Origin: an uncultured Roseobacter sp.
GTDB taxonomy: Bacteria > Pseudomonadota > Alphaproteobacteria > Rhodobacterales > Rhodobacteraceae
Reading direction: 5' to 3'
Assembly (NCBI RefSeq): GCF_947495275.1
Contig: NZ_CANLYL010000009.1
Coordinates: forward strand, 1 to 64,000
DNA: 64,000 nt
The notes under the pieces were generated by a model. It saw nothing but the letters and a program-made list of their open reading frames with translations. It was not told the DNA's origin and did no database searches. Below are positions 1 through 64,000 of this stretch, in pieces. Each line of letters opens with the position of its first letter. The first letter of the stretch is position 1. The translations under genes were made by a program, and so were the position numbers.

Positions 1-74
1 AGCGCGAAGAGATCCTGAACATGATCTGGGACATGGAAGAAGAAATTATGGGCGGTAAGGAGGACGCGGCATGA
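1..74 (+). CDS. 3' end of a gene, probably ABC transporter ATP-binding subunit (5' truncated)
   Basis: The first codons of the window form an open frame ending in EEIMGGKEDAA and a TGA at 72-74. That stop overlaps the ATG of the next gene (ATGA), so the two are co-translated. The visible 23 residues are rich in Glu and Met and carry no domain motif. The identity is inferred only from position: in taurine/sulfonate/nitrate transporters the ATPase gene usually directly precedes the permease gene. The rest of the gene lies outside the window. Confidence 0.6.
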   Translation, partial: REEILNMIWDMEEEIMGGKEDAA

Positions 75-1339
75 TCCCTCTGCTGATCTATATCATCATC
101 TTCGTGGCCGCGTTCTTTATTGTGACCAAGGTTGTGCAAGGCGCGGGTCTGCATGATTACACCTCGCTGAAAACCGTGACATTTGGCGATGAAAGTGCGG
201 TGCGGCCCAACCGGGCGGCGGGCATCATCTCGATCCTGACGATCTTTTTGATGTGGGGCATCTTTACCGGCTCCAGCCTGTTGCCGGGGTTCCTGCACGC
301 GCCGGGCCCCTATGAGGGGACCACGAGTTTTACCTATACGTCGCAGGCCGAGGGCCAATCGCCCGATGACGCAACCGTCACCGTCGTTGTGCACCCGCGT
401 GAGGTCGCGACAGAGGCACCGGAAGTTGAGCCGGGCGACGGCTTTGCCAAGAACGATTCCGCCGCGATTGCGCAGTGGCGTACCGGTCTGATCAACGTGG
501 ACCGCAACGATGACATCACCAAGAAAGACGGTGCCAAGGTCATCGCCATCAATGGCGAGAAGATCGCGCCGGGTGAAACGGTGAAGGTCGATGGGGGTGC
601 GGTGACCCTGTCGGACAAGGGCACGCCCAACTTCGAGCCCACCCGTGGCTGGCAGATGGAGCCGCTGTATCTGCCGGCCCCCGAAGTTGTTTGGAAACGC
701 TCTTTGCAGATTGCGTCAGAAGGCTTCCGCAATTTTACCCTGCTTGAGCACCTGGGCTACTCGCTGTTCCGCGTTGTGCTGGGCTTTTTGCTGGGCGCCG
801 TTGTGGGCATCCCACTGGGGTACGCGATGGGGTTGAGCGACTGGTTCCGCGGCTGGTTCGATCCGATTGTGGAGTTCATGCGGCCGGTGCCGCCGCTGGC
901 GCTCATTCCGCTGGTGATCATCTGGGCGGGCATTGGGGAGGCAGGCAAGATTATCCTGCTGTTCCTCGCCGCCTTGTGGATCATGGCGATTGCGGCGCGC
1001 TCGGGCGTGTCTGGTGTGAAAATCTCCAAGGTACACGCGGCTTACAGCCTGGGTGCCAGCAAGTGGCAGATCATGCGGCATGTGATCGTCCCCAACTCCC
1101 TGCCGGAAATATTCACCGGCGCGCGGGTGGCGATGGGCGTTTGCTGGGGCACGGTTGTGGCCGCCGAACTGGTGGCCGCCGAGCAGGGCGCAGGCATGAT
1201 GATCATGACGGCGTCGAAGTTCCAGAACACCGACATCGTGATCATGGGCATCATCCTCATCGGCGTCATCGGCTTTGGCATCGACATGCTGATGCGAGCC
1301 GCGGAACGGTTCCTGGTCCCGTGGAAAGGAAAAGGCTGA
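71..1339 (+). CDS. tauC: ABC transporter permease, taurine/sulfonate type, with long N-terminal extension
   Basis: Inner-membrane permease of the SsuC/TauC/NrtB family, importing an organosulfonate or similar anion. The BPD_transp_1 domain covers about residues 225-415, with the EAA-type cytoplasmic loop (AAYSLGASKWQIM then P) near 325-343. The C-terminal stretch VVAAELVAAEQGAG followed by TDIVIMGI is typical of TauC. Typical TauC is about 275 aa; this one is 422. The extra part holds two hydrophobic segments (about 1-24 and 50-72) and a soluble, beta-rich, probably periplasmic stretch of about 130 residues before the permease domain. The start overlaps the upstream stop. Taurine specificity is inferred; another sulfonate or nitrate-like substrate is possible. 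Confidence 0.8.
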   Translation: MIPLLIYIIIFVAAFFIVTKVVQGAGLHDYTSLKTVTFGDESAVRPNRAAGIISILTIFLMWGIFTGSSLLPGFLHAPGPYEGTTSFTYTSQAEGQSPDDATVTVVVHPREVATEAPEVEPGDGFAKNDSAAIAQWRTGLINVDRNDDITKKDGAKVIAINGEKIAPGETVKVDGGAVTLSDKGTPNFEPTRGWQMEPLYLPAPEVVWKRSLQIASEGFRNFTLLEHLGYSLFRVVLGFLLGAVVGIPLGYAMGLSDWFRGWFDPIVEFMRPVPPLALIPLVIIWAGIGEAGKIILLFLAALWIMAIAARSGVSGVKISKVHAAYSLGASKWQIMRHVIVPNSLPEIFTGARVAMGVCWGTVVAAELVAAEQGAGMMIMTASKFQNTDIVIMGIILIGVIGFGIDMLMRAAERFLVPWKGKG

Positions 1340-1381
1340 GCGGCAAAAAGGGCCGATCTGGCATCTAAAATCAAACAAATG

Positions 1382-1406
1382 AAAAAGGCTCCACGGGAGC
1401 CTTTTT
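1382..1406 (+). terminator. Rho-independent terminator after the tauC-like gene
   Basis: Perfect 11-bp stem (AAAAAGGCTCC / GGAGCCTTTTT) with a 3-base ACG loop, ending in a T-run. It lies 43 bases after the permease stop. Because the stem starts with A5 it could also act on the opposite strand. Confidence 0.9.
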
Positions 1407-1560
1407 CGCAATTTGAGGGCGTTTCAGGGGCGGCTGAGGCCAATTAGCAACCTTCAACCGACAGATACATCAAATTATGTTCAGCTTTGGTCAATATGCT
1501 TGTGTAATCCTGTACCTCGTTTATCCCTGAAGAAACGAGCGAACAAAAAGGCAGCCTTTC

Positions 1561-2613
1561 ATGACATCCGAGACCCCGTTTGAGGGCGCGATCCCGGTGG
1601 ATCCTGCGCCAAGGCCTGCTGCAAGCTGGGTGAAAGTCCTGGCGCAATACCGCGAACCAAACCCGGCGCGGTCGCTTTTTGAAATTGCCGTTAGCCTGAT
1701 CCCGTTTCTGGCCATCTGGGCAGTGGCCTGGTGGTTGCTGTCGGTCAGCTATTTTGCAGCTTTTGCATTGGCCTGCGTCAACGGATTGTTCCTGGTGCGC
1801 ATCTTCTGCATCCAGCATGACTGTGGCCACGGATCATTTTTTGCAAACCGCACCGCAAGCGACTGGGTCGGGCGCGGGCTCGGGATTCTGACGCTGACGC
1901 CTTATGACGTCTGGCGGCGATCCCATTCCATTCACCACGCTAGTTCAGGCAATCTGGAAAAACGCGGCATGGGCGATGTCGTGACCCTGACTGTGGCGGA
2001 ATATCGGGAGCGCAACTGGTTTGGACGTCTGCGCTACCGTGCCTACAGGAATCCGCTGGTGCTGTTTGTGCTGGGGCCAGCATATCTTTTTTATCTCGAA
2101 AACCGATTGCCGTTCGGCCTGATGGGGGATGGCTGGCGTATCTGGGCCAGCTCTATCGGCACAAATGTCGGCGTGGCCGTCAGTGTTGGGCTGATCCTCT
2201 ACTTTGGTGGTCTGATGCCGCTGCTGCTGGTGTTCGTCCCGACAACGCTGATTGCGGCCTCATTGGGGGTCTGGCTGTTTTACGTGCAGCATCAGTTTGA
2301 AGAGACTCATTGGGACCAACCCGAAGATTGGGCCCTGCACGAGGCCGCCCTGCACGGGTCTTCGCATTACGTCATGCCTCGCGTGCTGCAATGGTTCACC
2401 GCCAATATCGGCATTCACCACGTGCATCATCTTTACAGCCGCATCCCGTTCTACCGGCTTACCGAAGTGCTCCGTGATCATGCGGAGCTGGCGCAGGCGC
2501 AGCGGCTCAGCATCGGCGAGAGCCTTGCCTGCGCGCGGCTGCACCTTTGGGACGAAAAACAGCGCCGTCTGCTGTCATTCCGTCAGATGCGCGCAGCCTA
2601 CGGCGCGATCTGA
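1561..2613 (+). CDS. membrane fatty acid desaturase
   Basis: Integral-membrane di-iron desaturase, introducing double bonds into acyl chains of membrane lipids. The three histidine boxes are intact: HDCGH at residue 86, HSIHH at about 122 and HHVHH at 286. Hydrophobic pairs lie at about 40-75 and 195-240. The length of 350 aa fits bacterial DesA/delta-12-like enzymes. The ATG at 1561 has only a weak ribosome binding site. It is monocistronic as far as can be seen, behind the terminator at 1382-1406. Regiospecificity cannot be read from the sequence. Confidence 0.88.
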   Translation: MTSETPFEGAIPVDPAPRPAASWVKVLAQYREPNPARSLFEIAVSLIPFLAIWAVAWWLLSVSYFAAFALACVNGLFLVRIFCIQHDCGHGSFFANRTASDWVGRGLGILTLTPYDVWRRSHSIHHASSGNLEKRGMGDVVTLTVAEYRERNWFGRLRYRAYRNPLVLFVLGPAYLFYLENRLPFGLMGDGWRIWASSIGTNVGVAVSVGLILYFGGLMPLLLVFVPTTLIAASLGVWLFYVQHQFEETHWDQPEDWALHEAALHGSSHYVMPRVLQWFTANIGIHHVHHLYSRIPFYRLTEVLRDHAELAQAQRLSIGESLACARLHLWDEKQRRLLSFRQMRAAYGAI

Positions 2614-2802
2614 TCTTCACGAGGGTGTAACCCTATCGTAATCGGCAGAGAGTGGATTCGAATCCCTATCGGGGCTACGAGTTGATATCCTTGGGCCTAA
2701 GACCCAATAGTCACGGGTTTTATCCATGAAGCCATCCGTTTGCCTGAACTGGAGCGCCGCCGCCGCGCTGCTATGGCCTGCCCTCCGCCGCAGAGCCCGC
2801 TG

Positions 2803-3441
2803 ATGAAGCAAAGATGGATTCTGCTGGTACTTTTTTACCTGGGCCTGATGGGGCTGGGGTGGCTGATCAGTGGATTTGTCTCTCAAGCCATCGACATGAA
2901 GGCAGCCGCAGGTCAGGGCGGTAACATGATGTGGATGATGATGACGGTCTGCATGATCTACATGTTTGCCTCCGCCATCCCCTTCGTGCCGGGCGCTGAA
3001 ATCGGGTTGGCGCTGATTGCGGTTTTCGGCGCGCGTGTGGCTTTGCTGGTCTATGTCTGCATGATCTGCGCGTTGAGCCTGTCATATCTGTTAGGCCGGC
3101 TGGTGCCAGCAGCATGGTTGTCGCGCGCCTTCAACTCGCTGAGGTTTCGCAAGGCGGCCGCGCTTGTCGAGCAAATGGGAACCGCGGCACCGGGCGTGTT
3201 TGAGGCCCAACTGCGGGCACAGGTCAAAAACCGGGTGTTGCTGGCGTTGCTCGGCTACCGCTACATTGCGCTGGCCGTTGCCTTGAATGTCCCCGGCAAC
3301 ACGGTTGTGGGCGGCGGCGGCGGGCTGGCCTTGCTGGCGGGCATGAGCCGCCTTTTCAGCCCGCTGTGGTTCATCCTGACCCTTTTGATCGCGGTCGCCC
3401 CAATCCCGCTCACGGTTTTCATGATGGGCTACCAGCCTTAG
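2803..3441 (+). CDS. DedA/VTT-like membrane protein
   Basis: A 212-aa protein with about five hydrophobic segments. It contains a FVPGAEIG-like loop and a later GNTVVGGGGG stretch, reminiscent of the SNARE-associated (VTT/DedA/TVP38) superfamily of re-entrant-loop lipid or ion transporters. The assignment is tentative. I chose the ATG at 2803 (MKQRWILL), which places a hydrophobic segment at the N-terminus; an in-frame ATG at 2773 and one at 2740 would add arginine- and proline-rich residues. The stop codon overlaps the stop of the converging helicase gene. Confidence 0.6.
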   Translation: MKQRWILLVLFYLGLMGLGWLISGFVSQAIDMKAAAGQGGNMMWMMMTVCMIYMFASAIPFVPGAEIGLALIAVFGARVALLVYVCMICALSLSYLLGRLVPAAWLSRAFNSLRFRKAAALVEQMGTAAPGVFEAQLRAQVKNRVLLALLGYRYIALAVALNVPGNTVVGGGGGLALLAGMSRLFSPLWFILTLLIAVAPIPLTVFMMGYQP

Positions 3442-5540
3442 GGTTTGCGGCGGGGCCGGGCGTTGGGGCCCTTGCCTGCTTGCTTGCCACGCTTGTGCGG
3501 CGGCACAAACCGTTTGGAGGTGTCGGCAGCCCGCTTTTTCGACGCGCTGTTGTCGCGTTTCTTATCCGCCTTACCACCATCGCGATCACTGCCGTGCCCT
3601 GCGTTCTCGGCATCGCGCGCGCTGCGTTCCGCTTTGGCGACCTGCCGGTTTTCCTTGGTCCAGACCGGTTTGGCACGTGCCGCGCGGGGGGCCTCTGAAG
3701 GCGCGCCGGATTTTGCCTTGGGTTTGGCACCCGGCTTCATCGGCGAGCGGTCGGTCTTATGTGACTTTGGCGGCTTCTTGCCCTTGGGCGCGGCGGCGGG
3801 CTTATGCGGCTTGGGAGCCGCCTCGGCACGCGGTTTTTCGCGCGGAGCCGGTGAACGGGGTTTTGCATCCGCATCCAGCGGATCATAGGATGGCTTGTCG
3901 CGCCGGGGTTTTTTGAAATCAGCCTTGTCCCGATGCGGTTTGCGGTCGGGTTTGGGGCCGCGTTCCAGATCCGGTGCGGCCTCCAGACGGGTCAGTTTTG
4001 CCCCATCCTCCAACACCATGTCGGCCCCAACGGCTGCCACGAAGGCATCCGCGCGGCTGGCCAGAACCTCGACAAAGCTATGGCTTTGCTGCACGCGGAT
4101 CGCGCCGACATCGTCCTTGGTCAGGTTGCCACGCTTGCAGACCATCGGCAGCAGGACGCGCGGCTCCGCGCCGTCCTTGCGGCCCAGTGAGACCGAAAAC
4201 CAGACCGACGGGCCAAAGCTTTTGCGCGGGCGGTCGTCCTTGGCGGCAGGATCAGAAAGCTCTTCGGGGGCAGATTTGCGGGCGCGCGCGATATTGACAA
4301 AGGCGGCGGCCAGCTGATCGGGGGAAAACTGCGATACCAGACGCGCGACAAGCTCCTGCGCGTTCTCGGGGATCGGGTCGGTCCAGGAAGGGTCGGCAAA
4401 GAGACGCGCCTCATCTTCGGCCATGACGTCAGCGGCAGAGGGCGGTTCGGCCCATTCCACCTTCAGCTTGGCCCAGCCGATCAGACGATTGGCCTTTGAT
4501 CGCAGCTTCGGCGGCACGATCAGGGCGGAGACGCCTTTGCGCCCCGCCCGACCCGTCCGCCCCGAGCGGTGCAGCAATGTGTCCGAATTCGACGGCAGAT
4601 CCGCGTGGATCACCAGTTCCAGATTGGGCAGATCAATCCCGCGCGCCGCCACATCCGTGGCCACACAGACCCGCGCGCGCCCGTCCCGCAGCGCCTGCAA
4701 CGCATTGGTGCGTTCCGATTGGGTCAATTCGCCCGACAGGGCGACTACGGAGAAATTGCGGTTCGTCAGGCGCGAGGTCATACGTGCGACAGCGGCGCGT
4801 GTGTTGCAGAAAACAATGGCGTTTTTCGCCTCATAGAAACGCAGCACGTTGATGATCGCGTTGTCGATGTCGCGCGGATGGGTGTTCAGGGCGCGATACT
4901 CAATATCAGCATGCTGGCGCGCTTCACCAGCGGTGGAAATCCGCTGCGCATCCCTTTGGTAGCTTTGCGCCAGCTTGGCGATGGCCGCCGGAACGGTTGC
5001 GGAGAAGAGCAGCGTGCGGCGCGCCTCGGGGGCCTCGGAGAGGATGAATTCCAACTCCTCGCGAAAGCCCAGGTCGAGCATCTCGTCGGCTTCGTCCAGC
5101 ACCACGGCGCGGATCGCGGAAAGGTCGATGTTGCCGCGTTTGATGTGGTCGCAGAGCCGCCCGGGTGTGGCCACAACCACATGTGCGCCCCGTTCCAGCG
5201 CGCGCCGTTCCGTGCGGCTGTCCATGCCGCCGACGCAGGAGGTCACAACCGCGCCCGCCAGCCCGTAAAGCCACGACAGTTCACGGCTGACCTGCATCGC
5301 CAATTCGCGCGTGGGCGCGATGATCAGCCCCAAAGGTGCGCTGGCCGGGCCGAAATGGGTGCCCTCGCCCAGCAAGGTTGGTGCGATGGCAAGGCCGAAG
5401 CCTACGGTTTTGCCGGAGCCGGTCTGCGCGGATACCAGCAAATCGGCCTCCGTCAGTGCCGGGTCGGTGACGGCCTCCTGCACGGGGGTGAGCGTGTCAT
5501 AGCCCTGTTGGGCCAAGGCATCGGAAAGGGTCTGGATCAC
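3438..5540 (-). CDS. DEAD-box RNA helicase with DbpA-like RNA-binding domain
   Basis: ATP-dependent RNA helicase of 700 aa, probably acting in ribosome assembly or RNA turnover. Motifs (numbered from the GTG at 5540): TPVQ Q-motif near 18-21, Walker A AQTGSGKT 38-45, DEAD 149-152, SAT 180-182 and HRSGRTGRAG 324-333. A DbpA-type RNA-binding fold follows at about 440-510, then a Lys/Arg/Pro-rich disordered tail of roughly 170 residues. The frame stays open upstream to an ATG at 5768, but that stretch lacks helicase features. The GTG at 5540 has an AGGA site about 8 bases upstream and begins right before the Q-motif. Confidence 0.9.
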   Translation of the reverse strand: MIQTLSDALAQQGYDTLTPVQEAVTDPALTEADLLVSAQTGSGKTVGFGLAIAPTLLGEGTHFGPASAPLGLIIAPTRELAMQVSRELSWLYGLAGAVVTSCVGGMDSRTERRALERGAHVVVATPGRLCDHIKRGNIDLSAIRAVVLDEADEMLDLGFREELEFILSEAPEARRTLLFSATVPAAIAKLAQSYQRDAQRISTAGEARQHADIEYRALNTHPRDIDNAIINVLRFYEAKNAIVFCNTRAAVARMTSRLTNRNFSVVALSGELTQSERTNALQALRDGRARVCVATDVAARGIDLPNLELVIHADLPSNSDTLLHRSGRTGRAGRKGVSALIVPPKLRSKANRLIGWAKLKVEWAEPPSAADVMAEDEARLFADPSWTDPIPENAQELVARLVSQFSPDQLAAAFVNIARARKSAPEELSDPAAKDDRPRKSFGPSVWFSVSLGRKDGAEPRVLLPMVCKRGNLTKDDVGAIRVQQSHSFVEVLASRADAFVAAVGADMVLEDGAKLTRLEAAPDLERGPKPDRKPHRDKADFKKPRRDKPSYDPLDADAKPRSPAPREKPRAEAAPKPHKPAAAPKGKKPPKSHKTDRSPMKPGAKPKAKSGAPSEAPRAARAKPVWTKENRQVAKAERSARDAENAGHGSDRDGGKADKKRDNSASKKRAADTSKRFVPPHKRGKQAGKGPNARPRRKP

Positions 5541-5823
5541 GGGATGGGTCCTGTTTTTCTGAGGCAGCGTCCTGCTGCAGGGCCACATCTGCGGCCCGGT
5601 TGCGCGGTCGTTATGCCTTTGTGGCCGAAGAGTCGATGGCAATATGTGCAACGCTGCCCGGTACCAGATGCAATGCTGCAAAAAACCTCTTTGAATTGAG
5701 GATGTTGTCACAGAACCTACACGATCCGCGTGAATAGAAGACCCGCATGCAATCGTGACGATTGCCAATTGATGGATTCATATGCACAGTTGGCGTCAGA
5801 GTCTGAATTGGGAGATCATAAAA

Positions 5824-7134
5824 ATGAAAATGAAACATATGTTGTCGGCATCGGCGATGTCGGTGGTCATGGCCGCCCCCGCAATGGCGCAAACGGAAAT
5901 CGAATTCTGGCACGCGTTTACCGGTCGGCTGGGCGAACTGGTTGCAGAACAGGTTACGACGTTTAACGCCTCGCAATCCGATTACCTTGTCACCGCGACG
6001 CATAAGGGCAACTATTCCGAGACGCTGAATGCCGGGATTGCGGCCTTCCGTGCAGGCGAACAGCCCGACATCCTGATGGTGTTTGAAGTGGGTACGGCCA
6101 CGATGATGTCCGCCGCAGGCGCGATCAAGCCGGTCTATGAGGTCATGGCGGAAGCCGGAGCCGATTTCAATTCCGACGCCTATATCGGATCGGTCAAAGG
6201 GTATTATACGTCGAATGATGGCGAGATGCTGTCGTTGCCTTTCAACTCCTCGACGCCGGTGCTCTGGGTGAACCGCGACGCATTGACCGAAGCAGGCATT
6301 GATCCGAATGTGGATATGTCCACATGGGAGCAGGTGGGCGAGGTACTGGACCAGCTTAAGGCGGCGGGCAGTTCATGCCCGATGACAACGGCCTGGCAAA
6401 GCTGGATCCATCTGGAAAACTTCTCCGCCTATCACGACACGCCTTTTGCGACCAAAGCCAATGGGTTTGAGGGTGTGGACACCAAGCTGGCGCTGAACAG
6501 CCCTGCACAGGTGGCGCATGTTTCGGCCATGGGGCAATGGGCACAGGACGGCAAGTTCATCTATGCCGGGCGTCGCAATGAAGGCGGCGCCAATTTCCGC
6601 GCCGGTGAATGTGCGCTCTTTACCGAAAGCTCCGCCGGGTATGCGGGCATCAAGGCCGAAGCGCAGTTCGATTTCGAAGTGCGCCCGCTGCCCTATTGGA
6701 AAGCCCTGTCCGACGAGCCGCAGAACACCATCATAGGGGGCGCGTCCCTCTGGGTGATGGAAGGCCAGACGGATGAGGAATACAAGGGCGTTGCGGCGTT
6801 CCTGAACTTCCTCAGCTCGCCTGAAATTCAGGCCAAATGGCATCAGGACACCGGCTATCTGCCGATTACCACAGCGGCGGCTGAACTGACCAAGGAACAA
6901 GGGTTCTACGAGGCCAACCCCGGGACGGATGTGGCGGTGATGCAGATGACGGCCAAAGCGCCAACATCGAATTCCAAAGGTCTGCGTCTGGGGTCGTTCG
7001 ACCAGATCCGCGGCATCATCGACGAAGAGCTGGAAGCCGTCTGGTCCGGTGACAAGGACGCGCAATCCGCGCTGGACAGTGCGGCGGCCCGTGGCGACGA
7101 GTTGCTGCGCCGCTTCGAGCAAGCCAACCGCTAA
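5824..7134 (+). CDS. ugpB: sn-glycerol-3-phosphate ABC transporter substrate-binding protein
   Basis: Periplasmic binding protein of family 1 (436 aa), first gene of ugpBAEC. The signal peptide is KMKHMLSASAMSVVMAAPAMA with cleavage before QTEIEFWHAF. The N-terminal FWHAFTG and the later GNYSETLNAGIAAFR stretch are characteristic of UgpB. The ATG at 5824 follows a GGGAG site and puts the signal peptide at the N-terminus; an in-frame ATG at 5782 is less likely. The transporter usually feeds phosphate and glycerol supply and is often under phosphate control; I see no convincing Pho box upstream. Confidence 0.92.
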   Translation: MKMKHMLSASAMSVVMAAPAMAQTEIEFWHAFTGRLGELVAEQVTTFNASQSDYLVTATHKGNYSETLNAGIAAFRAGEQPDILMVFEVGTATMMSAAGAIKPVYEVMAEAGADFNSDAYIGSVKGYYTSNDGEMLSLPFNSSTPVLWVNRDALTEAGIDPNVDMSTWEQVGEVLDQLKAAGSSCPMTTAWQSWIHLENFSAYHDTPFATKANGFEGVDTKLALNSPAQVAHVSAMGQWAQDGKFIYAGRRNEGGANFRAGECALFTESSAGYAGIKAEAQFDFEVRPLPYWKALSDEPQNTIIGGASLWVMEGQTDEEYKGVAAFLNFLSSPEIQAKWHQDTGYLPITTAAAELTKEQGFYEANPGTDVAVMQMTAKAPTSNSKGLRLGSFDQIRGIIDEELEAVWSGDKDAQSALDSAAARGDELLRRFEQANR

Positions 7135-7140
7135 AAGACC

Positions 7141-7170
7141 CGCGCGCGCCGGAAAACCTCGGCGCGCGCG
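7141..7170 (+). other. strong intercistronic hairpin between ugpB and ugpA
   Basis: Perfect 11-bp GC-only inverted repeat (CGCGCGCGCCG / CGGCGCGCGCG) with an 8-base loop, starting 6 bases after the ugpB stop. No T-run follows, so it is unlikely to be a full terminator. Such hairpins behind binding-protein genes commonly protect the upstream mRNA or attenuate transcription, giving more binding protein than permease. Confidence 0.75.
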
Positions 7171-7179
7171 ACCTGACAC

Positions 7180-8061
7180 ATGGAAAAGCGCGTTACCTTC
7201 AAAGGGCTCTGGTTGCCGCTTCTGCTGGTTCTGCCGCAGATCGTGATCACGGCCGTTTTCTTCTTCTACCCCGCCGGGCAGGCGATCTGGCAGTCGCTGT
7301 TCATTCCGGACCCCTTTGGTCTGTCGATGCAATATGTGGGGCTGGGGAATTTCGAATACCTGCTGGGCAATTCCTACTACCGCGCGTCTTTCGTGACGAC
7401 GGCGGTGTTTTCGATCCTGGTGACCGTGGTGTCCATGGGCATCGCACTTTATCTGGCGGTGCTGGCGGACAGGCTGATCAAGGGATCGGGCGTCTACCGC
7501 ACGCTGCTGATCTGGCCCTATGCGGTGGCCCCTGCCGTGGCCGGGGTCTTGTGGCTTTTCATGTTCAACACCCGCGTGGGCGTGGTGACCTGGTATCTGG
7601 GCGTGCTGGGGTACGACTGGAACCACGTGCTCAATGGCGAAGAAGCCATGGGTCTGGTGGTCGTTGCCTCCGCCTGGGGACGTATCAGCTACAATTTCCT
7701 CTTCTTTCTGGCGGGGCTGCAATCCATCCCGAAATCGGTGATCGAGGCGGCGGCCATTGATGGCGCGCGTTTCTGGACGCGGTTCCGCACGATCGTCTTT
7801 CCGCTGCTGTCGCCCACGACCTTTTTCCTGCTGGTGGTCAACATCGTCTATGCTTTCTTTGAAACCTTCGGGGTCATTCACACGATCACGTCGGGTGGTC
7901 CGCAGCAATCCACCACCATCCTTGTCTACAAGGTGTTCTCGGATGGTTTCGTGGGGCAGGATCTTGGCTCTTCCGCCGCGCAATCGGTCATCCTGCTGGT
8001 GATCGTCGGGCTGCTGACCATCGTGCAGTTCAAATACATCGAACGACGGGTGCATTACTGA
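7180..8061 (+). CDS. ugpA: glycerol-3-phosphate ABC transporter permease UgpA
   Basis: Inner-membrane permease of the MalF-like BPD family, 293 aa with six predicted transmembrane segments. The EAA loop reads [20 protein letters not shown] in the C-terminal half. It follows ugpB across a hairpin and ends in TGATG shared with ugpE, so translation is coupled. With UgpE it forms the channel for sn-glycerol-3-phosphate or its diesters. Confidence 0.92.
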
Positions 8062-8915
8062 TGGCGGAACGCACGGGCATGGTCGAAAAACGCGGCGCGG
8101 GGCTCTGGCTGACCCATCTGGGCCTGTGCATCGGGCTGCTCTTTATCTTCTTCCCGATCTGGCTGGCCTTTGTCGCCTCCACCGTCTCGCAACCCGAGAT
8201 CACGCAGCCGCCGATGCCGCTGCTGCCGGGAGATCAGTTTTTCGAAAACTACCGCAAGGCCTTGCTGGCAGGTGTCAATGCGCCCGTGGCCTGGATGATG
8301 CTGAATTCGCTCTTCATGGCGATGGGCATTGCCATCGGCAAGATCATCATCTCGCTGCTCTCGGCCTTCGCCATTGTTTACTTCCGCTTTCCCGGGCGAA
8401 AGACCTTCTTCTGGCTGATCTTTCTGACCCTGATGCTGCCCGTCGAAGTGCGGATCGTGCCGACCTATGAGGTGGTGGCCAGCTTCGGCATGCTCAACAG
8501 CTATTCGGGCCTGATCTTCCCGCTGATCGCCTCGGCCACGGCGACATTCCTGTTCCGGCAGTTCTTCATGACCGTGCCGGATGAGTTGGCCGAAGCCGCG
8601 CGGGTGGATGGTGCGGGACCAATGCGGTTTTTCCGCGATATCCTGCTGCCCATGAGCCGCACCAATATCGCGGCGCTCTTCGTGATCCTCTTTATTTATG
8701 GTTGGAACCAATACCTCTGGCCGCTGCTGATCACCACGGACCCTTCGATGAACACCATCGTCATGGGCATCAAGCAGATGTTCCCGTCGGGTGACGATAT
8801 TGCGGATTGGCCGGTGATCATGGCCACGTCGATCCTGGCGATGATCCCGCCGGTGATTGTGGTTGTGGGCATGCAGCGCCTGTTCATCCGCGGACTTGTA
8901 GACAGCGAGAAATAA
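8061..8915 (+). CDS. ugpE: glycerol-3-phosphate ABC transporter permease UgpE
   Basis: Second permease of the Ugp system, MalG-like, 284 aa with six hydrophobic segments. The EAA loop [20 protein letters not shown] is present. [12 protein letters not shown] segment near the C-terminus is typical of UgpE. The start codon overlaps the ugpA stop by one base and ugpC begins 3 bases downstream. Confidence 0.92.
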
Positions 8916-8918
8916 CAC

Positions 8919-9941
8919 ATGGCGACAGTCAGCCTTGAGGCGATAAAGAAATCCTTCGGCTCCACGGATGTGATCCACGGTGTGGACATCGACATCAAAG
9001 ATGGCGAATTCATCGTGATTGTCGGGCCTTCGGGGTGCGGGAAATCCACCTTGCTGCGCATGGTGGCCGGGCTGGAGACGGTGACATCCGGCGAGGTGCG
9101 CATTGACGGCAACCGGGTCAATGACCTTGAGCCGATGGACCGCGACATCGCCATGGTGTTCCAGAATTACGCGCTTTATCCGCATATGTCGGTTTTCGAC
9201 AACATGGCCTATGGTCTGAAAATCGCCGGTACGCCCAAATCGGAGATTGTCGAACGGGTGGATGTGGCGGCCAAGCTGTTGCAGTTGGAGCCCTACCTCA
9301 AACGTCGCCCGCGGGAGCTTTCGGGCGGTCAGCGGCAACGGGTTGCGATGGGGCGGGCGATTGTGCGCAAACCGTCGGTCTTTCTTTTTGACGAGCCGCT
9401 TTCCAACCTTGATGCCAAGCTGCGGGTGCAGATGCGGCTGGAGATCAAGCAGTTGCAGAAACGTCTGGGCGTCACATCGCTCTATGTCACCCATGATCAG
9501 GTGGAGGCGATGACGCTGGCGGACCGGATGATCGTCATGAACGGCGGGGTTGCCGATCAGATCGGCGCGCCTTTGGAGGTCTATGCGAACCCGGCAACGG
9601 AGTTTGTCGCAGGTTTCATCGGATCGCCGCCCACGAATTTCCTCAAAACCGATCTGGCCTCTGTCGCAACGCCGGGGGCATCGACGCTTGGTGTCCGTCC
9701 GGAGCATCTGCGTCTGACGACGGACCCTGCGCCCATGTCCGGCACCGTGCTCTATTCCGAAGCGCTGGGGGCGGAAACACTGGTCCATCTGAAGCTTGTA
9801 GATGAAACGCTGGTCACAGTGCGCCAGAACGCGACCGATCCGCTGCCCGACGAAGGAAAAACCGTCGGCCTGCTTTGGGATGCGCGCGACCAGATGCTGT
9901 TTGACGCGCAGGGCCGCCGCTGTGCCAGTGATGCCGCGTAG
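8919..9941 (+). CDS. ugpC: glycerol-3-phosphate ABC transporter ATP-binding protein UgpC
   Basis: Cytoplasmic ATPase of the carbohydrate-import CUT1 group, 340 aa. Walker [10 protein letters not shown], signature LSGGQRQRV, Walker [13 protein letters not shown] and the switch histidine in THDQ are all present. A C-terminal TOBE/regulatory domain (about 240-335) contains LGVRPEHL. Last gene of ugpBAEC. Confidence 0.93.
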
Positions 9942-10090
9942 GGGACGAAATCGTCAGCGCCCCATACCGTTTCGGCTGATCCTGTCGAGGTCTGCTAAGA
10001 GCGATGCGCGCAAGATCGTTAAAAGTCGAAGATTACGCTTCGGGTAACCTATCCCCTCTATGGTCGCGTCGTTGAGTCGAAGGCGCGTGC

Positions 10091-13039
10091 ATGCAAATTG
10101 CGGATTTCTTGAAGGATTATGTGTCGCGGACACAGGATGCCATTGCGATTGCCTATCGCGAGGCAGATGCGCCTGAGGCCAAGCTGGTGTTCATTAATGC
10201 GTCTTACACGCGTCTTTTTGGGTATGAAGCGGACGAGGTCGTCGGTGGCCCCGCGCGTATCGCCCATGATCCAGAAACCTGGCAGGCGTACAATGAGCGC
10301 GTGGTGTCAAAATTCCGCGCCGGAGAGACACAGATCAGCTCGGAATTGGGATGCGTCCGGGCAGATGGGTCGACGTTCTGGGCAAGTATCGTTGTCTTTC
10401 TGATTGAAGATACCGGTAATGACGGGTTTTACACCTGCGCGACTTTTCGTGACATTTCTGATCTGAAAGCGCGCGAGGCAGCGGCCGCCAAAGCGCTTGA
10501 GGATCGTGACCGCCTGTTGGCTGAGCAAGAGCGGATGTATCAGGAACTTCTGGCAACCCAGACGCGCATGTTCTCGGCGCTGAATGCCTATCCTGACCCC
10601 TTTGTGATCTACGACAACGACATGCGGCTGGTGATCAACAATACCGCCTATCAAAAATCCATGTCCACGAACCCGAATGCGATCAAGCCCGGCATGCATA
10701 TTCGCGATGTGCTGATCGAAGCGATGGACTGTGGGTTGATGCCTGTTCCAGAAGGCGGGCGCGACGCCTTTCTGGAAGATTTGCTCAGCACAGCGCGCAT
10801 TGCCCGCGACACCGAAGACGTCGAGATGGCCGGTGACACGCACCATCGAATACTACGCAGCAGGGCGGAGAATGGCGATTGGGTGCTGATCCGGATGGAT
10901 ATCACCGAGCTTGTTCGTCAGCGCCGAAGTGCTGAGGAATTGCAAGAGCGCCTGCTTGCCGCGATAGGTGCCTATCCCGCACCCTTCTGCATTTTTGACA
11001 GCAATTCCCAGCTTGTGGCCTGGAATGAAAGCTATGCCTCCTTTCTGACCGATGATGCCAAGGAGATTTACCGAGGCATGACCCTTAGGGCGGCCTTGCA
11101 GGTCGGCATGAAGAACAAGCGGTACGTCGCGGCGCTTGGGCGTGAAGAACCTTGGCTCGAAGAGATGCTGGCATCCAATGAGAATGCCAATCCCGTAGAA
11201 GATATTGAGCTGGCCGGAGATATTCACCACCGGGTGATGCGGTCACGGTCGAAAAACGGGGATCTGGTCATCCTGCGGCTGGATACCACTGAACTGGTGC
11301 GCCAGCGCCGGGCGCTTCAGCAAACACAGGAACGCCTGATCTCCGCAATCAACGCCTTTCCGGACCCGTTTGCAATCTATGATCATACGTTACGATTGTT
11401 GACATGGAATCCTGCCTTTACAGCCTCGCTCACCGACAACCCCGCTGAAATTTTCGTTGGTATGACTGCCAAGGAAGCCATGCAGCTGGGTGTCCAAAAC
11501 GGCAAAATTACCGTGGCCGAGGGCGAGGAGACAGAAATGCTGGAAGAATACGTATCTTCCAAGCATATGAAGATTGGTATCGAAGAAGTTGAATTTGGCG
11601 ATGACGAGCATTTCCGGATCATTGTGTCCCGATCCGAAAGAGGCGAATTGCTGGTTCTGCGGCTGAACATGACAGAATCGGTCCGCCAGCGCCGGACCCT
11701 TGAGCAATATGCCAACAAGCTGGAAGCTGCCAATCACGAGATTACCCATAAAGCCTTTCATGATCAGTTGACCGGTTTGGGAAATCGGCGCTACCTGTCT
11801 GAAAAATTTGAAGAACTATCGCGCCGAAGGATGTCTGACGGGGGCGAGCTTGCCGCGCTGCACATCGACCTGGACCGGTTCAAACAGATCAACGACACGA
11901 TTGGACATGCCGCCGGCGATCATGTTCTGGTTGATGTCGCAAATCGGATTCGATCGAATGTGCGTACCAACGATGTGATTGCCCGCATCGGCGGCGATGA
12001 GTTCGTCATTTTGCTCTGGCTGCCCAGCGGCTCGGCGCGGTCAGAACAACTGGCACAATCCTTGTTGATCGACCTTAGCAGACCCTCGATGTTCGAAGGC
12101 CGTGAATGCCGATTTGGTGCCTCCATTGGGATTGCCCAGACGCCGCTCGCAGATGAAGCGGATTTGCTGACCAATTCCGATGTTGCACTTTATAAAGCCA
12201 AACGCGCTGGCCGCGGCCAGATCGGTATTTTCGACCGTACGGATATCGAGGAGATGCGCCATACCAAGAAACTGGCAGACGATATCATGCGGGCTCTGGA
12301 GGAGAGAGAATTCCTGCCGTTCTATCAGCCTCAGGTCGATGCAAAAACCGGCATGGTGGTGGGTATTGAGGCGCTCGCGCGTTGGCGGCATCCCGAAAAC
12401 GGGATTATGACCCCGGACAAGTTCCTGTCCGTCGCCACGGATTTGAATGTCGTTGCGGATATTGACCGGATGATTTTTGAGAAGGCCATCAATGAATGTG
12501 AACGGTCGTTCGAGGATTTTGACCAGAAGCCAAGCCTGTCGTTCAATGTCAGTGCAAACCGAATCCAGTTCGAAGAGATCAAGCAGATCGGTAAGATTGC
12601 CAGTGCCTACTCCGGGCATGTGGCCTTTGAACTGCTGGAGACGATCTTTCTGGAAGAGGAAAGCGATGCCTTCCTGTTGCAGTTGGACCAATTGCGCGAA
12701 ATGGGGATTTCGCTTGAGGTGGACGATTTTGGCAGCGGGCGGGCGTCGGTGGTGGCGCTGCAACGTATCGCCCCTGATCAGCTGAAGATCGACCAGCGCC
12801 TGGTGTCCCCCATTGAAGAGGGGAACAATGCAGCGCGACTGGTGCAATCCATCATCGAAATCGGGCATGCGTTGGACATCGGGGTCACGGCCGAGGGCGT
12901 CGAGACGGAGGATCAGGCGCGTATTCTTGCAAACCTGGGCGCGGAACGCTTGCAGGGCTATTATTTCTCCAAACCTTTGTGCCTTGACGACCTGTTGTCC
13001 TATCTTGCCCGGAATCGGGCGGTGTTGCGGGTGGTCTGA
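10091..13039 (+). CDS. cytoplasmic PAS x4 - GGDEF - EAL cyclic-di-GMP signalling protein
   Basis: Large (982 aa) soluble enzyme with no transmembrane segment. An N-terminal PAS domain (about 10-127) is followed by three PAS-like repeats (about 162-280, 288-407, 416-537). Each repeat begins with a Y/F-P-x-P-F motif and ends in ELVRQRR or ESVRQRR. GGDEF is intact at 634-638 with an RxxD inhibition site (R625-D628) five residues before it. The EAL domain starts near 740 with EAL at 760-762 and keeps the NVS, ELLE, DDFGSG, LKID and AEGVE motifs. Both diguanylate cyclase and phosphodiesterase activity are therefore plausible. Monocistronic; the signal sensed by the PAS repeats is unknown. Confidence 0.93.
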   Translation: MQIADFLKDYVSRTQDAIAIAYREADAPEAKLVFINASYTRLFGYEADEVVGGPARIAHDPETWQAYNERVVSKFRAGETQISSELGCVRADGSTFWASIVVFLIEDTGNDGFYTCATFRDISDLKAREAAAAKALEDRDRLLAEQERMYQELLATQTRMFSALNAYPDPFVIYDNDMRLVINNTAYQKSMSTNPNAIKPGMHIRDVLIEAMDCGLMPVPEGGRDAFLEDLLSTARIARDTEDVEMAGDTHHRILRSRAENGDWVLIRMDITELVRQRRSAEELQERLLAAIGAYPAPFCIFDSNSQLVAWNESYASFLTDDAKEIYRGMTLRAALQVGMKNKRYVAALGREEPWLEEMLASNENANPVEDIELAGDIHHRVMRSRSKNGDLVILRLDTTELVRQRRALQQTQERLISAINAFPDPFAIYDHTLRLLTWNPAFTASLTDNPAEIFVGMTAKEAMQLGVQNGKITVAEGEETEMLEEYVSSKHMKIGIEEVEFGDDEHFRIIVSRSERGELLVLRLNMTESVRQRRTLEQYANKLEAANHEITHKAFHDQLTGLGNRRYLSEKFEELSRRRMSDGGELAALHIDLDRFKQINDTIGHAAGDHVLVDVANRIRSNVRTNDVIARIGGDEFVILLWLPSGSARSEQLAQSLLIDLSRPSMFEGRECRFGASIGIAQTPLADEADLLTNSDVALYKAKRAGRGQIGIFDRTDIEEMRHTKKLADDIMRALEEREFLPFYQPQVDAKTGMVVGIEALARWRHPENGIMTPDKFLSVATDLNVVADIDRMIFEKAINECERSFEDFDQKPSLSFNVSANRIQFEEIKQIGKIASAYSGHVAFELLETIFLEEESDAFLLQLDQLREMGISLEVDDFGSGRASVVALQRIAPDQLKIDQRLVSPIEEGNNAARLVQSIIEIGHALDIGVTAEGVETEDQARILANLGAERLQGYYFSKPLCLDDLLSYLARNRAVLRVV

Positions 13040-13233
13040 GGATGGGCCGTGCGACGTAACATCGGTTGGGACGATCCGAGGTACTGAAAGAACACGCCCT
13101 TTTTCTGAAACGAAGCCATCAAACCGGGTCTGTCTTGGAGAAGCATAAGTCAGCACATTGGTTCGCCAGCTAACTGTCTGGCGACGTGCCCTCGCGCTAT
13201 TTTTAACCTTCATCAGCAAGCAAATTATTTCTT

Positions 13234-13248
13234 GACTCTTTCAGTCAG
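13234..13248 (+). promoter_or_regulatory. iron-rhodo-box-like palindrome upstream of metal ABC operon
   Basis: TGACT-CTTTC-AGTCA, matching the TGA-N9-TCA form attributed to RirA iron regulation in Rhodobacterales, with arms extended to 5 bp. It lies 81 bases before the binding-protein ATG. A second, overlapping repeat (TGACTCT at 13234-13240, AGAGTCA at 13255-13261) is also present. The short consensus alone would occur by chance in a window this size; the position before a metal transporter is what gives it weight. Confidence 0.5.
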
Positions 13249-13328
13249 ATAACAGAGTCACAGGTCAGCAGCCAGGATCACCCCAGCGCACTCATTCAAT
13301 TGAAACGCCTCAGGAAAGTGATCAGGAT

Positions 13329-14468
13329 ATGCGACATTCATCCATCCGCGCCACGCTCTTCGCCCTTGCTGTTGTTGCGGCAACGGCTCCCGCTGCCCTT
13401 GCCGATCCCATGACGGTTACAGATATCGCAGGCCGCGAAATCACCCTGCCGGCCGCCCCCGAAAGGATCATTCTAGGCGAAGGCCGGATGATGTATGCCA
13501 TTGCGCCGCTGGCTACCGATGATCCCTTCGAACATGTTGTCGGATGGAAGGACGATCTGATCCTCTATGACCCTGACGCCTTTCGGAAATTTGAGGCAGC
13601 GTTCCCCGAAGATACAGCGCGCATGGTCAACTTCGGCAACCCCTATGCGGGTGATTTCAGCATCGAAGCGGTCATCGAAAACAAGGCTGATTTGCTGATC
13701 CTGGATTTGGGAAATCTTTTCAAAGCGGAGGAAACCGGCCTGATCGAGAAGCTGGACGAAGCAGGTGTGCCGGTGGTCTTCATCGACTTCCGGCGGGACC
13801 CAACGGCGAATGCGATCCCTTCGATGTTGCTGCTGGGCCGCCTTCTCGAAGAAGAGGCCCGTGCCGCTGAATTCATTGATTTCTACGTGTCGGAAATGCG
13901 CAAAGTGACGAATGTTGTGCAGACCCTGCCGGTCGATGAAAAGCCGCTGGTCTTTATGGAAAACGCTGCGGGCTGGAATCCGCAGTTCTGCTGTTCGACC
14001 TTTGGCAGCTACAACTATGGCCGGTTTATCGAATTGGCCGGCGGCCGCAACTATGGGTCCGAGAAGTTCTCCGGCTACAGTTCGGAGGTCAGCCTGGAAG
14101 GTCTGATTGCGGCCAATCCGGACGTTTTGCTGGGTACTGGCGCCAATTGGGCAGAAGCCCGGCCCGAAGTGTCAGCAACGCTTCTGGGCTATGATGCGGA
14201 CCCGGCAGATAATGCCAACCGCCTTCAGGCCCTCGCAGATCGTGTGGGGTTCAAGGATTTGCGGGCTGTTCAGGACGGGCGCATGCATTCGATCTATCAC
14301 CAGTTCTACAACAGCCCTTACCATTTCATTGCCATCCAGCAGATTGCAAAATGGCTGCATCCTGATGACTTTCCCGATCTTGATCCAACCGCGACCCTGG
14401 CCACGTTGCACAGCCGCTTCATGCCCTTCGCGATGGATGGCCAGTTCTGGGTCAGCCTGCCGGAATAA
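13329..14468 (+). CDS. metal-chelate ABC transporter substrate-binding protein (BtuF/FecB type)
   Basis: Periplasmic binding protein of 379 aa with signal peptide (cleavage near ALA-DPMTVTD). It starts with the VTDIAGREITLPAAPERII pattern of TroA-like class III binding proteins for ferric siderophores, haem or cobalamin. First gene of a four-gene run with a FecCD permease, an ATPase and a pseudoazurin. A motif CCSTFGSYNYG in the middle is unusual and Cys-containing. The substrate cannot be read directly. Iron-siderophore import is favoured by the upstream TGA-N9-TCA site, copper by the downstream pseudoazurin. Confidence 0.82.
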   Translation: MRHSSIRATLFALAVVAATAPAALADPMTVTDIAGREITLPAAPERIILGEGRMMYAIAPLATDDPFEHVVGWKDDLILYDPDAFRKFEAAFPEDTARMVNFGNPYAGDFSIEAVIENKADLLILDLGNLFKAEETGLIEKLDEAGVPVVFIDFRRDPTANAIPSMLLLGRLLEEEARAAEFIDFYVSEMRKVTNVVQTLPVDEKPLVFMENAAGWNPQFCCSTFGSYNYGRFIELAGGRNYGSEKFSGYSSEVSLEGLIAANPDVLLGTGANWAEARPEVSATLLGYDADPADNANRLQALADRVGFKDLRAVQDGRMHSIYHQFYNSPYHFIAIQQIAKWLHPDDFPDLDPTATLATLHSRFMPFAMDGQFWVSLPE

Positions 14469-14520
14469 CCTGTTCAAACGGTCGGGTTTTCACGCCCGGC
14501 CAATGCTCAACGCGTGAAGG

Positions 14521-15606
14521 ATGCCCTTTATGACCATGCCAACAGCGGCGCGAGACGAGGTCGTGGCGGGCCTCGTCGACACCTATCGTCACCGCAGCTT
14601 CCGGCGCTTGCTTTTGTTACTGGGGGCCCTTGCCCTGCTTGGGGTGATGGTGCTCGTGGACATAATGACCGGGCCCGCGCGCCTGTCCTTTTTGCAGGTG
14701 GTTTCCGTCATTCTCGATCCCGCAGGGGCCACGGCCCAGCACAAGGTTATCGTCTGGGACCTGCGCCTTCCAATCGCGCTGATGGCGGTCTGTGTTGGCG
14801 CCATGCTCGGCGCGGCAGGGGCCGAAATGCAGACGATCCTGAACAACCCTTTGGCGGATCCGTTCACGCTGGGCCTGTCGTCCGCGGCAAGCTTCGGGGC
14901 GGCTCTGGCGATCGTGCTGCAGTGGTCATTGATCCCGGGCCTCGGTGTGTTCTTCGTCACCGGAAATGCCTTTGTCATGGCGTTATTCACGTCACTGGCG
15001 CTTTACGGTTTCACGCGATTGCGCGGCGTGACACCCGAAGCGATGATCCTCGTCGGCATCGCCATGCTGTTCACCTTCAACGCTTTGCTGGCCTTGCTGC
15101 AATACGGTGCTTCCGAATTGCAGCTGGCGCAGATCATCTTCTGGCAGCTCGGGTCGCTGGCGCGTGCGAGTTGGGGCAAGGTGCTCACATGTGTGATCGT
15201 GCTCGGGGTTGTACTGCCCTATTTCATGTCACGGTCCTGGGCTTTGACGGCCCTGCGGATGGGGGAGGAGAAAGCCGCCAGCCTCGGGGTCAATGTGTCC
15301 TTCCTGCGTCTGTCCGTTCTGGCGGGTGTGTCGTTGCTGGCCGCCGTTGCAGTCTCCTTCGTTGGTGCCGTGGCCTTCGTGGGTCTTGTCGGTCCGCATA
15401 TCGCCCGGATCATCTTGGGCGAAGATCAACGCGGGTTCCTGCCGTTCTCCGCACTGGCGGGTGCGTTGATCATGTCAGCCACATCCATTGCGTCAAAGGC
15501 GATCACACCGGGCGTGATCTACCCCATTGGCATGATCACTTCGCTGATCGGCATCCCGTTTTTCATCAGCCTGATCCTGTCCCAACGTCAAAGGCATTGG
15601 CAATGA
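14521..15606 (+). CDS. FecCD-family ABC transporter permease
   Basis: Inner-membrane permease of the BtuC/FecCD family, 361 aa with about nine hydrophobic segments. Family signatures include LRLPIALMAVCVGAMLGAAG, NNPLADPFTLG and FVGLVGPHIAR. The ATG at 14521 has a GAAGG site directly upstream. The stop overlaps the ATG of the ATPase gene (ATGA at 15603-15606). It transports the ligand delivered by the preceding binding protein. Confidence 0.9.
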   Translation: MPFMTMPTAARDEVVAGLVDTYRHRSFRRLLLLLGALALLGVMVLVDIMTGPARLSFLQVVSVILDPAGATAQHKVIVWDLRLPIALMAVCVGAMLGAAGAEMQTILNNPLADPFTLGLSSAASFGAALAIVLQWSLIPGLGVFFVTGNAFVMALFTSLALYGFTRLRGVTPEAMILVGIAMLFTFNALLALLQYGASELQLAQIIFWQLGSLARASWGKVLTCVIVLGVVLPYFMSRSWALTALRMGEEKAASLGVNVSFLRLSVLAGVSLLAAVAVSFVGAVAFVGLVGPHIARIILGEDQRGFLPFSALAGALIMSATSIASKAITPGVIYPIGMITSLIGIPFFISLILSQRQRHWQ

Positions 15607-16373
15607 GTCTGACCGCACATGGGCTTCGCGTTTCCTTCGGTGCGAGAACGGTGTTGTGTGATACCGGTTTCGACATGCTCCGGGCCGGCCAGCTGACGGC
15701 CCTGATTGGCCCCAACGCAGCCGGGAAATCAACGCTCTTCCGCGCCATTGCAGGTCTGGTCAGAACGGATGCCGGTGGCGTTCATCTGGATGGGCGCGAC
15801 CTGTCTGAGCTCTCTCTTCAGAAGCGTCTGAAACACATCTGTTTCATGCCCCAGTTTTTCACCGCCAATGCCGCGCTCTCGGTCTTTGATGTGGTCCTCA
15901 TGGCGCAAAAGCAACTCGCGGGCTGGCGCGTTTCTCAAAACGATATGACGGCTGTCGCCCGGGCTCTGAACGATGCCGGGATTGGTCATCTGGCAAATGC
16001 CAACATCGGCGAATTGTCCGGTGGACAGTCGCAAATGGTATCGGTTTGTCAGGCCCTGATCCGCCGCTCTGATGTGTACCTCTTTGACGAGCCGACAAGT
16101 GCGCTCGACTTGCGGCATCAGCTGGATGTCATGGCCCGTATCAAACAGGCAATGGTGGCGCGAAATGCAATCGGCGTCGTTGCGCTGCATGACCTCAATC
16201 TGGCGGCGCGATTTGCGGATCATATTCTGCTGATCGGGTCAGGGGAGGTATTGGCCCAGGGCACGCCCGACAAGGTGCTGTCTGATCCGCTGATTGCCCT
16301 GAGCTACGATGTCACAATTCAAACCGGGCTTGGACCCCGGGAGGAACTGAATGTTCATGCCTATGCTGACTAG
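15603..16373 (+). CDS. FepC/BtuD-type ABC transporter ATP-binding protein
   Basis: ATPase of 256 aa energising the FecCD permease. Walker A is GPNAAGKST, signature LSGGQSQMV, Walker B VYLFDEPTSALD, switch LHDL. It starts at the ATG overlapping the permease stop. The same frame is open far upstream, but that part is an out-of-frame reading of the permease gene. The 3' end overlaps the pseudoazurin gene by 23 bases. Confidence 0.9.
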   Translation: MSLTAHGLRVSFGARTVLCDTGFDMLRAGQLTALIGPNAAGKSTLFRAIAGLVRTDAGGVHLDGRDLSELSLQKRLKHICFMPQFFTANAALSVFDVVLMAQKQLAGWRVSQNDMTAVARALNDAGIGHLANANIGELSGGQSQMVSVCQALIRRSDVYLFDEPTSALDLRHQLDVMARIKQAMVARNAIGVVALHDLNLAARFADHILLIGSGEVLAQGTPDKVLSDPLIALSYDVTIQTGLGPREELNVHAYAD

Positions 16374-16818
16374 GATGCTTTGCAATGCCGCCCTTGCTCT
16401 GATGGTCGGGGCCATGCCCTTTTGCGCCACTGCGGCAGAATTCGAGATTCAGATGCTGAATGCGGCCCCGGGCAATGCGCAGCATACGAATGTTTTTGCG
16501 CCCGCCATCCTGCGGATCAGCTCCGGGGATATGGTGACCTTCGTCCCCACCGATACCGGCCATAACACTGCGTCAAAGCGCGGTATGATCCCGGAAGGGG
16601 CCGAGCCCTGGAACAGCCCAATGGATACCAGATACAGCGTGACCCTCACCGTTCCGGGTGTCTACGGATACCTTTGCCTGCCGCACTATGAAATGGGTAT
16701 GGTCGGGTTGATCATTGTGGATGACGCCGCGCCGAATCTGGAGAGTGCCAAAAAGATACGCCACCCAGGTGCCGCAAGAGCGGCCTTTCGGGACCTGTTT
16801 GACCAACTGGCCAATTGA
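16351..16818 (+). CDS. pseudoazurin-like blue copper protein
   Basis: Periplasmic type-1 copper electron carrier, 155 aa. Signal peptide to about residue 29 (ATAA-EFEIQML). Copper ligands are H71 (TGHNT) and the C109-x2-H112-x4-M117 loop (CLPHYEMGM), exactly as in pseudoazurin. The ATG at 16351 has a GGGAGGA site 6 bases upstream inside the ATPase gene, so it is translated as part of the metal-transport operon. Pseudoazurin usually serves denitrification reductases; here it may reduce or bind the metal being imported. That role is inference. Confidence 0.9.
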   Translation: MFMPMLTRMLCNAALALMVGAMPFCATAAEFEIQMLNAAPGNAQHTNVFAPAILRISSGDMVTFVPTDTGHNTASKRGMIPEGAEPWNSPMDTRYSVTLTVPGVYGYLCLPHYEMGMVGLIIVDDAAPNLESAKKIRHPGAARAAFRDLFDQLAN

Positions 16819-16887
16819 GCGCGCGCTCAAGGCGCTGCGCCCTCTGCCAGGTCGGCAACGGGCTGTCATATTACGGCAGGAAAGGAT

Positions 16888-16963
16888 TGGTGGAGCCTAG
16901 CGGGATCGAACCGCTGACCTCCTGCATGCCATGCAGGCGCTCTCCCAGCTGAGCTAAGGCCCC
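16888..16963 (-). tRNA. tRNA-Ala, anticodon GGC
   Basis: Complete 76-nt cloverleaf on the minus strand including encoded CCA. The acceptor stem GGGGCCT pairs with AGGCTCC (one G-U). D-arm GCTC..GAGC. The anticodon stem CCTGC/GCAGG encloses loop ATGGCAT giving anticodon GGC (plus-strand 16928-16930). The T-arm has GG-TTCGATC-CC. It reads GCC codons and fits the GC-rich codon use. Confidence 0.97.
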
Positions 16964-17077
16964 GATTTCGGAGTGTTTCCGAAGGGAAGGATCGTTAAAT
17001 CCAGTGCGCCGCTGAATAGGCGCAACGCGGGGCGGGATCAAGAGAAAAAAGCAGACCCGCCACGCGAATTGATAAAA

Positions 17078-17410
17078 TCAGCTGTCGTCGTCGTTTGTGG
17101 CGACATCCGCGATTTCTTCCAGTGGAACGTTATCGCTGTCGTCTTCGTCGTCATCAAGGATGTCATCACCCAGATCGACATCGACATCTGAATCGTCGTC
17201 GTCCAGCACAACATCTTCTTCTTCGGTTTTGGCCTTGGCTTTTGCAGATGCCGCATCCTCGGCATCCGCCGCGATCATGCGGGATTTGCTGAGGTCGATC
17301 TCGACCACTTCACCGGTGTACGGGCTGACGATCGGGTCTTTGTTCAGGTCGTAGAAACGTTTGCCGGTCGTGGGGCAGAGGCGCTTCGTTCCCCATTCTT
17401 CCTTGGGCAT
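17078..17410 (-). CDS. TIGR02300/FYDLN-domain acidic protein
   Basis: Small 110-aa protein starting MPKEEWGTKRLCP, with a Cys-containing ribbon-like N-terminus, the FYDLNKDPIVSP signature, and a C-terminal half made almost entirely of Asp and Glu. This family is conserved in alphaproteobacteria and of unknown function. I start at 17410 (MPKEEWG), after a GGGGG site; a further in-frame start at 17428 would add MQRGFF. Downstream lies the tRNA-Ala on the same strand. Confidence 0.85.
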   Translation of the reverse strand: MPKEEWGTKRLCPTTGKRFYDLNKDPIVSPYTGEVVEIDLSKSRMIAADAEDAASAKAKAKTEEEDVVLDDDDSDVDVDLGDDILDDDEDDSDNVPLEEIADVATNDDDS

Positions 17411-17522
17411 GAAAAACCCCCTTTGCAATTTCGGTTCAGGTGTAGATGATTCCGGCCAAGTGCCATATGAGACGGGGGCTGTAAAGGCCTGCCGCGCGCA
17501 AGGTGATCATTGAGAGCCCGAT

Positions 17523-18215
17523 ATGTCTGACAAGTTTTTGCCCGGTGAGCCGCCGATCCCGCTGATCCTGCGCCGTTCCGCGCGGGCGCGCCGAATTTCA
17601 TTGCGCATTTCGCAGCTGGACGGGCGCGTAACCCTCACCTTGCCGAAACGGGTGCCGGAGCGCGAGGCGCTGGCGTTTGCGGGCGAAAAAGAAGGGTGGA
17701 TTCGCAAACATCTGGCCGCGCGGGGTGAAGATGTCACCGTTGGGATCGGGTCTGTTTTGCCGATTGGGGGCATGATGCATGAAGTCGTACGCGGGCAGGG
17801 GCGGCAAATTGGATTCGAAGACGGACGGGTCGCGGTTCCTGGCGCCCCGGAACGGGCAGGGCGACGCCTGGTGGGACATCTCAAGACATTGGCACGGGCG
17901 CGTCTTGCTGAGGCGTCTGATCATTATGCCGCGAGGCTGGGAAGGCCCTACAGCGCGATGAAGCTACGTGATACGCGATCGCGTTGGGGCTCCTGCACGT
18001 CCGAGGGTAATCTGATGTATTCCTGGCGTCTGATTCTGGCGCCGCCGCCGGTACTGGATTATGTGGTCGCCCATGAAGTTGCCCATTTGGCGGAGATGAA
18101 TCACTCACCTGCGTTTTGGGATCAGGTCACCCGGATTTATGGCGACTATAAGGAGCAGAGACGCTGGTTACGAAAGCAGGGCGGTGATCTGCACAGGTAT
18201 CGTTTTGATGGCTGA
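17523..18215 (+). CDS. YgjP-like M48-family metallopeptidase
   Basis: Predicted cytoplasmic zinc-dependent hydrolase of 230 aa. The metal motif HEVAH (H184, E185, H188) is followed by NHSPAFW, as in the YgjP/DUF45 family. An upstream SRWGSCTSEGNL stretch is also diagnostic. The N-terminal half (residues 10-80) has the family's basic IRRS/ARRISLRIS pattern. Substrate unknown. Confidence 0.88.
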   Translation: MSDKFLPGEPPIPLILRRSARARRISLRISQLDGRVTLTLPKRVPEREALAFAGEKEGWIRKHLAARGEDVTVGIGSVLPIGGMMHEVVRGQGRQIGFEDGRVAVPGAPERAGRRLVGHLKTLARARLAEASDHYAARLGRPYSAMKLRDTRSRWGSCTSEGNLMYSWRLILAPPPVLDYVVAHEVAHLAEMNHSPAFWDQVTRIYGDYKEQRRWLRKQGGDLHRYRFDG

Positions 18216-18243
18216 GGCTGCTCTGCTCTTGACCACAGGTCTA

Positions 18244-18257
18244 TTTGTGATCACAAA
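18244..18257 (+). promoter_or_regulatory. 14-bp palindrome, likely GntR auto-operator
   Basis: TTTGTGATCACAAA, a perfect palindrome whose centre is 12-13 bases before the ATG of the GntR/FCD regulator at 18263. The GT-N4-AC core resembles FCD-class GntR operators. Its position would let the protein block its own expression. Confidence 0.55.
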
Positions 18258-18262
18258 ACTAC

Positions 18263-18913
18263 ATGATCCTGAACCCACGCCCCGCCGACGCAACCCCAGT
18301 TGCCCATGATCGCGTCTATCGCGCGCTACGCAGCCGCATCATGCAAGGGGACCTGCCGCCCGGCGAAGCAATGACCTTGCGTGGCATCGGTCGCGACTAC
18401 GAGGTATCCATGACGCCCGCGCGCGAAGCGGTGCGTCGTCTTGTTGCCGAAGGCGCCTTGACCATGTCCTCCTCGGGACGTGTTGCGACGCCTGAGTTGA
18501 GCAATGAGCGGATCGAGGAACTGGCAGCGTTGCGGGCTTTGATCGAGGTGGAATTGGCCAGCCGGGCACTGCCGCGCGCGCATATGGCGCTGATCGAGAG
18601 GCTCCAGACCATCAATGTTGCCGTCTCTGAGGCGGTCGCGCATCGGGATGCGGTCAGCTACATCAGGACCAATCTTGAATTTCACCGGACGCTTTATTTG
18701 CGTGCTCAGGCCCCTGCGATGCTCGCGATGGCGGAAACGGTCTGGTTGCAAATGGGGCCTACAATGCGCGCACTTTACGGGCGTTTGCGTCAAACCGAAC
18801 CGCCTCAATTCCACCGTCTGATTATCGCGGCGCTGCGTGCGGGAGATGAGCCAGGACTGCGGCTCGCGGTTCGTTCGGACGTGACGCAAGGCCTCAGAAT
18901 GTTGGCGAGCTGA
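18263..18913 (+). CDS. GntR family transcriptional regulator (FCD domain)
   Basis: DNA-binding regulator of 216 aa. A winged helix at about 12-78 (AVAHDRVYRALRSRI-type start, then MTPAREAVRRLVAEG) precedes an all-helical FCD ligand domain at about 85-210. No Shine-Dalgarno sequence is evident before the ATG, which sits just behind a 14-bp palindrome. No catabolic operon adjoins it, so the target and ligand are unknown. Confidence 0.88.
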   Translation: MILNPRPADATPVAHDRVYRALRSRIMQGDLPPGEAMTLRGIGRDYEVSMTPAREAVRRLVAEGALTMSSSGRVATPELSNERIEELAALRALIEVELASRALPRAHMALIERLQTINVAVSEAVAHRDAVSYIRTNLEFHRTLYLRAQAPAMLAMAETVWLQMGPTMRALYGRLRQTEPPQFHRLIIAALRAGDEPGLRLAVRSDVTQGLRMLAS

Positions 18914-18939
18914 TCAATTTACGCAACGTGCGGGCTTGA

Positions 18940-18964
18940 AAAATTCTACCATATGTAGAATTTT
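18940..18964 (+). other. AT-rich inverted repeat downstream of gntR
   Basis: Perfect 10-bp repeat AAAATTCTAC / GTAGAATTTT with 5-base centre CATAT. An adjacent GAATTTT-AAC-AAAATTC repeat (18958-18974) shares the last arm. It could terminate the gntR transcript or act as an operator for the GNAT gene that starts at 19061. Confidence 0.45.
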
Positions 18965-19060
18965 AACAAAATTCGGCCCTGCTGGAGCCATAGTTTTTCG
19001 TTCGAATAGGGGTGCGAATACTGGGCTGCGGGGTTTCGTATATACTTGTAAGAAATTGAA

Positions 19061-19546
19061 ATGAAACAAAGTAATGAGAAATTTTCGGGTGTTGTCCGAT
19101 GTTTGCGGGTCGAAGACCTCCCGCGTATCCAACAAATGGTCGGGAAATTGGCTGAACATCATGGCGATGTTGCGACCGTAACCCTTGAAGAACTGGCGCG
19201 CGATGTTCTGGGTGCGTCTCCCTGGGTTCGAATTCTGGTTGCTGAGCTTTCTGGGGATGTCGTTGGCTATGCCGCACTCTGCCCCTTGGCTCAGATGCAA
19301 TTTGGCGCACGCGGGATGGACCTGCAGCACCTGTTTGTCGAGGAGCATGCGCGCAGGCTGGGTGCTGGCCGGGCATTGATCAAGGCCAGCCAGGCGCGCG
19401 CGCGCGCTGAAGGGTGCAAATACCTGTCTGTCGGGACGCATCCGGACAATGTCATGGTGCATGGCATTTACCCTGCGATGGGGTTCGACCCGCTCGATCC
19501 CCCCGGCCCAAGATTTCGCATCAATCTGAGCGAGACAGCCGCCTAG
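19061..19546 (+). CDS. GNAT family N-acetyltransferase
   Basis: 161-aa acetyl-CoA-dependent acyltransferase. The acetyl-CoA loop [15 protein letters not shown] lies near residues 92-106, and a GIYPAMGF motif near the C-terminus is typical of GNATs. Acceptor unknown. Its TAG stop overlaps the stop of the converging accA gene (shared CTAG). Confidence 0.85.
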
Positions 19547-20505
19547 GCTGCAAGGCCCTTCGACCCGATATCAAGGAACTTGGAGCGCCGGTCCTGGATC
19601 AGTTCAGAGGGGTCCTTGCCGTCCAGATCGGCCAGCATATCCTGGATCGTCCTGCCCACCGCTTCAATGGCCTGAGGGGCGTTGCGGTGCGCGCCGCCCA
19701 TGGGTTCGGAAATAATCCGGTCGATCACACCCAATTGCTTGAGATCCTGTGCTGTGAGGCGCAGGGCTTCGGCCGCTTCGCGCATTTTTTCCGCATCTTT
19801 CCATAGAATCGAGGCGCACCCCTCCGGGCTGATCACGGAATAAACAGAATGCTCCAGCATCGCGACCCGGTTGGCCGTCGCAAATGCCACCGCGCCGCCA
19901 GAGCCGCCTTCGCCAATCACGACCGCGACCAGCGGAACGCCGATTTGCAGACATTTTTCGGTCGCGCGCGCAATCGCCTCGGACTGTCCACGCTCTTCAG
20001 CACCCTTGCCGGGGTAGGCGCCGGGTGTGTCCACCAGCGTGATGACCGGCAGACCAAAGCGGTGCGCGATGTCCATCAAGCGGATGGCCTTGCGATACCC
20101 TTCGGGCCGGGCCATGCCAAAGTTGCGCTCGATACGCGATTTGGTGTCCGTACCTTTTTCATGTCCAATGACCATGACCGGCTTGTCATTAAACCGCGCA
20201 AGCCCCCCCATGACCGCGTGATCATCGGCAAAATTGCGGTCCCCTGCCAGCGGCGTGTAATCAGAGAACAGAGCGTCGATGTAGTGCTGACAGTGCGGGC
20301 GTTCCGGGTGACGCGCCACCTGGCATTTCCGCCAGGGTGTCAGCGATTTATAAAGCTCTTCGAGCATCGCGCCCGCTTTTACGTCCAAAGCAGCGGCTTC
20401 TTCGGTCACGTCCATCTCTTCATTGGCACGGGCCAGCGCGCGCAACTCTTCCGCTTTGCCCTCGATTTCAGCCAGCGGTTTCTCGAAATCCATGTATTGG
20501 GTCAT
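19543..20505 (-). CDS. accA: acetyl-CoA carboxylase carboxyltransferase subunit alpha
   Basis: Transfers the carboxyl group from carboxybiotin to acetyl-CoA in the first step of fatty acid synthesis, with AccD. 320 aa, start [17 protein letters not shown]. Characteristic AccA blocks include [33 protein letters not shown] and [15 protein letters not shown]. Monocistronic on the minus strand, stop overlapping GNAT. Confidence 0.96.
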
Positions 20506-20568
20506 GACGGACCTTTGTGTAATTGCCTTGCCTTATATGGCGGGCAATCAACGGCAATGCAACGTCTC

Positions 20569-21171
20569 TCAGAACGGCTTCAGGACCGGGTAGAGTGATA
20601 AAATCAGCAGGGCGGCCATGACCCGGTTGAAAATTTGCAGCCGTGTCCGGTTGGTCAGAACCCGTGCCATTTGCTGCCCCAAAACCGTCCAGAAAGTGAT
20701 TGACGGCAGGTTCACACAGCCAAAGACCGCCGCCACAAGTGCAAATGCGGTGAGTGTCTGGCCGGGCGCATAGACGGAGAGCGCCGTCAGCGCCATTGCC
20801 CATGCTTTGGGGTTGACCCATTGGAAGGCTGCCGCCTGCGCGAAGGTCAAGGGTCTGGCCTTGTCCGATGACCTCTCAAGCGGTGCGGCTGTCGCGATTC
20901 TCCAGGCCAGATAGGCGAGGTAGAGCACAGAGACGACCTTCAGAATGGTATAGCTGATTGGCAGGCGCTCGAATATCTGAGCCAGACCCGCGCCCACCAG
21001 AACGATCATCAGCGCGAACCCGACCGAAATGCCCAGCATATGTGGGATGGAGCGGGTAAACCCATAATTTGCGCCGGATGCCATGAGCATGAGGTTATTG
21101 GGTCCGGGGGTGGCCGAACTGACAAAGGCGAAAACGATCAGGGAGGAGAGGATGTCAAAGGTCATCTTCAC
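20569..21171 (-). CDS. LysE/RhtB family amino acid exporter
   Basis: 200-aa membrane protein with six hydrophobic segments. The ATPGPNNLMLMASG motif near residue 20 is the LysE/RhtB family signature. Predicted to export an amino acid or derivative. It is transcribed divergently from an Lrp/AsnC regulator 66 bases away, the usual arrangement for a regulator and its exporter. An in-frame ATG two codons in is also possible. Confidence 0.88.
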   Translation of the reverse strand: MKMTFDILSSLIVFAFVSSATPGPNNLMLMASGANYGFTRSIPHMLGISVGFALMIVLVGAGLAQIFERLPISYTILKVVSVLYLAYLAWRIATAAPLERSSDKARPLTFAQAAAFQWVNPKAWAMALTALSVYAPGQTLTAFALVAAVFGCVNLPSITFWTVLGQQMARVLTNRTRLQIFNRVMAALLILSLYPVLKPF

Positions 21172-21237
21172 AATTATTCAGAGGTTCCGGGGAGTGAAAT
21201 TGCGTTTTCTTGAGAATTAAGGGATAGTGCGCAATAT

Positions 21238-21690
21238 ATGTCGAAGTTTGATCAGGTATCCGACCATATATTGCGTGAACTCAAGCGCGACGGACGCATC
21301 AGCAATCTGGCGCTGGCTGAACGTGTGGGTCTGTCTCCCTCCGCGTGTCTGCGCCGCGTTCAGGAACTGGAGCGCAGCGGTGTGATCAAGGGCTATCGCG
21401 TGGTGTTGGACCCGGCCTCTTTGGGCATCGGTTTCGTGGCCTATATTACGGTCGGCCTGGGGGATCACTCCAAGGCGTCACAGGAGGCGTTCGAGCGTGC
21501 GATATCCCGCGCACCGGAGGTGGTGGAATGTCATAATGTCACCGGCGCGACCGAATATCTGTTGCGCGTGGAATGTGCCGATTTACCCAGCTACAAGAGC
21601 TTTCACACCGACAAACTGGGGGCTTTGCCACAGGTTAATGCCATCACGTCTTATGTGGTCATGGGCTCGCCGAAAGACGAACGCGCCTGA
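21238..21690 (+). CDS. Lrp/AsnC family transcriptional regulator
   Basis: 150-aa regulator with an N-terminal helix-turn-helix (ISNLALAERVGLSPSACLRRV, residues about 22-42) and a C-terminal RAM/ligand domain (about 68-145). It lies divergent from the LysE exporter and most likely controls it in response to an amino acid. Confidence 0.9.
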   Translation: MSKFDQVSDHILRELKRDGRISNLALAERVGLSPSACLRRVQELERSGVIKGYRVVLDPASLGIGFVAYITVGLGDHSKASQEAFERAISRAPEVVECHNVTGATEYLLRVECADLPSYKSFHTDKLGALPQVNAITSYVVMGSPKDERA

Positions 21691-21696
21691 GCGCGG

Positions 21697-22167
21697 CTAT
21701 TGGGTGGCGGCGGCTGCGATGGCGCTGAATTTATTGTCCAGCTGGTCCGACAGATCCTTAAGCGCGTCGCCCCCTTCATCGAGATAAGGCGCAAAAACGC
21801 TGCCGGGCGTTTTGTAGGATAGGGTCGCGGTGCCGTCAGCTTCCTCGGTCACATAGAAACGGATGGGCGCTTCGATCATCGCGGCGGTGGAGGTTGCCAG
21901 AACTTTGACCGCGAAATCATTGTTGAACACGCCGATCACTCTGTTTTCAGGAATGGTGATACCACGGTTGCGCGCAGCACCCGTGGGTCCGGCCTGAGTG
22001 ACGACGCCCATTTTGTTGGCTTTGACGGCTTTTTTCAGATCGGCCAGCAACGCGGCATGTGTCTTGCCGGTTTGCAGGATCACCCATCCTTCACGGGGGG
22101 CGAGGGACTGGGCCTGTGCCGTGACGGCCCAGAAGATGACCAGTAGGGCGGTGACAAGGCGTTGCAT
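21697..22167 (-). CDS. DUF302 domain exported protein
   Basis: 156-aa protein with signal peptide MQRLVTALLVIFWAVTAQAQ. The DUF302 fold is suggested by KTHAALLADLKKAVKANKMG and NRVIGVFNNDFAVKVL. Start chosen at 22167 with a GGAG site; the frame continues upstream to 22227 without signal-peptide features. Function of the family is unknown. Confidence 0.8.
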   Translation of the reverse strand: MQRLVTALLVIFWAVTAQAQSLAPREGWVILQTGKTHAALLADLKKAVKANKMGVVTQAGPTGAARNRGITIPENRVIGVFNNDFAVKVLATSTAAMIEAPIRFYVTEEADGTATLSYKTPGSVFAPYLDEGGDALKDLSDQLDNKFSAIAAAATQ

Positions 22168-22234
22168 ATTAAGGCTCCGAGCTGGGTTTTGGCACTCAGG
22201 CACGGATCGGCCCGAATGCCAAATCAAAGATGCG

Positions 22235-23191
22235 TTAGCCGTTGATCATTTCGGATTGGCGGACAATGACCTCAGCCTGCTTGATCGACGCGATATCGAC
22301 CAACCGGCCCTTGTAGACAGTCGCCCCTTCGCCTTTGGCCTTGGCGTCCGCCATCGCGGCGAGAATTTCGCGCGCCTCGGTCACCGCTTCTTCGGAGGGC
22401 GTGAAAACCTCATTGGCGATGGCTACCTGTTTGGGGTGGATCGCCCATTTGCCGACCATGCCAAGCGTCGCGGACCGACGGGCCTGCGCGCGGAACCCTT
22501 CGTCGTCAGAGAAATCGCCAAAAGGACCATCCACAGGCAGCACGCCATGGGTTCGGCAGGCGGCGACGATGGCGGCTTGCGCCCAATGCCACGGGTCGGA
22601 CCAATGCTTTTGCCCTTCGCGGATCATGTAGTAGTTCTCCTGCGTGCCGCCGATGCCGGTGGTCTGCATGCCCATGGAGGCGGCAAAATCCGCAGCCCCG
22701 AGACTCATCGCTTGCAGGCGGGGAGAACTGGCCGCGATCTCCTCCACATGGGCGATGCCAGCCGCAGATTCGATGATCACTTCGAAGCTGATCTTCTTGC
22801 TGCGTCCCTTGGCCGCTTCAATGGCCGTGACCAGGGCGTCAACCGCATAGATATCCCCGGCACATCCCACTTTGGGGATCATGATCTGATCCAGACGGTC
22901 GCCTGCCTGTTCGAGCAGGTCCACAACGTCGCGGTACCAATAGGGCGTGTCGAGCCCGTTGATCCGAACCGAGAGCGTCTTGGTGCCCCAATCCACATCG
23001 CTGATGGCCGCGATGATGTTAGCGCGCGCGCTGTCCTTGTCGGAAGGCGCCACGCTGTCTTCCAGATCCAGGTTGATTACATCTGCCGCGGAGGCCGCCA
23101 TCTTTTCGAAGATGGCGGGACGGGAACCCGGTCCAAACAGCTGGCAGCGATTTGGGCGTGCGGGAGCGGGGGGCTGAATGCGGAAACTCAT
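22235..23191 (-). CDS. mcl1: L-malyl-CoA/beta-methylmalyl-CoA lyase
   Basis: Reversible cleavage of (S)-malyl-CoA to acetyl-CoA and glyoxylate, and of beta-methylmalyl-CoA to propionyl-CoA and glyoxylate, central to the ethylmalonyl-CoA pathway. Starting at MSFRIQPPAPARPNRCQLFG gives 318 aa, the length of Rhodobacter Mcl1. Conserved blocks include DLEDSVAPSDK, IMIPKVGCAGD and EVIIESAAGIAHVEEI. HpcH/HpaI-family TIM barrel using Mg. The frame extends to 23296 but with no family similarity. Monocistronic. Confidence 0.95.
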   Translation of the reverse strand: MSFRIQPPAPARPNRCQLFGPGSRPAIFEKMAASAADVINLDLEDSVAPSDKDSARANIIAAISDVDWGTKTLSVRINGLDTPYWYRDVVDLLEQAGDRLDQIMIPKVGCAGDIYAVDALVTAIEAAKGRSKKISFEVIIESAAGIAHVEEIAASSPRLQAMSLGAADFAASMGMQTTGIGGTQENYYMIREGQKHWSDPWHWAQAAIVAACRTHGVLPVDGPFGDFSDDEGFRAQARRSATLGMVGKWAIHPKQVAIANEVFTPSEEAVTEAREILAAMADAKAKGEGATVYKGRLVDIASIKQAEVIVRQSEMING

Positions 23192-23318
23192 GCGGGCCTC
23201 GGAGAAATAATATTTCGATTGTGTCGTCCTGGGTGGTATTAAATTGCGTCGTATGCTGCAAGCGCATTTTGCACATGCAGCATGAGAATCGGCCAAGCAG
23301 TTCAGATGTGACGCTTAA

Positions 23319-23350
23319 TTCTTCGCCATTATCGATAGATAATCGAAGAA
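23319..23350 (+). promoter_or_regulatory. nested inverted repeat in the mcl1-dgcN intergenic region
   Basis: Outer arms TTCTTCG / CGAAGAA and inner arms ATTATC / GATAAT around a GATA centre, with a 2-base bulge. It lies 92 bases before dgcN and about 128 bases before mcl1 on the other strand. Either a regulator-binding site or a leader hairpin; no T-run follows. Confidence 0.45.
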
Positions 23351-23441
23351 GGTTGCGCAAAATATATTGACCAAGGCTTTTTTGAGATGCCTTTGCGGGG
23401 CAAAGAGGGGAAATTGCACCAAATCTGACGGAGGCCTAACC

Positions 23442-24443
23442 ATGATCCAGACACCTTACCTTTTGTTTCTCGGCGACGCGCCGGACCAACTTGCCGCCAA
23501 GGTGGCCCAGGGTATCAAAGACTGGCGCCCGGAAAATGCGGTAGGCCAGTTCCGTCTGCCGGGTTGCGGCGCGGACATGGGCCTGACTGATATGACGCTC
23601 GAAGAGGGGCTGAATGCGGGTGCCAAGACGCTGGTGATTGGCGTGGCCAACCGGGGCGGGATTATTTCTGAAGAATGGCAGGTGGTTTTGGTCAAGGCGC
23701 TGCAGATGGGCTATGACATCGCGGCAGGGCTGCATAATCTGCTGCGCAACGAGGACGCGCTGCAGGCGGCTGCGAAGGTCAATGGTGGCACACTACACGA
23801 TGTGCGGGTGCCCAGCGTCGCCTATCCGATTGCAAATGGTCAGAAACGGACCGGCAAGCGCGCGTTGGCGATTGGCACCGATTGTTCCTGTGGCAAGATG
23901 TATACGGCGATGTCGATGGATGCCGAAATGATCAAACGCGGGTTGAAGTCCGATTTCCGGGCGACCGGTCAGACCGGCATCCTCATTACCGGCAAGGGTG
24001 TGCCGCTGGACGCGGTGATCGCCGATTTCATGGCTGGTGCGGTAGAGTATCTGACGCCCGACAACGATGAAGATCACTGGGATCACATTGAAGGGCAGGG
24101 CAGCCTCTTTCACGTGTCCTACTCCGGCGTGACCATGGCGTTGATCCACGGCGGGCAGCCTGATGCGCTGATCCTCTGCCATGAGCCGACCCGGACGCAT
24201 ATGCGGGGCCTGCCGCACTATACGTTGCCGTCATTGGAGACGTTGCGGGACACGGCCCTTCCGATCGCCCGTGTTGCCAATGCCAGCTGCCAGATCGCAG
24301 GTGTGTCGGTGAACACCAAGGCGCTGGATGAAGACGCGGCGAAGGCTTGTTTGCAAGAGATCGAGGACCGGATGAACCTGCCCGCGACGGATCCGTTCCG
24401 ATTCGGGGCGGGCAAGCTGGTGGATTCGCTGCTGACAATCTGA
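23442..24443 (+). CDS. dgcN: D-glutamate N-acetyltransferase-type protein DgcN (DUF1611)
   Basis: 333-aa cytoplasmic protein of the former DUF1611 family. It has an N-terminal Rossmann-like part and a P-loop-like GTDCSCGKM segment near residue 147. DgcN is described as acetylating D-glutamate, which DgcA then racemises to the L form. The next gene is the DgcA homologue, 51 bases away, supporting the call. Start at 23442 after a GGAGG site; an upstream in-frame start at 23367 adds a Cys-rich stretch outside the family. Confidence 0.85.
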   Translation: MIQTPYLLFLGDAPDQLAAKVAQGIKDWRPENAVGQFRLPGCGADMGLTDMTLEEGLNAGAKTLVIGVANRGGIISEEWQVVLVKALQMGYDIAAGLHNLLRNEDALQAAAKVNGGTLHDVRVPSVAYPIANGQKRTGKRALAIGTDCSCGKMYTAMSMDAEMIKRGLKSDFRATGQTGILITGKGVPLDAVIADFMAGAVEYLTPDNDEDHWDHIEGQGSLFHVSYSGVTMALIHGGQPDALILCHEPTRTHMRGLPHYTLPSLETLRDTALPIARVANASCQIAGVSVNTKALDEDAAKACLQEIEDRMNLPATDPFRFGAGKLVDSLLTI

Positions 24444-24494
24444 TAGCGAGCTGGATTGTGATCTTGAATGTTATAGGTCGAAGAAGGAGCGGGC

Positions 24495-25460
24495 ATGCGT
24501 ATTGAGGTCAGCCGGGATGTGTTTCGGCTCGCTCAGGTTTTCACCATTAGTCGTGGGTCGCGCACCGAAGCGAATGTGCTGACGGTGACGTTGACGGATG
24601 GGGCACATCGTGGTTGGGGCGAATGCGTGCCCTACGCGCGCTATGACGAAACGCTGGACAGCGTCACGGCGCAGATAGAGGCGCTGCCGGGAGATATCAC
24701 GCGCGCAGCCCTCTATGATCTTTTGCCTGCCGGGGCCGCGCGCAATGCGGTTGACTGTGCGCTGTGGGATCTGGAGGCCAAACGTGCCGGAAAACGCGTG
24801 TGGGAGCTGGCCGGATTGCCCCTGCCACTTCCGGAAATCACCGCCTACACGCTGTCACTCGACACGCCGGAGAAGATGCGGCAGCAGGCGGCTGAGCATG
24901 CGCATCGTCCGCTCTTGAAAATCAAGCTGGGCACGCCCGATGACATGCCACGTCTTGAGGCGGTGCGTGCCGGTGCGCCGGATGCCCGCATCATCGTGGA
25001 TGCCAATGAGGGCTGGAGTGCTGCGGTCTATTCGGACCTCGCGCCTCATCTTGTGCGTTTGGGCGTGCAACTGGTGGAGCAACCGTTACCCGCCGGCGAG
25101 GATGACGCGCTGATCGGGCTTGACCGCCCCGTCCCGGTATGTGCCGACGAAAGTTGCCATGATCTTGCCAGCCTGCCTAGGCTCAAGGGCAAATACGATG
25201 TGATCAATATCAAGCTCGACAAGGCTGGTGGCTTGACCGAGGCGCTTGCCTTGCGTAGCGAGGGCCTTGCCTTGGGGTATGAGGTGATGGTCGGATGTAT
25301 GGTGGGCTCCAGCCTCGCCATGGCACCGGCAACACTTCTGGCCCAGGGCGCGCTGATCACTGATCTGGATGGCCCGTTGTTGCTGGCCGAAGATCGCGAT
25401 AGCGCTCTGATATTTGATGAAAAGGGCGTTCACCCGCCTCAAGCTGGATTGTGGGGATAG
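24495..25460 (+). CDS. dgcA: N-acetyl-D-glutamate racemase / dipeptide epimerase-like enolase superfamily enzyme
   Basis: 321-aa TIM-barrel enzyme of the muconate-lactonising subgroup. Catalytic KIK (K142, K144), metal ligands D169 (DAN), E195 (VEQPLP) and D218 (ADES), and the second lysine K240 (NIKLDK) are all present. Dipeptide epimerases share these motifs, so L-Ala-D/L-Glu epimerase is the alternative. Pairing with dgcN favours the N-acetyl-D-Glu racemase role. Confidence 0.85.
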   Translation: MRIEVSRDVFRLAQVFTISRGSRTEANVLTVTLTDGAHRGWGECVPYARYDETLDSVTAQIEALPGDITRAALYDLLPAGAARNAVDCALWDLEAKRAGKRVWELAGLPLPLPEITAYTLSLDTPEKMRQQAAEHAHRPLLKIKLGTPDDMPRLEAVRAGAPDARIIVDANEGWSAAVYSDLAPHLVRLGVQLVEQPLPAGEDDALIGLDRPVPVCADESCHDLASLPRLKGKYDVINIKLDKAGGLTEALALRSEGLALGYEVMVGCMVGSSLAMAPATLLAQGALITDLDGPLLLAEDRDSALIFDEKGVHPPQAGLWG

Positions 25461-25464
25461 CAAC

Positions 25465-26325
25465 ATGCGCACCGTGTATCTGAATGGCGACTATTTGCCT
25501 GAAAACGAAGCCTCTGTTTCTATCTTTGATCGCGGTTTCCTGATGGCGGACGGCGTCTACGAAGTCACATCCGTTTTGGATGGCAAGCTGATTGATTTCG
25601 ATGGCCATGCGGTGCGGCTGCAACGTTCGCTTGGCGCGCTGGATATGCAGAACCCGATCAGCAAGGAAGACCTGCTGGAAGTGCACCGCGAGCTGGTGCG
25701 CTTGAATGAAATTGAAGAAGGTATGATCTATTTGCAGATCACCCGTGGTGCGCCGAACGACCGCGATTTCGTCTTCCCCGACCCGGACACCACAAAGCCG
25801 ACCATCGTTTTGTTCACACAGAACAAGCCCGGTCTTGCCGATAACCCCGCAGCGCAAAAAGGCATGAAAGTCATCAGCATTAATGACATCCGCTGGGGCC
25901 GGCGTGATATCAAGACCGTCCAGTTGCTCTATCCATCCATGGGCAAGATGATGGCCAAGAAGGCCGGTGCCGATGATGCCTGGATGATCGAGGATGGGTT
26001 CGTCACCGAGGGCACCTCCAACAACGCCTATATCGTGAAGGGCAACAAGATCATCACCCGCGCGCTGAGCAACGACATCTTGCACGGGATTACGCGAGCG
26101 GCGGTTCTGCGGTTTGCCCGCGAAGCGCAGATGGAAGTCGAAGAGCGCAATTTCACCATCGAAGAGGCGAAAGAAGCCGACGAAGCCTTTATCACTTCGG
26201 CCAGCACCTTCGTGATGCCGGTGGTGCAGATTGACGACGCGGTTTTGGGACAGGGCGTGCCGGGCCGCGTGGCGCCTCGTTTGCGCGAAATTTATCTGGA
26301 CGAAAGCCGCAAAGCCGCGATCTGA
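25465..26325 (+). CDS. D-amino acid aminotransferase (PLP fold-type IV)
   Basis: 286-aa transaminase; start MRTVYLNGDYLPENEASVSI lies 4 bases after the dgcA stop. The PLP lysine is K150 in DIKTVQLL, followed by VTEGTSNNAYIV, which holds the cofactor phosphate-binding turn. Fold-type IV also includes branched-chain aminotransferase and aminodeoxychorismate lyase, but the DIKT context and the dgc neighbours favour transfer of amino groups from D-amino acids to or from D-glutamate. Confidence 0.87.
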   Translation: MRTVYLNGDYLPENEASVSIFDRGFLMADGVYEVTSVLDGKLIDFDGHAVRLQRSLGALDMQNPISKEDLLEVHRELVRLNEIEEGMIYLQITRGAPNDRDFVFPDPDTTKPTIVLFTQNKPGLADNPAAQKGMKVISINDIRWGRRDIKTVQLLYPSMGKMMAKKAGADDAWMIEDGFVTEGTSNNAYIVKGNKIITRALSNDILHGITRAAVLRFAREAQMEVEERNFTIEEAKEADEAFITSASTFVMPVVQIDDAVLGQGVPGRVAPRLREIYLDESRKAAI

Positions 26326-26335
26326 GGGGTGCGGG

Positions 26336-26788
26336 ATGCCGCTTGAAGCAGACAGGCTGGCGGCAGCCGTCGGGACCGAAATTGGTTGCTCTCGGTGGAT
26401 CGATATCGGTCAGGAGCGGATCAACCACTTTGCGAATGTGACCGAAGACTGGCAGGCCATTCATCTCGACGAAAAAGCCGGGAAACAGGCGGGGTTTGAC
26501 GGCCCCGTCGCCCACGGGTTCCTGATACTTTCGATGATGTCGGCCATGGCCTATGACGCTTTGCCCCAGATTGAGGGCCAAAAAACCTCAATCAACTACG
26601 GCTTCGATAAACTGCGATTTATCACCCCTGTGCTTGCGGGTGATGCCGTGCGGGCGCGTTTTCTTCTGGACGCTGTAGAGGCCCGCGACGCGCATGCGCT
26701 GATGCTGTGCCTGGCCGTGACCGTCGAGATAAAGGATCGGCCCAAACCCGCGCTCTCAGCGCTCTGGCGTATCATCTACACGTTCTAA
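26336..26788 (+). CDS. MaoC-like hot-dog fold dehydratase
   Basis: 150-aa (R)-specific enoyl-CoA hydratase-like protein. The catalytic dyad is D38-x4-H43 (EDWQAIH), followed by FDGPVAHGFL. It begins 10 bases after the aminotransferase stop and is probably in the same transcript. The substrate is unknown; a PhaJ-like role in acyl-CoA metabolism is typical. Its presence in a D-amino acid operon is not explained. Confidence 0.85.
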   Translation: MPLEADRLAAAVGTEIGCSRWIDIGQERINHFANVTEDWQAIHLDEKAGKQAGFDGPVAHGFLILSMMSAMAYDALPQIEGQKTSINYGFDKLRFITPVLAGDAVRARFLLDAVEARDAHALMLCLAVTVEIKDRPKPALSALWRIIYTF

Positions 26789-26790
26789 CG

Positions 26791-27228
26791 CTAGGGCTTC
26801 AGCCCGATGCGCAATTTGCCAAGTGTCCTGACCAAATCGGTTAGTTGATCTTCGCTCAGGCCCGTATCTTTGATCATGCAGGCCGTCACGGCGGGCGATT
26901 GCGTTCTGAGTTTGTTGCCACTGGCGGTCAGAGAGACAATCACCCTGCGCTCGTCCTTGGGATCGCGGGTGCGCGAGACATGGCCAAGCCTCTCCAACCT
27001 TTTCAGCAAAGGGGTCAGCGTACTGGTGTCCATATCCAGAAAACCGGCAATTTCGCCAACGCTTCGCGCATCCTGATCCCAAAGATAAATCAGCGTGATG
27101 TATTGCGGGTAGGTCAGACCCAGGCGCCCAAGGTGCTTTTGATAAGCGCGGTTGATCACATGCCACGCCGTATAGACTGCGTGACAGAACATGTCGTCAG
27201 GGTTCTCAGGTGCAGAAATTTCGGTCAT
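26791..27228 (-). CDS. MarR family regulator, OhrR-like
   Basis: 145-aa winged-helix repressor. Starting at the ATG at 27228 places the first cysteine at residue 15 (DDMFCHAVY), the position of the redox-sensing Cys15 of OhrR. The following LGLTYPQYITLIYLWD also matches OhrR. DNA-binding region about 55-95 (STLTPLLKRLERLG). Organic hydroperoxide sensing is inferred. It faces a small gene across a promoter flanked by an inverted repeat. No ohr gene is visible nearby. Confidence 0.85.
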   Translation of the reverse strand: MTEISAPENPDDMFCHAVYTAWHVINRAYQKHLGRLGLTYPQYITLIYLWDQDARSVGEIAGFLDMDTSTLTPLLKRLERLGHVSRTRDPKDERRVIVSLTASGNKLRTQSPAVTACMIKDTGLSEDQLTDLVRTLGKLRIGLKP

Positions 27229-27253
27229 CTCGCAGTCTCGCAATTAAGTTGCA

Positions 27254-27300
27254 CACGATATAAACGCTTGACATATAGTTCCAAGAAAAATTATATCGTG
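27254..27300 (+). promoter_or_regulatory. promoter flanked by 10-bp inverted repeat (probable MarR/OhrR operator)
   Basis: Arms CACGATATAA (27254-27263) and TTATATCGTG (27291-27300) are perfectly complementary. Between them lies TTGACA (27268-27273), and 17 bases later TTATAT (27291-27296), a good sigma-70 pair reading toward the small gene at 27339. The second arm overlaps the -10 element, ideal for repression by the divergent MarR protein. Confidence 0.7.
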
Positions 27301-27338
27301 CACCATATAAATGTGATGCGACATAAAAAGGAATTGTG

Positions 27339-27560
27339 ATGTCCTGGCTCCCCAGTCTTGCCACAGAAACACCCGAAGAAGGGTTCGAGCTGGCGATTAA
27401 ACTGTCCAGAATGGCCGTCAAGAAAACCCAGCCTGACGATGCGGCCCGCAATCGCATGCGCCCGGATTATGCAAATAGCGCCGACAGCCTCACCATGGCA
27501 TCACATGTGGTCGCAACCAACTTTCAGACCGTTGCTCAGGCCAACAACTACTGGCGATAG
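27339..27560 (+). CDS. small hypothetical protein (73 aa)
   Basis: Open frame MSWLPSLATETPEEGFELAI to a stop at 27560. The ATG has an AAGGA site 6 bases upstream and sits behind a good sigma-70 promoter with a putative OhrR-like operator. No transmembrane segment or Cys. The first 30 residues are acidic/amphipathic and the C-terminus is Asn/Gln-rich. I do not recognise the family. Its promoter arrangement suggests it is the controlled target of the divergent regulator. Confidence 0.6.
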   Translation: MSWLPSLATETPEEGFELAIKLSRMAVKKTQPDDAARNRMRPDYANSADSLTMASHVVATNFQTVAQANNYWR

Positions 27561-27568
27561 CGCCGATT

Positions 27569-27883
27569 TCACTCTTTTCCGACGTTCTCTTCAAAGGCGG
27601 TTTTGAAAGCTTCCCGCTGATCGCTGGTGGCGTCAGTTTGATAGTTGGCTTTCCACTCGGCCATCGTCATCCCGTAAAAAAGTTCCCGTGCGTCGTCTTT
27701 GCCGATCTCGATCCCTTTTTCTGCGGCCGCTTCGGCGTACCAGCGGCTGAGACAATTCCGGCAAAAACCTGCAAGGTTCATCATCTCGATGTTCTGCACA
27801 TCCGTCCGGTCTTCCATCAAGTGCTTTTGCAAACGTCGAAAAGTGGCGGCCTGCAATTCAATTTCGGTCTGTGTCGGCATCAA
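27569..27883 (-). CDS. DUF1244 family protein
   Basis: Small soluble 104-aa helical protein of a conserved proteobacterial family. The family signature MMNLAGFCRNCLSRWY (two Cys) and ELFYGMTMAEWKANY are present. Function unknown. An in-frame second Met is equally possible as start. It converges on the small gene at 27339-27560, 8 bases apart. Confidence 0.85.
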   Translation of the reverse strand: MMPTQTEIELQAATFRRLQKHLMEDRTDVQNIEMMNLAGFCRNCLSRWYAEAAAEKGIEIGKDDARELFYGMTMAEWKANYQTDATSDQREAFKTAFEENVGKE

Positions 27884-28087
27884 GGCATCCTTTGTTCTCT
27901 GACACCCAGATTGGGGCGGCTGGTGTCGCTGTCAAGCGCTGCCTGAGTGCTTGCAGGGGGCGGTGGCGTCATGTCATCTATAATTTAATGAGCAGTGCAA
28001 AGCTTGAGCAGTTGCTCTGCGCGTCATCATGCGACATAAGGCGCGCAAGCCGTTAGCGATAACAAGCCTGGAAGGACGACAGCAGAG

Positions 28088-29536
28088 ATGAGACGCACGC
28101 GCAACGTCAAAATCGTGGCCACGCTGGGGCCCGCCTCTGAGACATATGAGATGATCCATGCCCTGCATATGGCCGGGGCGGATGTGTTTCGCCTCAACAT
28201 GAGCCACGGCAGCCATGAAGAGATTCGAGAAAAGCACCGTATTATTCGCCAGATCGAAGAAGACACCGGCGGCAGTATTTGCATTCTGGCGGACTTGCAG
28301 GGGCCCAAATTGCGTGTGGGTGTCTTTGCCAGTGATGATGGCGAGATGCTTGAAGAAGGCGTTTCATTTCGCATGGATCTCGACGATGCGCCGGGGGATG
28401 CCAAACGGGTAAACCTGCCGCACCCAGAGATTTTCGCTGCTTTGGAACCTGGCGCCACACTCTTGGTGAATGACGGCAAGATTCGTCTCAAGGTCGATGA
28501 TTGCAGCCCGTCTCACGCCAATTGCACGGTGATTGCCGGTGGTGTGATCTCCAACCGCAAAGGCGTGAACGTACCGGATGTTGTGTTGCCATTGGCTGCT
28601 CTGTCCGACAAAGACCGCAGTGATCTGGAGTTTGTCTGCGAGTTGGGCGTTGACTGGCTCGCACTCAGCTTTGTGCAGCGCGCCGAAGATGTGCTGGAAG
28701 CTTCGGATCTGGCAAATGGTCGGGCGGCAATTCTCTCCAAGATCGAAAAGCCCGCGGCGGTACAGAATTTTAGCGACATTCTGAAAGTCAGCGATGGCAT
28801 CATGGTGGCGCGCGGCGATCTGGGTGTCGAATTGCCTGTGCAAAATGTGCCGCCGATCCAGAAACGGCTGGTGCGCCAATGCCGGCGCGCGGCAAAGCCG
28901 GTGATCGTGGCCACGCAGATGATGGAAAGCATGATCGAAAGTCCAATGCCGACCCGGGCCGAGGTGTCGGATGTGGCAACCGCGATCTACGAGGGTGCGG
29001 ATGCCGTGATGCTTTCTGCTGAATCTGCGGCAGGCGCATATCCGATTGAGGCGGTCACCACCATGAACAATGTGGCCACTGAGGTGGAGCTTGATCCGAC
29101 CTATACTCAGATCATCGAAGCCTCGCGTGAAAGCAAGGGGGCGACAATCGCCGATGGCATCGTTTCCGCAGCGCGCGAGATTGCGGAAACCACCGACATC
29201 AAGGCGATCTGTTGTTTCAGTCAAAGCGGCACCACGGCATTGCTGGTGGCACGCGAACGCCCCCGCGTGCCGATCCTGGCGATGACGCCACTTGTACGCA
29301 CGGCGCGGCGCCTGACGCTTAGCTGGGGGACAAACTGCGTGATCACGGACAAGCTGGATCGGTTCAAACTGGCGGTTGTGGCTTCTGCCCGGGCCGCATT
29401 GCGTCAGGGATACGCAGAAGAGAATGATCAGATTGTCGTGACAGCCGGTGTGCCGTTCAATGTGCCTGGCAGCACGAACATCCTGCGCGTTGCCCCTTGC
29501 GACGAGCGTTTGATTTTCAACACTGATCCGGAATAG
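28088..29536 (+). CDS. pyk: pyruvate kinase
   Basis: Converts phosphoenolpyruvate and ADP to pyruvate and ATP, the last step of glycolysis. 482 aa. N-terminal KIVATLGPAS, catalytic SKIEKP, the MVARGDLGVE Mg-binding region and MLSAESAAGAYP are all intact, followed by the C-terminal domain. Start MRRTRNVKIV with a GGA-type site upstream (AAGGACGACAGCAGAG). The roughly 200 bases upstream hold no other gene I can see. Confidence 0.96.
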   Translation: MRRTRNVKIVATLGPASETYEMIHALHMAGADVFRLNMSHGSHEEIREKHRIIRQIEEDTGGSICILADLQGPKLRVGVFASDDGEMLEEGVSFRMDLDDAPGDAKRVNLPHPEIFAALEPGATLLVNDGKIRLKVDDCSPSHANCTVIAGGVISNRKGVNVPDVVLPLAALSDKDRSDLEFVCELGVDWLALSFVQRAEDVLEASDLANGRAAILSKIEKPAAVQNFSDILKVSDGIMVARGDLGVELPVQNVPPIQKRLVRQCRRAAKPVIVATQMMESMIESPMPTRAEVSDVATAIYEGADAVMLSAESAAGAYPIEAVTTMNNVATEVELDPTYTQIIEASRESKGATIADGIVSAAREIAETTDIKAICCFSQSGTTALLVARERPRVPILAMTPLVRTARRLTLSWGTNCVITDKLDRFKLAVVASARAALRQGYAEENDQIVVTAGVPFNVPGSTNILRVAPCDERLIFNTDPE

Positions 29537-29568
29537 TCTCCCTCCGACAGTTCTTTGGGGAAAATTCC

Positions 29569-29793
29569 ATGGACGCGGATACAGCTTTGGTGCTGGGGAT
29601 TATCATCGGCGCTTTTTCGATCATTTCGATCTTTTCGGCGCTGGTGGATCGTCGCGCGCCCCGTGCTTCTGCATTGACGGTCCTGTTGGCAACGGGGCTG
29701 ATTGTCTATGCGGCGATGACGACCCCGGTGGCCTATACGGCTGCCTCACTGCCCAAAGTGTTTGTGCAGGTATTTGTGAAGTATCTGCCATAA
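29569..29793 (+). CDS. small membrane protein, hypothetical (74 aa)
   Basis: Two predicted transmembrane helices (about 5-26 and 37-58) with a short RRAPR loop that would be cytoplasmic. ATG preceded by GGGGAAAATTCC, 32 bases after pyk, so probably co-transcribed. I do not recognise the family; it could be a conserved hypothetical of Rhodobacteraceae. Confidence 0.6.
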   Translation: MDADTALVLGIIIGAFSIISIFSALVDRRAPRASALTVLLATGLIVYAAMTTPVAYTAASLPKVFVQVFVKYLP

Positions 29794-29923
29794 CGCATCG
29801 GCCACGGATTCTGCCCTTGCCATATAATGCGCAACCGCTTATAGCGCAGCTTCTTACCGCGCGACCGGCCAATGTGGCATGCCGAGTCGCGCCTGAAACC
29901 GATCTGAAAGACAGGAGACGGAA

Positions 29924-30124
29924 ATGCCCAAGATGAAGACCAAATCGAGCGCAAAGAAGCGCTTCAAGGTGACCGCGACCGGAAAGGTCATCGGCGGTCA
30001 GGCCGGCAAGCGCCACGGCATGATCAAGCGCACACGCAAGTTCATCCGTAACGCCCGTGGAACAACAGAGCTGTCTGCGCCAGACGCCAAAATCGTCAAG
30101 GGCTTTATGCCCTACGACCGCTAA
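29924..30124 (+). CDS. rpmI: 50S ribosomal protein L35
   Basis: 66-aa basic ribosomal protein, starting [20 protein letters not shown], a hallmark of L35. Good AGGAGA site. Next to rplT as in most bacteria, but infC is not upstream here; pyk and a small membrane protein take its place. A TATAAT hexamer at 29823-29828 may be its promoter -10, with no clear -35. Confidence 0.97.
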
Positions 30125-30141
30125 AGGGAAGGAGAACTGAT

Positions 30142-30507
30142 ATGAGCCGAGTTAAAGGTGGTACAGTCGCCCACGCCCGTCACAAGAAGGTCATCAAGGC
30201 CGCAAAAGGCTACTACGGTCGCCGCAAGAGCACCTTCAAGGTCGCGCGCCAGGCGGTCGACAAAGCCAACCAATACGCCACGCGTGACCGCAAGAACCGC
30301 AAGCGCAATTTCCGCGCGCTGTGGATTCAACGGATCAACGCCGCTGTGCGCAGCCATGACGAAGCGCTGACATACAGCCGTTTCATCAACGGTCTGAACC
30401 TCGCAGGCATTGAAGTGGACCGCAAAGTGCTGGCCGATCTGGCCGTTCACGAACCCGATGCTTTCGGCGCGATCGTGAAGCAGGCCCAGGATGCGCTGGC
30501 CGCGTAA
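30142..30507 (+). CDS. rplT: 50S ribosomal protein L20
   Basis: 121-aa 23S rRNA-binding protein required for 50S assembly. Basic N-terminus [19 protein letters not shown] and the [18 protein letters not shown] block are diagnostic. AAGGAGA site, 17 bases after rpmI. Followed by a clear terminator. Confidence 0.97.
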
Positions 30508-30529
30508 GGCACAGATAGTTTTAAAAACC

Positions 30530-30561
30530 AAAGCCGCTCCCGTAAAATGGGGCGGCTTTTT
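30530..30561 (+). terminator. Rho-independent terminator of rpmI-rplT
   Basis: Stem AAAGCCGCTCC / GGGGCGGCTTT (one G-T wobble), 8-base loop CGTAAAAT, followed by T5. Lies 23 bases after rplT. Confidence 0.92.
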
Positions 30562-30776
30562 CGTTTGCGGAGGGTCAGCATCCTGAGCCCTGCGACAAGA
30601 ATGCAATCTCGTCCCTGGGGCCTGATGGTGTCGTGCAGCATGATGTGATCGGGTCAATCGTCGGTCAGTATCAGGCTTTTCCCGAGATGCGCGATTTGGC
30701 CACCTGCACATGAGAGCGCTCTTGAGCATGCGTCGTTTAGTGCTACAACCTCGATACTCAACAATGCGAAATCCGA

Positions 30777-31676
30777 ATGGCTGAAGCAGGCAGGAAAATC
30801 CAAAACGGCGAGGAGGAGGTCGATCTGAGGGATCGGATCGTCAGTGCTGTGATCATCGGCGTCATCCGATGCCTGACACTCCTGCCTTATAGGCTCCGAG
30901 TGCCCGCTGGTGGTTGGGTAATCTCACGTCTGGTGGCTCCTGTCATCGGCTACCGCGGACGTATTCGCGACAACATGCAGATGATCTTTCCGGATATGCC
31001 GGAAAAACAAATAGATGAGATGACGCGCGCCGTACCCAATCAGATCGGCCGCACCCTGTGTGAGCTGTTTTCGCCAAAAAATCTGGTGGAAACCGCAAGG
31101 AATACGCCCATTCGCGGAGATGGCATCGACGCCGTTGATGCCGCACGCGATGCCGGGCGTCCGATCATTATCGTATCCGGTCATATTGGTAATTACGATG
31201 TTGCGCGTTCCAAGCTTATTCAGCGTGGCCATAAAGTCGGCGGGCTTTACAGAAGCATGAACTACAAGGGTTTCAACGACTTCTACGTCTCGCGCATCAG
31301 TCAGGTGGGGACACCGCTTTTCCTGCGCGGACGCCGTGGCATGGGCGAGATGGTCAAGTTTCTCAAAGCCGGCAATGCCATCGCCTTGTTGATTGATCAA
31401 CATATGTCAGCAGGGGCACCGCTCAAGTTTTTTGGCCGCACTGCCTATACCGCGCTCTCGGCGGCTGAACTTGCCTTGCGATATGATGCTCTGTTGGTGC
31501 CATGTTACGGGATCCGGCAACCTGATGGGTTGAGCTTTGAGATGATCGTTGAAAAGCCGATCCCTCACACAACACCCGAAGAGATGACCCAGGCCCTGAA
31601 CGACAGTCTCGAAGCCCAGGTGCGCGCGAATTTGAGCCAATGGCTCTGGGTGCACCGGCGTTGGAAAACCCAGTAG
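30777..31676 (+). CDS. LpxL/HtrB-like lysophospholipid/lipid A acyltransferase
   Basis: 299-aa inner-membrane-associated acyltransferase. The H(x4)D active-site motif is HIGNYD (H136, D141); a GRIRDNMQMIFPDM stretch at about 60-75 is typical of lipid A late acyltransferases, and LSQWLWVHRRWK closes the protein. Likely adds a secondary acyl chain to lipid A. The roughly 215 bases between the rplT terminator and this gene hold no gene; an AGAGCGCTCT palindrome at 30713-30722 has no clear role. Confidence 0.87.
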   Translation: MAEAGRKIQNGEEEVDLRDRIVSAVIIGVIRCLTLLPYRLRVPAGGWVISRLVAPVIGYRGRIRDNMQMIFPDMPEKQIDEMTRAVPNQIGRTLCELFSPKNLVETARNTPIRGDGIDAVDAARDAGRPIIIVSGHIGNYDVARSKLIQRGHKVGGLYRSMNYKGFNDFYVSRISQVGTPLFLRGRRGMGEMVKFLKAGNAIALLIDQHMSAGAPLKFFGRTAYTALSAAELALRYDALLVPCYGIRQPDGLSFEMIVEKPIPHTTPEEMTQALNDSLEAQVRANLSQWLWVHRRWKTQ

Positions 31677-31769
31677 CTTCTCGCGCTCCTGCCCCCGGGA
31701 GGCTTGCGCATGGGCGTGACTGAGGGGATAACCAGAGACAGCAAACAGAGATTTCGGGGAGAGATCATC

Positions 31770-32579
31770 ATGAGGAAACTAATGACGCTCGTCGCCATGG
31801 GCACGGCAATAGCAGCAGGATCGGTTTATGCGCAAAGCTGTTCCGATGGTAAAACACTGACCGAGGGAAAGCTGACGATCGCGACGGGGAACCCGGCCTA
31901 TTACCCCTGGGTCATCGACGACGCGCCGGAAAGCGGGCAGGGATTTGAAGCCGCAGTTGCCTATGCGCTGGCGGATGCGATGGGGTTTGCCAAGGAGGAT
32001 GTGGTGTGGACACGCACGTCGTTCGACCAGGCAATTCAGCCCGGTGCAAAGGACTTCGATGTTAACATGCAGCAGTTCTCGATCACACCGGAGCGCGATA
32101 AGGTCGTCGATTTTTCGCAACCCTATTACACCGCGCCCATGGCTGTGCTGGTGCGTGGCGGGGATGATCTGAATTCTGATCTCGCCGCCATGAAAGAGAT
32201 GAAATGGGGTGTGGTTGCGTCCACAACGGCATTGCCTGTGGTGATGGAAACTATCGCCCCTTCGTCCAGCCCGCTGGTTTATGATGACAATGCAAATGTC
32301 GTGGAGGCGATGAAGGCCGGACAGGTGGATGCCGCTTTGTTCGATTTGCCCACAGCGCTCTATCTCTCCGCGGTGGTTCTGGACGGCGGGCAGGTCTTGG
32401 GGCAATTCGCACCGGACGCAACGTCTGACCCTGATCATTTCGGTATGCTGATGACCGAAGGCAATCCACTCAAGGCATGCGTGGACGCGGCCCTTGCCGA
32501 TCTGACCGAAAATGGCACTCTGGCCGCGATTGAGGCGGAATGGTTGCAGGAAGCCACCGGTGTGCCGCTGATCAAGTAA
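31770..32579 (+). CDS. polar amino acid ABC transporter substrate-binding protein
   Basis: 269-aa family 3 periplasmic binding protein. Signal peptide MRKLMTLVAMGTAIAAGSVYA. Family blocks: GKLTIATGNPAYYPWV, GFEAAVAYALA, then ERDKVVDFSQPYY. Start at 31770 after GGGGAGAG; an in-frame ATG at 31704 lies outside the signal peptide. First gene of a three-gene importer. Confidence 0.9.
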   Translation: MRKLMTLVAMGTAIAAGSVYAQSCSDGKTLTEGKLTIATGNPAYYPWVIDDAPESGQGFEAAVAYALADAMGFAKEDVVWTRTSFDQAIQPGAKDFDVNMQQFSITPERDKVVDFSQPYYTAPMAVLVRGGDDLNSDLAAMKEMKWGVVASTTALPVVMETIAPSSSPLVYDDNANVVEAMKAGQVDAALFDLPTALYLSAVVLDGGQVLGQFAPDATSDPDHFGMLMTEGNPLKACVDAALADLTENGTLAAIEAEWLQEATGVPLIK

Positions 32580-32586
32580 GCCCCAG

Positions 32587-33396
32587 GTGAACCGAAGACA
32601 GGCATATGAAGCAGCCCAGCGGCGGCGGTCATTGACCGTGGCTGGGGTCAGCACAGTGATCGTTCTGGCAGCGATCATCCTGTTGGTGCCACTGGCGCCG
32701 GGATGGCCTCAGGTGAAGGCCAGCTTCTTTGATGGCGGTGTCTTTGCTCAGACATTTCCAACTTTGCTCAAGGCCTTTCTGATCGACGTGATGATCTTTG
32801 CGTGGTCAGTGCCCCTAATCCTGATGTTGGGGCTGGCAGTTGCGCTGGCGCGTGGCGCGATGGCGCCTGCGCTTTTTCCCCTGCGCATTTTTGGCGCAAT
32901 CTATGTCGATGTCTTTCGCGGCGTGCCTGTTGTGCTGACGATCTACCTGATTGGTTTCGGGGTGCCTGGCCTTGGACTGCCGCGCCCCTGGAATTCACCC
33001 TACATCTGGGGGACGGTCGCGCTGGTGCTGACCTATTCGGCCTATATAGCCGAAGTTCTGCGTTCCGGGATCGAAAGCATCCATGCCAGCCAGCGCAACG
33101 CTGCGATTTGTCTGGGGCTTTCTGAGCGGGATGCCATGCGCTACGTGATCCTGCCGCAGGCGATCCGCCGGGTTGTGCCGGCAAACATGAACATGCTGGT
33201 GGCCCTACAGAAGGACGTCGCACTCCTCTCTTTTATCGGCCCGGTGGAAATCCTGCGGCAGGCGGGCATCTACAAAAGCCTGTTGGCAAATTTTACACCC
33301 TACGTCGTCGCTGCTGTGATTTTTCTGATCGTTACCGTTCCGGCCACCCGCTACGCCGACCACCTGCTGAACAGGGATCGAAATGCCCGAAGCTAA
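32587..33396 (+). CDS. polar amino acid ABC transporter permease
   Basis: 269-aa HisM/GlnP-type permease, GTG start 7 bases after the binding-protein gene. About five hydrophobic segments; the family signature [18 protein letters not shown] and the EAA-like loop with [19 protein letters not shown] are intact. A single permease implies a homodimer. Its 3' end overlaps the ATPase gene by 14 bases. Confidence 0.9.
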
Positions 33397-34120
33397 ACTG
33401 TCCCTGCGTGGTGTCGTCAAATCCTTTGGTGAAAATGCGGTTCTGCGGGGCATTGATCTGGAGGTCTGCGAAGGAGAGATGATCTGCCTGATCGGTGCGT
33501 CTGGTTCCGGCAAATCAACCTTGCTGCGTTGCATAAACCAACTGGAGCCTATTGATGACGGTTCAGTATGGCTTGAGGGTCAGGATATATCGGAGCCCGG
33601 ATTGGAGTTAGGCCCGGTACGGCGACGTATCGGGATCGTATTCCAGTCCTACAATCTCTTTCCGCATATGTCGGCGCTTGAAAACGTGCTGTTGGCCCCG
33701 CGCCGGGTCTTGCAAGAAGAAGGTCGCGCATTGACGGCGCGTGCCGAGGCGCTTTTCCAGAGGTTTGGTCTGGATCTGCATATGCACAAATACCCCGATC
33801 AACTATCGGGGGGGCAACAGCAGCGCGTGGCGGTCATCCGGGCGCTGGCGATGCGCCCCGAAATCATGCTTTTTGATGAAATTACCGCCGCACTCGATCC
33901 GGAATTGGTTGGCGAAGTCCTGAACGTGTTACGTCAGCTACGGACCGAAGGGATGACCATGCTTTTAGCTACCCACGAGATGGGTTTCGCACGTGAGTTG
34001 GCGGACCGGGTGTGTTTCATGGATGGTGGTGTGATCGTCGAAGAAGGCACGCCGGAACAGATATTCTCAGCGCCGCAGGTGGTTCGGACCCAGGAATTCC
34101 TGAGGTCCGTTTTGCGGTGA
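33383..34120 (+). CDS. polar amino acid ABC transporter ATP-binding protein
   Basis: 245-aa GlnQ/HisP-type ATPase. Walker [10 protein letters not shown], signature [10 protein letters not shown]-loop ALDPE, switch ATHEM. Walker B reads [12 protein letters not shown] instead of the usual DEPTSALD, a conservative variant. Last gene of the operon; converges with the LysR gene 5 bases further on. Confidence 0.92.
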
Positions 34121-34125
34121 TCTTC

Positions 34126-34998
34126 TCAGCTAAGCTCCTGTAACAGTTCTGCGAATTCGATCGCCAGGCGACGCTGGCTTGATCGTTCGGCGACCAGAGC
34201 AGAGACGGAACGTTTGGCCGCCAAATCCACGATTGGTCGAAAAACGAGATCGCCATGAAGGTCCTGCACAACCGACCGTGGGAGGATCGTGACCCATTTG
34301 CAGGTCTTGATCATGCCGATCAGCGAAAATGTGTTGTGGGCCTGAATTCGGGTTTCTGACAGAGCCTGCCGCACGGTCTCGTGCTCGATGTTGTGACACA
34401 AATTGTTGCCGATGAAATCTGCCGTAATCACATCCTCCAGCCTGATCGACCCCGCGCAATTGGCCAGTGCATGATCGGGGGCGCAGGTCAGTCCAAAACG
34501 ATCCTCGAACAATACCCGGCCTTGAATGCCGTTGAGGGCGGGTGTCCCGGATGCAATGCCGATATCTGCCTGTCCGCGAACCAGCGCGTCAATCACCATG
34601 GCCGTGTCTGTATCGCGCATGTCGATTTTGAGCCCGCTGTGCCGCGTGATGAGCGCGTCGACGGCCAGAGGCACCAGGCGACCGGCGGCAGAGGGGATAG
34701 ATGCGATCCGGAGCAATCCCTTGGGGGAACTGGCGGAGGTCTCGATCTCCCGCACTGTTGCATCAAAATTGGTGACTTGCTGCTGCGCTAGGGCGAAAAC
34801 CTGTTGCCCGAGCGGGCTCAGTTGATTCTTGCGCTCGCCTTCGAACAGGCTCTGACCAAGGTGATCCTCAAGCTGTTTCAGCGTCATTGATACCGCAGAT
34901 TGAGTGCGCCCCATGCGGCTTGCCGCCTCTGCCAGATTGCCCGCCTGGGCGACGTGACTGAAACAACGCAACATTTCGATTTTGATCGGCAATTTCAA
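34126..34998 (-). CDS. LysR family transcriptional regulator
   Basis: 290-aa regulator with helix-turn-helix at about 18-40 (NLAEAASRMGRTQSAVSMTL) and a substrate-binding domain from about 90. The longest start is a TTG at 34998, with AGGA just upstream; an ATG at 34974 (MLRCFSHV) is the alternative. It is divergent from the aldehyde dehydrogenase operon and most likely controls it; an 8-bp inverted repeat overlaps the start region. Confidence 0.88.
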   Translation of the reverse strand: MKLPIKIEMLRCFSHVAQAGNLAEAASRMGRTQSAVSMTLKQLEDHLGQSLFEGERKNQLSPLGQQVFALAQQQVTNFDATVREIETSASSPKGLLRIASIPSAAGRLVPLAVDALITRHSGLKIDMRDTDTAMVIDALVRGQADIGIASGTPALNGIQGRVLFEDRFGLTCAPDHALANCAGSIRLEDVITADFIGNNLCHNIEHETVRQALSETRIQAHNTFSLIGMIKTCKWVTILPRSVVQDLHGDLVFRPIVDLAAKRSVSALVAERSSQRRLAIEFAELLQELS

Positions 34999-35025
34999 AA
35001 TTCCTGAAATTAGATTAAGGAATTT
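34998..35025 (+). promoter_or_regulatory. inverted repeat between LysR and ALDH operon (probable LysR box)
   Basis: Arms AAATTCCT (34998-35005) and AGGAATTT (35018-35025), 12 bases apart, lying between the two divergent genes. The spacing fits the dyad of a LysR recognition site. It overlaps the proposed regulator start, consistent with autoregulation. Confidence 0.55.
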
Positions 35026-35090
35026 GAGTTTGACTGATATTGCTCGTTGTGTCCACTCTTCTCCAAATGTCGACTTGGGAGAAACGCGTC

Positions 35091-36542
35091 GTGGCCGAAA
35101 GCAAATTGAATTTCATCGCGGGACAATGGATCGCTGGCGAAGGTGAAATCGAAAACCGGAACCCTTCCGATGTGTCCGATGTTATTGGCAATTTTGCTCA
35201 GGCAAGCGCTGGACAACTGGATGCGGCTCTGGAAAAGGCCCGCGACGCGCAGCGTATCTGGGCGGGTTACGGTCTCGAACGACGTCAGGCGGTCTTGCAG
35301 GCCATCGGTACGGAGCTGATTTCCCGATCAGAGGAACTTGGCAAGCTGCTCAGCCGTGAAGAGGGCAAGCCGCTGGCTGAAGGTAAGGGCGAGATTTACC
35401 GCGCCGGTCAGTTTTTCACCTATTATGCCGCCGAATGTCTGCGTCAGCTTGGTGAAAATGCGGACAGCGTCCGGGACGGCATCGAAATCGACGTGCGGCG
35501 CGAACCTGTAGGCGTGGTAGCGATCATTTCGCCATGGAATTTCCCGACTGCAACAGCCTCCTGGAAAATCGCGCCAGCGCTCTGCTACGGCAATGCGGTG
35601 GTCTGGAAACCGGCGAATATAACGCCCGCCTCCGCCGTAGCGCTGACCGAGATCATTGCCCGGCAGGATATTCCGGAAGGTCTGTTCTCTCTGGTCATGG
35701 GGTCCGGGCGTTCGGTTGGACAGCGGTTGGTCGAAAGCTCCGGTGTTAATGCGATCTCTTTCACCGGGTCCGTACCCGTGGGGCGGGGTATCGCCACGGC
35801 AGCGGTCGGAAACTTTACCAAGGTACAGCTGGAAATGGGGTCCAAGAACGCGCTGGCGGTGATGGATGATGCTGATATCGACCTTGCCGTGACGGTTGCG
35901 CTTGGCGGCGCGTTCGGCGGAACCGGGCAAAAATGCACGGCCTCTTCGCGGCTGGTGGTCCATGAGGCCATCCACGATGCGTTCGTCGAAAAGCTTGTCG
36001 TGGGTGCGCAGGCGATGACAGTGGGCCATGCGCTGGAAGCCGGAACCCAGATCGGTCCTGTTGTCAGTGAAGCGCAATTGCTTGAAAATCTTGGCTATGT
36101 TGATCTGGGCAAATCTGAAGGGGCAGAGCTTGCCTTTGGCGGTGCGCGCTTGTCGCTTTCTCATGACGGGTATTACATGTCACCCGGTGTATTTTTGAAC
36201 ACGACAAACGATATGCGGATCAACCGCGAAGAGATGTTTGCGCCGCTGACCTCGGTTATTCGGGTGGGCAGCTATGATGAAGCATTATCCGTCGTGAATG
36301 ATACCAGCTTCGGGCTGACCTCCGGGATCGTGACCCGGAGCCTCGCGCGCGCAACCCATTTCCGCCGAAATGCGCGCACCGGGGTTGTGACTGTCAACCT
36401 GCCAACGGCCGGGACCGATTATCATGTGCCCTTTGGCGGGCGCGGCGAAAGCTCCTATGGACCGCGCGAACAGGGTAGGGCAGCCGCCGAATTTTATACA
36501 ACCGTCAAGACCGCCTATATCAGCGCGGGGGCGCCGGAATAA
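35091..36542 (+). CDS. aldehyde dehydrogenase, NAD(P)-dependent
   Basis: 483-aa ALDH-superfamily enzyme oxidising an aldehyde to a carboxylate. Catalytic C282 (GQKCTAS) and general base E248 (LEMGSKN) are present; the ISPWNFP and FTGSVPVGR cofactor blocks are intact. Closest in style to alpha-ketoglutarate-semialdehyde/succinate-semialdehyde type enzymes. The GTG at 35091 is preceded by GGGAGA; the frame extends to a TTG at 35040. First gene of a tightly overlapping operon (TAATG junction with the M19 gene). Confidence 0.9.
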   Translation: MAESKLNFIAGQWIAGEGEIENRNPSDVSDVIGNFAQASAGQLDAALEKARDAQRIWAGYGLERRQAVLQAIGTELISRSEELGKLLSREEGKPLAEGKGEIYRAGQFFTYYAAECLRQLGENADSVRDGIEIDVRREPVGVVAIISPWNFPTATASWKIAPALCYGNAVVWKPANITPASAVALTEIIARQDIPEGLFSLVMGSGRSVGQRLVESSGVNAISFTGSVPVGRGIATAAVGNFTKVQLEMGSKNALAVMDDADIDLAVTVALGGAFGGTGQKCTASSRLVVHEAIHDAFVEKLVVGAQAMTVGHALEAGTQIGPVVSEAQLLENLGYVDLGKSEGAELAFGGARLSLSHDGYYMSPGVFLNTTNDMRINREEMFAPLTSVIRVGSYDEALSVVNDTSFGLTSGIVTRSLARATHFRRNARTGVVTVNLPTAGTDYHVPFGGRGESSYGPREQGRAAAEFYTTVKTAYISAGAPE

Positions 36543-37519
36543 TGCGTATCGATGGCCTGCAATACGCCAATTGGTCGGAGAAGATTTTTCGGCAGATGCG
36601 CGATGGGGATGTCGACGCGGTTCATGTGACCATCGCTTACCATGAGACATTTCGCGAAACGGTGCTCAATTTTGAACGCTGGAACCGCTGGTTCGAGGTG
36701 CATTCCGACCTGATCCTCAAAGGGACCACCGCGGCCGATATTGATCTGGCCCGCGAAACCGGGCGCACGGCTATTTTTTTTGGTTTCCAGAACCCAAGCC
36801 CGATCGAAGACGATATCGGATTGGTTGAGATCGTGCACAGCCTCGGCGCGCGGTTCATGCAGCTGACCTATAACAACCAGTCCCTGCTGGCCACGGGATG
36901 TTATGAGGCCGAGGACACCGGGATCACCCGCATGGGCCGTCAGGTGATCCGCGAGATGAACCGCGTAGGCCTGGTGGTGGACATGAGCCATTCTGCAGAT
37001 CGCTCGACCATTGAAGCTGCTGAGGTATCTGAGCGTCCCATCGCAATCACCCATGCCAACCCCTATGATTGGTCGCCCGCCCTGCGCAACAAGAAAGACG
37101 ATGTGATCCGCACGGTCACCGAAGGCGGCGGGATGTTGGGATTTTCTCTTTATCCGCACCACCTGAAAGACAAATCCGACTGCTCATTGCAAAGCTTTTG
37201 CGAAATGATCGCCCGCGCAGCCGAGCGATATGGCGTCCAACACCTGGGGATTGGCTCGGACCTTTGCCAGGATCAACCTGATAGTATCGTTGAATGGATG
37301 CGCACGGGCCGCTGGACCAAAGAGATCGACTATGGCGAAGGGTCCGCCGCTGCCCCGGGGTTTCCCGAAATGCCCGATTGGTTTCGCGACAACCGCGATT
37401 TTGGTAACATCGAAGCCGGGTTGCGGGAGGTTGGTATGAATGACGATGAGGTTGGCGGTATCATGGGGGGTAACTGGTATCGCTTCTTTTCGGACAACTT
37501 CGGAAAGGTCACTGGATGA
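36542..37519 (+). CDS. M19 membrane-dipeptidase homologue with altered metal site
   Basis: 325-aa TIM-barrel hydrolase of the peptidase M19 family. In renal dipeptidase the metals are held by His-x-Asp near the N-terminus, one Glu and two His. Here the HxD site reads DGLQY (L6, Y8), the Glu is Q83 (FGFQNP), while H150 (DMSH), H171 (ITH) and D240 (IGSD) remain. So part of the binuclear centre is lost and dipeptidase activity is doubtful; another amidohydrolase-type or single-metal reaction is likely. Co-translated with ALDH (TAATG) and the next gene (ATGA). Confidence 0.85.
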   Translation: MRIDGLQYANWSEKIFRQMRDGDVDAVHVTIAYHETFRETVLNFERWNRWFEVHSDLILKGTTAADIDLARETGRTAIFFGFQNPSPIEDDIGLVEIVHSLGARFMQLTYNNQSLLATGCYEAEDTGITRMGRQVIREMNRVGLVVDMSHSADRSTIEAAEVSERPIAITHANPYDWSPALRNKKDDVIRTVTEGGGMLGFSLYPHHLKDKSDCSLQSFCEMIARAAERYGVQHLGIGSDLCQDQPDSIVEWMRTGRWTKEIDYGEGSAAAPGFPEMPDWFRDNRDFGNIEAGLREVGMNDDEVGGIMGGNWYRFFSDNFGKVTG

Positions 37520-39201
37520 AGACGAACGCGGCTGATACCCGGCGGCGTTCCCCGAACACCGTCATGCGCCTCAAACGGCTTGGGTCGTTGCATCAATGCA
37601 GACTCAGCTTCATGCGGGTTCTTATGCGTTGTATGGCCCGCGAAAGCTGGCAATTCACCCGCCGCCTGTTTGACATCGACGACAATGGCGTGGGCCGGGC
37701 AGTTTACACTGCGACTGGCCCGGAACGCTCCTATTCGCTCATTGCTTTTGCGCATGACCTTCCGGCAGATCAAAGATCCGACAGGGTTATCGCCGAAGCC
37801 TGGGACGCAACGTTCACCCTCTTTGACGGCATCCCCACCGCAGAGGATATTGACCGCCTTGCGCAAAACGTCCCTCTTCAGGAAGCGGGGCGGATACAGG
37901 AAACCGAGTTGTCGCTGTCGCGGGCAAACCGGTCTGTCCGGCTGTGGGAGCATGTTGTGGCAGCCTTGGCGTCGGGGCGTCAGCCAGACGTCAGCAAGAT
38001 CGATGCGGTCGGATATCTGATGCGGACGACCGCGGTCTACGGGTCGGGGAAATTTGGCGCTGCTGATCGTGAAAAAATCGCCGACCGCCCAGAGCTTTCG
38101 GTGCCCTTCCAGGCAGAAATGCTGTCGGTTTATCTGACCCGCGTTTTCGTGCGTGATCTGGTGCAACATATGGCCCGAGTGAGGGGCGGCTCTGAGGCGG
38201 TGGTGTTGCACCCGGAGATTGCCCAGCGTCTGGGGATCGGGAATTCCACCGGGTTGGGGATGGCACCCTATATCGTCAATCACCCGGTTCTTTTCAACAA
38301 CTGGATCATGGCCCGCGAAGAGGCAATTGCACGGGTCTGTGCGTTAGATACGGCGAGCGCGGAGGAGGCCACCACATTCCGGATAATCCTTCAACGCAGC
38401 GAAGGCTCAATCGCGGTGTGGCATTCGGATCATCCCGCGCAGATCAGGAAACTCGCAGCGCTTCGACAGGATATCGCAGCGCTCAAAGAATATCTTGCCG
38501 GAGATGATTTGCGCCACCTTGCGCCCTGGGCGCGGCTATGCGCCTGGGCGGCGGAAAATCTGAGTGAAGAGGGGCAAGAACTGGTCGCCTCGCTGATCCT
38601 GGAGCCTTATCCCGATCTGGTGGACGGTCTGGCCCATTGTATGTCGGACAGTAACGCCGACGCGTTTCGGATTGATGGGTCGATGCCGGTCGCGGAGGTG
38701 ATGAAGCTCATCGCGAATGCGTTTGACTGGGCGCTGGAAAAAGACTGGACCGCGCCAGAAAACTGCGCGCGCGCCTGGTACGTTTCCGAAGAAAAACTGG
38801 AGCCAAGACTGGGCGAGCGGTTTGACGAACCAATTGAGGAATATGAACAGCCTCTGGCACCCGCGCGTGACGCCGCTGCGGCTTCGGCTGCACTGGAGGG
38901 CTGGGCGTCTGAGAGTCCCATCGCCGATTTTCTGCTGCGCCATCCAGAACACCGGCATACGGTGCGTCGGGCCCAGATGAGCCTTGTCGCACCTTATGGT
39001 GAAATCCGTGACAATACGATCAGCGACAAGGTTCTGCCGATTGACATGCTGCGCGCCAAGCTTTCGTTTTTCGGGGCGACGCATTTTGATCCCCGATCAG
39101 ATCGGTGGGTCCGCATTTGCATGTATGCCGGTGCGCCTTATCCCGAAACGCTGACCACTGAAAACTGCGACCTCTGGGTTTATCCGGAGCTTGTATCGTG
39201 A
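37516..39201 (+). CDS. uncharacterised 561-aa protein in ALDH/M19 operon
   Basis: I do not recognise this family. Soluble, no signal peptide or transmembrane helix. It has a basic N-terminus, mixed alpha-rich composition, a Gly-rich segment GNSTGLGMAPYIVNHP near residue 245 that could bind a ligand, and a C-terminal part with several Trp. Start overlaps the M19 stop (ATGA) and its own stop overlaps the next GTG (GTGA), so all four genes are translationally coupled. Probably an enzyme or subunit working with the DUF3726-like protein. Confidence 0.85.
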   Translation: MKTNAADTRRRSPNTVMRLKRLGSLHQCRLSFMRVLMRCMARESWQFTRRLFDIDDNGVGRAVYTATGPERSYSLIAFAHDLPADQRSDRVIAEAWDATFTLFDGIPTAEDIDRLAQNVPLQEAGRIQETELSLSRANRSVRLWEHVVAALASGRQPDVSKIDAVGYLMRTTAVYGSGKFGAADREKIADRPELSVPFQAEMLSVYLTRVFVRDLVQHMARVRGGSEAVVLHPEIAQRLGIGNSTGLGMAPYIVNHPVLFNNWIMAREEAIARVCALDTASAEEATTFRIILQRSEGSIAVWHSDHPAQIRKLAALRQDIAALKEYLAGDDLRHLAPWARLCAWAAENLSEEGQELVASLILEPYPDLVDGLAHCMSDSNADAFRIDGSMPVAEVMKLIANAFDWALEKDWTAPENCARAWYVSEEKLEPRLGERFDEPIEEYEQPLAPARDAAAASAALEGWASESPIADFLLRHPEHRHTVRRAQMSLVAPYGEIRDNTISDKVLPIDMLRAKLSFFGATHFDPRSDRWVRICMYAGAPYPETLTTENCDLWVYPELVS

Positions 39202-39830
39202 ACCTCTCGCTTAACGAGGTTGAGGCGACTGCGCGAAAGGCTGCGCGAGGTGCGGGCTATCCTTGGGGCCTCGCGGAAGAAACGGGCAAGGCGACGCGCT
39301 GGCTCTGCGCGCAAGGTCTTGAGGGATGTGCTGTTCTCGCCCGTCTGCTGGCCCGCGTTGATGGGGCAACGATCTCTGACTTGTCGCCGAAAGTTGATGA
39401 GCTGATATGGCAGGCTCCGGGACCACACCTGTGTCCGCTGGTGACAGGGGCCGCCCTCTCGGACCGAGTGAGCCAGTTCGACCATGGGGCTTTCAGAACG
39501 GGTCCGATTGCCGAGCCGTGCCTGTTGTTTCCGTTTGTTTCTTATCTTGCCCGGAAAGTGGAACGCGTCGTCGAGATCGAGTGGCGGGGGGGCGGCGCTA
39601 TTTTTGACGCAGGCCAGATGGGGCTGACCGGCGCGACCAGCGATTTTGCGGATCAGGTCGCCATCCGCTTTGGCGGAACTTTGAGGTCGCCTCGGGCGCG
39701 CTGCACCAGAGCTGATCCGGGAAGTTCCGCGTGGGACGCACTTTTGGCATTCGCTCACCGAACCTATGCACCGGCGACCGAAGAGAGCCGTCTAAAAGGC
39801 GCGGGCGCAGAGATGGGCGGTTCCGAATGA
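39198..39830 (+). CDS. DUF3726-like protein
   Basis: 210-aa soluble protein, GTG start coupled to the upstream stop. The opening NLSLNEVEATARKAARGAGY and PWGLAEETGKATRWL resembles the DUF3726 family as I remember it; function unknown. Likely a subunit or partner of the 561-aa protein, given absolute coupling of the genes. The C-terminus (from about 180) is variable and Ala/Gly-rich. Confidence 0.75.
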   Translation: MNLSLNEVEATARKAARGAGYPWGLAEETGKATRWLCAQGLEGCAVLARLLARVDGATISDLSPKVDELIWQAPGPHLCPLVTGAALSDRVSQFDHGAFRTGPIAEPCLLFPFVSYLARKVERVVEIEWRGGGAIFDAGQMGLTGATSDFADQVAIRFGGTLRSPRARCTRADPGSSAWDALLAFAHRTYAPATEESRLKGAGAEMGGSE

Positions 39831-39862
39831 GCGGGCCGAGCCAGAAACCATGAGGTAAGTAC

Positions 39863-39879
39863 AAGGCCCACCGGGCCTT
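39863..39879 (+). other. hairpin between DUF3726-like gene and BCCT gene
   Basis: Stem AAGGCCC / GGGCCTT with loop ACC. The outer bases also allow GTAAG (39856-39860) to pair with CTTAC (39877-39881). Followed by TACATAAAAATT rather than a T-run, so a weak terminator or an mRNA-end stabiliser in the operon. Confidence 0.5.
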
Positions 39880-39951
39880 ACATAAAAATTGCGCATGAAT
39901 GGTTGAGACAAAGCCAAGCTGCGCGTGCTTCAAATTTTAGGGAGGAAGCAA

Positions 39952-41784
39952 ATGTCCGTCAAACCACCATTCACGGATCTGGAGATCAACAGATCAACGC
40001 AGGGCTTTTACGAGGGGCACAGCCTCGAAATCGCTTTGCTCAGCAAGGCGATCATGATCGGCCTGGTCATTTGGGCGTTGGTGTCACCCGCCAATGCCAA
40101 TGGCGTTCTCGGTAGCCTGAATTGGCAAATCCTCGAAGGCTTCAACAGTTTCTATATCATCATCGTAGGGTTTTTTGCGTTCTTCCTTTTTGTGGTCGCC
40201 GCCTTACCGCAGACCGGAAAACGGGTGATGGGACGCCCGGGTGCTGGCAAGGAATTCTCGAATTTCTCATGGTTCTCGATGATGTTCGGCGCCGGTCTGG
40301 GTGTCGGGCTGATGGTGTTTGCGACAGCCGAACCGCTGGGTTTGTGGGGCTCCAATCCCATCGTTGTGGCCGGGGATGTCGCGCCCAACAGCCAGGAAGC
40401 GCTGCAATCAGCCTATCGCTACACGTTTGCCCATTACGGTTTCCATGCTTGGGCGATCTATGTGGTGACGGGCCTCTCCTTGGCTTATTACGCCTATACC
40501 CGCGACATGCCATTGACGATCCGAACCGCGCTGACGCCGCTCTTTGGTGGCCTGATGAACGGGATTTTGGGTCATATCGTGGATGTGCTGGGCGTGGTCG
40601 CGACGATCCTTGGCGTATCGGTTACAATCGGATTTGGAATCTCACAATTCATCGACGGCATGTATGCCATTACGGGCATGGAATGGATGATGAATATAAC
40701 GGGTGACGCGCCGACCCCGGGGACTGTTGGTTTGATTGCGGGGCTGATCGTGATCATGAGCCTTTCAATCATCTCGGCGGTTTCAGGTGTGGGGCGCGGG
40801 GTCAAATATCTGTCGAACCTGAACCTGGTGCTGTCCCTGATACTGCTCTTCACCTTTGTCCTTTTTGGTTCTTTCCTCTTCGCGATGACAACCTATGCCA
40901 CGGCGTTGGTCGACTATATCCTGAATTTTGTATCGCTTAGTTTCGGTGCCTATGGACCCCAATCGCCCGATCAGTTTACCGCAGCACTTTCTGCCGAGGC
41001 AGCGCCCTATGCGGATGCGCTGCGCGCGGGGGCCACAAATGCCTGGGGGTCGTTTGACGGGTTCCGGTCCGGCCTGGAAGGGGAAGCCGCCAATCTCTCA
41101 GAAGATGCGCTCAAAGCGGCCTATGCGGCGGGTGAGCCAGGTCGCCAGTTCGGCTGGCAAGCAGGTTGGACAACTTTCTATTGGGCCTGGTGGATTGCGT
41201 TTTCGCCATTCGTTGGCCTTTTCCTCGCGCGCATTTCGCGGGGTCGCACGGTGCGCGAGTTCATCATTGGATGTGTCGTGGCACCGGCACTGGTCTGCTT
41301 TGCCTGGATGACGATTCTGGGCGGTACAGCGATTGATCTTGAACTGACAGGTGGTGCAGAGGGCGCAATCATCGGCGCCTCCAACACCGCAAAGCTCTTT
41401 GTCACGCTGGGCGAAATGATCTCAGGCGGGTTTCTGTCCGCCATCACGATCATGTGCGTCGTTCTGATCATGACCTTTCTTGTGACCTCGGCAGACTCGG
41501 GGATTCTGGTGATGAACACCATCATGTCAGGGGGCGACCAGGAAGTCGGCAACAAGCACAAGATCGTCTGGGGCGTTATCCTGACGGCGGTGATCGGGAC
41601 CTTGCTGGTGGCCGGCAAATCTGGTGGCGCGGACCCGATGGAGGCGCTGCGCAATGCCATGATCATCGGGGCACTGCCCTTCACCATGGTGATGGGGCTG
41701 ATGTGTATTGCGCTTGCAAAGGCTATGTATCGCGATGGTCTGAGGTCAAAGTCAGGTGACTTGGCCACAGAGCCAGCAGAATGA
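39952..41784 (+). CDS. BCCT family betaine/carnitine/choline transporter
   Basis: 610-aa inner-membrane secondary transporter with about 12 helices for quaternary-ammonium or other zwitterionic compounds. The signature YWAWWIAFSPFVGLFLARIS and the glycine stretch GAGLGVGLM in TM3 are present. ATG at 39952 follows AGGGAGGA. It lies downstream of the ALDH/M19/unknown operon and probably brings in that pathway's substrate. A 9-bp hairpin follows. Confidence 0.92.
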   Translation: MSVKPPFTDLEINRSTQGFYEGHSLEIALLSKAIMIGLVIWALVSPANANGVLGSLNWQILEGFNSFYIIIVGFFAFFLFVVAALPQTGKRVMGRPGAGKEFSNFSWFSMMFGAGLGVGLMVFATAEPLGLWGSNPIVVAGDVAPNSQEALQSAYRYTFAHYGFHAWAIYVVTGLSLAYYAYTRDMPLTIRTALTPLFGGLMNGILGHIVDVLGVVATILGVSVTIGFGISQFIDGMYAITGMEWMMNITGDAPTPGTVGLIAGLIVIMSLSIISAVSGVGRGVKYLSNLNLVLSLILLFTFVLFGSFLFAMTTYATALVDYILNFVSLSFGAYGPQSPDQFTAALSAEAAPYADALRAGATNAWGSFDGFRSGLEGEAANLSEDALKAAYAAGEPGRQFGWQAGWTTFYWAWWIAFSPFVGLFLARISRGRTVREFIIGCVVAPALVCFAWMTILGGTAIDLELTGGAEGAIIGASNTAKLFVTLGEMISGGFLSAITIMCVVLIMTFLVTSADSGILVMNTIMSGGDQEVGNKHKIVWGVILTAVIGTLLVAGKSGGADPMEALRNAMIIGALPFTMVMGLMCIALAKAMYRDGLRSKSGDLATEPAE

Positions 41785-41790
41785 AAGATT

Positions 41791-41818
41791 GCGCCGGGCT
41801 GGATTGCCTGCCCGGCGC
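41791..41818 (+). terminator. hairpin between converging BCCT and RpiR genes
   Basis: Perfect 9-bp stem GCGCCGGGC / GCCCGGCGC with a 10-base loop, starting 6 bases after the BCCT stop. The T-tract is weak (TTCCC). Its place between convergent genes suggests a bidirectional transcription stop. Confidence 0.55.
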
Positions 41819-41861
41819 TTCCCACTAATTGGCCTGACCGCCAGCAATTGTCTTGGCTTGG

Positions 41862-42797
41862 TCAGTCGCCCAAAGGCTGCGGGCCAGTTCGCCCATGATA
41901 GGCGGTCAGGGACGCCCTGATCCTCCGCAGGTTTTCAAGTGTTTCCGCCGACATCTCCTGAGCGACCGACATCGCAAGCGCATCAATCAGCGTAAGATGC
42001 GCATAGCGCGAGGCGGTTGGTTTGTAGATGTCGCTGTCTTCGGGAATATCGACGGCGATCTGGATGTTGGTCACTGCCGCCAACCGCGTATCTGGTTTGG
42101 TGATACAGATTGTTGTGGCACCATACCCCCGGGCGATTTCGGCGGCACCTACGATTGCATCTGCCTCCCCGCTCGCGGATATGAGAAACAGAACATCATC
42201 GCGGGTAAGGGTCGCTGCTCTCATTTGCAAAAGATAGCTGTCACTGGTGGCAAAGGACGGAAAGCCAAGGCGAAAAAACCGATTTGCCGCATCATGGGCA
42301 ACCATCGAAGAGCCGCCGCCAATCCCGGCGAACAACAGGTGCCTTGTGGTCAGCAGCGCATTTTTCGCAGCGTTGAGCGCCTGGGTGTCGATCTGCTGGC
42401 GCATGGCATTTGTCGTCGCTAACAGCGCACCCAGAACTTGATTTAAGGCGGCGCTACTGCCCAGGGCTGACTGTTCTGCCTCGGCGGACAAGTACTGCAT
42501 GCTGACAGCTAGGTTCTGGACCAGCCGGAGCTTGAACTCCCGGAAGCCGTCGCACCCAAGCGAGCGGCAGAATCGGACAACGGTCGGCTTGCTGACACCA
42601 CAGCGTTCGGCCAAGTCACCAATTGTGATGGCGCTGATGTCTTCAAGGTTCTGCTTCACATAATCAGCGACCTTTTGTTCCTGAGCAGCGAGGCTGCCGT
42701 CATGCAGGTGCAGCGCCGAGATGACATCCACAACACCCTTGCGCCCTTTTTTGGGCGGCAGATCAGCGGGTTGGAGTTCGGGCGTGTCGTCGGACAA
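41862..42797 (-). CDS. MurR/RpiR family transcriptional regulator
   Basis: 311-aa regulator. HTH_6 domain near 50-100 (GDLAERCGVSKPTVVRFCRS) and SIS sugar/ligand-binding domain near 150-285 (LFAGIGGGSSMVAHDAANRF, then LISASGEADAI). Divergent from the TRAP operon. Three 15-bp palindromes lie in the shared intergenic region, so it very likely represses the TRAP-M81-DSD-RidA genes and itself. Confidence 0.9.
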   Translation of the reverse strand: MSDDTPELQPADLPPKKGRKGVVDVISALHLHDGSLAAQEQKVADYVKQNLEDISAITIGDLAERCGVSKPTVVRFCRSLGCDGFREFKLRLVQNLAVSMQYLSAEAEQSALGSSAALNQVLGALLATTNAMRQQIDTQALNAAKNALLTTRHLLFAGIGGGSSMVAHDAANRFFRLGFPSFATSDSYLLQMRAATLTRDDVLFLISASGEADAIVGAAEIARGYGATTICITKPDTRLAAVTNIQIAVDIPEDSDIYKPTASRYAHLTLIDALAMSVAQEMSAETLENLRRIRASLTAYHGRTGPQPLGD

Positions 42798-42822
42798 TTT
42801 TTGGCCTCATGGATGTGATCTG

Positions 42823-42837
42823 TGTAATTGAGTTACA
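42823..42837 (+). promoter_or_regulatory. RpiR operator copy 1
   Basis: TGTAATTGAGTTACA, one of three copies of the consensus TGTAAYTNRGTWACR in this intergenic region. 26 bases before the RpiR start codon, so it may mediate autoregulation. Confidence 0.65.
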
Positions 42838-42895
42838 TATTGGGCGGGTCATACACAATGGAATGGGCCATTTTAACCCACTGCTCACCCTTTCA

Positions 42896-42910
42896 TGTAA
42901 CTAGGTAACG
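42896..42910 (+). promoter_or_regulatory. RpiR operator copy 2
   Basis: TGTAACTAGGTAACG, the least symmetrical of the three copies. It lies roughly midway between the divergent genes. Confidence 0.6.
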
Positions 42911-42946
42911 TATATTGGTTGATTTTGTGGAATTTTGACCTCACTA

Positions 42947-42961
42947 TGTAACTTAGTTACA
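42947..42961 (+). promoter_or_regulatory. RpiR operator copy 3
   Basis: TGTAACTTAGTTACA, a perfect palindrome (7-bp arms around one base) 26 bases before the dctQ start. Placed to block transcription of the TRAP operon. Confidence 0.7.
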
Positions 42962-42986
42962 GATTCTGCAAAAAGGGGGGCGGAAA

Positions 42987-43505
42987 ATGCGCAGCTGGGC
43001 GGTCACAGCCAGTGCAAAGCTCAACACAGTGGTCGAGGCTATCGCCGCTGGCTTGATGCTGGCGCTTGTGCTCGATGTCTGGCTTGGCGTTGTCGACCGC
43101 TACTATTTTCACTGGCAATTACCCTGGCCAGAGGCTTTGGCAAGGTATCTGATGATCTGGGCGGCGATGCTTGCGGTATCTTCAGGCGTGGCGCGCCGAA
43201 ATCACATTGGCCTGACGTCTTTTATCATGGTTTTGCCATATCGTATCAGACGTGCCGCTCTGATCTGTATGGACGTCCTGACACTTGCACTGTTTTTATA
43301 CGTGGCATGGTTCGGGGTCGGTTTCGCTTTTGGCGGTGCCACGCGTCATGCGATGATTTTCGGCGCCAGCCTCGCCCCCTTTTATGCCGCTATTCCCGTC
43401 GCTGCCGCTTTGTCCTCGATCCAGCTTGTACTGGTGCTTTTGCGGGACCTCGGCACGCATATCGATGATCCGCCTTTCGAAGTGCCGCAGGAGGAAGCAA
43501 CATGA
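42987..43505 (+). CDS. TRAP transporter small permease (DctQ)
   Basis: 172-aa membrane protein with four predicted helices, typical of DctQ subunits. The GVARRNHIGLTSFI segment matches the family (SGxARRxxHI). Preceded by a GGGGCGG site. Its stop overlaps the dctM start (ATGA). Part of a periplasmic-binding-protein-dependent secondary uptake system driven by an ion gradient. Confidence 0.88.
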   Translation: MRSWAVTASAKLNTVVEAIAAGLMLALVLDVWLGVVDRYYFHWQLPWPEALARYLMIWAAMLAVSSGVARRNHIGLTSFIMVLPYRIRRAALICMDVLTLALFLYVAWFGVGFAFGGATRHAMIFGASLAPFYAAIPVAAALSSIQLVLVLLRDLGTHIDDPPFEVPQEEAT

Positions 43506-44785
43506 TTGTTGCCCTTACTTTTGTGCTGCTCATCGTGCTGGGGATGCCGATCGGTTTTGCAATCGGGTTTGCTGGCGTGGTCGGCCTGATCGACATGGGT
43601 GGCACCCAATTTCTGGCCATTGGACCAAGCAAGATCTTCAATGGGCTCAATATTTTCCCGTTTCTGGCAATGCCGTTTTTCATTCTTGCCGGCGAGATCA
43701 TGAACGATATCGGCATTACCAGCCGGTTGGTCAAACTGGCGCAGGTTCTGGTCGGGCGATTTCGCGGCGGTCTGGCGCATACCAACATGCTGGCATCGGT
43801 TTTCTTTGCGGGTCTGACGGGATCAGCGACAGCCGATGCTGCGGCTTTCGGGCGGACGTTGGTCCCTGCGATGGTCAAGGAAGGGTACAGTCGCGACTAT
43901 GCCTGCGCGGTCACGGCGGCGGGCTCGATCATTGGCCCAACCATTCCGCCGTCAGGTCTGATGGTGGTTTACGGCTCGCTCATGGGTGTGTCGATTGCGG
44001 GCTTGTTTGCGGCGGGTGTTCTGCCCGGGTTGGTGATTTGCCTGGTTTGCATGGCCGTCATTGCAATTGGGGGTAAACGCGAGAACCTGCCCAAAGCCTT
44101 GCGCGGGGCGACACTCGGCGAGATCTGGCAGACATTCCTGTCTTCGCTCACGGCCCTCGCCATGCCGGTCATCATCCTCGGTGGCATTCTGGGAGGCATT
44201 GTTACCCCAACCGAAGCGGCATCCATCGCGGTGGCATACGCGCTGTTCATCGGGGCTTTCATATACCGCACGCTCACTTTCAAGAGTTTCTACGGCATGC
44301 TGGTTCGCACGGCGCGCATCACAGGTGTGATCTTTGTCATCATCGCGTTTGCAAGCATCCTGGGCTGGTGGATGAGTTTCGAACGCATCCCGCAGCTGAT
44401 CGCGGAAACCGTCCTGGGATTGTCCGACAATCGCTACGTCGTGATCGCCATCATCGTGGGGCTGCTGCTCGTTGTCGGCATGGTCATGGACATCACTGCG
44501 ATTTTGATCATCCTTGCGCCAGTGTTGGTGCCCCTGACCGAGCAGGTGGGGCTTGAGCCCATTCATGCGGGGATCATTTTTGTGCTGGCGCTCAACATCT
44601 CGCTGATGACACCCCCGGTGGGGGCCTGTCTGTTCGTGCTGTCATCGGTGACCGGCGAGACGCTCGAGCGGATCTCGCTAAAACTGATGCCCTTCCTCGT
44701 GGCGGAAATAACGATCCTCTTTGCTTTTGCCTTCTGGGATGACGCGGCCCTCTGGCTGCCCAGATTGCTTGGATTTGCCCAATAA
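43502..44785 (+). CDS. TRAP transporter large permease (DctM)
   Basis: 427-aa membrane protein with about 12 helices. Family stretches include GFAIGFAGVVGL, ADAAAFGRTLVPAM and IIGPTIPPSGLMVVYG. It catalyses the transport step together with DctQ. 33 bases before dctP. Confidence 0.93.
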   Translation: MIVALTFVLLIVLGMPIGFAIGFAGVVGLIDMGGTQFLAIGPSKIFNGLNIFPFLAMPFFILAGEIMNDIGITSRLVKLAQVLVGRFRGGLAHTNMLASVFFAGLTGSATADAAAFGRTLVPAMVKEGYSRDYACAVTAAGSIIGPTIPPSGLMVVYGSLMGVSIAGLFAAGVLPGLVICLVCMAVIAIGGKRENLPKALRGATLGEIWQTFLSSLTALAMPVIILGGILGGIVTPTEAASIAVAYALFIGAFIYRTLTFKSFYGMLVRTARITGVIFVIIAFASILGWWMSFERIPQLIAETVLGLSDNRYVVIAIIVGLLLVVGMVMDITAILIILAPVLVPLTEQVGLEPIHAGIIFVLALNISLMTPPVGACLFVLSSVTGETLERISLKLMPFLVAEITILFAFAFWDDAALWLPRLLGFAQ

Positions 44786-44818
44786 CCTCATATCAGAAAC
44801 TCAACAGGAGAGAAAAAG

Positions 44819-45859
44819 ATGAAACATATACTGACCGGGACTTTTCTAGCTGCCTCGCTCGTTGCCGGAAGTGCGCTGGCCGAGGGCGGCGTCATCAAGT
44901 TTGGCCATGACAACAAAACAGACCCTTTTGAAAACCCCGCCCATGCTTGCACGGCCGTGTTCTCAAATCTGGTGACTTCGGGGACAAATGGCAGCGTTAC
45001 AGTTGAAGTGTTCGGGTCGAACCAATTGGGGTCTGCAGCGGAACATGTCCAACAGGTGCGCGATGGGTTGATCCAGGCAACGCTGACATCAACAGGTGCC
45101 CTGGCGAGTTACTACCCGCGCATTGATGTGCTGAACCTGCCCTTTGCGTTCACCGGAAATGCCGCCACATATCCGGTTTTTGATGGTGCCTTCGGCAAGG
45201 CGCTGGCGGCCGATATCGAGGCGGAACTCGGGGATGTTGTGGTCTTGGGGTTCCCGGACACCGGTGGGTTCTTTGCCGTCACCAACTCGCAACGTCCAAT
45301 TGCCAAGCTCGAAGATTTTGACGGTATCCGCATCCGGACCATGACGTTGCCGTCTCATCAGAAAATCGTACAGGCACTTGGTGCCGAGGCTTATCCGCTT
45401 TCATGGGGCGAGGTCTATTCCGGCCTTCAGACCGGCGTGATCGATGGGCAGATGAACCCGGTTCCGATTATTTCCTTCGCGAATTTTGCGGAAGTTCAGC
45501 AGTACCTGACCCTCACCAACCATCTGTTTTCGCCCTATACCTTCATGATCAACCGAGCCTTTTTCGAAGGTCTTTCCGAAAGCGAGCAGGCAACAATTCG
45601 GACAGCGGCAGAAAACTGTGTCACCGCCAGCCGGGGTTTGTCGCGGATCATCGAGGCCTCTGATCGGGGTCTTGCAGGTTTGATGGACAATATTGAGGTC
45701 ACAGCGCTGACAGATGAGCAGCGCGAAAAAATGGCCTCAGTAACCCAACCTGCCTTCAAATCTCACGTGGCGGAAAATCTGGATGCAACCGCCGGCGCAC
45801 TGCTGGGGCAATTCGAACAGGCCGTGGCCGAAGCAAACGCATCGACTTATCTCGACTAG
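44819..45859 (+). CDS. TRAP transporter substrate-binding protein (DctP)
   Basis: 346-aa periplasmic binding protein. Signal peptide MKHILTGTFLAASLVAGSALA. The helix around residue 170 (IRTMTLPSHQKIVQALGAEA, containing the ligand-contacting Arg) and SWGEVYSGLQTGVIDGQMNP are hallmark DctP regions, the arginine implying a carboxylate-bearing ligand. AGGAGAG site upstream. Ligand identity is unknown. Confidence 0.92.
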   Translation: MKHILTGTFLAASLVAGSALAEGGVIKFGHDNKTDPFENPAHACTAVFSNLVTSGTNGSVTVEVFGSNQLGSAAEHVQQVRDGLIQATLTSTGALASYYPRIDVLNLPFAFTGNAATYPVFDGAFGKALAADIEAELGDVVVLGFPDTGGFFAVTNSQRPIAKLEDFDGIRIRTMTLPSHQKIVQALGAEAYPLSWGEVYSGLQTGVIDGQMNPVPIISFANFAEVQQYLTLTNHLFSPYTFMINRAFFEGLSESEQATIRTAAENCVTASRGLSRIIEASDRGLAGLMDNIEVTALTDEQREKMASVTQPAFKSHVAENLDATAGALLGQFEQAVAEANASTYLD

Positions 45860-45871
45860 AACGTGTGGGCA

Positions 45872-45894
45872 TCAGGCGGGTCTTGCCCGCCTGA
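45872..45894 (+). other. hairpin between dctP and M81 gene
   Basis: Perfect 9-bp stem TCAGGCGGG / CCCGCCTGA with loop TCTTG, 12 bases after dctP. A T5 run follows only 9 bases later. Likely attenuates read-through from the abundant transporter transcript into the catabolic genes, or protects the dctP mRNA end. Confidence 0.65.
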
Positions 45895-45936
45895 ACGCTG
45901 GTTTTTGACCTTACCGAACGGATGCAGGAAATGAAC

Positions 45937-47403
45937 ATGCGGATATTCTGTGCGTCGCTGGCGACCGAGACCAATACCTTCTCGCCCCTGCGCACAGATT
46001 TTTCCGATTTCGAGCAGAGTTTCTACGCGGCACCCGGTGAGCATCCTCAAACACCCACGCTTTGCAGTGCGATTTTTCCGGCGCTGCGCACTCGTGCCGC
46101 GACGGATGGTTTTGACTTGGTCGAAGGGACTGCAACCTGGGCCGAACCTGGTGGTCTGATCAACGCCGGTACCTGGCGACGACTACGGGATGAGATTCTG
46201 GCTCAGGTTCGCGCTGCCATGCCATTGGATGGCGTCGTTTTGGGGCTTCACGGTGCCATGATCGCAGAGGGGTGTGTTGATTGCGAAGGCACATTGATCG
46301 AGGAGGTACGTGATATCGTGGGCAGTAAGACGATCATTGGTGTCAGTTTTGATCCCCACAGCCACCTGAGCGACAAACGTGTCCAGAACGCCGATGTGAT
46401 CACCGTGTTCAAGGAATTCCCCCACACGGATTTTGTTGCTGCGGGGGAGGCTTGTGTTGATCTTACCTTGCGCGCCATTCGCAAGGAAATCACCCCTGTC
46501 CTTTCGGTCTTTGATGTCCGGATGATCGAAATCCTCCCGACAAGTCGCCACCCGATGCGCGGTTTCGTCGACAAGATGACGGCGCTCGAAAAAGCTGGCG
46601 AGGTGTTGTCGGTCTCTGCAATTCACGGGTTTATGGCGGGCGACTCCCCTGATTTGGGGGCCAAAATTATTGTAGTGACCGATAATCAACACGCGGACGG
46701 AGACCGGATTGCCGAAGCGTTGGGGAGGGAGCTGTTCTCATTCAGGGGGCAAACCAAACCGGAGTTCATGTCGGCAGAAGCCGCCCTTCGAAAGGCAGGT
46801 GAGGCACCCGCGGGCCCGGTGGTTGTCGCGGATGTCTGGGACAATCCCGGCGGCGGTGTTGCCGGAGATTCCACCTTGGTGTTGCAAGAGGCCATGGCGC
46901 AGAATCTGACCTCGGCGGCATTTGGGACGATTTGGGACCCGATGGCGGTGCGCCTGTGTCATGCAGCCGGAGAGGGTGCTGCGCTAGATCTGCGATTTGG
47001 CGGGAAAACATCTGCCAAGGCGGGTGACCCCATAGATGCGCGGGTCAAAGTCATCCGCAATCAACGCGGCGCGGTTCAGAGTTTTGGCAGCTCGGTTGTG
47101 CCTCTCGGCGATTGCTCGGTCATCCGGCTGGGGGGGATTGACGTGGTATTAAATTCCAATCGAAGCCAGGCATTTTCTCCGGATCTGTTCACGAACCTTG
47201 GCATCGACATTGCTGAAAAGAAGGTTCTGGTGGTCAAATCCACCAACCATTTTCACGGCGCTTTCGCTGAAATTGCATCACAAATCATCTATGCCGCCGT
47301 CGATGGCCCCTATCCAAGTGATCCATCAACAACGCCTTATCAGCGGTTATCCCGTGCGATCTGGCCAATTTGCGACGATCCGCATCAGAGGAAACCAATA
47401 TGA
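45937..47403 (+). CDS. M81 family metallopeptidase (MlrC-like)
   Basis: 488-aa protein of the MlrC/M81 family, named from a microcystin-degradation hydrolase. Typical blocks: ATETNTFSP at the N-terminus, GVSFDPHSHLS with the metal-ligand Asp/His pair, HTDF, and VADVWDNPGGG. The real substrate is unknown; in TRAP/BCCT operons the family probably opens a small amide or cyclic imide rather than peptides. An AGGA site fits the ATG at 45937 best; ATGs at 45931 and 45922 are alternatives. Its stop overlaps the next ATG (ATGA). Confidence 0.88.
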   Translation: MRIFCASLATETNTFSPLRTDFSDFEQSFYAAPGEHPQTPTLCSAIFPALRTRAATDGFDLVEGTATWAEPGGLINAGTWRRLRDEILAQVRAAMPLDGVVLGLHGAMIAEGCVDCEGTLIEEVRDIVGSKTIIGVSFDPHSHLSDKRVQNADVITVFKEFPHTDFVAAGEACVDLTLRAIRKEITPVLSVFDVRMIEILPTSRHPMRGFVDKMTALEKAGEVLSVSAIHGFMAGDSPDLGAKIIVVTDNQHADGDRIAEALGRELFSFRGQTKPEFMSAEAALRKAGEAPAGPVVVADVWDNPGGGVAGDSTLVLQEAMAQNLTSAAFGTIWDPMAVRLCHAAGEGAALDLRFGGKTSAKAGDPIDARVKVIRNQRGAVQSFGSSVVPLGDCSVIRLGGIDVVLNSNRSQAFSPDLFTNLGIDIAEKKVLVVKSTNHFHGAFAEIASQIIYAAVDGPYPSDPSTTPYQRLSRAIWPICDDPHQRKPI

Positions 47404-48455
47404 TTTTTCCTGAAATCGACACGCCAGCAGTTCTTGTTGATCTGGACGTTGCAGAGGCGAATATCGACCGCTTTCAGGCGCATTGTGACGCTTATGGCTT
47501 GGGCCTTCGGCCGCACATCAAGACCCATAAGTTACCGATGCTCGCCAAACGCCAGATCAAGGCCGGGGCCATCGGGATCACCTGTCAGAAGGTCAGTGAA
47601 GCCGAAGCAATGATTGCCGAAGGCGGGATCGAGGACGTCCTGATCACCTTCAATATTCTCGGCTCCGAAAAGCTGGCCCGGTTGAAAGCCTTGGCAGAAA
47701 AGGTACGGGTGAGCGTCGTTGCGGATAACGGTGAAACCGTGGCGGGGCTTGCGGAGGCATTTGCACAGGCGCGTGTACCACTGGCCGTGTTGGTTGAATG
47801 CGATACAGGGGCCGGCCGATGCGGCGTGATGACGCCTGAAGCGGCTTGTGAACTGGCGGTGCAGGTCGGTGCCCAACGCGGGCTGCGTTTCGCGGGTTTG
47901 ATGACATATCCGCCAATTGGAAACGAGGCCGCAGTTCAAGACTGGCTGGTCGCCGCAAAGGCGCTCATCGAAGCCTCGGGGCTGCAGGTGGATGTGATTT
48001 CGAATGGCGGGTCGCCGGGTATGTGGGATGCGCAGAAGGTTTCCGTCGCGACGGAGTATCGCATCGGCACCTATGTTTATAATGACAGATCATTGCAGGA
48101 TCGTGGTGTTTGCACCTGGGATGATTGTGCTCTGAGTGTGCTCGCAACCGTTGTTTCGGTTCCCGCCCGCGACCGCGCCGTGATTGACGCGGGGTCCAAG
48201 GTGCTGACGTCCGATTTGCTTGGGCTCGAAGGGCATGGATATGTTCTGGGTCGCCCGGACGTCAGTGTTGTGGGGTTGTCGGAGGAACATGGTGTCCTGA
48301 CCGCTCAGAGCATTGACCTGACTGTGGGAGAACAAGTCAGGATTATTCCGAACCACTGTTGTGTTGTGAGCAACATGCTGGATGAAGTTCAGCTGATACG
48401 GGGCGGCGCAGTGCTTGGTCCCCATCGTGTGCGTGCCCGTGGTCAGGTCTGGTGA
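47400..48455 (+). CDS. D-serine dehydratase/D-threonine aldolase-fold PLP enzyme (DSD1 family)
   Basis: 351-aa PLP enzyme of fold-type III (alanine-racemase-like barrel). PLP lysine K41 in RPHIKTHK. Near the C-terminus PNHCC places H319 and C321 in an H-x-C pair; as I recall, D-serine dehydratases bind their metal by His and Cys, whereas D-threonine aldolases use His and Asp. This tilts toward elimination on a D-beta-hydroxy amino acid, fitting the RidA gene next door. ATGA overlap with the M81 gene. Confidence 0.88.
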   Translation: MIFPEIDTPAVLVDLDVAEANIDRFQAHCDAYGLGLRPHIKTHKLPMLAKRQIKAGAIGITCQKVSEAEAMIAEGGIEDVLITFNILGSEKLARLKALAEKVRVSVVADNGETVAGLAEAFAQARVPLAVLVECDTGAGRCGVMTPEAACELAVQVGAQRGLRFAGLMTYPPIGNEAAVQDWLVAAKALIEASGLQVDVISNGGSPGMWDAQKVSVATEYRIGTYVYNDRSLQDRGVCTWDDCALSVLATVVSVPARDRAVIDAGSKVLTSDLLGLEGHGYVLGRPDVSVVGLSEEHGVLTAQSIDLTVGEQVRIIPNHCCVVSNMLDEVQLIRGGAVLGPHRVRARGQVW

Positions 48456-48544
48456 TCCTCCTGTTCCGACCAGAGAAGCAGGATACTCGGGTCCATCACT
48501 ACACAACATCGAAATTCAATAACGAACAGAAGGGAAGCAATTTC

Positions 48545-48949
48545 ATGAGCAGCCGAAAAATCGAACGCCTTGGAGATGACAGAACCGGGGCAGGGGGGCA
48601 GGCTCTGCCCTTTGCACCAGCCGTGCGGGCGGGCGATTTCGTCTTCATTTCCGGCCAAGTGGCGATGAACGAGGACGGCGAGATCGAGGCGGGGGGCATC
48701 GAAAGGCAAACCCGAAAGACCATGGAGAACCTGATCGCGGCATTGGCATTGGCCGATTGTACGTTGGATGATATCGCCAAGGTCGGTGTCTGGCTGGATG
48801 ACCCGCGTGATTTCTGGACCTTCAACCGGGTCTATGCCAGCTACTTTCCCAATGGCGGGCCCGCGCGATCCACCGTTCGCTCGCAGATCATGGTCGATGC
48901 TAAAGTCGAGATCGATGCAGTGGTTTATAAACCTCTCGATGGCGGGTAA
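48545..48949 (+). CDS. RidA family protein (enamine/imine deaminase)
   Basis: 134-aa YjgF/RidA protein. The ligand-binding arginine region RSTVRSQIMVDAKVEIDAVV and FVFISGQVAMNEDGEI are diagnostic. RidA hydrolyses reactive enamine/imines such as 2-aminoacrylate, the product of serine dehydration, matching the preceding DSD1-family enzyme. AGGGAAG site before the ATG at 48545; 89 bases after the DSD gene. Confidence 0.9.
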   Translation: MSSRKIERLGDDRTGAGGQALPFAPAVRAGDFVFISGQVAMNEDGEIEAGGIERQTRKTMENLIAALALADCTLDDIAKVGVWLDDPRDFWTFNRVYASYFPNGGPARSTVRSQIMVDAKVEIDAVVYKPLDGG

Positions 48950-49063
48950 GCTCTGACGGCGTGTTTTCCCGCGGGTTTGGCTGCTGATACGCAAAATACT
49001 GTCTGCCTTGCATTCACCGGCCATTCTGCTAGCACCGGCGCAAGACGAATAGGCGAGGCAGAG

Positions 49064-50137
49064 ATGAACGATCTCAAGCAAAAATATTTGGGCCAGATAG
49101 CCGATGCAGCGGACGAGAATGCGCTGGAAGCGATCCGTTTGGCGGCTGTTGGCAAGAAGGGCGAAGTGGCTCTGAAAATGCGAGAGCTCGGCAAGATGAC
49201 CCCGGAAGAACGGCAGGTCGCGGGGCCTGCGCTGAATGCCCTGAAGGACGAGATCAATTCCGCGCTGGCGGCGAAAAAAGCAGGTTTGGCCGATGTAGCT
49301 TTGGATGCGCGTCTGCGGGAGGAATGGCTGGATGTCACCTTGCCGGCGCGAGAGCGACGTCAGGGGACAATCCATCCGATCTCTCAAGTGAGCGAAGAGG
49401 TCACCGCGATTTTTGCCGAGATGGGCTTTTCCGTTGCCGAGGGCCCGCGCATTGACACCGATTGGTATAACTTCGATGCGTTGAATATTCCCGGCCACCA
49501 TCCGGCGCGCGCTGAAATGGATACCTTCTACATGCACCGCGCGGAGGGCGATAATCGGCCGCCGCATGTTTTACGCACACATACGTCCCCGGTGCAAATC
49601 CGATCAATGGAGAAAATGGGTGCGCCTTTGCGGATCATCTGCCCGGGGGGTGTTTATCGCGCGGATTATGACCAGACGCACACGCCGATGTTCCACCAGG
49701 TCGAAGGACTGGCCATCGACAAAGACATCTCCATGGCACACCTGAAATGGGTGCTGGAGGAATTCGTCAAAGCCTATTTCGAGGTAGATGGCGTCGATCT
49801 GCGGTTCCGGGCGTCCCATTTCCCGTTCACCGAACCCTCGGCAGAGGTCGACATCCGCTGTTCGTGGGAAGGCGGCACGCTGAAGGTTGGCGAGGGCGAC
49901 GACTGGCTGGAAATTCTGGGCTCGGGCATGGTGCATCCGAATGTGTTGAAGGCCGGTGGCATTGATCCTGAGGCCTGGCAGGGCTTTGCCTTTGGCATGG
50001 GGATCGACCGGATTGCCATGCTGAAATACGGCGTTCCCGATTTGCGTGCCTTTTTCGATTCCGATCTGCGCTGGCTGCGTCACTACGGGTTTTCCGCGCT
50101 CGACCAGCCAAACCTTCATGGCGGGCTAAGCCGCTAA
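49064..50137 (+). CDS. pheS: phenylalanyl-tRNA synthetase alpha subunit
   Basis: 357-aa class II aminoacyl-tRNA synthetase subunit, charging tRNA-Phe with PheT. N-terminal coiled-coil (residues 1-90), then motif 2 region [15 protein letters not shown] and motif 3 [17 protein letters not shown]. Start [10 protein letters not shown] with an AGGCGAGG site; an in-frame ATG at 48977 is less likely. Separated from pheT by an esterase gene. Confidence 0.96.
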
Positions 50138-50206
50138 ATTTCCGCCATCACGGGTGCTTACACGGATGTGATGTGACACCCGGTTCGGCGTGGGTAAAGT
50201 GCGCGC

Positions 50207-51019
50207 ATGATCTATCGTTTCATTTTCACCGCTTGTTTGCTTTTCTGCGCCCATGCCGTGGTGGCGATGGGTCCCTGGAACAAGGACTGTACCGGTCAGA
50301 CCCCGTGCGTTTTGGGGGACCGCAGTTACCACGTTTTGCCACCCGACGATTGGGATGGTGTGTCGCCGCTGCCGGTGATGTTGCATTTTCATGGCTGGCA
50401 ACGCCAGGGCACGTTGATCGTGCAGCACCAGCGAATTTCCGGTGCCACACGGCGACGTGGCGTGCTGCTGGTTGCCCCCAACGGATTGGGGCGCAGTTGG
50501 GATTTCTGGCATGCAGGCACCGATGACGTGGGTTTTGCGCGTTCGGTGCTGGATGACGTCAGGAAAAACTATCCGATCATCGAAGACCAGATTTTTGTCT
50601 CGGGATATTCCTGGGGCAGCAACATGGCGTGGCGCTTTGTCTGCGAAGACGGCGCGGACGTGGCCGCATTGCTGGCCATTTCGGGCACCCTGCGTCAGAC
50701 CGAAGATTGCGCCACTGCGCCGCGCGAAGTGCGGCAGGTCTATGGTCTGAACGATCAGGTGCTTGATTATCCTTATGGGCCCGAAGGTGAAGAAGATTAC
50801 CCGGTCTATCTGTGGCGCGAAAAATTCGATTGTGCGGAAGGGGTCGCCAACGGGCCGTGGAACGCGCGCGATTTCCTGACCTTTCAGCGTATCGTCTGGG
50901 AGAATTGTGAAACCGGGCGGGTCAGTCTGGATATTCACCCCGGCGGGCATTTCATTCCGCATGGCTGGATCGCCCGGCAATTGGACGAAATTCTGGGTTT
51001 GCCAAACTCCTATCCCTGA
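50207..51019 (+). CDS. secreted LpqC-like esterase / polyhydroxybutyrate depolymerase-like protein
   Basis: 270-aa alpha/beta-hydrolase with signal peptide (MIYRFIFTACLLFCAHAVVA). Nucleophile S135 in SGYSWGS, oxyanion-like LHFHGW and a His near the C-terminus (HPGGHFIPHG). Several Cys could form disulfides in the periplasm. Lies between pheS and pheT. Substrate could be a polyester or feruloyl ester. Confidence 0.82.
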   Translation: MIYRFIFTACLLFCAHAVVAMGPWNKDCTGQTPCVLGDRSYHVLPPDDWDGVSPLPVMLHFHGWQRQGTLIVQHQRISGATRRRGVLLVAPNGLGRSWDFWHAGTDDVGFARSVLDDVRKNYPIIEDQIFVSGYSWGSNMAWRFVCEDGADVAALLAISGTLRQTEDCATAPREVRQVYGLNDQVLDYPYGPEGEEDYPVYLWREKFDCAEGVANGPWNARDFLTFQRIVWENCETGRVSLDIHPGGHFIPHGWIARQLDEILGLPNSYP

Positions 51020-51092
51020 ACGATTAGGTGGCTTTCCCCTCTGATCTCTTTGGGCTATCAGGGCGCGACGCAAACCTGACGCCGGTGACCTG

Positions 51093-53492
51093 ATGAAATT
51101 CACACTCTCCTGGTTGAAAGACCACCTGGACACAAACGCAAGCCTGGACGAAATCGTCTATGCGCTGACAGACCTCGGACTGGAGGTTGAGGGCGTCGAA
51201 GATCGCGGCGCGCGCCTGCGTGACTTTACAATTGGCTACGTGCAATCCGCGGAAAAGCATCCCGATGCTGACCGCCTGCGGGTATGCCAGGTAGAGACTG
51301 ACGAAGGCGTCAAGCAGATCATCTGTGGCGCGCCCAATGCGCGCGAAGGGATCACCGTGGTTGTGGCCAAGCCGGGAGTCTATGTGCCGGGCATCGACAC
51401 GACCATCGGTGTGGGCAAAATTCGCGGGATCGAGAGCTTCGGCATGATGGCTTCCGAACGGGAGATGGAGCTTAGCGAGGAACACGACGGGATCATTGAA
51501 CTGCCCTCCGGCGAAGTGGGCCAGTCCTTTGTAGATTGGCTGGCAGAGAACGATCCGGCCAAGGTCGATCCGGTCATCGAAATTGCAATTACACCGAACC
51601 GCCCGGATGCATTGGGGGTGCGCGGCATCGCGCGTGACCTTGCGGCCCGTGGGCTCGGAAAACTGAAAAAACGCGATGTCGACGCGATCGAAGGGACATT
51701 CCCGTGCCCTGTCACCGTGACCATCGAAGGTGACACGTTGGCGCAATGCCCGGTGTTTTACGGTCGGTTGATCCGTGGTGTGAAGAACGGCCCATCGCCC
51801 GCGTGGTTGCAGGACGCGTTGCGCGCAATCGGGCTGCGTCCGATCTCTTTCCTCGTGGATGTGACCAATTTCTTCACCTACGACCGGAACCGCCCCTTGC
51901 ACGTCTTCGATGCCGACAAGATCGCCGGGAATGCCCTGCGCTTGCATCGCGCCAAGGGCGGCGAAACCCTGATGGGTCTTGATGAAAAGGAATATACCTT
52001 CACCGAAGGCATGACCTTGATTTCTGACGCAGAGGGTGTGGAAAGCATTGGCGGCGTGATGGGCGGGTTGGCTTCCGGATGCACCGAAGAGACGACCAAC
52101 GTCTTCATCGAGGCGGCGTATTTCGACCCCGTGCGCACCGCCTATACCGGACGCGCGCTCAAGATCAATTCGGACGCGCGGTATCGGTTCGAACGGGGCA
52201 TCGACCCGGCCTGGACGCCATATGGCATTGAGCATGCGACGCGGATGATCCTGGACCGCGCGGGGGGTGAGCCATCGGAAGTGATCGTCGCGGGCAAAAT
52301 TCCGGATTGGGACCGCGCCTTCAAGCTGGATGCAGCCCGGGTGCAATCGCTGGTAGGTATGGATATTCCGGAAAGCGAACAGCGTCAGACGCTGACGTCG
52401 CTGGGCTTCATCCTCGAAGGTAATATGGCGCATGTCCCAAGCTGGCGGCCAGACGTTCAAGGCGAAGCGGATCTGGTGGAAGAAGTCGCCCGGATCGCCT
52501 CGCTGACAAAGCTGAAGGGCAAACCACTGCCCCGACTGAGCGACGGCGTGCCCAAACCGATCCTCCTGCCGTTGCAGCGCCGCGAAGCGATTGCGCGGCG
52601 TACCTGCGCAGCACTCGGTTACAACGAATGCGTGACCTACAGTTTCATCGATGAAACCTCCGCCAAGCTCTTTGGCGGCGGGCAGGATGCAACGCGTCTG
52701 GAAAACCCGATCAGCAGCGATATGAGCCACATGCGACCCGCGCTTTTGCCCGGACTGTTGCGGGCTGCGGCACGCAATCAGGCCCGCGGTTTCAACGATC
52801 TGGCGCTGTTTGAGGTAGGCCCGGCATTCCATGGCGGCGAGCCCGGCGAGCAACACCTGCTCGTCAGCGGTTTGCTGGTCGGGCGTACAGGGCCAAAAGA
52901 TGTGCATGGTGCATCGCGTGGCGTTGATGTCTACGACGTCAAGGCCGACGCCGAAGCGATTTTGGCGGCCATCGGCGCACCGGCAAAAACCCAGATTCTA
53001 CGCGGTGCGGCGGAGTGGTGGCACCCGGGACGTCATGGAAAAATCTGCCTGGGACCAAAGAAAGTGCTCGGCATCTTTGGTGAGGTTCATCCGCGTGTGC
53101 TGGCGGCCATGGATGTGAAAGGCCCGGCAATGGCCTTTACACTCTGGCCCGCCGAAGTGCCGATGCCACGCAAATCCGGTGCTTCACGCGGGGCGTTGAA
53201 CATAAGCGATTTGCAGGCGGTGGAGCGTGATTTCGCTTTCGTTGTGGATGCGAGTGTTGACGCTCTGACGTTGGTCAACGCCGCCATGGGGGCGGACAAA
53301 GCGCTGATCGAAGATGTGCGGATCTTCGACGAGTTCATTGGTGGCAGTCTTGGTGAAGGCAAGAAATCTCTCGCTCTGACCGTCCGAATGCAGCCAGTTG
53401 CCGAGACGCTGAAGGACAAGGACATCGAAGCGGTCAGCGCTAAAGTTGTCGAGAAAGTCACCAAGGCAACCGGTGGAACCCTGCGCGGATAA
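51093..53492 (+). CDS. pheT: phenylalanyl-tRNA synthetase beta subunit
   Basis: 799-aa subunit. N-terminal tRNA-binding domain (about 39-150), B3/B4 editing domain (about 205-375), B5 (about 395-470), and C-terminal FDX-ACB anticodon-binding domain (about 705-799). Start MKFTLSWLKDHLDT is the standard PheT beginning. Ends RMQPVAETLKDKDIE...GTLRG as expected. Confidence 0.96.
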   Translation: MKFTLSWLKDHLDTNASLDEIVYALTDLGLEVEGVEDRGARLRDFTIGYVQSAEKHPDADRLRVCQVETDEGVKQIICGAPNAREGITVVVAKPGVYVPGIDTTIGVGKIRGIESFGMMASEREMELSEEHDGIIELPSGEVGQSFVDWLAENDPAKVDPVIEIAITPNRPDALGVRGIARDLAARGLGKLKKRDVDAIEGTFPCPVTVTIEGDTLAQCPVFYGRLIRGVKNGPSPAWLQDALRAIGLRPISFLVDVTNFFTYDRNRPLHVFDADKIAGNALRLHRAKGGETLMGLDEKEYTFTEGMTLISDAEGVESIGGVMGGLASGCTEETTNVFIEAAYFDPVRTAYTGRALKINSDARYRFERGIDPAWTPYGIEHATRMILDRAGGEPSEVIVAGKIPDWDRAFKLDAARVQSLVGMDIPESEQRQTLTSLGFILEGNMAHVPSWRPDVQGEADLVEEVARIASLTKLKGKPLPRLSDGVPKPILLPLQRREAIARRTCAALGYNECVTYSFIDETSAKLFGGGQDATRLENPISSDMSHMRPALLPGLLRAAARNQARGFNDLALFEVGPAFHGGEPGEQHLLVSGLLVGRTGPKDVHGASRGVDVYDVKADAEAILAAIGAPAKTQILRGAAEWWHPGRHGKICLGPKKVLGIFGEVHPRVLAAMDVKGPAMAFTLWPAEVPMPRKSGASRGALNISDLQAVERDFAFVVDASVDALTLVNAAMGADKALIEDVRIFDEFIGGSLGEGKKSLALTVRMQPVAETLKDKDIEAVSAKVVEKVTKATGGTLRG

Positions 53493-53569
53493 TCTGCCGC
53501 GCAAAGTTTCACGGGGTCAAAGCCATTTAACAGGGCGCCACATCTGAACCGCAGCAAAAGGAGAATAAA

Positions 53570-54019
53570 GTGACGTTGAAAGTTTATCTGTCCGGCGAAA
53601 TTCACACTGACTGGCGAGATCAGATCATGTCCGGTGCCGAGGCGCTTGATGTGGCTTTTGACAGCCCGGTGACAGATCACGCAGCAAGTGATGATTGCGG
53701 CGTCGCAATCCTTGGTGCGGAAGACAACAAATACTGGCACGACCACAAGGGCGCGATGGTCAATGCGATCCGGACGCGTAAGGGGATCGCCGATGCCGAC
53801 GTCGTAGTGGTGCGATTTGGAGACCAGTACAAACAGTGGAATGCCGCTTTTGATGCCGGTTATGCATCCGCTTTGGGCAAGTCGCTGATCATATTACATG
53901 GCACGGGTCATGCCCACGCGCTCAAGGAGGTGGACGCGGCGGCCTTGGCTGTGGCGCAAGAACCGTCGCAGGTTGTCGAAATCCTGCGATACGTGTTGAC
54001 CGGCACTTTGCCGGGCTGA
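53570..54019 (+). CDS. YtoQ family protein
   Basis: 149-aa soluble protein starting MTLKVYLSGEIHTDWR. The family resembles nucleoside 2-deoxyribosyltransferases (GAMVNAIRTRKGIADADVVVVRFG), but the true function is unknown. AAAGGAGAAT site. Followed by a 10-bp hairpin. Confidence 0.85.
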   Translation: MTLKVYLSGEIHTDWRDQIMSGAEALDVAFDSPVTDHAASDDCGVAILGAEDNKYWHDHKGAMVNAIRTRKGIADADVVVVRFGDQYKQWNAAFDAGYASALGKSLIILHGTGHAHALKEVDAAALAVAQEPSQVVEILRYVLTGTLPG

Positions 54020-54041
54020 TCGCCGCGGGTATTGCGCCGAG

Positions 54042-54066
54042 CAGGGCGGAGTTGATCTCCGCCCTG
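54042..54066 (+). terminator. hairpin between converging ytoQ and GST genes
   Basis: Perfect 10-bp stem CAGGGCGGAG / CTCCGCCCTG, loop TTGAT, between genes that end 23 bases before it and 10 bases after it. No T-run; probably a bidirectional stop helped by Rho. Confidence 0.55.
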
Positions 54067-54075
54067 GGGCACGTG

Positions 54076-54780
54076 TTACGCCGGTTCCCGCGGAGGGATC
54101 TGCAAGCCCTTCTCGACGGCGGGTCGTTCAAGGAAGCGATCCAGATAGGCCGCCACATTCTTGTGATCATAAAATCCAACTACGTCTTTTGTCTCGTAGA
54201 AGTCCAGGGCGCGAAGCCAGGGTGCAATCGCGATGTCGGCGATCGAATAATCGCCCGCGATCCATGTTTTACCTTCCAATGCGCCATCCAGAACGCCAAG
54301 CAGGCGTTTCGCTTCATCAATATAGCGCTGCTGCGGACGCTTGTCTTCCCACTGCGACCCGGCGAATTTGGAGAAAAACCCGAGCTGTCCGAACATCGGA
54401 CCCAATCCGCCCATCTGAAACATGACCCATTGAATGATATGGGCTTTTTCTGTGGCGTTAGATCCGATGAGTTTACCAGATTTCTCCGCGAGATAGATCA
54501 GGATGGCACCGCTTTCAAAAAGGGTAAGCGGTGTGCCATCTGGCCCGTTCGGGTCGATGATCGCCGGAATTTTGTTGTTCGGATTGAGCGACAGGAACTC
54601 GGGACTTTTCACATCTGCATCTGACAATGTGACCGTGTGGGCCTCGTAAGGGATACCCATTTCTTCCAGGGCGATTGATGCCTTCACACCATTCGGCGTT
54701 GGGAAAGAATAAAGTTGCAGGACATTTGGGTCCTTTGCAGGCCATTTGTCGTTGATACTGAAGTTTGACAGGTCGGCCAT
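54076..54780 (-). CDS. glutathione S-transferase, Nu-class (YghU/YfcG-like)
   Basis: 234-aa GST. N-terminal thioredoxin fold with LYSFPTPNGVKASIALEE, whose Thr-x-Asn-Gly motif is the Nu-class signature in place of the usual Tyr/Ser/Cys; these enzymes bind two glutathiones or GSSG and act as disulfide reductases. C-terminal helical domain from about 105. Starts at 54780 after AAGGAG; the upstream frame to 54927 has no family similarity. Confidence 0.9.
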   Translation of the reverse strand: MADLSNFSINDKWPAKDPNVLQLYSFPTPNGVKASIALEEMGIPYEAHTVTLSDADVKSPEFLSLNPNNKIPAIIDPNGPDGTPLTLFESGAILIYLAEKSGKLIGSNATEKAHIIQWVMFQMGGLGPMFGQLGFFSKFAGSQWEDKRPQQRYIDEAKRLLGVLDGALEGKTWIAGDYSIADIAIAPWLRALDFYETKDVVGFYDHKNVAAYLDRFLERPAVEKGLQIPPREPA

Positions 54781-54929
54781 ACGGCATCTCCTTTTTTGCG
54801 TTGAGGGTAAGACATAAGCGGATTTCCCCGTAAAAACAGGCTCGCCTGCGCGCAACAATGTGTTAACTAACGCACAGAGGGCCAAAGCAATCAGAAAGAG
54901 CCCCGGATCAGACAGTGTGAGGGACAATT

Positions 54930-55355
54930 ATGATCAACGAATTCAAGGATTTCATCGCCAAGGGCAATGTCATGGACATGGCTGTGGGTATCATCATCGG
55001 TGCGGCATTTACGGCGATTGTGACCTCGCTTGTGGGCGATCTGATCAACCCCATCATCGCGCTTTTCACCGGTGGGATTGATTTCTCGGGGTGGTTCTAC
55101 GTGATGGGAGAAGAAAGCTTCCCCTCCATTGAGGCGGCCACCGAAGTAGGGGTGCCGGTGTTTGCCGTCGGCAAGTTTGTCATGGCGATCATGAATTTCC
55201 TGATTGTCGCTTTTGTGGTGTTTTTGTTGGTCAAGATGGTCAACCGGATCAAGGAAGCTGCGGAAGAAGAGAAAGAAGCGGCCCCCGAAGAGCCAAAGGG
55301 ACCGTCCGAATTGGACGTCCTTCTGGAAATTCGTGATGCGTTGAAAAAAGGCTGA
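54930..55355 (+). CDS. mscL: large-conductance mechanosensitive channel
   Basis: 141-aa inner-membrane channel that opens on hypo-osmotic shock. N-terminal [20 protein letters not shown] precedes the pore helix ([17 protein letters not shown]), the periplasmic loop, TM2 (about 77-100) and an acidic cytoplasmic tail. Strong GAGGGA site. Monocistronic with terminator. Confidence 0.97.
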
Positions 55356-55381
55356 TCCTAAGCCTGAGATCACGATGTAAT

Positions 55382-55409
55382 GCCCGCTTCCGATGGAGGC
55401 GGGCTTTTT
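55382..55409 (+). terminator. Rho-independent terminator of mscL
   Basis: Stem GCCCGCTTCC / GGAGGCGGGC (one wobble) with loop GAT, followed by T5. Confidence 0.9.
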
Positions 55410-55413
55410 CCTT

Positions 55414-55695
55414 TTAGAGCAATGCGATCAGCGTTTCTGCACCTTTGGTGCGCAGCGCATGGGTCTCGATCAGGTCTGGATCATCAATCCATGCTTGTGC
55501 GGCACCTCGGTCAGGGAATGTCAGGATCGCGACGCCATCTGGCAGGGCCTGGTCACCTTCCAGCCTGACCAATTCTGTAGAGGCTTGCAAAATTGCACCT
55601 CCATGGCGCGCCAGCGCTGCGCTTGCTTTTTCGCGATAGGCAGCAAGGGCAGCGGGGTCTTTCATCTTCAACGTTGCTACAGCATGTGCGGTCAT
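55414..55695 (-). CDS. DUF1330 family protein
   Basis: Small 93-aa dimeric alpha/beta-barrel (ferredoxin-like) protein. KDPAALAAYREKASAALARHGG and the FPDRGAAQAWIDDPDLI stretch match the family. Function unknown. Divergent from the LysR gene about 100 bases away, so possibly controlled by it. Confidence 0.85.
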   Translation of the reverse strand: MTAHAVATLKMKDPAALAAYREKASAALARHGGAILQASTELVRLEGDQALPDGVAILTFPDRGAAQAWIDDPDLIETHALRTKGAETLIALL

Positions 55696-55797
55696 CAGGT
55701 GTCCTACTCTGTTGATTGTCAGGCCTCACAAATAAGTGTCGGCCAGATGTGCGAAAATACCTCAACTCTGCATGTCCTATGTGCGATAATGATCATC

Positions 55798-56694
55798 ATG
55801 TTGGATTGGGATGATTTGAAATACGTGCTGGAGACCGTGCGCCATGGTGGACTGAGTGGCGCCGCCCGGGCGTTAAAGGTGAACCACGCGACGGTTTCAC
55901 GACGGATTGCGTCAGCAGAACGCGCGATGGGTGCGAGAATGTTTGACCGGGCACCAGGTGGATACCGGCCTACCGAAGCGGGTCTGGAAGCCGCGCGAAT
56001 GGCCGAACGTATGGAAACGGCCAGCCATGATTTGAGCCGCAGTCTGAGTGCCCGGGATCAGCAATTGAGCGGGGCTTTGACGATCACAGCACCGCAATTG
56101 CTGGTGGAACGTCTTCTGGCACCCATTCTGCGGGATTTTAAGGCGCAATATCCGGCGATTGAGCTAAGGATCATTGCAGCCAACCGCCAGCTCAATCTTG
56201 CAGCGCATGAAGCCGATGTGGCTTTTCGCATCTCGGACACGCCCGGTGATACGCTGGTTGGCCGTCGCGTTACCGAGCAATCTGCAGCCGTTTACGTGGG
56301 TAAAGAGCAGGCAGAACGGCTTCGTTGTGACCCGCAGTTACCGCTGGACTGGATCCGCTTCGCGCATTGGCCGGGGCCGCCTGCGGCTCTCAAAGAAGCT
56401 TGGCCGGAACGGCGTATAACACTGACCGTCGACGATATGTACGCGGCGCTGGCGGGCGTGCGCGCAAATATTGGGGCCACGCGGATGCCGTGCTTCATTG
56501 GCGACGTGGAACCCCGCATACAAAGGCTCGCGCGGGTGCCATTGCTCCCCTATCGGCCCATCTGGGTATTGACCCATGCTGACCTGCGCGGCACCCGTAA
56601 AGTCACGACATTTACCGAATTTGCGGCATTGCGCATTAATGCGATGCGTCCCCTTTTCGAGGGGCGCACACCGGCAGAGGGCTCTAGTTTTTGA
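55798..56694 (+). CDS. LysR family transcriptional regulator
   Basis: 298-aa regulator beginning MLDWDDLKYVLETVRHGG, with helix-turn-helix LSGAARALKVNHATVSRRI at about 19-38. An ATG three codons upstream (55789) is also possible; the frame is open further upstream without signal. Its 3' end overlaps the ald gene by 11 bases (convergent). Targets may include the divergent DUF1330 gene. Confidence 0.88.
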   Translation: MLDWDDLKYVLETVRHGGLSGAARALKVNHATVSRRIASAERAMGARMFDRAPGGYRPTEAGLEAARMAERMETASHDLSRSLSARDQQLSGALTITAPQLLVERLLAPILRDFKAQYPAIELRIIAANRQLNLAAHEADVAFRISDTPGDTLVGRRVTEQSAAVYVGKEQAERLRCDPQLPLDWIRFAHWPGPPAALKEAWPERRITLTVDDMYAALAGVRANIGATRMPCFIGDVEPRIQRLARVPLLPYRPIWVLTHADLRGTRKVTTFTEFAALRINAMRPLFEGRTPAEGSSF

Positions 56695-57802
56695 TTGCCA
56701 CGCTGGGCGAGATGACGTCGATCCCCAGCGCTTTTCCAACGGCATAATAGGTGAGTTGGCCACCGTGAACGTTCAGGCCGTTCATGAGGTGCGGATCGTC
56801 GGTGCAGGCTTGGCGCCACCCCTTGTCGGCCAACGCCAGCATGAAAGGCATCGTCGCGTTGCCAAGCGCAATCGTAGACGTGCGTGCAACGGCGCCGGGC
56901 ATATTGGCGACGCAGTAGTGCATGATACCGTCCACGTTATAGACAGGGTCTTGATGGGTGGTCGCCTTCGAGGTTTCAAAGCATCCGCCCTGATCAATTG
57001 CAACGTCAACAAGAGCGGCACCTGGCTTTAATTCGGCGAGCTGGGCGCGACTGATCAGCTTGGGCGCCGCTGCACCTGGTATCAGAACCGCACCGATGAT
57101 CATATCTGCTTCGCGGGCCAGTTCGATCGTGTTCCCCGCAGAGGCATAGCTGGTTTTGAATGTGCCTCCAAAGACATCGTCAAGGTATCTCAGTCGGGGC
57201 AAAGACCGATCCAGCACGGTCACATCCGCGCCCATGCCGGCTGCGATCTTGGCGGCGTGAGTGCCGACAACACCGCCCCCGATGACAACAACACGCGCTG
57301 GTCCCACACCAGGCACGCCGCCCATCAGGACACCGCGGCCTCCATTGGCTTTTTGCAACGTCCAGGCACCAACCTGCGGAGCCAGGCGACCGGCGACTTC
57401 GGACATCGGCGCGAGAAGGGGCAGGCCGCCACGATCATCCGTGACGGTTTCATAGGCGATGCACGTGGCGCCGGACGCGATGAGATCATGTGTTTGATCG
57501 GGGTCTGGTGCCAGATGTAGATAAGTGAAAAGCAACTGCCCGTCGCGCAGCATTTTACGTTCGCCAGCCTGGGGTTCCTTGACCTTGACGATCATATCTG
57601 CCGTGGCAAAGATCTCTTCGGCCGTTTCGATGACCCGAGCGCCAGCAGTCACATAGGCCTCATCTTCAAACCCGGCACCCGCGCCCGCGCCACTTTGGAT
57701 GAGAACGTCGTGTCCGTGGTTCACCGCCTCTTGGGCTGCATTTGGCGTCATGCCGACGCGGAATTCCTGAGGTTTGATCTCTTTTGGGCAACCGATGATC
57801 AT
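56684..57802 (-). CDS. ald: alanine dehydrogenase
   Basis: 372-aa NAD-dependent enzyme, reversibly deaminating L-alanine to pyruvate and ammonia. Start MIIGCPKEIKPQEFRVGMTP and the Rossmann motif VVVIGGGVVGTHAAKIAAG are diagnostic, as are IVKVKEP and TYLHLAPD. Divergent from an Lrp/AsnC gene, the usual AldR arrangement. The frame extends to 57865, but that start lacks family similarity. Confidence 0.95.
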   Translation of the reverse strand: MIIGCPKEIKPQEFRVGMTPNAAQEAVNHGHDVLIQSGAGAGAGFEDEAYVTAGARVIETAEEIFATADMIVKVKEPQAGERKMLRDGQLLFTYLHLAPDPDQTHDLIASGATCIAYETVTDDRGGLPLLAPMSEVAGRLAPQVGAWTLQKANGGRGVLMGGVPGVGPARVVVIGGGVVGTHAAKIAAGMGADVTVLDRSLPRLRYLDDVFGGTFKTSYASAGNTIELAREADMIIGAVLIPGAAAPKLISRAQLAELKPGAALVDVAIDQGGCFETSKATTHQDPVYNVDGIMHYCVANMPGAVARTSTIALGNATMPFMLALADKGWRQACTDDPHLMNGLNVHGGQLTYYAVGKALGIDVISPSVAIKN

Positions 57803-57940
57803 CGGGGTCTCCTCTGCATATAATTGCCAGTATGGTACGGTATGCAAAATGCAATGTAGCACCAAACGTTGCTCGCGTTAGCGCTAGTTCTGTGAATATA
57901 CTGGCGCAAATAGAGGGATTATTCGGAGAATCTTGCGAAA

Positions 57941-58399
57941 ATGAGCTTGGATGCAACAGATCGACGTATCATGAAAGCGCTTCAGCGCAAGGGGCGTATG
58001 CCAAATGCCGAGCTGAGCGAAATGGTCAATCTGTCTCCCTCGGCGTGCCATCGTCGCGTGCAGCGGCTTGAAAAAGACGGTTATATCCGGGACTACGTGG
58101 CGTTGTTGGATGCGCGCAAGATGGGGGTTGCTACCACTGTCTTTGTGGAGATTACGTTGCAGGGTCAGGCGGATGAGGTTCTGGATGCATTTGAAAAGGC
58201 GGTCAGCCGTATCCCGGACGTATTGGAGTGTCATCTGATGGCGGGCACTGCTGATTATCTGCTAAAAGTTGTCGCTGAAAATACGGAGGATTTCGCCCGC
58301 ATTCATCGACAACATCTGGCGCGTTTACCGGGGGTCGCGCAGATGCAATCGAGTTTCGCCTTGCGGACAGTATTTAAAACCACGGCTCTGCCTGTCTGA
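57941..58399 (+). CDS. Lrp/AsnC family regulator, probable AldR
   Basis: 152-aa regulator with helix-turn-helix (NAELSEMVNLSPSACHRRVQRL) and RAM domain. It lies divergent from ald with a 138-base intergenic region, so it probably activates alanine dehydrogenase in response to alanine. The intergenic region is AT-rich near the centre, without a clear long palindrome that I can identify. Confidence 0.9.
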   Translation: MSLDATDRRIMKALQRKGRMPNAELSEMVNLSPSACHRRVQRLEKDGYIRDYVALLDARKMGVATTVFVEITLQGQADEVLDAFEKAVSRIPDVLECHLMAGTADYLLKVVAENTEDFARIHRQHLARLPGVAQMQSSFALRTVFKTTALPV

Positions 58400-58532
58400 C
58401 GTTTGCTGCGCAGGCTTCACGGAGAACCACAGTGATGAGATGCGCGGCCGCCATTTTCTGACCATCCTCACGCCTGTTGTTGAAAATTGTGGTCAATGAC
58501 TGAAGCTAGCTGGATCAGCTGCGACGGCCAGA

Positions 58533-60509
58533 TCAGGCCGCAGACGTTTTGCCGAGTTGCCCGACCGTGACGGCCTCAAGTGCCTTTTCCGCGGGCATCG
58601 GTTTGCCAAAAAGAAAACCTTGATATTGATCGCAATCCAGTTCCCTCAACATTTCCGTGTGATCGTGGTTTTCGACACCTTCGATTGTCACCTGCATGCC
58701 CATCTTGTGGCCGAGGGTAACGATGGTTTCGATGATTTCGCGATACTTGGTGCTGTCGAATTCGAAACCTTCCAGGAAAACCCGATCAATTTTCAATTTG
58801 TCGAAGTCGTACTTCCACAGGTACCCGAGGCTGGAATATCCTGTGCCAAAATCATCCATCGCTATGGAGATTCCCATGCGTTTCAGTCCCACCAATTGAG
58901 CCGAGACACGTTCTTCATCTGCCATCAGCAGGCTTTCTGTCACTTCCAGTTCCAGACGTGAGGCTGGGAAGTCCTGCCGCGTCAACACGTCTTCTATTTC
59001 CGATACCAGATCCCCGCGTTGGAACTGGGCTGGTGACAGATTGACCGACAGAAAGATGTGATCGGGCCATGATTTGGCCGCGACAATTGCGCGTTCCAAT
59101 GTTTGTATTCCGATGGCCTGAATCATGCCGGTTTCCTCTGCGATCGGAATAAATTCTGTTGGCGATATTGGGGTGCCTTGGGCGTCATTCAGCCTGAGCA
59201 GGGCTTCAAATCCGACAATAGAGGCATCCGCGGGATTGGAGAGCGGTTGGAAATGGATTTCGAATTCATCGTTTTGCAACGCCTCACGCATCCTCGCCTC
59301 GACTGCGCAGCGCCGTACCATGGCGGTGTCAAGCTCGCGGAAATAGAACTGCATATTGTTTCGGCCGTTTGTTTTCGCGTGATATAGGGCAAGGTCCGCC
59401 GCGTGGAGCGCCTCGGGTCCGGATTCTGTTACACCTGCAAGGTGAGACCCTATGCTGATGCTGCCTTGTATTGTCGTTCCCTTGTATTCGAATGGTTTGG
59501 AGGCTTCCGCCAAGATGCGCTCACCGATCGACGTCAGAAGCTCAGCGATAGCATCCGGGAAGGCAATGACAAATTCGTCCCCTCCCATGCGGCCCACAAG
59601 ATCGGTGCTGCGTACATTGTTGATCAGAATGGACGCGATGTGCTTGAGATAAGCGTCACCAAATTCATGCCCATTGGAATCATTGATGTTTTTGAATTTG
59701 TCGACGTCCATGAAAAAGACACCTATCACCTTGCTTTTTTCGCGGTCAGCGAACCGTGCTTTGCATTCGCTGCTCATGGTGTGCCGGTTCAAGGCACCGG
59801 TGAGAGCGTCAAAGCGGGACAGGTGGTTGACCCGTTTTGTTCGCGTATAAGCCTGTTCCCGCTTCATGATAAAGGCGATGGAGGGCACCAAATAGATGAT
59901 GGCGGACAGAATTGGCAGGAGCAGGCCAATCCAGTCGAGAAACTTGGTGTAGAAGGCGGCTGCTTCCGATTTGTCCAGGTATAGTTGAACCGCTCCGATC
60001 GGTGCGCCGCTGGGGTCTTTGATGAGAACCAGCGCGTCGACAAACACGTTTACCGTACCGTTGGGGCTTTCCTTTTGAACCACATCGATACTCGATTGAC
60101 CGGAGGTGACGACATTCAGCGCAGTATCGTTCACAGGTTGATTGCCGCTCATGTCAAAGAGGCCGTAATCATTCGAGTAGACCGCACGCCCTTCCGCATC
60201 ATAGACGATAAAGGCATAGACATTGCCAAAATTGATCGCTGAATCGATGACCGATTGCTGGCCGGCTGTCAGCGCACCATCACTGAGAATGCTGCCCGAA
60301 CCGGTTGAGCGTGTATTGAACTCCTCAGCCCAACTCATCGCGTCCATTTCTGCCTGCTTATTGATGGTCTCTCCGACGGCCCAGTCGATGAGAAGATGAA
60401 CTCCAAGCGTGATCGCGCCTGTAAAGGCGACCAGAACGAGCAACGGAACAGCGCATTTGCGCAAAGAAGAACTTGTTTCACCATTTGTGAACAAGGTGCT
60501 GGCGTCCAT
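58533..60509 (-). CDS. membrane-bound GGDEF-EAL cyclic-di-GMP protein
   Basis: 658-aa protein starting MDASTLFTNG. TM1 about 19-41 and TM2 about 194-215 enclose a roughly 150-residue periplasmic sensor with a PAS/Cache-like VYAFIVYDAEGRAVYSND segment. GGDEF intact at 309-313 with RxxD site R300-D303; EAL at 435-437 with SVNLS, EVTES, MDDFGTG, LKIDR and EGVEN preserved, so both activities are possible. Start chosen for a GGAG site; the frame is open to 60584. Confidence 0.92.
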   Translation of the reverse strand: MDASTLFTNGETSSSLRKCAVPLLVLVAFTGAITLGVHLLIDWAVGETINKQAEMDAMSWAEEFNTRSTGSGSILSDGALTAGQQSVIDSAINFGNVYAFIVYDAEGRAVYSNDYGLFDMSGNQPVNDTALNVVTSGQSSIDVVQKESPNGTVNVFVDALVLIKDPSGAPIGAVQLYLDKSEAAAFYTKFLDWIGLLLPILSAIIYLVPSIAFIMKREQAYTRTKRVNHLSRFDALTGALNRHTMSSECKARFADREKSKVIGVFFMDVDKFKNINDSNGHEFGDAYLKHIASILINNVRSTDLVGRMGGDEFVIAFPDAIAELLTSIGERILAEASKPFEYKGTTIQGSISIGSHLAGVTESGPEALHAADLALYHAKTNGRNNMQFYFRELDTAMVRRCAVEARMREALQNDEFEIHFQPLSNPADASIVGFEALLRLNDAQGTPISPTEFIPIAEETGMIQAIGIQTLERAIVAAKSWPDHIFLSVNLSPAQFQRGDLVSEIEDVLTRQDFPASRLELEVTESLLMADEERVSAQLVGLKRMGISIAMDDFGTGYSSLGYLWKYDFDKLKIDRVFLEGFEFDSTKYREIIETIVTLGHKMGMQVTIEGVENHDHTEMLRELDCDQYQGFLFGKPMPAEKALEAVTVGQLGKTSAA

Positions 60510-60648
60510 GTTTTGGCTCCGACAACGACTGTTCACTCTTTTGTGAAGTAGTGTCGTTAACATGGCGTGGCTCGCCGCACGCAATAAATCGCGATTTTTA
60601 TCAGCAGTTTAACGAAATGGAATTTCAGAAGTTTAAGCGGGAACGAAA

Positions 60649-60680
60649 GACCCCCCGCAAGTTGTTACATACGAGGGGTC
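60649..60680 (-). terminator. possible terminator of rpsU
   Basis: GACCCC (60649-60654) and GGGGTC (60675-60680) pair around a 20-base loop, downstream of rpsU on the minus strand. The following T-run is poor (TTTCGTT), so this is tentative. Confidence 0.4.
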
Positions 60681-60708
60681 AATTCAGTTGCCTTGCGACG
60701 GGAAAAGC

Positions 60709-60915
60709 TTAGAGCATTCCTTCGCGTTGGGCTTTTTTGCGTGCCAGTTTACGGGCACGGCGGATCGCTTCAGCTTTCTCGCGCGCTTTTTTCTCGGACG
60801 GCTTCTCGAAATGTTGCTTGAGCTTCATCTCACGGAAGACACCTTCACGCTGTAGCTTTTTCTTCAGGGCACGAAGCGCCTGATCGACATTGTTGTCGCG
60901 AACACTAACCTGCAT
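60709..60915 (-). CDS. rpsU: 30S ribosomal protein S21
   Basis: 68-aa basic protein. [20 protein letters not shown] and [20 protein letters not shown] are characteristic of S21. Its start is directly preceded by a GAAA-loop hairpin that contains the ribosome binding site. Confidence 0.95.
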
Positions 60916-60929
60916 GTGGTTTTCACCAC
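60916..60929 (-). promoter_or_regulatory. hairpin covering the rpsU ribosome binding site
   Basis: On the minus strand, GTGGT-GAAA-ACCAC is immediately followed by the rpsU ATG. The stem includes part of the AGGTGG Shine-Dalgarno sequence and the loop is a GNRA tetraloop. It could tune translation or be bound by S21 or another ribosomal factor. Confidence 0.55.
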
Positions 60930-61030
60930 CTTTCTAAGTTGAGTTGCAAGGATTTGCAGGAAATGGGCATATAGCAAGGACGCCCTATCTTGTCCAGTCA
61001 CGAGCCGCATCATCGCAACGGAGACACCAA

Positions 61031-61729
61031 ATGACAGTATCTTATGAGACCGCAAAGTCACAACTGCTGGAGGCAGCTCTCCTGCATGTGCCTTTCGATG
61101 GATGGTCGGAGGCGACCTTCAAGGCTGCGATTCGTGAAACTGCTATCGCCCCGGCGGTGGCACGCGCTGTCTGTCCGCGCGGCGCGGTTGATCTTGCGAT
61201 TGCTTTTCATCACCGCGGAGATGAGGCGATGCTGGAACGTCTCAATTCCGAAGACATGAGCGATATGAAGTTCCGCGAGAAGATCGCCGCGGCGGTGCGG
61301 TTCCGCCTTGAAGCGGTCTCCGACAAGGAAGCTGTTCGGCGCGGGACAACACTTTTTGCGCTGCCCATCTATGCAGCTGATGGGGCTAAGCTGATTTGGG
61401 GTACGGCGGACAAGATCTGGGACGCCCTGGGCGACACTTCAGACGATGTGAACTGGTATACGAAGCGTGCAACGCTTGGCGGTGTCTACTCTGCAACTGT
61501 GCTTTATTGGTTGGGCGATGACAGCCCGGAGGCTACGGCGACCTGGGAATTCCTTGACCGGCGCATCGAGGACGTGATGCAGATCGAAAAACTGAAAGCG
61601 CGCGTGCGTCAAAGCCCGGCGCTCACACGATTGATGACAGGGCCCAATTGGATTTTGAGCCACATCAAAGCGCCCGCCCGCATGCCCAATATGGACCTTC
61701 CGGGCAGTTGGACGACACCGCGCAAGTGA
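61031..61729 (+). CDS. COQ9 family ubiquinone biosynthesis protein
   Basis: 232-aa protein starting MTVSYETAKSQLLEAALLHV. TetR-like fold with C-terminal lipid-binding helix; the region WYTKRATLGGVYSATVLYWL is the COQ9 signature. It helps present polyprenyl quinone precursors to the Coq7-type hydroxylase. The frame extends to 60944 without family similarity. Confidence 0.9.
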   Translation: MTVSYETAKSQLLEAALLHVPFDGWSEATFKAAIRETAIAPAVARAVCPRGAVDLAIAFHHRGDEAMLERLNSEDMSDMKFREKIAAAVRFRLEAVSDKEAVRRGTTLFALPIYAADGAKLIWGTADKIWDALGDTSDDVNWYTKRATLGGVYSATVLYWLGDDSPEATATWEFLDRRIEDVMQIEKLKARVRQSPALTRLMTGPNWILSHIKAPARMPNMDLPGSWTTPRK

Positions 61730-61803
61730 TCTGACGCAACCTGTCTTTGGTTGGCCATTCCGCATGGTCCTGCTAGGCAGGGGCAAGCAAAGAGGACCTG
61801 TTC

Positions 61804-62787
61804 ATGACCGAGATGATGCGCGCTGTTGAGATCACCGAAGCCGGAGGCCCGGAGGTTCTGAAACTGACAGAACGCCCTGTCCCTGAGCCAGCGCATGGGC
61901 AGGTGATCATTCAAGTTGCATGGGCGGGGGTCAATCGACCTGATGCCTTGCAACGGGCAGGGCTCTACGCGCCGCCACCCACAGCGAGTGACTTGCCGGG
62001 ATTGGAAGCTTCGGGTGAGGTTGTGGCGGTGGGAGACGGCGTGTCCGGTCTTGAGATCGGCGATCAGGTCTGTGCGCTTTTGCCCGGAGGAGGGTACGCC
62101 GAATATGTGGCCACCCCTGCCGCGCATTGCCTGCCGGTGCCTAAGAATATGAGCCTGCGAGAGGCGGCCTGCCTGCCGGAGACGTTTTTCACGGTGTGGT
62201 CCAATGTATTCGGTCGCGGCGGTCTGCAGGCGGGTGAGCGGTTTTTGGTGCATGGCGGATCCTCCGGCATCGGGACAACGGCGATCCAGTTAGCGCGCGC
62301 GTTTGGCGCAAGGGTGTTCACCACTGCCGGTTCAGCAGAGAAGTGCGATGCCTGCGCCGCTTTGGGCGCAGAAATTGCCATCAATTACCGGGAACAGGAT
62401 TTTGTGAAGATTCTGCGCGATGAAGGTGGCGCGGATTTGATCCTCGACATGGTTGGAGGGGACTACATCCCCCGCAATCTCAAAGCCCTTGCTGATGACG
62501 GACGGCTCATCCAGATTGCCTTTCTGGGAGGGGCGAAGGTCGAAGTGAACTTTGCCACGTTGATGACCCGGCGGCTGACAATGACAGGGAGCACGCTGCG
62601 CCCGCAGAGTGATCTGGCAAAGGCGCGCATCGCGCAGGAGTTGCGTGAGTCAGTTTGGCCTCTGCTGGATACTGGCCAGGTGGCACCGGTCATGGATCAG
62701 GCCTTTGATCTGGAAGATGCCAGCAAGGCCCACGCGCGCATGGAAAGCTCGGGGCATATTGGCAAAATCGTTCTGAAAGTCAGCTAA
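61804..62787 (+). CDS. NAD(P)H quinone oxidoreductase, PIG3/TED-like
   Basis: 327-aa zinc-free medium-chain dehydrogenase/reductase. Nucleotide loop HGGSSGIGTTAIQLA at about 154-168. Short N-terminal catalytic domain; final TM-like segment absent. Reduces quinones or enals with NADPH. Next to a second quinone oxidoreductase, perhaps with roles in electrophile defence. Confidence 0.9.
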   Translation: MTEMMRAVEITEAGGPEVLKLTERPVPEPAHGQVIIQVAWAGVNRPDALQRAGLYAPPPTASDLPGLEASGEVVAVGDGVSGLEIGDQVCALLPGGGYAEYVATPAAHCLPVPKNMSLREAACLPETFFTVWSNVFGRGGLQAGERFLVHGGSSGIGTTAIQLARAFGARVFTTAGSAEKCDACAALGAEIAINYREQDFVKILRDEGGADLILDMVGGDYIPRNLKALADDGRLIQIAFLGGAKVEVNFATLMTRRLTMTGSTLRPQSDLAKARIAQELRESVWPLLDTGQVAPVMDQAFDLEDASKAHARMESSGHIGKIVLKVS

Positions 62788-62854
62788 TTCGCCACGCTCC
62801 AATGCCGGCCCGTTCACATTGGGGCGAGGAGATAAATCTTGAGGAGACCGCGAC

Positions 62855-63829
62855 ATGGCACAAACCGTCATCATAGAACAAACCGGTGGGCCGGAAGCGA
62901 TGGCCCTTGTGGACCGGGATGTCGGCGATCCTGGCCCCGGCGAAATACGCATTGCGCACAAAGCCTGCGGTCTGAACTTCATTGATGTGTATCAGCGCAC
63001 GGGACTTTACCCGCTGGACTTGCCGCATGCCCTGGGGATGGAGGCGGCGGGGGTCATTGAGGCCGTTGGTGAGGGTGTTGCGCATCTGAAAATCGGTGAC
63101 CGTGCTGCCTATGCGGCGATCCCACCCGGCGCTTATGCGCAGGCGCGGGTCATGCCCGCCGCCCAGGTGTGTCCGTTACCTGAGGATATTTCCTTTGAGA
63201 TTGCCGCTGCAATGATGTTGAAAGGCACAACTGTCGAGTATCTGTTCCACCGCACAACGCCTCTGACCCGCGGAGATACGGTTCTCTTTCATGCCGCTGC
63301 GGGGGGTGTCGGTCTGATCGCCTGCCAGTGGGCGCGCTCCGAAGGTATCACCTTGATCGGTACCGCTGGCACGGATGAAAAATGCCAGCTCGCTTTGGAA
63401 CACGGCGCGGCCCATTGCATCAACTATCGTACCGAGGACTGGGTCGCACGTATTCAGGAGCTGACGGAGGGTCGCGGCGTTGATGTCGTTATGGATTCGG
63501 TTGGCGCGGATACGTTTGAGGGGTCGCTCGACAGTTTGAAACCTTTGGGCATGATGATCTCCTTTGGGAATGCGTCAGGCCCGGTGCCGCCGTTCAGCCT
63601 TTCGGTGCTCGCTCAGAAAGGGTCTCTGAAAATCACACGCCCCACGTTGTTTGCGCATTCCAATGACCACGCAACTTGCCAGGAAATGGCGCGTCACCTC
63701 TTTGACAAAGTGCAATCGGGCGAGGTCAATATTCGGATTGATCAGAGATTTCCGCTCAGTGACGTACGCGCAGCCCATGAGGCGCTTGAGGCAAGGCAAA
63801 CGACAGGAAGCACCATTCTGACGGTATGA
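62855..63829 (+). CDS. quinone oxidoreductase (QOR)
   Basis: 324-aa medium-chain reductase, NADPH loop HAAAGGVGLIACQWA. QOR1-type features include GLNFIDVYQRTGLYP and the late SFGNASGPVPPF. One-electron or two-electron reduction of quinones. Same direction as the PIG3-like gene, 67 bases apart. Confidence 0.92.
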   Translation: MAQTVIIEQTGGPEAMALVDRDVGDPGPGEIRIAHKACGLNFIDVYQRTGLYPLDLPHALGMEAAGVIEAVGEGVAHLKIGDRAAYAAIPPGAYAQARVMPAAQVCPLPEDISFEIAAAMMLKGTTVEYLFHRTTPLTRGDTVLFHAAAGGVGLIACQWARSEGITLIGTAGTDEKCQLALEHGAAHCINYRTEDWVARIQELTEGRGVDVVMDSVGADTFEGSLDSLKPLGMMISFGNASGPVPPFSLSVLAQKGSLKITRPTLFAHSNDHATCQEMARHLFDKVQSGEVNIRIDQRFPLSDVRAAHEALEARQTTGSTILTV

Positions 63830-63837
63830 TGGGCGGC

Positions 63838-64000
63838 TTAGCGTATCGGCGCAAAGAGGGCATCCTGCTGCGTGCAATCGCGGACAACATCCTGGCCACA
63901 GGGCACGGGTTTGAGATTTTTTGACAGGCAAATCCGGGTTTCCTGGATGTGACTGTCGCGGCAGGTGATGGTGATCATGTCGGGCTCCAACAGCGGGTTT
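63838..64000 (-). CDS. 3' end of ribonuclease T2-like gene (truncated by window edge)
   Basis: Minus-strand frame ending at the TAA of 63838-63840. The visible 53 residues include ITCRDSHIQETRICLSK, then CGQDVVRDC. The Cys pattern and HIQETRICL resemble the C-terminus of bacterial RNase T2 proteins, whose paired Cys form disulfides in the periplasm. The catalytic His boxes lie outside the window, so this is a tentative call. Confidence 0.55.
   Translation of the reverse strand, partial: NPLLEPDMITITCRDSHIQETRICLSKNLKPVPCGQDVVRDCTQQDALFAPIR

Follow-up and report, generated by a model that had tools for sequence, protein, structure and literature searches.

Genes of the locus

The window analysed here, a stretch of 64,000 nucleotides from an uncultured Roseobacter sp. 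(contig NZ_CANLYL010000009.1), harbors the genes listed in Table 1. The genes for the aldehyde dehydrogenase (ALDH), the M19 hydrolase, a protein of 561 amino acids (U561) and the DUF3726 protein all run in a single direction and are linked by the junctions TAATG, ATGA and GTGA, as read directly; the BCCT gene is separated from the DUF3726 gene by a gap. The overlapping junctions and the BCCT gene downstream had been pointed out in an earlier note on this DNA and were borne out by the reading of the open reading frames and by Pfam. As judged by eye, the BCCT gene starts more likely at the ATG at 39952, which stands behind a GGAGG, than at the GTG at 39925. Scanning of positions 34900-42000 gave six sigma-70-like matches (2.8 in shuffled sequences) and seven terminator-like matches (7.7 in shuffles).

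Table 1 Genes of the locus in the window
Feature	Position	Strand	Evidence
LysR-type regulator, divergent; probable pathway regulator	34126..34998	-	HTH_1 + LysR_substrate (Pfam)
Aldehyde dehydrogenase (ALDH), GTG start	35091..36542	+	Aldedh 7e-149 (Pfam)
M19-family (amidohydrolase superfamily) hydrolase, 2i5g type, proposed deformylase	36542..37519	+	Peptidase_M19 6e-70 (Pfam)
U561, 561 aa, proposed ring-opening enzyme with DUF3726	37516..39201	+	ORF; unmatched in Pfam, NCBIfam and the PDB (sequence and fold)
DUF3726 protein, 210 aa, shortened Ldh_2 relative, proposed partner subunit of U561	39198..39830	+	PF12525, 7e-24 (Pfam)
BCCT-family betaine-type transporter, proposed homarine importer	39952..41784	+	BCCT 4e-142 (Pfam)

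The M19 protein matches its Pfam family profile with 236 bits (cut-off 26). M19 dipeptidases have a binuclear metal site with an HxD motif near the start and a bridging glutamate. In the alignment, Gln83 stands at the Glu of the gliJ motif IEG and the start, MRIDGLQYANW, has no HxD, while His150, His171 and Asp240 are retained. Among solved structures the best relative is 2i5g (1.9e-54), which aligns over nearly the full length and has identical changes of the first metal ligands. The loss of the canonical active site claimed in the earlier note is thus real as an alteration, but it is a trait of the subfamily, since 2i5g shows it as well. We take 2i5g to be PA5396 of P. aeruginosa, from a dimethylglycine region, and its gene neighbours presumably differ from those of the M19 gene in the window. 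The ALDH is nearest to the NCBIfam families of 2,5-dioxovalerate and alpha-ketoglutaric semialdehyde dehydrogenases (475 and 470 bits, below the cut-offs of 750 and 770); piperidine-6-carboxylate dehydrogenase scores 284 bits, also below cut-off. Likewise, the BCCT protein reaches 389 of the 650 bits required by the NCBIfam equivalog for glycine betaine.

Conservation and variants of the locus

The gene neighbourhood was compared at the loci of the best 80 of 164 relatives of U561, 13 of which have no room on one side. In all 80 an M19 gene lies upstream of U561 and a DUF3726 gene directly after it, which shows that the arrangement is not due to chance. ALDH is linked in 68 and a minus-strand LysR gene lies upstream in 67 of these 80 loci, and joint action of the four genes, as assumed in the earlier note, is supported. 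A strain-specific curiosity is ruled out, and the lack of co-occurrence outside this strain, which the earlier note had named as grounds to abandon its proposal, was not seen. An additional gene of the Ldh_2 family is linked in 70/80 loci. Plasmids of Ruegeria TM1040, Phaeobacter, Pararhizobium, Aminobacter and Aliiroseovarius carry, by their annotation, the whole set of LysR, ALDH, M19, U561, DUF3726 and Ldh_2; in TM1040 the genes are TM1040_RS02315 to RS02345.

Of the 80 loci, 29 have a BCCT gene of the window's type near U561 and 13 have one of a second type; among those having room, BCCT is linked in 34/67. Two rhizobial plasmids carry a linked ABC transporter for glycine betaine. Where transporters are linked, they are of the betaine type, in support of the betaine-like substrate suggested earlier.

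In 12 of the 80 loci, the fetched stretch also contains an N-methylglutamate-dehydrogenase-type (sarcosine-oxidase-like) cluster. The window has no mgdABCD, and the genome's own copy is on contig 4. In 13/13 members of this protein cluster, the large subunit resembles this copy, which belongs to the trimethylamine cluster (64-75%), more than it does the genome's remaining two (41-57%). A trimethylamine monooxygenase, a type III glutamine-synthetase-like protein and a TMAO demethylase, all scoring above cut-off, are likewise encoded on contig 4, where an AraC regulator gene adjoins the Mgd-type copy. From similarity and context, this cluster is a predicted N-methylglutamate dehydrogenase, and a gmaS/mgs/mgd-type cluster is present in the genome. 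Comparable gene surroundings have been reported around tmaR and mgdABCD of R. pomeroyi, and a role of Mgd in homarine catabolism has been stated.

The window genome has one U561 only, but U561 also occurs in other settings. Of ten loci viewed from a second, lower-scoring group, eight have a recognisable M19 gene; L154 does not, and L203 was not resolved. The displayed parts contained neither Ldh_2 nor BCCT; at L201 an ALDH-like gene adjoins. Short DUF3726-like neighbours in L153 and L154 stay below the Pfam cut-off (E 0.13 and 0.0017), and the DUF3726 part of this module is therefore tentative. A third group, in Sinorhizobium, has the order IclR, U561, small gene, dipeptidase and ABC transporter, and the genomes G083 and G530 each hold two U561 groups. 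That the M19-U561-DUF3726 core is also found without the rest of the operon is new here, and because such other kinds of loci exist, U561 alone is an unsafe marker for homarine use.

U561 and DUF3726

Remote-homology search and structure prediction for U561, as proposed in the earlier note, gave no recognisable relative or fold. Neither Pfam, NCBIfam nor the PDB, searched by profile, sequence and fold, contained a match: a Pfam search with 43 members had DUF4192 as best hit (E 0.004, in two members), a profile search of the PDB ended at E 0.14, and an AlphaFold2 model (pLDDT 81.4, pTM 0.86) gave best Foldseek E values of 0.35 in the PDB and 0.91 among viral models. The alignment of 69 members has one near-invariant His and no Cys; it includes the rows L145, L149, L130, L148, L161 and L146, which have long branches and unsure places in the tree. 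With a single near-invariant His in these 69 members, an iron oxygenase of the two-His-one-carboxylate type is not favoured, and a diverged Ldh_2 protein is ruled out by an hhalign probability of 0.3%.

For DUF3726 the outcome was different. With a structure model (pLDDT 90.3), Foldseek ranks 1-27 were all Ldh_2-type structures (best E 4.2e-5, TM 0.36-0.57); for 14 of these E did not exceed 0.001. The protein of locus L135 matches both DUF3726 (4.7e-11) and positions 1-135 of Ldh_2 (1.3e-10; 41.4 bits, cut-off 38.8), whereas most other members in this comparison match DUF3726 alone. hhalign of the two families gave P 1.5e-4 over 44 columns, with a probability of only 52%. From the shared N-terminal signal and predicted fold, we assign DUF3726 as a shortened relative of Ldh_2 (PF02615; DpkA, YiaK), which is new here; our literature search found no paper on DUF3726. 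It is not a full-length member, having 210 instead of about 335 amino acids and no SHG motif; the Ldh_2 enzyme linked in the relatives, in comparison, is an ordinary member of the family. Of the two proteins to which the earlier note gave no known function, U561 still fits this description, but DUF3726 does not. They are the two most in need of biochemistry, even if the latter is explained by its ancestry.

The best PDB relative of the linked Ldh_2 enzyme is delta1-piperideine-2-carboxylate reductase (2.7e-56), which also acts on N-methyl-imino acids. The window and four related operons from the genus lack a linked Ldh_2 gene, which shows that operons of this type can occur without one. An Ldh_2 relative is encoded on contig 8 and is a possible stand-in. 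However, the SHGLAY of the linked type is replaced by CGLYY in this protein, so it may lack the catalytic His. Furthermore, in 12/19 genomes of the genus this type is found no more than 30 kb away from a second-group U561, so it may belong to the second-group module, which is absent here. Within the family, 72 of 73 genomes with either Ldh type have U561, compared to 19 of 125 others, with a total taken as 198 genomes (the two underlying searches covered 197), kinship ignored and an identity limit of 56% that was chosen after viewing the lists (next values 45% and 48%). Of the 91 U561 genomes, 19 have neither Ldh type. The contig 8 type is present in 18 of the 30 genomes whose best U561 scores below 750 bits.

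Homarine as the probable substrate

Homarine (N-methylpicolinate) is a common plankton metabolite. Ferrer-Gonzalez et al. (2026, Nat Microbiol 11:1531-1546) reportedly described a homarine operon, homABCDER, in which a regulator is accompanied by five other genes; it is said to occur in Rhodobacterales as well as in further marine bacteria, and N-methylglutamate is reportedly formed directly as intermediate. The five linked genes reportedly include Ldh_2, whereas the window has LysR plus four linked genes and no Ldh_2. By this reported gene list, the window operon is probably of the published kind. We consider it quite probable that it serves homarine catabolism, as a variant that lacks linked Ldh_2. 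The homarine idea of the earlier note would then be right and its 'new catabolic system' probably not new. Which organisms degrade homarine, and how they break its ring, bears on the return of its carbon and nitrogen to the water. Homarine has been reported at up to 3% of particulate carbon (PMC8269262), but a correction (PMC10134881) states that concentrations had been overstated.

We infer the following order of steps. The BCCT transporter would import homarine; U561 and DUF3726 would open the pyridinium ring between C5 and C6 to give N-formyl-N-methyl dehydroglutamate semialdehyde; ALDH would oxidise the C5 aldehyde and M19, as a deformylase, would release the N-formyl group as formate. An Ldh_2 reductase, here possibly the contig 8 copy, could then reduce 2-(N-methylimino)glutarate to N-methylglutamate, which N-methylglutamate dehydrogenase (contig 4) would convert to glutamate and a C1 unit. 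If the reduction does not take place, the imine would yield 2-oxoglutarate and methylamine, for which the gmaS/mgs/mgd-type cluster would be available. The gene set, the enzyme families, their conservation and the linkage of Ldh_2 and Mgd-type genes in relatives were observed directly; the route with its substrate, order, C5-C6 cleavage and deformylase role is tentative as a whole, and we give it somewhat less than an even chance.

Homarine is favoured by the conserved gene set with Ldh_2, the betaine type of the linked transporters, the likeness of Ldh_2 to delta1-piperideine-2-carboxylate reductase, the Mgd-type clusters of the relatives, a RidA-family gene placed between the ALDH and LysR genes at L138, and the fast drawdown of homarine reported for R. 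pomeroyi. Several observations count against it. R. pomeroyi reportedly grew more poorly on homarine than on trigonelline; only 12 of the best 80 loci have the Mgd type nearby; U561 has no known oxygenase signature; the contig 8 Ldh is a doubtful stand-in for the reasons given above; 19/91 U561 genomes have neither Ldh type, and some U561 modules have no Ldh or BCCT nearby.

The trigonelline pathway (TgnABCDE) follows a common logic of ring opening, aldehyde oxidation and formamide hydrolysis. TgnA/TgnB is an oxygenase system of a known kind, whereas U561 has no known family or fold. In PMC8269262, TgnA/TgnB are assigned to the ring-opening step. U561 and DUF3726 may together be a new pyridinium-ring-opening enzyme, a reading to which we likewise give somewhat less than an even chance: a catalytic subunit with a fold absent from the PDB, and a cut-down Ldh_2 partner that has lost its NAD part and whose imino-acid pocket would accommodate homarine by its picolinate end. 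In this view the core would be older than the homarine operon and serve other N-heterocycles in the separate groups.

Other readings have to be weighed, and the odds that we give them overlap and do not sum to one. M19-U561-DUF3726 could be a general module for a common cyclic or N-substituted metabolite, of older and wider role, that was recruited into the Roseobacter homarine operon. The second group, with M19 but neither Ldh_2 nor BCCT in view, the Sinorhizobium group with its IclR, dipeptidase and ABC transporter, and the two groups co-resident in G083 and G530 speak for this. However, the contig 8 type of Ldh in 18 of the 30 genomes with low-scoring U561 looks as if a similar pathway were run from scattered genes, and the DUF3726-like neighbours are below cut-off; we hold this reading to be rather unlikely.

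Slightly less likely still is an O2-free reductive or hydrolytic route with the same operon and substrate. The ring would be reduced or hydrated, M19 would open the N-C6 bond and ALDH would make a six-carbon acid, leading to 2-oxoadipate-type compounds and methylamine, with N-methylglutamate formed only via GmaS/Mgs. U561 without known oxygenase features, the origin of DUF3726 in a reductase family and the Mgd- and GmaS-type genes in one cluster of the genome are consistent with it. But the ALDH is nearer to the five-carbon dehydrogenases than to the piperidine-6-carboxylate enzyme (475 against 284 bits, both below cut-off), and the imino-acid-type Ldh_2 linked in 70/80 loci fits the direct formation of N-methylglutamate that the 2026 paper reportedly describes.

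That another betaine is the substrate, be it trigonelline, proline betaine or hydroxyproline betaine, is improbable. The linkage to BCCT and glycine-betaine ABC transporters would fit, as would U561 in plant-associated rhizobia (though distant there), an ALDH resembling alpha-ketoglutaric semialdehyde dehydrogenase, which is used in the hydroxyproline route, and the reported trigonelline use by R. pomeroyi; the stretch 4-8 kb past the operon of Phaeobacter porticola encodes a PDR/VanB-type oxidoreductase besides a ring-hydroxylating dioxygenase. By contrast, five plasmid regions have no pair annotated by name as TgnA/TgnB type, and inside the operon none of the enzymes expected for proline betaine (demethylase, epimerase, deaminase); with the carboxylate of trigonelline at C3, a 2-imino-acid reductase would be of no use. 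A link to ectoine breakdown is highly improbable, being confined to 3 of the best 80 loci, two of them (L004 and L054) without ALDH, although L004 carries PALP, M24/creatinase and Asp/Glu-racemase-like genes, and L017 and L054 have genes related to each of them.

The operon and its distribution

The four overlapping genes and the BCCT transporter that the earlier note had read from the sequence are present as stated, by the window sequence and by Pfam, and the altered active site of the M19 protein was borne out. The protein is of the 2i5g type (PDB sequence match, 1.9e-54) and this PDB entry has the same altered metal site. For the ALDH, the nearest curated models (NCBIfam) are the 2,5-dioxovalerate and alpha-ketoglutaric semialdehyde dehydrogenases, but the scores are below both cut-offs. 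A perfect inverted repeat (AAGGCCC-ACC-GGGCCTT) lies between DUF3726 and BCCT, by eye with no T-run after it; it is absent from the list of the terminator-like scan and might separate two transcripts.

Most likely, the operon belongs to the homarine (N-methylpicolinate) system published recently, in a form without a linked Ldh. A homarine-type betaine had already been one hypothesis of the note and is favored by the gene set, the Ldh_2 (PF02615) gene linked in relatives and the neighbors of the N-methylglutamate dehydrogenase (Mgd) type; the idea of a new system is probably wrong. Ferrer-Gonzalez et al. 2026 reportedly describe an operon homABCDER in Rhodobacterales, SAR11 and SAR116 that yields N-methylglutamate.

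Scanning genome contigs gave 164 relatives of the 561-aa protein (U561). The best 80 were kept, by their titles mostly from Rhodobacterales of the Roseobacter group, and in all 80 M19 is upstream and DUF3726 directly downstream; the core is thus conserved and co-occurs well beyond this strain. Among the same best 80, ALDH is linked in 68, LysR in 67, an Ldh_2 gene follows DUF3726 in 70, and a BCCT of the window's type is found in 29 and a second type in 13. Where there was room on both sides (67 loci), Ldh_2 is present in 61 and either BCCT type in 34.

Own genome included, U561 is found in 19/19 genomes of the genus, 91/198 of the family, 33/240 of the class, with carriers of 1.2 to 1.6 Mb among them, and 22/299 of the phylum. 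Plasmid records with a match number 168 (Sinorhizobium 64, Phaeobacter 58, Vibrio 2), and on two rhizobial plasmids a glycine-betaine ABC transporter replaces BCCT in the operon set. In the tree, U561 of the window belongs to a supported 19-member set with Ruegeria, Leisingera and Aliiroseovarius (99/95). Since U561 of two congeners (L205, L207) falls into another set, the operon has probably moved between lineages.

Coordinates of the operon and of features discussed with it
Feature	Location	Strand	Remark
LysR	34126-34998	-	
ALDH	35091-36542	+	
M19	36542-37519	+	
U561	37516-39201	+	
DUF3726	39198-39830	+	
Inverted repeat	39863-39879		
BCCT	39952-41784	+	
RpiR-type regulator, TRAP transporter DctQ-DctM-DctP, M81/MlrC metallopeptidase, D-serine-dehydratase-like PLP protein	41862-48455	RpiR -	After operon
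Amino-acid-type ABC transporter (SBP family 3, permease, ATPase)	31704-34120		Adjoins LysR
Ldh_2 relative	L171:7676-8731		Own genome, contig 8
Ring-hydroxylating dioxygenase, ALDH, LysR, PDR/VanB-type oxidoreductase	L156:16750-19680		Phaeobacter porticola, some kilobases past operon

The U561-DUF3726 pair

This pair is the interesting part of the operon. Both members had been noted as without known function. U561 matches nothing in Pfam or NCBIfam. DUF3726 appears to be related to Ldh_2. When the AlphaFold2 model of the window's DUF3726 protein (pLDDT 90.3) was searched with Foldseek, Ldh_2-type structures took the top 27 places (best E 4.2e-5; E no higher than 0.001 for 14 of them). In a different class of the phylum, the DUF3726 protein of L135 matches both DUF3726 (4.7e-11) and Ldh_2 positions 1-135 (1.3e-10, above cut-off). 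Direct profile comparison was weaker (P 1.5e-4, probability 52%). Because it has 210 amino acids versus about 335 and no SHG motif, we read DUF3726 as a cut-down Ldh_2 relative and not a working dehydrogenase.

For U561, neither remote-homology searches nor structure prediction led to a useful match: the best E value against PDB sequences was 0.91 alone and 0.14 as profile, and the model, confident overall (pLDDT 81.4, pTM 0.86), had best fold matches of E 0.35 in PDB and 0.91 in viral models. Pfam matches among 43 relatives (DUF4192, E 0.004, two members; Spectrin, 0.0063, one member; Spectrin_4, the most frequent, only 7/43) were taken as chance. The low-confidence stretches 174-184, 245-260 and 423-438 are rich in invariant residues, which would suit an active site closing on its ligand. 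Residues kept in at least 93% of 69 members include seventeen arginines, Asp97, several glutamates and a single histidine, His256; with one conserved histidine and no cysteine, U561 is a poor fit to the usual metal-dependent oxygenases.

U561 alone is no proof of homarine use, since there are two further groups. In the second (L153, L154, L196-L203), M19-U561 comes with a short DUF3726-like gene; M19 was recognised in 8 of the 10 loci examined, not seen in L154 and not resolved in L203. The displayed part of these ten loci showed no Ldh_2 or BCCT, and L201 alone has an ALDH-like gene. Many adjoin genes that by eye look like truA and ycjX. The third, distant group (about 30% identity) is on Neorhizobium and Sinorhizobium plasmids (L160, L161), where its neighbors are an IclR regulator and an ABC transporter; Sinorhizobium additionally has genes for a dipeptidase, an aminotransferase, a semialdehyde dehydrogenase and a RidA protein there.

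N-methylglutamate and the proposed ring cut

A sarcosine-oxidase-like cluster is in the same stretch as the operon in 12 of the best 80 of 164 loci, and also near it on Aliiroseovarius, Ruegeria TM1040 and Phaeobacter plasmids, several with an AraC-type regulator. In all 13 members of the protein cluster, the large subunit resembles the own contig 4 copy (64-75%) more than the two other copies (41-57%). An AraC regulator adjoins the contig 4 copy, and contig 4 encodes, above cut-off, trimethylamine monooxygenase, TMAO demethylase and a type III glutamine-synthetase-like gene. An excerpt of PMC13390433 describes a cluster of this kind in R. pomeroyi, with tmaR upstream of mgdABCD, and states, citing Ferrer-Gonzalez et al. 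2026, that Mgd has a part in homarine catabolism. From this resemblance of the closest copy, the neighbor is most likely N-methylglutamate dehydrogenase.

To reach N-methylglutamate from homarine, C6 must be lost and C5 oxidised, hence the cut would be between C5 and C6. By formula, homarine + O2 + 2H would give C7H9NO4, ALDH would add H2O minus 2H, hydrolysis would release formate and a reductase would add 2H. The other enzymes map on the remaining steps, which would leave the ring cut for U561 and DUF3726. The scheme is modeled on trigonelline breakdown and is put forward as a proposal. In that pathway the ring is opened by TgnA/TgnB, whereas U561 and DUF3726 are proposed here; an excerpt of PMC8269262 judges the TgnA/TgnB pair unlikely to act on homarine. 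Rivals to this proposal are a route without O2 and an operon that serves a different betaine.

Ldh_2 relatives and adjoining genes

The best solved relative of the linked Ldh_2 product is delta1-piperideine-2-carboxylate reductase (2.7e-56, PDB), which acts on cyclic 2-imino acids. The gene is absent from the window, and the part displayed of four same-type congener operons (L205, L206, L207, L209) does not show one either. The relative on contig 8 has 42% identity to the linked type and 61% to an Ldh that overlaps M19 in L152, from another genome of the family; its type is present in 19/19 genomes of the genus. In the family sample 33 genomes have the linked type and 41 that of contig 8, together 73, and U561 is found in 72 of these 73 versus 19 of the 125 others, with kinship not corrected and an identity limit set after looking at the data. 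For the contig 8 type alone it is 40/41, within 1.5 kb of U561 in 7/41 (read by eye). In 12/19 genomes of the genus this type lies no more than 30 kb from a second-group U561, which the own genome does not have, and it may therefore work with that module instead. This nearness, and CGLYY in place of the SHGLAY of the linked type, counts against a role in the window's operon.

The unit after the operon is probably a separate catabolic unit, and the Phaeobacter porticola cluster is possibly a second betaine route. An ABC set related to that beside LysR (68-73%) also adjoins the operon's LysR in another genome (L036), in opposite direction.
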